From IMG/VR virus record IMGVR_UViG_3300043470_000963, positions 1 to 23,835 of that record: a stretch of 23,835 bases of DNA; one strand, written 5' to 3'. Numbering within the stretch: the first letter of the stretch is position 1; every line of letters begins with the position of its first letter. The notes beneath the pieces were generated by a model. The model saw only the letters and a program-made list of their open reading frames with translations, was not told the origin of the DNA and made no database searches. Shown in pieces: positions 1 through 23,835 of this stretch. Both the position numbers and the translations under genes were made by a program. This stretch comes from a virus.

Positions 1-1225
1 TACCGAGTTCCATGGCGCGCTTCTTGCAATGCATTTTGACTTCATCAGGATTGGAAGCCCGACCAACAGCCATGATTGCATTCTTCAAGTCTTCTTCATC
101 CTTGATTGGATAAGAACCATCAGGCATAGCCATTCCGCCCTTAGCCATTTCCATGCGCTCGTCGTCACCATACATTGCCTTCAATGCAAGATCAGCGATT
201 TCTTCATCAATGTCTGCTGCCTCTTCAGGCTCATATTCATCCCATCCAAGAATTGAACCATCAAGAGATACGAAAACGTCATACGACTTTCCGTCAAGAC
301 TGTCAATTTCAACGGCAAAAGCGTCACGGCCTTCAAACATGTCTGCATCAACGCTGATTACATCACCTTCAATAGACTTGGTTGCAATTTCTGCTGCATC
401 AGCAAATGAAATAACCTTGATTCCATCAATCTCGGCAATCTCGCCAATGACTTTTTCGTTGAGCATGTGCCAACCCATGCACTCGCCAGTTGTTCCATCA
501 AAGAATGCTTCAACTGGTTTTCCATCTTTGCGCTGAACATCAACAACAAACATGTCGGTGCTATCTGCGTATCCAGAGTCAAGAACTTTACCGCTGAACA
601 TATCCTGTGCTATTCCTTCAATTTCAAGAAGTGACGGCATGTCTTGTTCTGGAGCGCAACCACCTGGGCACTGTGCGCAGACTGTTGCTTGACCTGGGTA
701 CATTTTGCGCTCAAAAGCACAAATAAACGCATCATCATCCCAATCAGCAGACTTCATTCCCATGCTTTCAAGACGAGTCTTGCGAGCCTTCTTGCGCTTT
801 GCTACTGGGGTTTCATCCATTTCGTCTTCTGCCATTTCTGCCATTCCTTCAAATTCTGGAACAGGCATCTTGGTTCCCTTGGTGTCGGTATCTGCGGTTA
901 CCCATCCATCGGAGTCGTCGTCTGAGACTTCAAGACTCTTAACGTTCTCAGCAGCAGCGCCACATTTTCCACACACGGGTTGTCCAACCTTGTAACCGCA
1001 TTCGGTTAGTTCAAGATTCTTAGCACACGTGATTGTTCCATCGGCGGCTAGTTTTACGGTCGGTTCATTTGCCATATTATTTTTCTCCTTGTATTGCATT
1101 GTTGACGAAACGCAAGTTCTGGGATTTGTACATCCAGCACAAGGCTCCATGCGCTTTTCGCCTGAAACCATGCAATGAAATTTTGATGCGATTTTTGGTA
1201 AACCGTTTTGAGAAGTATACGCCAT
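1..1225 (-). CDS. Cys-rich head-module protein with two PepSY-like repeats (partial, 3' end off window)
   Basis: Open without a stop from an ATG at 1225 to the left edge (408 codons visible). From the 1225 start: a Cys-rich N-terminus (C18, C29xxC32, C38, C85xxC88), an acidic then basic linker, C183xxC186xxxC190, and two similar alpha/beta units at about residues 197-252 and 272-350. Each unit is a helix followed by strands ending in a 'DG.....G.(M/L)GW' turn, which resembles PepSY domains. The visible end holds a small helical motif around GSYPIKDEEDL that I recall from C-termini of actinophage head proteins. It lies directly downstream of the prohead protease, so a head role such as decoration or scaffold-like is inferred, not shown. 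The start is ambiguous. ATG 1225 has AGGAAA 9 bases upstream and lies 14 bases after the protease stop. ATG 1075 (MANEPTVK...) has a better AAGGAG. Choosing 1225 removes an otherwise anomalous 164-base gap. Confidence 0.75.
   Translation of the reverse strand, partial: MAYTSQNGLPKIASKFHCMVSGEKRMEPCAGCTNPRTCVSSTMQYKEKNNMANEPTVKLAADGTITCAKNLELTECGYKVGQPVCGKCGAAAENVKSLEVSDDDSDGWVTADTDTKGTKMPVPEFEGMAEMAEDEMDETPVAKRKKARKTRLESMGMKSADWDDDAFICAFERKMYPGQATVCAQCPGGCAPEQDMPSLLEIEGIAQDMFSGKVLDSGYADSTDMFVVDVQRKDGKPVEAFFDGTTGECMGWHMLNEKVIGEIAEIDGIKVISFADAAEIATKSIEGDVISVDADMFEGRDAFAVEIDSLDGKSYDVFVSLDGSILGWDEYEPEEAADIDEEIADLALKAMYGDDERMEMAKGGMAMPDGSYPIKDEEDLKNAIMAVGRASNPDEVKMHCKKRAMELG
1085..1090 (-). promoter_or_regulatory. 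Internal Shine-Dalgarno AAGGAG before in-frame ATG 1075
   Basis: Read on the minus strand, AAGGAG is followed after nine bases by ATG at 1075, in the same frame as the longer ORF that starts at 1225. It could drive a second, shorter product lacking the first 50 residues, or it could be the only true start. Confidence 0.5.
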
Positions 1226-1239
1226 AAGAGTATGTTTCC

Positions 1240-3237
1240 TTAGTAAGACTCATGCGCTTTATCTGCTGACTTGTATCCATTGATCACATTTCCGATAGCT
1301 GATTTAGCATCTTCTGAAAGACTAGTACTAAAATAGATACCGGACTCCCTAACTTCAGAATCAAGTTTGTAGTAATCAACGATTGGTGATATTGCTTCAT
1401 TAATGCTGTACAGGTGGTCACCTGTTGCTTTAATTCTTATTTCACCAGAAGCCTTCATTTGCATTTCTGGGGCTTGCGCAGCTTCAATTACTGCTGCAAT
1501 AATTTGCATTGCTTCTTTTAGCTTTCCCATATTTCTGTTGCTAATCATGCGACCAGCTTTGGTATCCATATCGGTTTCAATTGACTTTTGAAGAGAAAGC
1601 AAAGCGTTAATCATTCTCATTGCTGGTTTTGGCTTATCGGTTTCATCGCCACCGCATCCGCACCCACTGCCGCTTGATTCGCCGGCTTCACGACCAATAT
1701 GAACAACTATGGCACCAGTCTCATCTTCACCAGAATGTTCCCAGTTGGAATCATCAGAAAGAAATTTCATCATTTCTGGTTCTTGGTCAATAAATGTTTT
1801 GAGTTCGTAAACTGCTGATTTCTCAAATTCTGCATACTCTTCAGGTGACTCAAGACCCTTACCAAAACGAGAATCCATACGGTCGTTCCATTGACGGTCG
1901 TTCCAGAGAGAACCGTTAATGCCTTTTTTAATCTTATTACGGCAGTTCTTCATTCCAGGATGATGACATCCCTCATTCGGCCACAGACCCGTTGTTTCGT
2001 GGTGTAGCCAAGCACAGATATTATTCAGTGGATACAGTTCTGGGTGGTCAGCAAGAATTACCCGACAACGACGGAAACCGCCCTCTTTGCGCATAATTGG
2101 ACGCCAATACCTGAGCAACTGTTCAAGATTACCCCTACGTGGACCGTAACCTCTTGCTACATCCCCCGTGACTCTTTCTTGTGGTGCATCCACTCCTACG
2201 ATGTTTGCAATCTGGTTCAATGCATCCGCACCTGGTGCTGCTTTTTCGTCAGTTGACTTTTCACCCATGCATCCACAGCCACATGCTTTTGGTTTGATTT
2301 CATCGGGAACGCCAGGCTGATTGAGTTCGTCGCGATACTGTGAAGCAAATGGATTGCTTTGTGGTTTTTTGCCATTTGGCTGTGGCATTACTGCTGGAGC
2401 ATTGTCATTTTCTGGAATGTACATGATTTCTGGCTTTACCCTCACTGGGTTTCCAAACATGAATTCATCACCATCAAAATGGTAAGTGACACGCATGGTC
2501 ATCTTTTCGCCTTCATGCATGTGGTCAAATATTGCAATGTTTTTATCTGCTGTGCGTAGACGAACTGCGCCACCAAAACGAGTAGCAATTGCTCGTGCAA
2601 GATTTCCAGCTATGCCAGAACTTGGGTTCATTGCTGGAACTCCACCATCTTCTCCACGAGGGCCTGCATAGTTATCGGTATCTTCAACGTCGTAGATGCC
2701 AGCATTCTTTTCATCTGACTTTATTGAAATGGTTGCAGTCAGTTGGTTTGCGCCATGAAGAACTGGAGAAACTTCGTAAAGTTCAACTTCTTTAAGGATG
2801 TTTGCTTGCATTCCTTGGTCATAATCGGCGTTTAGCGTCTTGTATCCAATAGACCATTCTTGTTCTTCACCAAAGAAGGAAACATCGGCAAATGCTTGCT
2901 GACCACGATCAGACTTGAGATTGAACTGCACGCGGGCGTAAAGACCACCGATACCAGCACGCTTCATTTTCATTGGAAGGCGTGGGTCGTTAGGGCTTAC
3001 TTCATAAATCTCAAGAACTTTACCTATTGGTTCGTTCCAGTTATGACCCCACACAACACGAGGCTTACGGCGCTTGAGACTTTCAGTAAAGCAGCCTGGA
3101 ACACAAATATCGCCAACTGAGTCTTTGTTGCCGATACCAGCAACGAAGCATTCAACAATGCCTTGTGCCTCGTCAATGTTTATTTGACCTGGCATTACTT
3201 TGTATTGTGTATCAATTGCTTGCTGAACTGTAGACAT
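1240..3237 (-). CDS. HK97-type prohead protease with very long C-terminal extension
   Basis: Maturation protease that cleaves capsid precursors inside the procapsid (family S78). Residues about 15-175 match the family: VVWGHNW with probable catalytic His65, and FGEEQEWSIGYKT with probable nucleophile Ser129, ending in ELYEVSPVLHGAN. Typical proteases are about 180-250 residues; this one is 665. The extension has a beta-rich stretch (205-275), a CGCGC patch (319-323), a conserved-looking domain (364-490, with GNLEQLLRYWRP, CAWLHHETTG and Cys/His residues), a second CGCG patch (526-529), and a helical segment (540-590, GRMISNRNMGKLKEAM) that looks scaffold-like. AGGGAG precedes the ATG by five bases. 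Protease plus fused scaffold or accessory domains is my inference. Genes on both sides are head genes on the same strand. I am sure of the protease and unsure of the extension's job. Confidence 0.9.
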   Translation of the reverse strand: MSTVQQAIDTQYKVMPGQINIDEAQGIVECFVAGIGNKDSVGDICVPGCFTESLKRRKPRVVWGHNWNEPIGKVLEIYEVSPNDPRLPMKMKRAGIGGLYARVQFNLKSDRGQQAFADVSFFGEEQEWSIGYKTLNADYDQGMQANILKEVELYEVSPVLHGANQLTATISIKSDEKNAGIYDVEDTDNYAGPRGEDGGVPAMNPSSGIAGNLARAIATRFGGAVRLRTADKNIAIFDHMHEGEKMTMRVTYHFDGDEFMFGNPVRVKPEIMYIPENDNAPAVMPQPNGKKPQSNPFASQYRDELNQPGVPDEIKPKACGCGCMGEKSTDEKAAPGADALNQIANIVGVDAPQERVTGDVARGYGPRRGNLEQLLRYWRPIMRKEGGFRRCRVILADHPELYPLNNICAWLHHETTGLWPNEGCHHPGMKNCRNKIKKGINGSLWNDRQWNDRMDSRFGKGLESPEEYAEFEKSAVYELKTFIDQEPEMMKFLSDDSNWEHSGEDETGAIVVHIGREAGESSGSGCGCGGDETDKPKPAMRMINALLSLQKSIETDMDTKAGRMISNRNMGKLKEAMQIIAAVIEAAQAPEMQMKASGEIRIKATGDHLYSINEAISPIVDYYKLDSEVRESGIYFSTSLSEDAKSAIGNVINGYKSADKAHESY

Positions 3238-3304
3238 TGAATCTCCCTGTATTCATACAAGAGTAGAACATTTTACAGAGGATCAAAGAAACAAAGGCTA
3301 ATTA

Positions 3305-3345
3305 TTTCAGTCTTTACTTAAAGTGATTTAGAGGGTTTACTGAAA
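3305..3345. repeat. Inverted repeat in the portal-protease gap
   Basis: Arms TTTCAGT (3305-3311) and ACTGAAA (3339-3345) are exact reverse complements. A smaller stem CTTTA/TAAAG lies just inside the left arm. The element sits directly after the portal stop codon in the 108-base gap before the protease. It could be a weak terminator or processing site. There is no clear T-run, so it is a low-confidence call. Confidence 0.3.
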
Positions 3346-5580
3346 CTATCTAATTCTTAGTCTGCAGCGACAGTTGATTGTGGATCCAATTGGAGCAAGA
3401 GGGTCACCCGGGAATCTAAGCGTTTCGCCGTCAATTGCAAATCCTTCGTCCAGATCAACAGTTTTTCCATGAAGAAGAACATGCTCCCCCCGAACACGAC
3501 TGTCCTTACGGGTAATCCATGTTTTTTGAGGTGATCCAGCGGACTTTCCAGCAAAATAAATTCCAGCATTGTGTGATGTTTGTGCTTCAAGTTCAGCCAT
3601 AGTGCGTCTGCGTTTGCCGATCAAGTTAGCAAAAATTGCAATTAGTGCGGCCCTAAGCATGCTGTGCTTGTCTTCGTCATCACCAAGAGCCATTGCAATC
3701 ATTACTGCTGCGGCAACTTCGTCACGGGTGTTTGTGTTTGCTTTTTGCAGTCTTGCAACTTGTTCAGAGACAATCTGTTCTATATCTGCTTCTTCAACAT
3801 CAGGAGGCATCCCTGACCTTTGTGAACTCAACACAACGGCGTCCATGCCAGCAGATTTAAGAACGGGATAGATGTCTTCGGCAAGTTGCTTGTCCCAAAC
3901 TTCTTTGTCAAAAATTGCATCAACTGAAAGATTCTTTTGAATCAATGCTTTTCCTGATTTCGTTCCAGAAGCTTTTTCTAGAACAACACGCTGTTGACGT
4001 TCAAAAAGTCTTTCAAGGGCACGGTCAAGTATTTCAACCCACCTATCGGAGTCTTGTTCTTCTTTTGTGTCCCAATCGTCGTTAATCATTTCGTAATCAG
4101 CAGATTTCGTCATGAGTTCAGAAGAGGAACCAGAGAGCATGCCGTCGGGAGCCGGAGGAGTTGCCGTCTGCATACCCGCAGGAGCGCCATCAGGTGCCGT
4201 AGTCGGCATTGGTGGAGTTGTACCCATTGGTGGTAGTTCAGGCGTTGGAGCCTGTCCTGCGGTGTCTGTTAGCGATCCTGGAACGACTCCTGGCATTCCC
4301 GGAGGAGCACCAGCCGCAGCCATATCAACAGGTTGCTGTTCTTCTGGCTTAAATGGTTTTTCAGTATTGGCAATCGGAGTCAAGTTAGGGTTAGCCAAAA
4401 GACTGTCAGCCAATTCTGAATCAACTTTCTTTTTGCCTGTTCCGTCACGATATTCGTTGACACTGATAAGACCCTGTTGATACTCGTCCATCAGGTAGCG
4501 CGCACGTTCCTGCTTTGCCATGATGAGGATAGGAACGCTTCCCGTATCAAAATCAATATAATACTTTTCATCAAGATCATCCAAAGCACGAGCAAGAGGT
4601 TCAAGGTGTGGAAGCATTGTTTCCAACCAAAAGACTCGCAGTTCTTCTGATGCGTTAGAAAAAGTACGCCCTGCAGCGTTTCCGATAACTGATTCAGGGA
4701 CACCAAACGCAGAAAGTATTTCTTCTTTTTGGATTTGACGCATTTGCGTGTAGGCAGCATCTCGTGGCGAGGCTGAAGTGTCAATATAATCAACACCATC
4801 TTCTGATGCAATAACCGTAGTTGAGCCAGTACGACTCAAGTTTCCTCTAAACCTGTTACGCAACTCTTCCTTGTCGTCGTCTTCCATTTCACCACGAACA
4901 ACAAGAAGTCCACCCGGACGGCCGTCATTGAGCAAATAGTTGCGGTTATAGAGTTTTGATAAGTTTTCTAACTCAATCGCAATTCCTGCCGCCTCCATTG
5001 GAGTAATAGAAAGATAAGGATCAAGGGGGTGTGGTCTACGAATCCAAATAACATCACTTGGTTTTAGAATGACTTTGGTTCCGTTGCGCATATCAACTTC
5101 ATATCCAGAAACGAATGTCTTGGGATCGGGAATTGGGGCGGTGTGTTGAGGCGGAAGAAGATGAAGGGCGATAATTTGACCGTCACGCCCTCTTACTTTT
5201 TCAATAAACACGCCTCTTGAACTCATTAAAAGCTGAGAAGAAACTCTATAGCGGAATATGAAGGAGTTTTCTCCCATATTGGCTTTTGAGTTAAGAATGT
5301 CTAAAAGCGGATTGTTTTTATTAACAACTTGACCAGTAGGTGAATTGTCTTTACGCAAAATCATCGGCAGTCTGGCTTGGTTTCCAGCAATTGCATCAAT
5401 ACAACGGAAAACCCAAGTTACCTTTTGGACACCTTCACGGTATGCGCGCTCAATATCCCACGAATCCTTGTATGGCTTTCCCGCCATGCCAGCATTGAAA
5501 GCAACAGGTGCTCCTACATTAAGAATTGACTTTTGTTGCACACCTTGCAGTGATTTTTCATTAAACGAATTCCACGCCAT
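3346..5580 (-). CDS. Portal protein fused to a MuF-like minor head domain
   Basis: Forms the dodecameric portal at the capsid vertex through which DNA enters and leaves. Residues about 45-395 fit the HK97-type portal family (WVFRCIDAIAGNQARLP, HLLPP, PGGLL, EEILSAFGVPESVIG, GRTFSNASEE). A Pro/Gly/Ala-rich linker follows (about 418-486), then a helical region (500-660). The C-terminus (about 660-743) matches the phage Mu gpF/SPP1 gp7 minor head domain: TWITRKDSRVRGEH, HG, RFPGDP and the terminal INCRCRLR. These are separate proteins in many phages, so this is a fusion of 744 residues. The ATG overlaps the stop of the upstream membrane-protein gene (TAATG), indicating translational coupling; the Shine-Dalgarno itself is weak. 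The MuF part may be ejected with DNA or bind the portal interior (family knowledge, not shown here). Confidence 0.93.
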   Translation of the reverse strand: MAWNSFNEKSLQGVQQKSILNVGAPVAFNAGMAGKPYKDSWDIERAYREGVQKVTWVFRCIDAIAGNQARLPMILRKDNSPTGQVVNKNNPLLDILNSKANMGENSFIFRYRVSSQLLMSSRGVFIEKVRGRDGQIIALHLLPPQHTAPIPDPKTFVSGYEVDMRNGTKVILKPSDVIWIRRPHPLDPYLSITPMEAAGIAIELENLSKLYNRNYLLNDGRPGGLLVVRGEMEDDDKEELRNRFRGNLSRTGSTTVIASEDGVDYIDTSASPRDAAYTQMRQIQKEEILSAFGVPESVIGNAAGRTFSNASEELRVFWLETMLPHLEPLARALDDLDEKYYIDFDTGSVPILIMAKQERARYLMDEYQQGLISVNEYRDGTGKKKVDSELADSLLANPNLTPIANTEKPFKPEEQQPVDMAAAGAPPGMPGVVPGSLTDTAGQAPTPELPPMGTTPPMPTTAPDGAPAGMQTATPPAPDGMLSGSSSELMTKSADYEMINDDWDTKEEQDSDRWVEILDRALERLFERQQRVVLEKASGTKSGKALIQKNLSVDAIFDKEVWDKQLAEDIYPVLKSAGMDAVVLSSQRSGMPPDVEEADIEQIVSEQVARLQKANTNTRDEVAAAVMIAMALGDDEDKHSMLRAALIAIFANLIGKRRRTMAELEAQTSHNAGIYFAGKSAGSPQKTWITRKDSRVRGEHVLLHGKTVDLDEGFAIDGETLRFPGDPLAPIGSTINCRCRLRIR

Positions 5581-5756
5581 TATTCACGTCCCAACAGGTA
5601 TCCGTAGACGCCCGAACAAAGCCCTATGGTTATAAGTCCATAAGGCAATTCTATTAGTGCTGCACCAGTTCCAGTAAAAAGTATAAAAGAAATCATTAAT
5701 AAGTGAGCATTGCTTTGGCGCATTAAAAACCGTTGGAGCAAATCTTTTATTTTCAT
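5580..5756 (-). CDS. Small two-helix membrane protein (58 residues), unknown function
   Basis: From ATG 5756 the product is MKIKDLLQRF... with a basic amphipathic N-terminus followed by two hydrophobic segments (about residues 19-33 and 38-54) ending YLLGRE. It overlaps the portal start by TAATG, so the two are likely co-translated. AAGG lies ten bases upstream. An in-frame ATG at 5807 would add 17 residues but would run through the inverted repeat of the divergent promoter region, so I prefer 5756. As first gene of the leftward head operon it could be a membrane-acting phage protein such as a holin-like factor, but the position is unusual for that and no function can be assigned. Confidence 0.55.
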   Translation of the reverse strand: MKIKDLLQRFLMRQSNAHLLMISFILFTGTGAALIELPYGLITIGLCSGVYGYLLGRE

Positions 5757-5757
5757 G

Positions 5758-5803
5758 TGTATGTACCTTAGCGCAGTTACTTTCCAATAGTACAGTACAT
5801 ACA
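5758..5803. promoter_or_regulatory. Divergent control region with 9-bp inverted repeat
   Basis: The 66-base gap between the leftward head operon and the rightward terminase contains TGTATGTAC (5758-5766) and its exact reverse complement GTACATACA (5795-5803), centres 37 bases apart. The place and symmetry suggest an operator or a pair of activator sites for divergent promoters. A poor sigma-70-like pair for the rightward gene can be drawn (TTAGCG, 17 bases, TACAGT). The repeat is seen directly; its role is inferred. Confidence 0.45.
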
Positions 5804-5822
5804 GCAAGAAGAAAGCATTATT

Positions 5823-7127
5823 ATGCCCGACTGGAACAAAGTATTAGAATATTTGCAACCGAAGGAGCCTTTATTCTGTCCTGAAGAACCATCAATAACA
5901 CAAAAGGTTTTCCTACGTACTTACGCAATGGAAGCTCTTTTTGGTGGCGCTGCCGGTGGTGGGAAGTCGTCTGCGTTGTTGATGGCCGCAATGCAATATG
6001 TAGATGTACCCAATTACTCTGCAATTCTTTTCAGACGCACCTATGCCGACTTAGCACTTCCTGGTGCTCTCATGGACAGATTCAAAACATGGATTGGCGG
6101 ACAGGATGAAATTCACTGGAACGCAAACTCTTATGTTGCGACATTTCCGTCTGGTGCAAGAATCTCGTTTGGATATCTAAACAACACGAACGACTATCTT
6201 CGTTATAAGGGTTCGGAGTTTCAGTTTATCGGCATGGATGAGGTCACTGAAATTCGTGAATCCGACTACAGATACTTGTTCTCTCGTCTTCGTCGCCCTG
6301 CAACGGGCCCTCTTTCTCAGGTTCCTTTAAGAATGAGATCCGCTTCAAACCCTGCACCTAATTGGGTTAGGCAGAGATTTATTGTGGAAGGAAAGGAAAC
6401 TGGAAGAATTTTTGTTCCTTCTCTTCTGACTGATAACCCTGGAATTGACGCTGATTCCTACCGACAGGCGCTGACTGCTCTTGACCCCGTAGAGCGTCGC
6501 CGGCTTGAGATGGGTGATTGGTGGTCAACCACTTTGGGAACTATGTTTGATAGGACAAACTTTACAATTATAGATTCCACAGAAGTGCCAAATGTCACAT
6601 CAACAGCACGGGCAGTCCGGTTTTGGGACCTTGCAGCCACCGAACCATCTCATTCAAACCCTAACCCAGACTGGACCGTAGGGACATTGATGATTTTTGA
6701 TCAGGGAATTGCCTACGTTCTGGATGTCCGCAAAATACGGGCAAAAGGTGAAAAAGTAGAGGCTTTGATTGCCCAAACGGCAGCTGAAGATGGACGAATG
6801 GTGGCTATCAGAATTGAGCAAGAACCAGGTTCAAGCGGAAAAGCCCTAATTGACCAATATGCGAGATATGTGCTCCCAGGATATGATTTATCTGGAATCA
6901 GAGCGACTGGCGATAAAGTGACCAGAGCAAGACCTTTCAGTGCTGCGGTAGCAAATGGCAATGTGCGGATTGTTCGGGCACCTTGGCTAACTGATTGGTT
7001 GGATGAAATGGCATCATTTCCTGAGGCTTGCGACCACGATGACCAAGTTGACTCTGCTGTGGGTGCGTTCACTCATTTGGCTGGCCTGGGGTTGCCTCAG
7101 CGCCGTCGTGCCAGTATCATAATGTGA
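5823..7127 (+). CDS. terL: Terminase large subunit
   Basis: ATP-driven DNA packaging motor and genome-cutting nuclease that docks on the portal. The ATPase domain shows Walker A GAAGGGKSS (residues 42-50), Walker B FIGMDE (135-140) and the SNP coupling motif near 175. The RNase H-like nuclease domain shows D269 in RFWDLA, E332 in IEQEPGSSG, and a DDQVDS stretch (406-411) near the C-terminus, the usual acidic triad. The length of 434 is normal. The start ATG 5823 gives MPDWNKVLEYL, preceded by a purine-rich AAGAAGAAAG. No small terminase subunit is recognisable beside it. Transcribed away from the portal and protease operon. Confidence 0.95.
   Translation: MPDWNKVLEYLQPKEPLFCPEEPSITQKVFLRTYAMEALFGGAAGGGKSSALLMAAMQYVDVPNYSAILFRRTYADLALPGALMDRFKTWIGGQDEIHWNANSYVATFPSGARISFGYLNNTNDYLRYKGSEFQFIGMDEVTEIRESDYRYLFSRLRRPATGPLSQVPLRMRSASNPAPNWVRQRFIVEGKETGRIFVPSLLTDNPGIDADSYRQALTALDPVERRRLEMGDWWSTTLGTMFDRTNFTIIDSTEVPNVTSTARAVRFWDLAATEPSHSNPNPDWTVGTLMIFDQGIAYVLDVRKIRAKGEKVEALIAQTAAEDGRMVAIRIEQEPGSSGKALIDQYARYVLPGYDLSGIRATGDKVTRARPFSAAVANGNVRIVRAPWLTDWLDEMASFPEACDHDDQVDSAVGAFTHLAGLGLPQRRRASIIM
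7092..7120 (+). promoter_or_regulatory. Possible sigma-70-like promoter at the end of terL
   Basis: TTGCCT (7092-7097) and TATCAT (7115-7120) are separated by 17 bases and lie 44 bases before the next gene, whose Shine-Dalgarno is GAAAGG. Such a promoter could start the recombination operon. The match is only moderate and lies inside coding sequence. Confidence 0.25.
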
Positions 7128-7163
7128 CAACTAATATTCTATTTATATATTGAAAGGTTCAAA

Positions 7164-7664
7164 ATGGCCTCTATTAACGACCTGTTTTCCGAATTAATGA
7201 AAACAGTCATGGACGCGGAAGATCAGTTAAATGACTTCCTTGCCCAGAATCCATCCCCTGAAGAACTGGCCGATGCCGTAGTTGCTTTGCATTCTATGAA
7301 AAATGCGTTTAGTGACGTTTATGGAATGTTTTCAGCACAAGTGATGACCACGCTGCAAAAAGCCAACATTGAAGAAATGGATGCGCATGGTGGAAAGATT
7401 GAAATTAAAACATCTTCAGATAGAAAGAAATGGGATCACGACAAACTGATTAACGAAGTCGGGCGTCGTCTTATTCAATCATCGGTTGACATGAGTACTG
7501 GAGAAGTGGTACTGTCAACGGAAGACCTCTTAAAAAAGGTTTTGGACTACATACAACCGTCGTATTGGCGGGTTAAAGAACTATCAAAAATAGGTATAAA
7601 CGCAGATAATTACTGTGAAGTAGGCGACTACAAAACAAGCATTATTGTTAGAAAGGCAAAATAA
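7164..7664 (+). CDS. Unknown phage protein, first gene of recombination cassette
   Basis: 166 residues, soluble, mostly helical at the N-terminus (about 1-70: acidic, with ELADAVVALHSMKNAF), then a beta-hairpin-like KIEIKTSSDRKKWDHDKL and a C-terminal alpha/beta part ending YKTSIIVRKAK. I do not recognise a catalytic motif. Shine-Dalgarno GAAAGG precedes the ATG. Its stop abuts the ATG of the Rad52-like gene, so a role in DNA recombination or replication is inferred from context only; a nuclease-modulating or scaffolding partner is possible. Confidence 0.75.
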   Translation: MASINDLFSELMKTVMDAEDQLNDFLAQNPSPEELADAVVALHSMKNAFSDVYGMFSAQVMTTLQKANIEEMDAHGGKIEIKTSSDRKKWDHDKLINEVGRRLIQSSVDMSTGEVVLSTEDLLKKVLDYIQPSYWRVKELSKIGINADNYCEVGDYKTSIIVRKAK

Positions 7665-8321
7665 ATGTTAGCAAATACATATCAAAACCTCTACGAGCCA
7701 TTCGCTCCCGAAGTAGAAAAAACCCTTAGCAAAGGCGGAGCAAGACTTACTTACATTCCAGTAAGCGAAGTGATTACTCGTCTTAACAAAGTTCTTGGAC
7801 TTGACTCATGGTCATTCAACATTTTGTCATGCTCTCGTGACGCAATTGATCCCGATTACATCGTTGCCCATGTTCGCCTTATGTGGCACACAGATGCAAC
7901 TCGTCCAGATTCGTGCATTATCCGCGATGGATTCGGTGGTCAAAAGATTAAGCGCACAAAAGCCGGCGACATTGTTGACCTTGGTGACGAAATGAAGGGT
8001 GCTGTTTCTGATGCACTCAAGAAGGCCGCACAAACGCTTGGTGTTGGTCTTTATCTTGCTCGCAGTGAAGAAGCGCTGAGCGCCGAAGAGCCACCAGAAC
8101 CAGTAATTGATTCAGCCATTGTGGAACTATGGGACAACTTTGTTCAAGTATCAAAAGGTCTTGACACAGCAGGAAAAACACAACTTGGAAGTTTCTGGAA
8201 AACATACGCTGGTTCTCGTCCGAAGCCAACAAAACAAACCGCAACAGTAAAAGATTTAGAAGAACTAATTGGCGAATGCCTGCGTATCTCTTTTAGTGGA
8301 GCACCATCTACTGATGAGTGA
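7665..8321 (+). CDS. Rad52/22-type single-strand DNA annealing protein
   Basis: Anneals complementary single strands during phage recombination. Residues about 15-133 fit the Rad52_Rad22 family: LTYIPVSEVITRLNKVLG, the beta strands around YIVAHVRLMW, a basic loop (QKIKRTKAG), and the diagnostic DLGDEMKGAVSDALKKAAQTLGVGLYL (105-131). The C-terminal part (about 135-218) is a Pro/Glu linker and a helical tail, probably for partner binding. Starts immediately after the previous stop (TAAATG) and overlaps the following nuclease gene by eight bases, so annealase and exonuclease are co-translated, as in Red-like two-component systems (family knowledge). Confidence 0.88.
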   Translation: MLANTYQNLYEPFAPEVEKTLSKGGARLTYIPVSEVITRLNKVLGLDSWSFNILSCSRDAIDPDYIVAHVRLMWHTDATRPDSCIIRDGFGGQKIKRTKAGDIVDLGDEMKGAVSDALKKAAQTLGVGLYLARSEEALSAEEPPEPVIDSAIVELWDNFVQVSKGLDTAGKTQLGSFWKTYAGSRPKPTKQTATVKDLEELIGECLRISFSGAPSTDE

Positions 8322-9084
8322 GTTTATTCTTAAACCACCTCCGTATCTTTCTCCATCTTCAATTTCAACATTTCAACAATGTCCGCTGAAGTATAAGTTT
8401 TCTAGAATTGATGGTCTTCAAGATCCGCCAACAGAAGCAACTCTTCGTGGCAACTTTGTTCATAGCATTTTAGAAGATTTATACTCTTTGCCCAAAGATG
8501 AACGAACCCTAGATAGGGCAAAGTTGGTTGCTAAAGAATGGTGGGAGATGGAATATGCCGAAAAGATTGCCCCCTATGTAAAGGGAGACGAGGCCGTACG
8601 GCTCTTTAGATGGAGTTCGTGGTGGTGTGTTGAGAATCTGTTTGCAATGGAAGATCCAACAGCACTTCATTTTGATGGAATTGAAACCGAACTTAACGAC
8701 ACTATTGATGGTGTTGCTATCAAAGGCTTCATTGACCGATGGAGAAATACTGATGACGGAATTATCGTTGGTGATTACAAAACTGGAAAAACACCATCTC
8801 CTAGATATCGTGACGATAAGTACTTTCAACTCCTTCTCTACGCTTACGTGTTGGAAAAACAACTAAACCAAACCGTAAAAGAAATTGAACTACTGTTCAT
8901 TAAAGACGCAGTTCTTCTCTCAAAAACAGTTACAGATGAAGATAGAGAAAATGTAAGAAGCACGGTAGTGCACATTCGTAAAGAAATTGACTTACGGTGT
9001 GTCTCTGGTGAATTTGAACCAATCAAGCACAGATTATGTGATTGGTGTAGCTATAAAAAAATATGTCCAGAATGGAATAAATAA
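8314..9084 (+). CDS. PD-(D/E)XK exonuclease, Cas4/RecB family, with probable Fe-S cluster
   Basis: 256 residues. Motifs in order: SPSSISTFQQCPLKYKF with C23, GNFVHSILE with H50, GFIDRW with D141, GDYKTGK with D154 and K156, QLLLYAY with Q172 and Y176, and CDWCSYKKIC with C242, C245 and C251. The four cysteines flank the nuclease core as in Cas4 and AddB, where they hold a 4Fe-4S cluster. The likely role is resecting DNA ends to give strands for the upstream Rad52-like annealase. No cas genes or repeats are nearby, so it is not a CRISPR component. I chose ATG 8314 (MSEFILKPPP); the earlier in-frame ATG 8269 would extend 53 bases into the upstream gene and adds nothing family-like. Confidence 0.9.
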   Translation: MSEFILKPPPYLSPSSISTFQQCPLKYKFSRIDGLQDPPTEATLRGNFVHSILEDLYSLPKDERTLDRAKLVAKEWWEMEYAEKIAPYVKGDEAVRLFRWSSWWCVENLFAMEDPTALHFDGIETELNDTIDGVAIKGFIDRWRNTDDGIIVGDYKTGKTPSPRYRDDKYFQLLLYAYVLEKQLNQTVKEIELLFIKDAVLLSKTVTDEDRENVRSTVVHIRKEIDLRCVSGEFEPIKHRLCDWCSYKKICPEWNK

Positions 9085-9593
9085 TGAATGACGATTCCTT
9101 CGCAAGGCTAGTAGCCGAAGAAATCAAAAATAAAGTATCGGATCAACAGCGCGAGTATCTTAAACTTCCAGAAAACTGGGGAAGATGGCAACGTGCTGTA
9201 AGTATTTTATTAAAAAATTTAGACAATCAAGTTGAAGAAATCATAAAAGGCGAACAGCAGGATGTGGCTACATATCAGGCGCTCGGCAGTGAAGGCATAA
9301 CCCTTATAGCTGAGGTTGTTTCTGATTCAGCAGAGCGCCGAAAGAAGATTGACCGATTTCGGTTCCATGTTGCTCACCGTCTTGACGAGATAACACGGAT
9401 GATTGCTATGTCCACCGATCAGGTTGAAGAACGAATGAAAACTGTTGAGTTTTTACGTCGTGCAATCAAGTCACACAAAGACCTTATGTACGAATACGAC
9501 CTTGAAGAAACTGCTATTGATACCGCACTATGGGCAACACTTGACGGGTATTGGACATTTGACGATATTGACGAACACAGTATTTTGGGATAA
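9084..9593 (+). CDS. Unknown helical protein in recombination cassette
   Basis: 169 residues, start overlapping the nuclease stop by one base (TAATG). The sequence is strongly helical and charged, with long amphipathic stretches (EEIKNKVSDQQREYLKL, RRKKIDRFRFHVAHRL, RMKTVEFLRRAIKSHKDL) suggesting coiled coils, and an acidic C-terminus (WTFDDIDEHSILG). No enzyme motif is visible. Its position between an exonuclease and a DNA-binding protein suggests a DNA-metabolism role, but function is unknown. Confidence 0.75.
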   Translation: MNDDSFARLVAEEIKNKVSDQQREYLKLPENWGRWQRAVSILLKNLDNQVEEIIKGEQQDVATYQALGSEGITLIAEVVSDSAERRKKIDRFRFHVAHRLDEITRMIAMSTDQVEERMKTVEFLRRAIKSHKDLMYEYDLEETAIDTALWATLDGYWTFDDIDEHSILG

Positions 9594-9595
9594 AA

Positions 9596-9871
9596 ATGGC
9601 AGAATCAGTAAACTCTACAAATACACCGATTGGAACTCTTATTTTGAGATATCTAAAAATGAAAAATACCACTGGTGCAAGCGCTTCCCAAATACTTGAG
9701 ATGTTCCCACACCGATTTTCTAAACCTTCGCGAGTGAACGAAAGATTGACCGATCTTCACTCCAAAGGGTATGTTAAAAAGAAAAATTCCATGTGTTGGA
9801 CAATCACACCCACGGGAACAAATTTTTTGCAGCGCTATGCTAAAAAGTCCGCATTGCAAAGTTCGGATTAA
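9596..9871 (+). CDS. Small winged-helix DNA-binding protein
   Basis: 91 residues. The layout fits a winged helix-turn-helix: helix 1 IGTLILRYLKM, helix 2 SASQILEMF, recognition helix SKPSRVNERLTDLHSKGYV, then the wing VKKKNSMCWTITPTG and a C-terminal helix. Such proteins usually regulate transcription, or bind DNA within replication complexes. Starts two bases after the previous stop, with GGGA upstream. It could control this cassette; no target is identified. Confidence 0.75.
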   Translation: MAESVNSTNTPIGTLILRYLKMKNTTGASASQILEMFPHRFSKPSRVNERLTDLHSKGYVKKKNSMCWTITPTGTNFLQRYAKKSALQSSD

Positions 9872-9872
9872 T

Positions 9873-9956
9873 ATGTACATATTTGTAGATATTATTTTGT
9901 TTTTTTCAATGTTTTTTCTTGGAGTTTTAGTGGGGAACTCAAAATGGAAAGACTAA
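9873..9956 (+). CDS. Possible 27-residue single-span membrane peptide
   Basis: ATG 9873 to TAA 9956 encodes MYIFVDIILFFSMFFLGVLVG followed by a short polar tail, i.e. one long transmembrane helix. It fills the 72-base gap between the winged-helix gene and the next ORF and overlaps the latter by 13 bases. No strong Shine-Dalgarno is visible; the nearest is GTTCGGA. The start codon lies inside the perfect palindrome ATATGTACATAT (9871-9882). Plausible as a real small gene but short enough to be chance. Confidence 0.4.
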   Translation: MYIFVDIILFFSMFFLGVLVGNSKWKD

Positions 9957-10177
9957 CAATGCAAGAAAAACTTCTAGAAGAACTCAATCAAAAACTTTTA
10001 AACATTGAGCAGTTTGTTGATTCAACAAGCAATAAAGATTTAAAAGAACTATTCTCTTCTGTTATTGATTTAACCGACGAGTATGTTGGTTTCATAGACA
10101 AAATCAACAAACTTGAATCGCTAGTAAGTGCAAAAGATGCAGAAGTTCAACGCCTCTCCCAGATAGCAAAGTACTAG
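9944..10177 (+). CDS. Small coiled-coil protein, unknown
   Basis: 77 residues from ATG 9944; an alternative ATG 9959 with GGAAAG seven bases upstream gives 72. The whole chain is charged and leucine-periodic (KLLEELNQKLLNIEQF, DKINKLESLVSAKDAEVQRL), typical of a short coiled coil. No catalytic motif. It directly precedes the PP-loop gene (four bases between), so it may be an accessory or chaperone-like partner of that module; this is inference. Confidence 0.65.
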   Translation: MERLTMQEKLLEELNQKLLNIEQFVDSTSNKDLKELFSSVIDLTDEYVGFIDKINKLESLVSAKDAEVQRLSQIAKY

Positions 10178-10181
10178 GCAG

Positions 10182-11318
10182 ATGCCAAGACAGAGAATGT
10201 TTCTAGATATGAGTTGCGTTGATGCGGCCCGTCAACGAATAAGGCACATATATGATACTTTTGATACTGTTTGCGTTCAGTTTTCTGGAGGAAAAGATAG
10301 CACAGCAGTGCTTTATTTGGCTAAAGAAGTTCATGAAGAAAGAGGACTCGGGCCAGTCAAAGTGATTTTCCGAGATGAAGAAATGGTAAGCCCTAAGGTT
10401 GTTGAGTTCGTAGAAAAAGTACGAGATTATGACTGGATTGACATGGAATGGTACTGCCTTCCGGCTGGTCAAGAAATTTGGATTTTGGGTCGCCGTGAAT
10501 ACTGCTTACTGTGGTCGCAAGCTCGGGCAGATAAAGGTCTTTTGGTTAGGGACATCCCTAAAGGTGCAATCACCGCTAAACACTTTGGCATTGATCCGTA
10601 TTTTCCAGCGCCAGAAGGTCACGACTATTACACAATGCAGGGAAAAATGGGAAGAACTGCGTTTCTTAACGGTGTCCGTGCAAATGAGTCAATGATTAGA
10701 TACAGATCGTGTGTTCAGAAACTCCACGAAAACTACATCGTTGCGCCTTTCAAGGTTAAGAAGTCAATACCTCTAAGGCTTGCAAAAGTAATTTACGACT
10801 GGACAACTGATGACGTCTTGAAATTCATCACAGAAGAACACGGTGCTGAGTACTGCGAGTATTACGACCTTGCTTCACTTACTGGAAGCAATACGAGAAT
10901 TGGAATACCTTTGCATTCTGTAGCGATACGGAGAATTGGTGATGTTGTTTCAACTGAACCTGAATTTTATGACAAGCTTTTTGATTGTTTTCCACAAATA
11001 GATGCACAGCGTCGGTGGTGGCCTGAGTTCAACATTGAGAAACTTATCGCCTCTTACGCCAAAAATGGTTATGACGGGGTTCGTGATTGTATTGAGCAAA
11101 ATATGCTCACTCCTGGAATCAAAAATGCAGCGTATAAATTTGCTGGAGAATTTAGGAAAAAGCAAACTAATGATCCTTTTGGGTTTCCAACAGATCATTT
11201 GCTTCGCATTTTGTTGCTTAATGATTTTCAGGCAAACTCTCCTTCGCCTGTCGGTCCAGGAACAAGAGCGCACACGATGAGAATGATTGCTAATGAACAA
11301 ATGGAAGAAAATTTATGA
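10182..11318 (+). CDS. PAPS-reductase-like PP-loop protein (DUF3440/IbrA type)
   Basis: 378 residues. The PP-loop SGGKDSTAVLYLAKEV begins at residue 35 and is the ATP-pyrophosphatase motif of PAPS reductase, tRNA-thiolation and DndC enzymes. The chain continues long after the reductase core, with EYCLLWSQARADKG, GVRANESMIRYRSC and the C-terminal segment HLLRILLLNDF, fitting the DUF3440 group found beside ParB-like genes. It lacks the usual C-terminal redox Cys motif of cysteine-pathway PAPS reductase as far as I can see. Probable chemistry is adenylation of a substrate or sulfur transfer; the substrate is unknown. An ATG 15 bases further in is an alternative start. It overlaps the next gene by ATGA, indicating a tightly coupled pair. 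Confidence 0.82.
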   Translation: MPRQRMFLDMSCVDAARQRIRHIYDTFDTVCVQFSGGKDSTAVLYLAKEVHEERGLGPVKVIFRDEEMVSPKVVEFVEKVRDYDWIDMEWYCLPAGQEIWILGRREYCLLWSQARADKGLLVRDIPKGAITAKHFGIDPYFPAPEGHDYYTMQGKMGRTAFLNGVRANESMIRYRSCVQKLHENYIVAPFKVKKSIPLRLAKVIYDWTTDDVLKFITEEHGAEYCEYYDLASLTGSNTRIGIPLHSVAIRRIGDVVSTEPEFYDKLFDCFPQIDAQRRWWPEFNIEKLIASYAKNGYDGVRDCIEQNMLTPGIKNAAYKFAGEFRKKQTNDPFGFPTDHLLRILLLNDFQANSPSPVGPGTRAHTMRMIANEQMEENL

Positions 11319-11860
11319 AAATTGTATTTATGCCTAGCTCTGCTTTAAAGCCAGCTGATTGGCGAACAACTTATTTGTTAAAACCAGATTTTAATCTATT
11401 GCGTGAATCAATGATGGATTATGGGTGGGCGCAACCAATTGTCGTTCAGGAGAAAACTTCTACAATTATTGATGGTTTTCACAGATGGGCGATAGCTCAA
11501 GAAGATAAGTTCATCAAGGTTCACGGAGATCAAGTTCCTGTTTATTTTAAAGACATTGATGATATTGATTCAATGATTATGCATATAAGACTCAACAGAG
11601 CAAGGGGTTCAATTCTTGCTAAAAAAATGTCAGACATAATTATTGATATTTGTGTAACTGGAAAATACGACACAGAAGAACTATTGACACTTTTGGGTCT
11701 CACCGACGATGAACTTGACTTAATGCTTGCGCCCAATTTAATTAAGCATCGCAAGGTTCCTGAGCATAAGTATTCACGAGCCTGGATTCCTATTGAGGCA
11801 CCCAAGATTGATGAAAAAAATGTACCTAAATTTGAACGACCACCTAATTTAGATAGATAA
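11315..11860 (+). CDS. ParB/sulfiredoxin-fold protein (IbrB-like), partner of the PP-loop protein
   Basis: 181 residues. The N-terminal ParB-like nuclease fold shows PIVVQEKTSTIIDGFHRWAIA with the phosphate-binding DGFHR at 53-57, and a second conserved block LNRARG (93-98). A helix-turn-helix-like segment follows (119-138, DTEELLTLLGLTDDELDLML) and a polar tail ending PPNLDR. The DGFHR signature resembles DGQHR of DndB-type proteins. Start ATG overlaps the PP-loop gene stop by four bases. Members may bind or nick DNA, hydrolyse nucleotides or regulate transcription; E. coli IbrA/IbrB act together as regulators. The exact role here is unknown. Confidence 0.82.
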   Translation: MKIVFMPSSALKPADWRTTYLLKPDFNLLRESMMDYGWAQPIVVQEKTSTIIDGFHRWAIAQEDKFIKVHGDQVPVYFKDIDDIDSMIMHIRLNRARGSILAKKMSDIIIDICVTGKYDTEELLTLLGLTDDELDLMLAPNLIKHRKVPEHKYSRAWIPIEAPKIDEKNVPKFERPPNLDR

Positions 11861-11904
11861 ATACTTTACAGTCATTTTATGGTATCGTTGAGGCAAGTCC
11901 GATC

Positions 11905-11910
11905 GGAGGA
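11905..11910 (+). promoter_or_regulatory. Strong Shine-Dalgarno deciding the 11915 start
   Basis: GGAGGA followed by four T and ATG 11915. It rules out the in-frame ATG at 11879, which has no such site. Confidence 0.7.
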
Positions 11911-11914
11911 TTTT

Positions 11915-12175
11915 ATGCCCAACTCCACAATGACACGCGATATTGAGCTGTTCACACGTCCAGGCGGCGGAAGAGAACAAAGAATAATTGAGCGCCCTCT
12001 CTATATCAATGGACGGCGTGTTCCCGGAAACGCAGAAGCCTATAACCGTACCCCAGGTACTGCCCCAGGCCTAGTTGCCGCAAGACGAGCAGGCGAAATT
12101 GGCGGAAGACGAGGAAGACCAGGCCGTGGTGCCGCTGCAGGAGCAAGGGCTGCTGGTAGAGCAGTAAGAAGATAA
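11915..12175 (+). CDS. Small basic protein, start of the connector/tail operon
   Basis: 86 residues. The N-terminal half (MPNSTMTRDIELFTRPGGGREQRI...INGRRVPGNAEAYNR) has an ordered, beta-like look. The C-terminal 30 residues are almost only Gly, Ala and Arg (RGRPGRGAAAGARAAGRAVRR), a low-complexity basic tail likely to bind nucleic acid or an acidic partner. It leads the operon of head-tail connector and tail genes, so a minor structural or DNA-associated head protein is possible. Not recognised. Confidence 0.65.
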   Translation: MPNSTMTRDIELFTRPGGGREQRIIERPLYINGRRVPGNAEAYNRTPGTAPGLVAARRAGEIGGRRGRPGRGAAAGARAAGRAVRR

Positions 12176-12190
12176 ACCTTCTCGGTTTAT
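12172..12190 (+). terminator. Weak hairpin, possible terminator or processing site
   Basis: ATAAACC, a five-base loop and GGTTTAT form an exact 7-bp stem beginning within the last codon and stop of the basic protein, followed by a pyrimidine-rich TTCTCCCCTT. Could attenuate transcription before the connector gene; too weak to be sure. Confidence 0.3.
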
Positions 12191-12216
12191 TTCTCCCCTT
12201 ATTAAGGTAATTCATC

Positions 12217-13083
12217 ATGCTTGTAAGCGTTTCACAATTAGCAACATATATGGATATTCGGTTCAGTAACAGGCAGGAAACCGCCGCTGAATACGTCCTT
12301 GAAGGTCTGCAAAGCGAACTTGAGTCCTACCTGCGTCGCCCCATAGAACTAACGGATTTTGAAGAGACTTATGTTCTTGAATCAAACTTTGTCGGCGTAC
12401 CAATGTCGTCATTTTTTACAAACGAAACCTCCGTGTCGGATGACTCTATTGGCATGGTCACATACGCTCAACCTCCCCAGACCATCTATATTCGCAATTC
12501 TCCAATTGTTTCAGTACAAAAAGTAACTGTTTCTAATCTGAATGAAACTGGTCGTCTTCTTGGTGAAGCAGTAATAAGAAATGCAAATATTACTTCGGTA
12601 ACTGTTGCTGGAACAACTGTCACATATACGGCTTCTAACCACGGTTTTACTGTCGGTCAAAAAATTAAAGTGAGCGGTTTGAGTACTTCTGCTCTAAATC
12701 TTTCATCTAATGTTATTTCTTCTGTTGCTACCAACACTTTCACGGTGACACAGAGTGGTCTTACTGCGGGAACTTTTGCTCAAACTGGAACGGTTGTTGC
12801 ATTAGGTAATGATTACACCGTGAGAAGATTTGGAATTGACTGTTATCGTGGTTTTGCCAACGACATCATCACCATCTCCTACAGAGCAGGTTTAGCCGGA
12901 GATGGAATAAAGGTTTTCCAGTTAATGATATTAAGAGCAGCTTCTAGGGAAATGCAGAATATGCATGACGACGTGGTTGGTATTAAGGATTTGAACCCTC
13001 GTGAAGTTGCACTTCAGGAAACAGGATTCTTGGAAAAAGAACTTGCCGCTGTTAAAAGATGGCGAAGAACTAGGGTCGCATAA
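12217..13083 (+). CDS. Head-tail connector (gp6-like) with inserted beta domain
   Basis: 288 residues. N-terminal helices (VSQLATYMDIRFSNRQETAAEYVLEGLQSELESYL) and the end (IKVFQLMILRAASREMQNMHDDV...REVALQETGFLEKELAAVKRW) fit the helical connector fold that caps the portal. Between them, residues about 125-196 form a threonine/valine-rich beta module (VAGTTVTYTASNHGFTVGQKIKVSG ... TFAQTGTV), similar in style to the FCCH-like beta domain that recurs in phage structural proteins. After it the connector resumes (DYTVRRFGIDCYRGF). The insertion is inferred from the composition switch. Shine-Dalgarno AAGG lies ten bases upstream. Confidence 0.78.
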   Translation: MLVSVSQLATYMDIRFSNRQETAAEYVLEGLQSELESYLRRPIELTDFEETYVLESNFVGVPMSSFFTNETSVSDDSIGMVTYAQPPQTIYIRNSPIVSVQKVTVSNLNETGRLLGEAVIRNANITSVTVAGTTVTYTASNHGFTVGQKIKVSGLSTSALNLSSNVISSVATNTFTVTQSGLTAGTFAQTGTVVALGNDYTVRRFGIDCYRGFANDIITISYRAGLAGDGIKVFQLMILRAASREMQNMHDDVVGIKDLNPREVALQETGFLEKELAAVKRWRRTRVA

Positions 13084-13542
13084 ATGAGTCTTAGCATGAA
13101 TATTTCTTGCAATGCGGATAACGCTATTAGGCGTATGGATCAAATGATTCGCAGATCTCAAGACTTTCGTCCAGTATTTGGTTGGGCAAAAGGTTATCTA
13201 AAAAGAGCAAACGCCTTAAACTTCACTACTTCAGGACTCATGGTCGGTGGATGGGATCCTCTAGATGCTCGCTACGCCGCTTGGAAGGGCGTTCGTTATC
13301 CAGGAAAGCCAATACTTCAGCAGTCAGGGGCACTTTTCAAGAGCCTTTCTGACCTCAATGGCCCAGAGAACCATATTGGTTTTACCAGAGCTGAATTTGG
13401 AACCTCGGTTGAGTACGCAAAATTCCACCAATATGGAACATCAAAAATGGCTAAGCGTCAAGTAGTTTTTGAACCACCGTTTTTTGCAAAAATGCTAGGA
13501 ATGAAAACACGTGAACATGTCGTGGGAAATGATATTTCATAA
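13084..13542 (+). CDS. Mu gpG / HK97 gp10-like tail completion (virion morphogenesis) protein
   Basis: 152 residues. DPLDARYAAWKGVRYPGKPILQQSGALFKSL and YAKFHQYGTSKMAKRQVVFEPPFF are the hallmark blocks of the phage virion morphogenesis family (a short alpha/beta fold joining head and tail; the 'HQYGT' and '(R/K)..F.P' motifs). Starts directly after the connector stop (TAAATG) and overlaps the next ATG by one base (TAATG). Confidence 0.85.
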   Translation: MSLSMNISCNADNAIRRMDQMIRRSQDFRPVFGWAKGYLKRANALNFTTSGLMVGGWDPLDARYAAWKGVRYPGKPILQQSGALFKSLSDLNGPENHIGFTRAEFGTSVEYAKFHQYGTSKMAKRQVVFEPPFFAKMLGMKTREHVVGNDIS

Positions 13543-14141
13543 TGACTGATTACTTAATGCAGGGACCACAGTTCGCTAAGCAATATGTGAGCGATTATCT
13601 CAAAGCTGACATTCCTGGAAGAATGCTTAGGTACAGAAATGGTTGGGATTTGGATGACGAAACCCTCCCCGATCCGCTTCTCTATCTTTCCCACGAACCT
13701 ATAGCCCTTGATCATTGGCCAACTTTGATTACGGTATCAATTTCAGCCAATAGGTTTGACCAGTCTGGTTTTACATATACAGGCGATGCTGTTTACCGTG
13801 TCACATATTCTATGCGTACTTATGTTTGGACTAGAAGTGATAGTTCTGAAGAAGTAACGTTAATGAGAGACAGGCTTACGACGGTGGTTCGTTCTGCGCT
13901 TCTTGATGTTCCTTCGTTGCAAACGTTAAACGACGCAAATGGAGATTACGAAGCCTATATTGATTCGTCTAGTATTACTGAGGAATTTTCTGATTTAACT
14001 ATGTTAAAAGGCGACCGGGTTCTTGCAGGTGCTTATATAGGGTATGATTTAGTAATCAATGAAATTGTTTATCGCCAGCAAATTGCAATGGTAGACACTT
14101 ATGAAATTGAGATGCTAGACATGGATCCAAGCGAAGGTTGA
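13542..14141 (+). CDS. Probable tail terminator / neck protein
   Basis: 199 residues in the conserved slot between the gp10-like protein and the sheath. It has the mixed alpha/beta look of tail terminators: strands LITVSISANRFDQSGFTYTGDAVYRVTYSMRTYVWTR, then helix EEVTLMRDRLTTVVRSALLDV, then strands and a C-terminal strand QQIAMVDTYEIEML. I cannot point to a defining motif; the call rests on order and predicted fold. Such proteins cap the tube and sheath and bind the neck. Confidence 0.6.
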   Translation: MTDYLMQGPQFAKQYVSDYLKADIPGRMLRYRNGWDLDDETLPDPLLYLSHEPIALDHWPTLITVSISANRFDQSGFTYTGDAVYRVTYSMRTYVWTRSDSSEEVTLMRDRLTTVVRSALLDVPSLQTLNDANGDYEAYIDSSSITEEFSDLTMLKGDRVLAGAYIGYDLVINEIVYRQQIAMVDTYEIEMLDMDPSEG

Positions 14142-14153
14142 TTGGGAAAACTT

Positions 14154-14507
14154 ATGAATACATATCAAGAATATGAAGGAAAACTAGTCACCCTTCTTAA
14201 TGGTTCAATCAGTTCAACCTCATACAACGAAGCAGGAGATCGCCTAGATAACGGCAAAAGTGTTTCTGTTGAGTGGAATCCAGTAGCCTTAGCCAATGTG
14301 CGAAAAGGCCATTTAGTCGTTGTTGATGTTGTTATTGAGCAAGAAACAGACACAAAATCAACAAAAAAAACATCTTCAAAAAAACCTACTGAAGTTACAG
14401 AAGAGCCGATTCAAGAACAAACCACACCTGTTGAAGAAACAAAAGAGGAAATTGTTGAAGAAGTAAGTTCTGATACTACAGAAGTTCCTGAAGAATCGGT
14501 TGAATAA
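14154..14507 (+). CDS. Small protein with charged Glu/Thr/Lys tail, unknown
   Basis: 117 residues from ATG 14154; a TTG at 14142 immediately after the previous stop would add four residues. The first 65 or so residues look folded (YEGKLVTLLNGSISSTSYNE, VEWNPVALANVRKGHLVVVDVVIE). The rest is low-complexity: a Lys/Thr/Ser stretch (TKSTKKTSSKKP), then an acidic Glu/Val/Pro/Thr repeat to the end. The charged tail is probably disordered. It sits just before the sheath, and its role is unknown. Confidence 0.65.
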   Translation: MNTYQEYEGKLVTLLNGSISSTSYNEAGDRLDNGKSVSVEWNPVALANVRKGHLVVVDVVIEQETDTKSTKKTSSKKPTEVTEEPIQEQTTPVEETKEEIVEEVSSDTTEVPEESVE

Positions 14508-14576
14508 ATGTATACTCGCAGTAAGGACTGACGAGGCCAATTTAATCGTCCAAACATAATTTACGGAGGATGGCGG

Positions 14577-16055
14577 ATGCCCGGAGTAACAATCAACACA
14601 GCAATCAGAACGGGTGCTTCGGCATCTACCACTGCGCCAGGGGCAACATTTTTTGTTGTTGGTGAAGCGGAACGCGGTTCAGACACTTTTGCTGTCGCAT
14701 GTACAAGTATTGACGACTACACGACCGCTTTTGGCGGTTTTGTGTCTGGTAAGTACCTTTACCAAAGTGTTTACACATTTTTTGAAGAGGGTGGCTCTCT
14801 TTGTTATGTAGCAAGAGCTACTAAGAGCACTGGTTCAAACGCCAGAGCTTCTTTGGGTTTGATTTCCACAGGATCTACTGTTGCAGTAACACTCACTGCG
14901 GCTGGTCGCGGCGACTGGGGCGAGAACATTTCCATCACTGTAAGTGCGGCTGTTTCTGGTGTTTACACATTTTCCATTAAGTATAGCGGCGTAGAACTCT
15001 GGACCGGTGGATATGAAAACTCTGGAGATTTCGTTGATGCAGTGAACAACAGTACTGTTCTTAAAAACTATGTAACAGCAGCCACCACGAATCGTGCAAA
15101 TACCGCTTTTGTTACTGTTTCTACAGCCGCTGCGCTTGCTAACGCAGGAACTGACGGTGCCGCCACAACAGCAGATTTTATTTCTGCTCTTGCTCTTTTC
15201 ACAGAAGATCTTGGCACTGGTTGTGTAGCCATTCCTGGTGCGGTTGATACCGCATCTTCAACAACACGTGAAACAGATTTCTGGAACCCTATCAAGACAC
15301 ATTGTGTAGCAAATAACAGAGTTGCTCTTCTTTCGTTTGAAGAAACAGACGATGCGAGTTCTGTTGCCACGATGTCAACTGGTTATGTGGGTGACAATCA
15401 TGAGTACCTCGCGATGTACTATCCGTGGATCACGATTCCTTATCTTGGTAACTCAATCAGTATCTCTCCAGAATCATATGTTGCGGCTGCTCGTTCAAAA
15501 ACGGTGACCGCAACTGGAACTTGGGAAGCTTACGCAGGTGAAATTACGATTCCAAGATTTGTTAATGGAGTTGTAACCGTTGTCGGCAGGACAGCCGGTG
15601 ATGCTCTTGATGCTGCTTATGTTAATGCAATCAGAATCATTAACGGCGATGTAAGAGTTTACGGTGCTCGTTCTCACTCAACAGATGTTGCTCAGTTCAG
15701 ATTTATTACAAATAGAGACACAATCAACTACATCGTTGACAGATGTGAGCTTCAACTTGAAGCACTCATCTTTTCTTCTATCAATGGAAGAAAGACACTT
15801 TACGGCAACATTGAATCAGCGATTCAGGGAGTTCTTGAACCAATCAGACTTTCTGGTGGTTTCTATGAAGGATTTGATGCTCGTGGACGCCGTACAGACT
15901 ATGGTTACACCATTACAGTCAACGATACACTTAACCCAGTTTCACAACTTCAAACAGGTCTTATTAAAGCCCAAGTTGGAGTTCGTATCTCAAGTGTTGG
16001 TGACAAAATCACTGTAAGCATTATCAAGTCAAACCTGACAACTAACCTCGCCTAA
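14577..16055 (+). CDS. Contractile tail sheath protein
   Basis: 492 residues, usual length for phage sheaths. The N-terminus GVTINTAIRTGASASTTAPG...VVGEAERGSDTF...DDYTTAFGGF and FFEEGGSLCYVARA are the family's opening domain. The C-terminus (DRCELQLEALIFSSINGRKTLYGNIESAIQGVL...DYGYTITVNDTLNP...KAQVGVRISSVGDKITVSII) is the conserved assembly domain. Subunits stack in rings round the tube and contract to drive it into the host. GGAGGA lies six bases before the ATG, among the best Shine-Dalgarnos in the window, matching high expression. The tube gene follows after 14 bases. Confidence 0.95.
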   Translation: MPGVTINTAIRTGASASTTAPGATFFVVGEAERGSDTFAVACTSIDDYTTAFGGFVSGKYLYQSVYTFFEEGGSLCYVARATKSTGSNARASLGLISTGSTVAVTLTAAGRGDWGENISITVSAAVSGVYTFSIKYSGVELWTGGYENSGDFVDAVNNSTVLKNYVTAATTNRANTAFVTVSTAAALANAGTDGAATTADFISALALFTEDLGTGCVAIPGAVDTASSTTRETDFWNPIKTHCVANNRVALLSFEETDDASSVATMSTGYVGDNHEYLAMYYPWITIPYLGNSISISPESYVAAARSKTVTATGTWEAYAGEITIPRFVNGVVTVVGRTAGDALDAAYVNAIRIINGDVRVYGARSHSTDVAQFRFITNRDTINYIVDRCELQLEALIFSSINGRKTLYGNIESAIQGVLEPIRLSGGFYEGFDARGRRTDYGYTITVNDTLNPVSQLQTGLIKAQVGVRISSVGDKITVSIIKSNLTTNLA

Positions 16056-16069
16056 GACGGAGAACCATC

Positions 16070-16579
16070 ATGTCAAACCAAAACGGAACCGCATACAACA
16101 TTAGAAATAATGCTGCAAAGATTGCTCCACAGCGCCAAATTGTTGCTGCTATTTCCCCGTCACTTACTCAGGCGGACACAACGCTTGGTACGATTCCAAC
16201 TTTTGCTGAGTTTTTTGCTCAAGTATCTGGCGGTGAAATTCAAGCACAGGTTGAGAAGGTGTACCACGGTGGGGCAAAGTGGCCATCCATTGTTACGGCT
16301 CCAGCAGAAGTAGGGGATGTGACTCTTACTAACTATGCAGTAGCTGACACTACCTTTATTGCGAACATGCAAGCTCTTCGTCAACTTGTCGGTAGAGTTT
16401 ATTACGATATCACAGTCAAGGTGTTGAACACTGGTATTGAACTAGTTGGAAACGACAGATACTACGGTCAGGCTCTTTTGGTCGGTCTTACGGAACCAGA
16501 CGGTGATGCTTCAAGCGGAACTCCTGCCACTTTTGGTCTGACTTTCATGATCTCGTCAGTCGCAGTTGCAACAGCATAA
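16070..16579 (+). CDS. Tail tube protein
   Basis: 169 residues, in the canonical slot after the sheath. Contains EFFAQVSGGEIQAQVEKVYHGGAKWPSIVTAPAEVGDVTLTNY, the typical start of contractile-tail tube proteins, and a beta-rich YYDITVKVLNTGIELVGNDRYYGQALLVGLTEPDGD. Forms hexameric rings that make the inner tube. Shine-Dalgarno GGAG lies upstream of ATG 16070. A GC-rich hairpin follows its stop codon. Confidence 0.9.
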   Translation: MSNQNGTAYNIRNNAAKIAPQRQIVAAISPSLTQADTTLGTIPTFAEFFAQVSGGEIQAQVEKVYHGGAKWPSIVTAPAEVGDVTLTNYAVADTTFIANMQALRQLVGRVYYDITVKVLNTGIELVGNDRYYGQALLVGLTEPDGDASSGTPATFGLTFMISSVAVATA

Positions 16580-16595
16580 TTAAATTTTGATAGTT

Positions 16596-16613
16596 CCGGT
16601 TGTTACAAACCGG
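16596..16613 (+). terminator. Hairpin between tail tube and tail chaperone (attenuator-like)
   Basis: CCGGTT, a six-base loop and AACCGG form an exact 6-bp GC-rich stem 17 bases after the tube stop and 19 bases before the chaperone ATG. No strong T-run follows, only a short one at 16628. It may be a leaky terminator or an RNA-stability element that lowers chaperone output relative to tube. Confidence 0.45.
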
Positions 16614-16632
16614 CCATGATAATGTCACTTTT

Positions 16633-17142
16633 ATGGATACACCTTTCACAATCATGCCAGTAGACGACACCCCTGGTGCGTCAAATGAGCCAACAATCCT
16701 TGCACAACTCAAAAAAGTTATTGAAGGAAGCGTAAAGCGTCCTGATATCTTTGTTGAAGTTCCAGAGCGACCCGGCGTTACTGTCCGCGTTTCACCCAAC
16801 GTCACTCAGCATCAGTTGAAGTCTTGGAGAAAAAACGCAGGAGAAGAAAGCAAATCAGGGATGGACACCCTCAAGTTTGCTTGCTCAGTTATTGGCCACA
16901 CAACCACAGGTATTGCATTTAACGGCGAAATGGTTATTGATGGCAACGGTTATGAAGTCAACTTTGCTTCTCCAGAAATCCTTGAAATGACCAAGACGAC
17001 ACGCGCTCTTCCTGACTGTGTTCGTGCTTTCTTTGGTCTTGAACCCCATGTTGAAGCTGCTGCGGTGGCAATCATGGAAGCATCTGGATATGGGGACTCG
17101 GTGGAAACTATGGACCCTACGAAGGGGTCATCCAATTCTTAA
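16633..17142 (+). CDS. Tail assembly chaperone, zero-frame product (gpG-like)
   Basis: 169 residues from ATG 16633. It sits between tube and tape measure, the slot of the tail assembly chaperone that binds the tape measure during assembly. Residues 1-60 are acidic, then VEVPERPGVTVRVSPNVTQHQLKSWRKNA and FACSVIGHTTTGIAFNGEMV form a folded core, ending MEASGYGDSVETMDPTKGSSNS. No Shine-Dalgarno is evident before 16633. An in-frame TTG at 16600 falls inside the hairpin and is unlikely. The sequence past the stop continues open in the -1 frame (see the 17127 entry), the classic arrangement for this gene. Confidence 0.8.
   Translation: MDTPFTIMPVDDTPGASNEPTILAQLKKVIEGSVKRPDIFVEVPERPGVTVRVSPNVTQHQLKSWRKNAGEESKSGMDTLKFACSVIGHTTTGIAFNGEMVIDGNGYEVNFASPEILEMTKTTRALPDCVRAFFGLEPHVEAAAVAIMEASGYGDSVETMDPTKGSSNS
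17124..17127 (+). other. Candidate -1 frameshift slippery site
   Basis: In the zero frame the codons are ACG AAG GGG TCA, giving four Gs at 17124-17127. The GGG codon (17125-17127) can re-pair perfectly one base back, and AAG can re-pair one base back with a G-U first-position wobble. It is the only run in the possible window (17055-17142) where the A-site codon is identical after a -1 step. It is not a textbook X-XXY-YYZ heptamer. Confidence 0.45.
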
Positions 17143-17300
17143 CTGAAGACGTGCGGGTAATTTCTGCTGCACGGTTAGGTGAGTTGTTTGGTACTGACCC
17201 CATCAGAATCCTTGATGGTGATGATACGGAGTGGTTGATAAGAGTAGCGTGTGCTAAAGTTATTGGAGATGATAGAGAGCGCGCTTCTAAGGAGAAGTAG
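17127..17300 (+). CDS. -1 frame extension of the tail assembly chaperone (gpT-like)
   Basis: In the -1 frame relative to the chaperone, the sequence is open from just after a stop at 17052-17054 to TAG 17298-17300. It encodes VIQFLTEDVRVISAARLGEL FGTDPIRILDGDDTEWL and a charged end RERASKEK. No ATG occurs in this open stretch, so independent initiation is unlikely. It bridges exactly the gap between the chaperone stop and the tape-measure Shine-Dalgarno. A slip at GGG 17125-17127 would give a fusion of about 222 residues ending here. The conserved order tube - G/GT frameshift - tape measure (lambda, P2 and many others) supports this; no frameshift has been shown here. Confidence 0.75.
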   Translation, partial: VIQFLTEDVRVISAARLGELFGTDPIRILDGDDTEWLIRVACAKVIGDDRERASKEK

Positions 17301-17309
17301 TTAAAACTC

Positions 17310-17325
17310 GTATTATATTTAATAC
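17310..17325 (+). repeat. AT-rich hairpin upstream of tape measure
   Basis: GTATTA, a four-base loop and TAATAC form an exact 6-bp stem just before the GGAG Shine-Dalgarno of the tape-measure gene. It might be an RNA element or contain a -10-like TATTAT. No firm role. Confidence 0.25.
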
Positions 17326-17337
17326 TTCGGAGTGCAT

Positions 17338-20300
17338 ATGGCTGAGAATGTCACAATTAAAATTGACGTTGATGCCGATATTGCCAGTATCACCGCAGTA
17401 CGCGCAGCTCTTAACGCAATGTGCAGTGAAGTTGATGACTGCACCAAAACGATGGATAAACATCGCAAGAAGATGGATGAAGTTACATCCACTCATGACT
17501 CTCTTGCAAAAGGCGCAAATAAAAATACCAAAGCCTTAAATAGTCATTCTGGCGCAACTAAGAATGCGACCAAAAATCAGGATAGTTTCCTGAAGAGACT
17601 TTTTAGTGTCAATGACGCAACCAAGACCCTTTTGGGCGGATTGCACAAACTTATAAAATTTGGCATTAAACCAATGGCTATTGAAATGGCCGCTGCAGCA
17701 CTAGCAATTGCTTCATCGGCGTTGCTATTTAAATCGGGCGCAGCATTCGCTAAGGGGTATCAATTAGCCCTATCTGGTGTTGCTTATGCAATAGTTGCGG
17801 CAACGGCTGCTTTTGCCACATTCTTAGCAGCTCAGAGAGAGTTTGCGTCAACTTCTTTTGCTCCAATGTTTGCTGATGGGGCAACAAATACAGCCAGTAG
17901 TGTTGAGGCTGCTTCTTCCGCAATGAAGATGTTTGTGGATGATGCTCAATTAGCAGTACTTGGATCAAAGTCGCTTACCGCAGCCTTCTCAACCCTCTCC
18001 AAGCAGGGACCTGTCACTGGTAAAACAACCGCAGCTTTTAGAGCCTTAGCGGATGTTACAAGCGGTATGGGAGGGGACATAGGCAAGAACTCAGAAGAAC
18101 TAGCAAAGTTTATGGCTGAGTATCAGAAGCGCGGAACGTTTGGTTCCAAAGTTCAACAAGCCGGTAAAGCGCTTGGCCCAGAGTTCACGAAAATACTTAA
18201 AGAAGCAAACGCTCAGGGAATCAACACTTATGACAAGTTTGCTGAAGCTGCTGTTAACGGAACACTAGGAGATACTTTCAAAAAGTACTCTGGTCAACTT
18301 GGAAACATGAACAACACGCTTGTTGGTCAAGCAAAGGGTGCCTTGAGTGAAATCAAGGGAATGTTTGTTGAAATGGGTGAACCTCTTCTCGGGCCGGTCA
18401 AGCAAATTTTCCAACAAATGACGGGCGACATAAGAGTCTTGTTCATGCGCATCAATGCCGAAATGGGTGGCGTAGTAAATGGCGGAACGCTTCAGAAACT
18501 TGCCGATGGTTTTGGAAAAATAACCAATGCTATTGGAAGACTAATTGAGACACGTGTTCCTGACGCTACGAATGCTCTTGGAAGATTGAGTGATGGTTGG
18601 AAAACCTTTAGTAACTTAGCCAGTAGAATAGTAGAATGGTTGCGTCCTTTGCAGGATGCTGCTTCTGGTATCTGGAAAGCTTTGTTGCCTGCTTTACGCG
18701 CCGTGGGTGAAAGCTTTGGTGGAACCGTTGATCAGATTGCCATGTTCTTTACTGACAAATCGTTTTTAGACAATTTAACAAAATTTTCTATGGCATTTGC
18801 CGAAGTTTATTTGGCACTTTCTAATATTGGAACACAAATAAAAGACGCCTTTGTTAAAGCTCTTCCAGTTATGACTATTGTTGCAAAAGTAGTTGCTGCA
18901 ATTCTTACAGCAATGGGAGCGCTGCTTTCCCTAACAAACAAACTCCCTGGAGCTCTTGGTGGTATAGCAACATTAGGCGCTGCTTTTATCGGTATGAGGG
19001 CGCTCAAAATGGGCGGGGCACAAGTTAAAGGAAAAGTTGGTGGAGCACTCAATGCTGGCGCTTCAAAACTAACTGGCGGTACAGGTGCTATGCCTGGTGT
19101 TGCTTCTTCCACGGGCACGATGAATGTCACGGCTGGTTCTGTGTATGTAAATGGAACAGGAGTCACTGGAGGCGCAGCGGGGACTGTTGCGAATGCAGCA
19201 GCGGCACGAGCAATCGGTGGTGCTGGTGCTGCTGGACGAATGAGTATGGGTCAGCGATTTGGTAACTATAGATCAAGAGTTGGTGGTGAATTTCAAAGAA
19301 TTAGAGGAGGAATAGGACAGATTGCTTCACCTAGCAATGGATTGAACCGACGTGCAAATTTTGGGAACATGTTTTTTCCACCTACTACAACTCCAGGTCT
19401 TGGAGCCAGCGCAACGGGTTCATTAAATTATGGACAAAGAGCCGCTAATGCTTTTCAGGGTTCTCGCTACGGTGGAGCAAGCATAACTCAATCTTTAAAA
19501 AATTCCCGAAAAGCCGTAGGCAGACAGTTTGCAGCATCTGGCGGCATGGGCAATGTGGCAAGTAAGGTTGGCAATATTGCAGGAAACCCAATGGCGCTGA
19601 TGATGGGTGGAACCGCAATAAGCGGTCTTGATATTGGTGGAAAACAAGGAAACGCTGTTACTGGTTCTGCTGGCAGTGCAATGCAGATGGCGGGTATGGC
19701 AAAAATGATGGGTGCTTCTGGTCCAACTGCAGCCCTACTTGCTGGTGGAACCGCTGCTTGGAAACTTGGTGGATCTGTTTCTGCCGGGATGTTTGGAAAT
19801 AGTGACAGCAATGTTGCAAAAGCCGGAGGAGGACTTGCTGGTGCAGCCACTGGTGCGGCAATTGGTGCAACTATCGGAAGTGCGGTTCCTGTTTTGGGAA
19901 CAGCCCTTGGTGCGGCTCTCGGTGGTGCTATTGGTTTTGCGGCAGGAGTTTGGAACGCTGGAAAATACAACAAGCAAGCACGTTCAGCAGCTAAAGAATT
20001 TATTGCTGGTTATGCAACACGCCTAGATGATGCCATGAGTGCTGGCGACCTTGAAGGTGTTCAGTCTGCTGTTGACAATGTTTACGCAGATGCCGCCGCT
20101 GCTGGTAAAGGAAACATTGATGTTTACAACAAGGAAATTGAAAAGCGCAAAAAAGAAATTGATGCACTAAGCAAAGGCGCATCTAATTATTCTAAAAATG
20201 CTGGATTATTTCAAATAGTATTTGGTGCCGACGCAAAAGAAATGGTAAAGATTGCAAACAAGGCCGGTGTTGGGATAGATGGTCTCAAAAAAGGCATTGT

Positions 20301-21129
20301 CGGAGTTATGGATGTTGCCAAAAAAGCGGGAATAAATCTTACGGAAAAAATGGCTCCTGGTTTAGCTAACATGAATGCCCAAATGCTTGACGCAAAAATG
20401 GCATTGTTTGATGCTCCTCTTCAAGCTCTTGACATGCAGAATCAATTTGATGCAATGCAGGACAAGATTGCAAGCGGTGACACAAGTAAATCCACGATTA
20501 TTCAGTTCTTAAAAACAGGATTTCAACGTGGTTACGCTTTAACTGGAAGTTCTTCAAAAGCAACAGTAATGCTGGAAGACACGATGAAGCTTCTTGCGGA
20601 TGTAATGCCTGGACAGATTGACAAAATAATGAAAGTTGCGTCTGAGATTGGTGTTTTTGATTCAAAGAGAGAGTCGGAATCGTTTATAACATCCAAGGGT
20701 TCTACATATTCTTCAATATTTGGAGAAGCCATAAGGAACTCGGGCGTAAAGGGAGTTTCGGATACTCAAATTTTGACTCAAATAGGTAAAGTTATTGCGG
20801 AAGGTGGAGCGGGTGCTTCGGTTGCAATGGATGACCTTTTAAATAATGTTTTGACAGGAAAATCATCAGGTAAAGATATTCTTGCTTTCCTTAACACTGG
20901 ATATTTGAATACTCCTAATCCTGATGCACAGGGGAATGATGTTCTTCCAAGTGGAAAAAGAGTTGCTCCCGTTGATCCAAGTTCGCTTTCTACACAGGTT
21001 GCATATGCACCAAATATTCAAATTAGTGGTGTTATTTCTGTTGATGATAAAGCAGCACAAAAGGTCATTACTGATATTGTTGATGCGCAGTGGCTAAAAA
21101 TAAAAAGACAAAATCAAGGTGCTAAGTAA
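17338..21129 (+). CDS. Tape measure protein
   Basis: 1263 residues from ATG 17338 (GGAG five bases upstream; the GTG at 17332 overlaps that site and is less likely). It sets tail length and is ejected into the cell envelope. The N-terminus is helical and charged. Hydrophobic segments lie at about residues 114-164, 511-554 and 831-874, the last a Gly/Ala-rich GAATGAAIGATIGSAVPVLG region typical of tape measures. A Gly/Ala/Ser-rich low-complexity stretch covers about 555-855. No lysozyme or peptidase motif is apparent. With about 0.15 nm per residue as known for the family, tail length would be near 190 nm. It overlaps the next gene by one base (TAATG). Confidence 0.92.
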   Translation: MAENVTIKIDVDADIASITAVRAALNAMCSEVDDCTKTMDKHRKKMDEVTSTHDSLAKGANKNTKALNSHSGATKNATKNQDSFLKRLFSVNDATKTLLGGLHKLIKFGIKPMAIEMAAAALAIASSALLFKSGAAFAKGYQLALSGVAYAIVAATAAFATFLAAQREFASTSFAPMFADGATNTASSVEAASSAMKMFVDDAQLAVLGSKSLTAAFSTLSKQGPVTGKTTAAFRALADVTSGMGGDIGKNSEELAKFMAEYQKRGTFGSKVQQAGKALGPEFTKILKEANAQGINTYDKFAEAAVNGTLGDTFKKYSGQLGNMNNTLVGQAKGALSEIKGMFVEMGEPLLGPVKQIFQQMTGDIRVLFMRINAEMGGVVNGGTLQKLADGFGKITNAIGRLIETRVPDATNALGRLSDGWKTFSNLASRIVEWLRPLQDAASGIWKALLPALRAVGESFGGTVDQIAMFFTDKSFLDNLTKFSMAFAEVYLALSNIGTQIKDAFVKALPVMTIVAKVVAAILTAMGALLSLTNKLPGALGGIATLGAAFIGMRALKMGGAQVKGKVGGALNAGASKLTGGTGAMPGVASSTGTMNVTAGSVYVNGTGVTGGAAGTVANAAAARAIGGAGAAGRMSMGQRFGNYRSRVGGEFQRIRGGIGQIASPSNGLNRRANFGNMFFPPTTTPGLGASATGSLNYGQRAANAFQGSRYGGASITQSLKNSRKAVGRQFAASGGMGNVASKVGNIAGNPMALMMGGTAISGLDIGGKQGNAVTGSAGSAMQMAGMAKMMGASGPTAALLAGGTAAWKLGGSVSAGMFGNSDSNVAKAGGGLAGAATGAAIGATIGSAVPVLGTALGAALGGAIGFAAGVWNAGKYNKQARSAAKEFIAGYATRLDDAMSAGDLEGVQSAVDNVYADAAAAGKGNIDVYNKEIEKRKKEIDALSKGASNYSKNAGLFQIVFGADAKEMVKIANKAGVGIDGLKKGIVGVMDVAKKAGINLTEKMAPGLANMNAQMLDAKMALFDAPLQALDMQNQFDAMQDKIASGDTSKSTIIQFLKTGFQRGYALTGSSSKATVMLEDTMKLLADVMPGQIDKIMKVASEIGVFDSKRESESFITSKGSTYSSIFGEAIRNSGVKGVSDTQILTQIGKVIAEGGAGASVAMDDLLNNVLTGKSSGKDILAFLNTGYLNTPNPDAQGNDVLPSGKRVAPVDPSSLSTQVAYAPNIQISGVISVDDKAAQKVITDIVDAQWLKIKRQNQGAK

Positions 21130-22004
21130 TGGCTGACAATAAAACTATTATCAATAAAAGAAATAATAAAGTATCTGCAAGATCTGCTGTGACAATAAGT
21201 GTACCGTTGAGTGCAGCGGCTGCCGAACAAGCAAAAATACTTCTAGATGGTGTTACTTTTACCAGCACATACAATATGAACATAGATCCATATATGAGAT
21301 TGTTAAAAAATGTTGAAACTGACGAGTTTTACGATTTTTATTTTCCTTTTTCTCCTGGTGAAATATCATACGAACAACTTTCTAATGAAATAGTTGAAGT
21401 TCCTAGAGCCGGCAGAACGCCACTAGTTATGTATAAATCACAGAAATTAATGAAACTTAGTTTTGAGTTTATGCTTGCGGTTCCCTTTGACGGCATGGTT
21501 GAATCAGTTAGTGATTCAATAGAACTGTTAAGGAAAATGGCTACGGACACAACCCGAAGTATTCAATTTTTTAATTTTGACGATATGCTTACTAAGTCGT
21601 TGTTTTTATCTAAAGCACCTGTTACTTCTTTTTCAATAGTAGAAAGAACGAATAGGTTTTTTATTGCGGATCTTACAATTAGTAGTATTAGGAGAAATGC
21701 TGACAATCAGATCACTAACGCAAATGTAAGCATTTCTTTTATTGAAAACAGAAACCCAGATATAACAATTGTTGATATTCCAAAATTTAGAAAAGATCCT
21801 GTTCTTACTTGTCCTCAAAAATGCAAAAAAAATAATAAACCAGGCGCAAAAAGAACGGCATGTATAGCAAAATGCTCCAAACCCCAACAAAAGCCATGCG
21901 CTCTGCCAAAAGTGAGTTGCATGATGGATTCGTCAGGTAGAAATCGTAAGTATATTAAAGGGAAAATCACCACCGAACCATGCCCAGTGTGTAAGAGTAA
22001 ATAA
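21129..22004 (+). CDS. Baseplate/tail protein with Cys-rich C-terminus
   Basis: 291 residues directly after the tape measure. Residues about 55-205 resemble the LysM-type hub or tail-tip protein family that precedes the gpD-like hub (FYFPFSPGEISYEQLSNEIVEVPRAGRTPLVMYKSQKLMKLSFEFML, and a later beta stretch around FFIADLTISSIRRNAD...ANVSISFIE). No LysM domain is seen. From about 225 on the chain changes to a basic, proline-rich tail with eight cysteines (CPQKC, ACIAKC, PC, SC, CPVC) ending CKSK, unlike the rest. This could be a metal-binding or disulfide knot module. Whether the tail is folded is unknown. Confidence 0.75.
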   Translation: MADNKTIINKRNNKVSARSAVTISVPLSAAAAEQAKILLDGVTFTSTYNMNIDPYMRLLKNVETDEFYDFYFPFSPGEISYEQLSNEIVEVPRAGRTPLVMYKSQKLMKLSFEFMLAVPFDGMVESVSDSIELLRKMATDTTRSIQFFNFDDMLTKSLFLSKAPVTSFSIVERTNRFFIADLTISSIRRNADNQITNANVSISFIENRNPDITIVDIPKFRKDPVLTCPQKCKKNNKPGAKRTACIAKCSKPQQKPCALPKVSCMMDSSGRNRKYIKGKITTEPCPVCKSK

Positions 22005-22006
22005 AA

Positions 22007-22966
22007 ATGCTTCGCATAAGTGATTTACATATCAAAACGCCAAACGGTAAAGTAGATTTTAACGAATCTATAACATCAATGACAGTTAACTGGACAATGG
22101 ATGGAGCTTCACGTTTAGAAGTTGATGTTGTTGATAAAGGTTTCAAAATGCTTAGAAATGATTATTTTGAGCTTGACACCGTATATGAATGGGGCACGCG
22201 TGATTTTTTGCTGTCAACAATCAGTGTTCGTCAAGGCGATGGTGATTTTGCTGTTATTTCTCTTGAATTGTTTGAATCAAAATGTCAGCAACTTAAAAAC
22301 AATAAAAATCCTGGATCTTTCAAAGCGTTAAACGGTTTTCAGTATGCGGCAAATGTCGCTGCAAAAATGAAACTTGAATTTGTAGGAGAGAGAGTCAAGG
22401 GAGATCAACAAGCAATTCAGGTTAAAGCAAAAAACAACAGAGAAAGCGTATGGCAAGTGCTCCAACGTACCGCTCAAGAAAACCAGTATGTGTGTTTTAT
22501 AGCCAACAACACATTGTTTTTTGCATCACCAATGTATCTTTTAGGAAGATGGGGGGTTGATTCTAAAAACTATCAACCAAAAGGGGAATCGTCTGCCCGC
22601 AAATTTAGCTATGTTCCACTTGAATGGCCGACCCCAGAAAAAGAAAAAAGATTTTTATTGATGCAAATGCCAAAACTGCAAATAGCTAAAGATATGCCCA
22701 CGAGTGGTTCTGGTTCTGCTTTAGTCTGGAGAGATAATGGATATAAACTTAGGGCTGGAATGACATGTATCATTCGTGGCATTAGTCCCCAATTTAATAA
22801 GCCCTATTTGATAACTTCGGTTGAGTACAAAGTTGACGAACCAGAACCTGTGGCTATTGAATTTGCTACTGTTGATAAAATTTCTAATCCAGACACGAGA
22901 AACCTTGATGAAGTAGAAGATGACCCACCAACGAATGAAGTTATTATTGGAACCGAAGGTGATTAA
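22007..22966 (+). CDS. Baseplate hub protein, gpD/gp27-like
   Basis: 319 residues. Order and sequence fit the phage late control D / XkdQ-type hub, which forms the trimeric centre of the baseplate on which the tube starts: N-terminal strands ITSMTVNWTMDGASRLEVDVVDKGFKML, a long middle with NRESVWQVLQRTAQENQYVCFIANNTLFF (common in this family), and a C-terminal barrel (YKLRAGMTCIIRGISPQFNKPYLITSVEYKVDEPEPVAIEFATV). The tail is acidic (NLDEVEDDPPTNEV). Begins two bases after the previous stop. Confidence 0.85.
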   Translation: MLRISDLHIKTPNGKVDFNESITSMTVNWTMDGASRLEVDVVDKGFKMLRNDYFELDTVYEWGTRDFLLSTISVRQGDGDFAVISLELFESKCQQLKNNKNPGSFKALNGFQYAANVAAKMKLEFVGERVKGDQQAIQVKAKNNRESVWQVLQRTAQENQYVCFIANNTLFFASPMYLLGRWGVDSKNYQPKGESSARKFSYVPLEWPTPEKEKRFLLMQMPKLQIAKDMPTSGSGSALVWRDNGYKLRAGMTCIIRGISPQFNKPYLITSVEYKVDEPEPVAIEFATVDKISNPDTRNLDEVEDDPPTNEVIIGTEGD

Positions 22967-22968
22967 TA

Positions 22969-23256
22969 ATGTTTAAATCTGATCCTTTTCGTAATATACA
23001 AGCACCTGAGAGTCCTGCGGTTCTTAAAGAACCTGGCATATATGTTGGGGTTGTAAAAACAGTTGATGCGACAACTAGAACGGTGACTGTAATTGTTCCT
23101 GCGGTAGCGGATCAGAATACTGCCCTTGGCCCAGCAAGAGTGATGGCACCAATAGCTAGTGGGACACCGGCAATGCCAACTATTGGGATGAAAGTCGTTG
23201 TGGCTTTTTTAAATAACTCATACGATACTCTTGTTGTGTTGGGCAAATATGTTTGA
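22969..23256 (+). CDS. Baseplate OB-fold protein, gpV-like, without spike
   Basis: 95 residues. Small beta barrel of the phage baseplate assembly protein V type: VGVVKTVDATTRTVTVIVPAV, then PTIGMKVVVAFLNNSYDTLVVLGKYV, the diagnostic 'G..V.V.F..N....LVLG' ending. In P2-type phages gpV carries this OB domain followed by a beta-helical spike; here only the OB part is present, so a separate tip protein must exist elsewhere. Located between the hub and the gp25-like wedge gene as expected. Confidence 0.8.
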   Translation: MFKSDPFRNIQAPESPAVLKEPGIYVGVVKTVDATTRTVTVIVPAVADQNTALGPARVMAPIASGTPAMPTIGMKVVVAFLNNSYDTLVVLGKYV

Positions 23257-23273
23257 TATGAGAGAATAGATAA

Positions 23274-23570
23274 ATGGACACAATCAGAACCCCGCTTTCG
23301 TTCAATAGCGACGGAACAACAAAACATTATGTCGTTGGGACTAATGACTACTATGCGCATCTCATAAGACAGATAACCCTCATACAGCCTGGGGAGTTGC
23401 CGTTGACTGTCAACTATGGAGTTGATGACCCTTCATTCGCTGAAATTAAGACGGCTACTATTAGGGAAAAAATACATAAATATGTGGATAATGTTAATAT
23501 AACGAAGGTTGCTGTTGAGCAATCTGATTCAGGTAATGTTAATCTATTGATTAGCTTTGAGGTAGTTTAA
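23274..23570 (+). CDS. Baseplate wedge protein, gp25/gpW-like
   Basis: 98 residues. Pattern matches the GPW/gp25 family: a start near DTIRTPLSFNSDGTTK, HLIRQITLIQPGELPLTVNYGVDDPSF, and EKIHKYVDNVNITKVAVEQ with a C-terminal strand NLLISFEVV. It links the hub to the wedge and is the first contact for the sheath. Despite old 'lysozyme' labels in this family it has no enzymatic role. Next gene starts two bases after the stop. Confidence 0.85.
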   Translation: MDTIRTPLSFNSDGTTKHYVVGTNDYYAHLIRQITLIQPGELPLTVNYGVDDPSFAEIKTATIREKIHKYVDNVNITKVAVEQSDSGNVNLLISFEVV

Positions 23571-23571
23571 A

Positions 23572-23835
23572 ATGTCGTCACCAAATTTTTCTCAATATGT
23601 TGATTTAACTCTTTACGATGTTGAACCGCAAGATGTATATAGTGCTGCTTTAACATACGCACAAACAGCACTTCCTGAATTTATTCCCGTAATTGGAACA
23701 GTAGAAGATGCAGTACTTCAGGCAACAAGTTATATGACATACATTCTTGCCGCCGGAATCAACAGAGTGCCCAACGGACTGATGGAAGGCATTATTAAAT
23801 TAATGGGCTTCTCTAGACGTGAAGCAACATTTGCT
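23572..23835 (+). CDS. Baseplate J-like wedge protein (partial, 5' end only)
   Basis: 88 residues before the window ends, open at the right edge. NFSQYVDLTLYDVEPQDVYSAALTYAQTALPEF, TVEDAVLQATSYMTYILAAGINRVPNGLMEGIIKLMGFSRREA fit the N-terminus of baseplate J / gp6-like proteins, including the 'R.P.G....I..L.G..R..A' block. Position after gp25 is the expected one. Confidence 0.85.
   Translation, partial: MSSPNFSQYVDLTLYDVEPQDVYSAALTYAQTALPEFIPVIGTVEDAVLQATSYMTYILAAGINRVPNGLMEGIIKLMGFSRREATFA

Follow-up and report, generated by a model that had tools for sequence, protein, structure and literature searches.

In phage lambda the ribosome slips at the canonical heptamer GGGAAAG. The lambda tail assembly chaperones gpG and gpGT are related by -1 programmed frameshifting, and the same source documents G_GA first triplets in several eukaryotic viruses, for example G_GAU_UUU in pea enation mosaic virus, the examples given there being eukaryotic RNA viruses (PMC5009743). 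G-U re-pairing has been discussed for phage sites in the PRFect paper, which reports 103 genomes with no recognised motif in the 10 bp around the frameshift as annotated, 22 of which had none in the whole overlap (PMC10885494).

The locus described here lies on a 23,835-base virus contig, IMG/VR record IMGVR_UViG_3300043470_000963, which was analysed over its whole length and is called the window. We put at about 0.87 the probability that the region encodes a chaperone pair of the lambda G/GT type, produced by programmed -1 frameshifting at the putative slip site G_GAC_CCT. The longer chaperone is very probably made by some ribosomes slipping by -1 at this unusual slippery sequence. The features concerned are as follows.

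14577 to 16055, plus strand: tail sheath of a contractile-tail phage (phrog_23, E 1.7e-23).
16070 to 16579, plus strand: tail tube protein, 5' neighbour of the chaperone (phrog_5102, E 4.5e-19).
16633 to 17142, plus strand: zero-frame tail assembly chaperone, gpG-like, 169 residues (phrog_5088 'tail assembly chaperone', E 3.3e-11).
17112 to 17118, plus strand: putative slippery heptamer G_GAC_CCT, with -1 reading GGA CCC (from site conservation in 164 sequences).
17115 to 17300, plus strand: -1 second half, gpT-like, from CCC at 17115 to the stop TAG at 17298-17300.
17119 to 17123, plus strand: 5-nt spacer between the heptamer and the predicted stem (sequence and fold prediction).
17124 to 17201, plus strand: predicted stimulatory RNA structure (fold prediction, excess stability).
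17338 to 21129, plus strand: tape measure-sized protein of 1263 residues, 3' neighbour (position and length).

The window thus carries a contractile-tail module of sheath, tube and chaperone followed by a tape measure-sized ORF, with the chaperone gene placed between the tube gene and the tape measure gene, and the same order is found in annotated relatives. A Pfam search with the product of 17338-21129 gave no informative match; the gene at the corresponding place is annotated as tape measure in 15 phage records. In the phage Jinkies (L051) an annotated methyltransferase gene (162-833) is inserted between the tube and chaperone genes. Elsewhere in the window, the minus strand encodes a prohead protease-like ORF (Peptidase_S78, 1240-3237) and a portal protein that carries a fused Mu F-like domain (3346-5580), whereas the terminase (5823-7127) is on the plus strand like the tail genes. 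The stretch from the terminase to the tail genes (7665-11318) encodes a Rad52-like protein (7665-8321) and a PD-(D/E)XK/Cas4-like nuclease (8269-9084), followed by a protein with a PAPS reductase domain (10182-11318).

Like the gene for lambda gpG/gpGT, the window gene is located just upstream of the tape measure gene and combines a zero-frame chaperone with a -1 extension, and a low-copy fusion would be expected in the window phage. Unlike lambda, which has a canonical heptamer, the window has G_GAC_CCT, and we infer the binding roles of the fusion. The resemblance to the pea enation mosaic virus site lies in the first triplet, which is G_GA instead of one base repeated three times, and in a stop codon that follows shortly 3' in many of the sequences studied here; the second triplet, UUU in that virus, is CCC on a proline codon in the window, and the host of the site is a DNA phage. 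Closer relatives are found among phages of actinobacteria. In Gordonia phages GMA6, ChisanaKitsune, ScarletRaider and DalanDe both halves are related to those of the window, the D-P junction is the same and the halves are annotated as joined by frameshift, but the site is the canonical C_CCT_TTG, one codon further 3', and GAC is preceded by C or T. Among myoviruses of Arthrobacter (Klausavirus, Marthavirus, Vibakivirus and others), 21 of the 22 records fetched share the position of G_GAC_CCT, and the -1 half is related; they differ from the window in the next codon, which is ACC, CAC, CAG or CTC, and none of these records has an annotated join. The exception is Arthrobacter phage Abba, with C_GAC_CCT_ACC.

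The mechanism that we infer, which extends to the ribosomal slip, its tandem character, its efficiency and the role of the fusion in assembly, would operate as follows. Most ribosomes would read 16633-17142 and produce the 169-residue chaperone, and a minority would move one base in the 5' direction at G_GAC_CCT, with the tRNA-Asp paired to GAC and the tRNA-Pro paired to CCT shifting together to GGA and CCC. According to standard pairing rules, the proline tRNA would re-pair fully on CCC, and the aspartate tRNA on GGA would keep its pair at position 1 and form a G-U pair at position 2; in sequences with A_AAC, the asparagine tRNA would re-pair at both positions on AAA. The product would be the same if both tRNAs slipped after translocation, from the P and E sites. 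Slipped ribosomes would continue with TAC GAA GGG GTC and on to 17300, yielding a 222-residue fusion. The extra helical domain of this fusion probably brings the tail tube protein to the chaperone-coated tape measure, as in lambda gpGT, and the stem that begins 5 nt downstream probably stimulates the slip. Both halves, the position of the junction, the constraint on the heptamer and the excess stability of the downstream RNA were established by sequence comparison.

The zero-frame protein is a tail assembly chaperone by several comparisons. Besides its PHROG assignment, its best match in a viral library was the Cantare tail assembly chaperone (E 1.6e-9). The predicted structure (mean pLDDT 81.6) resembled YqbN (3klu; Z 11.2, rmsd 4.9 over 112 residues), a prophage tail chaperone relative, and less strongly the tail assembly chaperone of HK97 (2ob9), with an rmsd of 4.1 over 99 residues and Z 5.8, a score in the range below 8 that may reflect just a common arrangement. 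The chaperone had no Pfam match at E ≤ 1, its profile reached at best E 0.12 against PDB sequences, with proteins that by name are not from phages, and NCBIfam returned no match for either half.

The zero frame of the chaperone stops at TAA 17140-17142. In the -1 frame the stop TGA 17052-17054 is followed only by TAG 17298-17300, so that the frame is open over 17055-17297. An earlier note on this DNA, made from the window sequence, had proposed a second half of the tail assembly chaperone in the -1 frame, open for 57 residues past the chaperone stop and without ATG. This proposal holds: the 57 residues (VIQFLTEDVRV...) are those read from 17127, and ATG is absent from the frame, although GTG 17151, TTG 17184 and TTG 17235 are in frame. 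Its further statement that the frame exactly fills the gap to the ribosome site of the tape measure gene is true only loosely, with 27 nt (17301-17327) between the stop and the CGGAG that precedes ATG 17338. The predicted fusion comprises chaperone residues 1-162 and 60 added residues (YEGVIQ...SKEK), and at its junction TMDP is followed by YEGVIQ.

Folded alone with AlphaFold2, the -1 half gave a four-helix domain starting at the junction, with a pLDDT of 95.2. Its profile matched the annotated frameshift halves of the four Gordonia phages (96.3%, E 1.7e-9) and the corresponding halves of eight Arthrobacter phages (98.0%, E 1.5e-13). Against Pfam the window -1 frame matched HEAT alone, at E 0.15 and under its cut-off; PHROGs gave no match, no PDB structure scored above Z 2.9, and the viral library yielded at best small proteins of phages (E 4.4e-3 and 2.9e-2). 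A tblastn search of phage records with the -1 frame and a threshold of E ≤ 10 found 21 records, of which 14 were from phages of Arthrobacter, 2 each from those of Brevibacterium and Gordonia, and 3 from those of Haloarcula. The best were Cantare (E 1e-4) and Pippa (E 6e-4), the others among the matches listed being at 0.1 or weaker; the two Haloarcula matches listed fall in a thymidylate kinase (E 10). The alignments start at query residues 11-26, and the residues GPYE are 20-23. Two PHROG families of 'unknown function', phrog_8820 with 45 positions and phrog_14573 with 42, correspond to the 3' ends of the -1 halves in Colucci (E 7.1e-26) and Wyborn (E 4.3e-12), and from these matches both families are probably truncated frameshift halves.

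For comparison, IMG/VR scans and fetched records yielded 327 sequences including the window, many of them fetched repeatedly. The chaperone was matched in 326, 7 left their contig before the stop and 4 were too short; the remainder collapsed to 164 distinct sequences over 260 nt, window included. Each IMG/VR alignment scan kept the best 80 of 428-520 relatives, and the set therefore leans towards the queries. One scan of genome contigs found one relative, in an Actinomycetota MAG. The -1 frame passes the zero-frame stop in all 164 sequences and is complete in 162, the other two (L009 and L127) running off their contigs. Beyond the zero-frame stop the complete -1 ORFs extend for 52-68 codons (median 58), and counted from the CCC codon they measure 60-73 codons (median 65). 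In the metagenome clade, which comprises 136 rows, the second half has a substitution pattern that follows the -1 frame, with 15.0, 7 and 34.1 changes per site at -1 codon positions 1, 2 and 3, next to 8.1, 5.6 and 33.5 at the positions of the zero frame upstream. Both frames are thus conserved in relatives, the -1 frame as protein, and by this comparison the -1 half is a real coding extension and not a product of chance.

The sequence GGACCCT at 17112-17118 is its sole copy on either strand of the window. An in-frame CCC is present at the site in 164 of 164 distinct sequences, an invariance that is partly by construction because the rows were anchored on it; no row lacked an in-frame CCC, and a single row (L112) offered two candidates. 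The preceding codon is GAC in 125 sequences and AAC in 38. Most of the clade of the window keeps GGA CCC TA[CT] GA (17112-17122), which reads D-P-(T or M) in the zero frame and G-P-Y-E/D in the -1 frame. Classified by the bases before CCC, the 164 rows comprise 119 G_GAC, 38 A_AAC, 4 C_GAC, 2 T_GAC and 1 A_AGC, with no G_AAC and no A_GAC, and the 65 representatives left after clustering at 80% identity comprise 49, 10, 3, 2 and 1 of these classes, respectively. The earlier note had considered its heptamer not to be a strict X_XXY_YYZ, and this is correct also for the site identified here: the second triplet is identical (CCC, 17115-17117), the first is GGA and not GGG, and the whole, GGA CCC T, has the form of the relaxed G_GA-type heptamer, in which G_GA is followed by an identical triplet. 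The 38 A_AAC rows do give AAA CCC.

The heptamer begins with the wobble base of the codon before GAC or AAC, a base that is read in the fusion in the zero frame alone. Where a fourfold-degenerate codon precedes GAC (94 rows), this base is G in 91 and C in 3, the latter being Gordonia phages with C_CCT_TTG, while at other fourfold wobbles in ORFs of the G_GAC class G accounts for 18%. All 38 AAC codons are preceded by GAA (35) or GTA (3). At other places, a wobble base and the first base of a following Asp or Asn codon combine as G-G 294, A-G 270, A-A 245 and G-A 303 times, so there is no general coupling between them. On the tree the wobble base at 17112 changed 8 times, compared with 53 times for the next wobble upstream, 27-53 times for the wobbles of the seven codons upstream of the site and a median of 44 for 141 aligned wobble columns; outside the site, the only columns as low are those of residues that mostly have a single codon (Trp with 3 changes, Met with 8). 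The switch between G_GAC and A_AAC requires 3 changes on the best tree, a quick tree with long-branch warnings, and 1 such GG/AA change is forced by well supported branches; the coupling therefore does not represent 38 independent events.

The open frames narrow the position of the slip. Since two rows, both T_GAC, have a -1 stop immediately before CCC, and ArV1 has its zero-frame stop two codons past CCT, a slip site shared by every row would have to be CCT or the codon 3' of it. For the G_GAC and A_AAC rows taken by themselves, GAC/AAC is compatible with the open frames as well as these two codons: here the -1 frame is open by the codon before CCC, opening exactly there in 2 and 4 rows, respectively. 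Over all 164 sequences the zero-frame stop follows 2 to 8 codons past CCT. Seven rows lie outside both purine classes, and five of these, the four Gordonia phages and Brevibacterium phage Cantare, carry CCT TTG or CCT TTA and hence, shifted 3' by one codon, the canonical C_CCT_TTR. The remaining two, Abba (L080) with C_GAC_CCT_ACC and L236 with T_GAC_CCC_ACG, match neither type of heptamer and keep both frames; their sites favour a role of tRNA-Pro alone in those phages.

Extended to all members, that last idea is the strongest competitor, and we consider it unlikely. The same product would be made if the peptidyl tRNA-Pro alone slipped from CCT to CCC, with ACG in or awaiting the A site and the bases upstream of CCT carrying no signal. 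An in-frame C_CCN is indeed the sole element common to all 164 rows, and such a slip also covers Abba and L236, which have C_GAC or T_GAC and lack TTR after the proline codon. What it leaves unexplained is the nearly frozen wobble before GAC and the absence of G_AAC and A_GAC among the 157 rows that have a purine before GAC or AAC. Our reading is a tandem slippage of tRNA-Asp or tRNA-Asn together with tRNA-Pro at R_RAC_CCY, that is, at G_GAC or A_AAC followed by a proline codon. Transcriptional slippage was set aside on inspection by eye, the site having no long run of A or T.

A separate second protein with a start of its own, perhaps made by termination-reinitiation, draws support from the annotation of related phages, and we regard it as very improbable. 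The 27 phage records fetched comprised 4 from Gordonia, 22 from Arthrobacter and 1 from Brevibacterium. A joined CDS is annotated in all 4 Gordonia records; others from Gordonia phages that appeared among the matches (Hanem, Gray, Chidiebere, Kabocha) have instead a second ORF of a different name under the match. None of the 23 Arthrobacter and Brevibacterium records has the join; 15 have a separate downstream ORF and 8 have nothing. Of those 15 ORFs, 14 end at the stop of the -1 ORF, and that of EastWest is in another frame. However, 12 of the 14 same-frame ORFs start 8-31 residues inside the conserved half and with differing start codons. In Lilmac1015 (L041) and Bolt007 (L081) the annotated start, ATG and TTG respectively, is 9 codons ahead of CCC, early enough for the entire half to be produced by itself; the -1 frame of these two phages is open for 372 and 513 nt before CCC, and a separate second protein is conceivable in them. 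A start-like codon (ATG, GTG or TTG) occurs early in the -1 frame in 36 of 164 rows, among them the window, but in 128 rows no such codon occurs between the point where the frame opens and the 20th codon past the site. The GTG at 17151 lies only inside the conserved half, and a start there would lose the first 12 residues counted from P; conservation of the protein begins at the junction. An independent start was therefore rejected as the general mode, Lilmac1015 and Bolt007 having a start-like codon before the site. The earlier note had named an intact independent start in relatives as grounds for abandoning its proposal; the 128 rows lack even a start-like codon in this stretch, and the 36 rows have one. 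The note was right that a simple ORF caller would miss the product, or would truncate it, and annotators of related phages have overlooked this type of slip site.

The earlier note had placed the slip at GGG 17125-17127, on G_GGG at 17124-17127, where a glycine tRNA could re-pair perfectly in the window genome. This placement did not survive the comparison and is even less probable than a separate start: of 164 sequences, 8 have GGGG at this place, a set of which the window and its near copies make up 4; the zero-frame stop is reached at or before that codon in 17 of 164, and the conserved site, 17112-17118, is found 7-13 bases further 5'. The GGGG itself falls in the 5' arm of a predicted stem, the outer part of which pairs GGGGUCA (17124-17130) with UGACCCC (17195-17201).

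The RNA downstream of the heptamer was predicted to be unusually stable. The 100 nt from 17122 folded at -34 kcal/mol (z -2.60 versus dinucleotide shuffles, 0 of 200 shuffles as stable; z -3.55 with GC-matched synonymous shuffles), and the first 60 nt alone were not unusually stable (z -0.73). In a sample of 51 rows, made up of the window plus one in three of the other distinct rows, the 100-nt stretch that follows the site had a median z of -2.56, with 29 rows below -2, as compared with medians of -0.06 (1 below -2) and 0.02 (5 below -2) in two upstream control windows. Shorter stretches were weaker (median z -1.17 at 60 nt, control -0.11; -1.88 at 80 nt). Synonymous GC-matched shuffles, scored in the 43 rows that yielded enough matched samples, gave a median z of -2.21, and triplet permutation gave -2.24 in 61 rows. 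The first stem arm began 4-8 nt past the heptamer in 88 of 149 rows versus 49 and 60 of 149 in the controls; as the median stem distance was 5 nt at the site and at both controls, only this enrichment is usable. The exact stem pairs of the window are not kept position by position and fail in most relatives, so the claim is limited to excess stability, and the structure, if used, would be rebuilt in each lineage; a single conserved RNA structure was dropped for this reason. The fold that the earlier note had suggested examining thus returned a stem and a stable 100-nt stretch, but neither an unusual first 60 nt nor conserved pairs. Rfam had no match at E ≤ 1 in 16900-17400.

An assembly or sequencing error that splits one continuous gene, for which the frame break itself is the sole argument, is negligibly probable and is refuted by the relatives, the break being at the same place in 164 distinct sequences.

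A literature search, a weak negative in that large result sets were partly covered, found no paper naming GGACCCT or AAACCCT as a slip site of phage tail chaperones. AAACCCT appears in PMC4283147 in a promoter table only, the word 'frameshift' does not occur in the text of the Arthrobacter phage paper PMC5513430, and the passage of the GMA6 paper that mentions a conserved programmed frameshift does so without a slippery sequence (PMC4524720).

On the evidence of its sequence, the gene is very probably a frameshift gene of the lambda G/GT type that is ordinary in kind, with a class of site that strict heptamer searches would miss. We lean towards a broader view, in which a large family of contractile-tailed phages, whose members with named hosts infect actinobacteria, uses R_RAC_CCY with obligatorily matched purines, and in which lineages have swapped register with C_CCU_UUR. 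Between the two forms the slip would have moved by one codon with the D-P junction kept, and the site would therefore have been re-invented in place.

Frameshifted tail chaperones are well known, and their sites are usually sought as three-and-three heptamers. A conserved heptamer with a proline second codon and G-U re-pairing on the first codon offers a concrete rule for finding fusions that have been missed, and this rule would add a join to 23 records (22 from Arthrobacter and 1 from Brevibacterium, Cantare, through the canonical site). The sites with G_GAC, A_AAC, C_GAC and T_GAC, followed by TTR or not, form a natural series on the tRNA pairs that drive -1 slippage.
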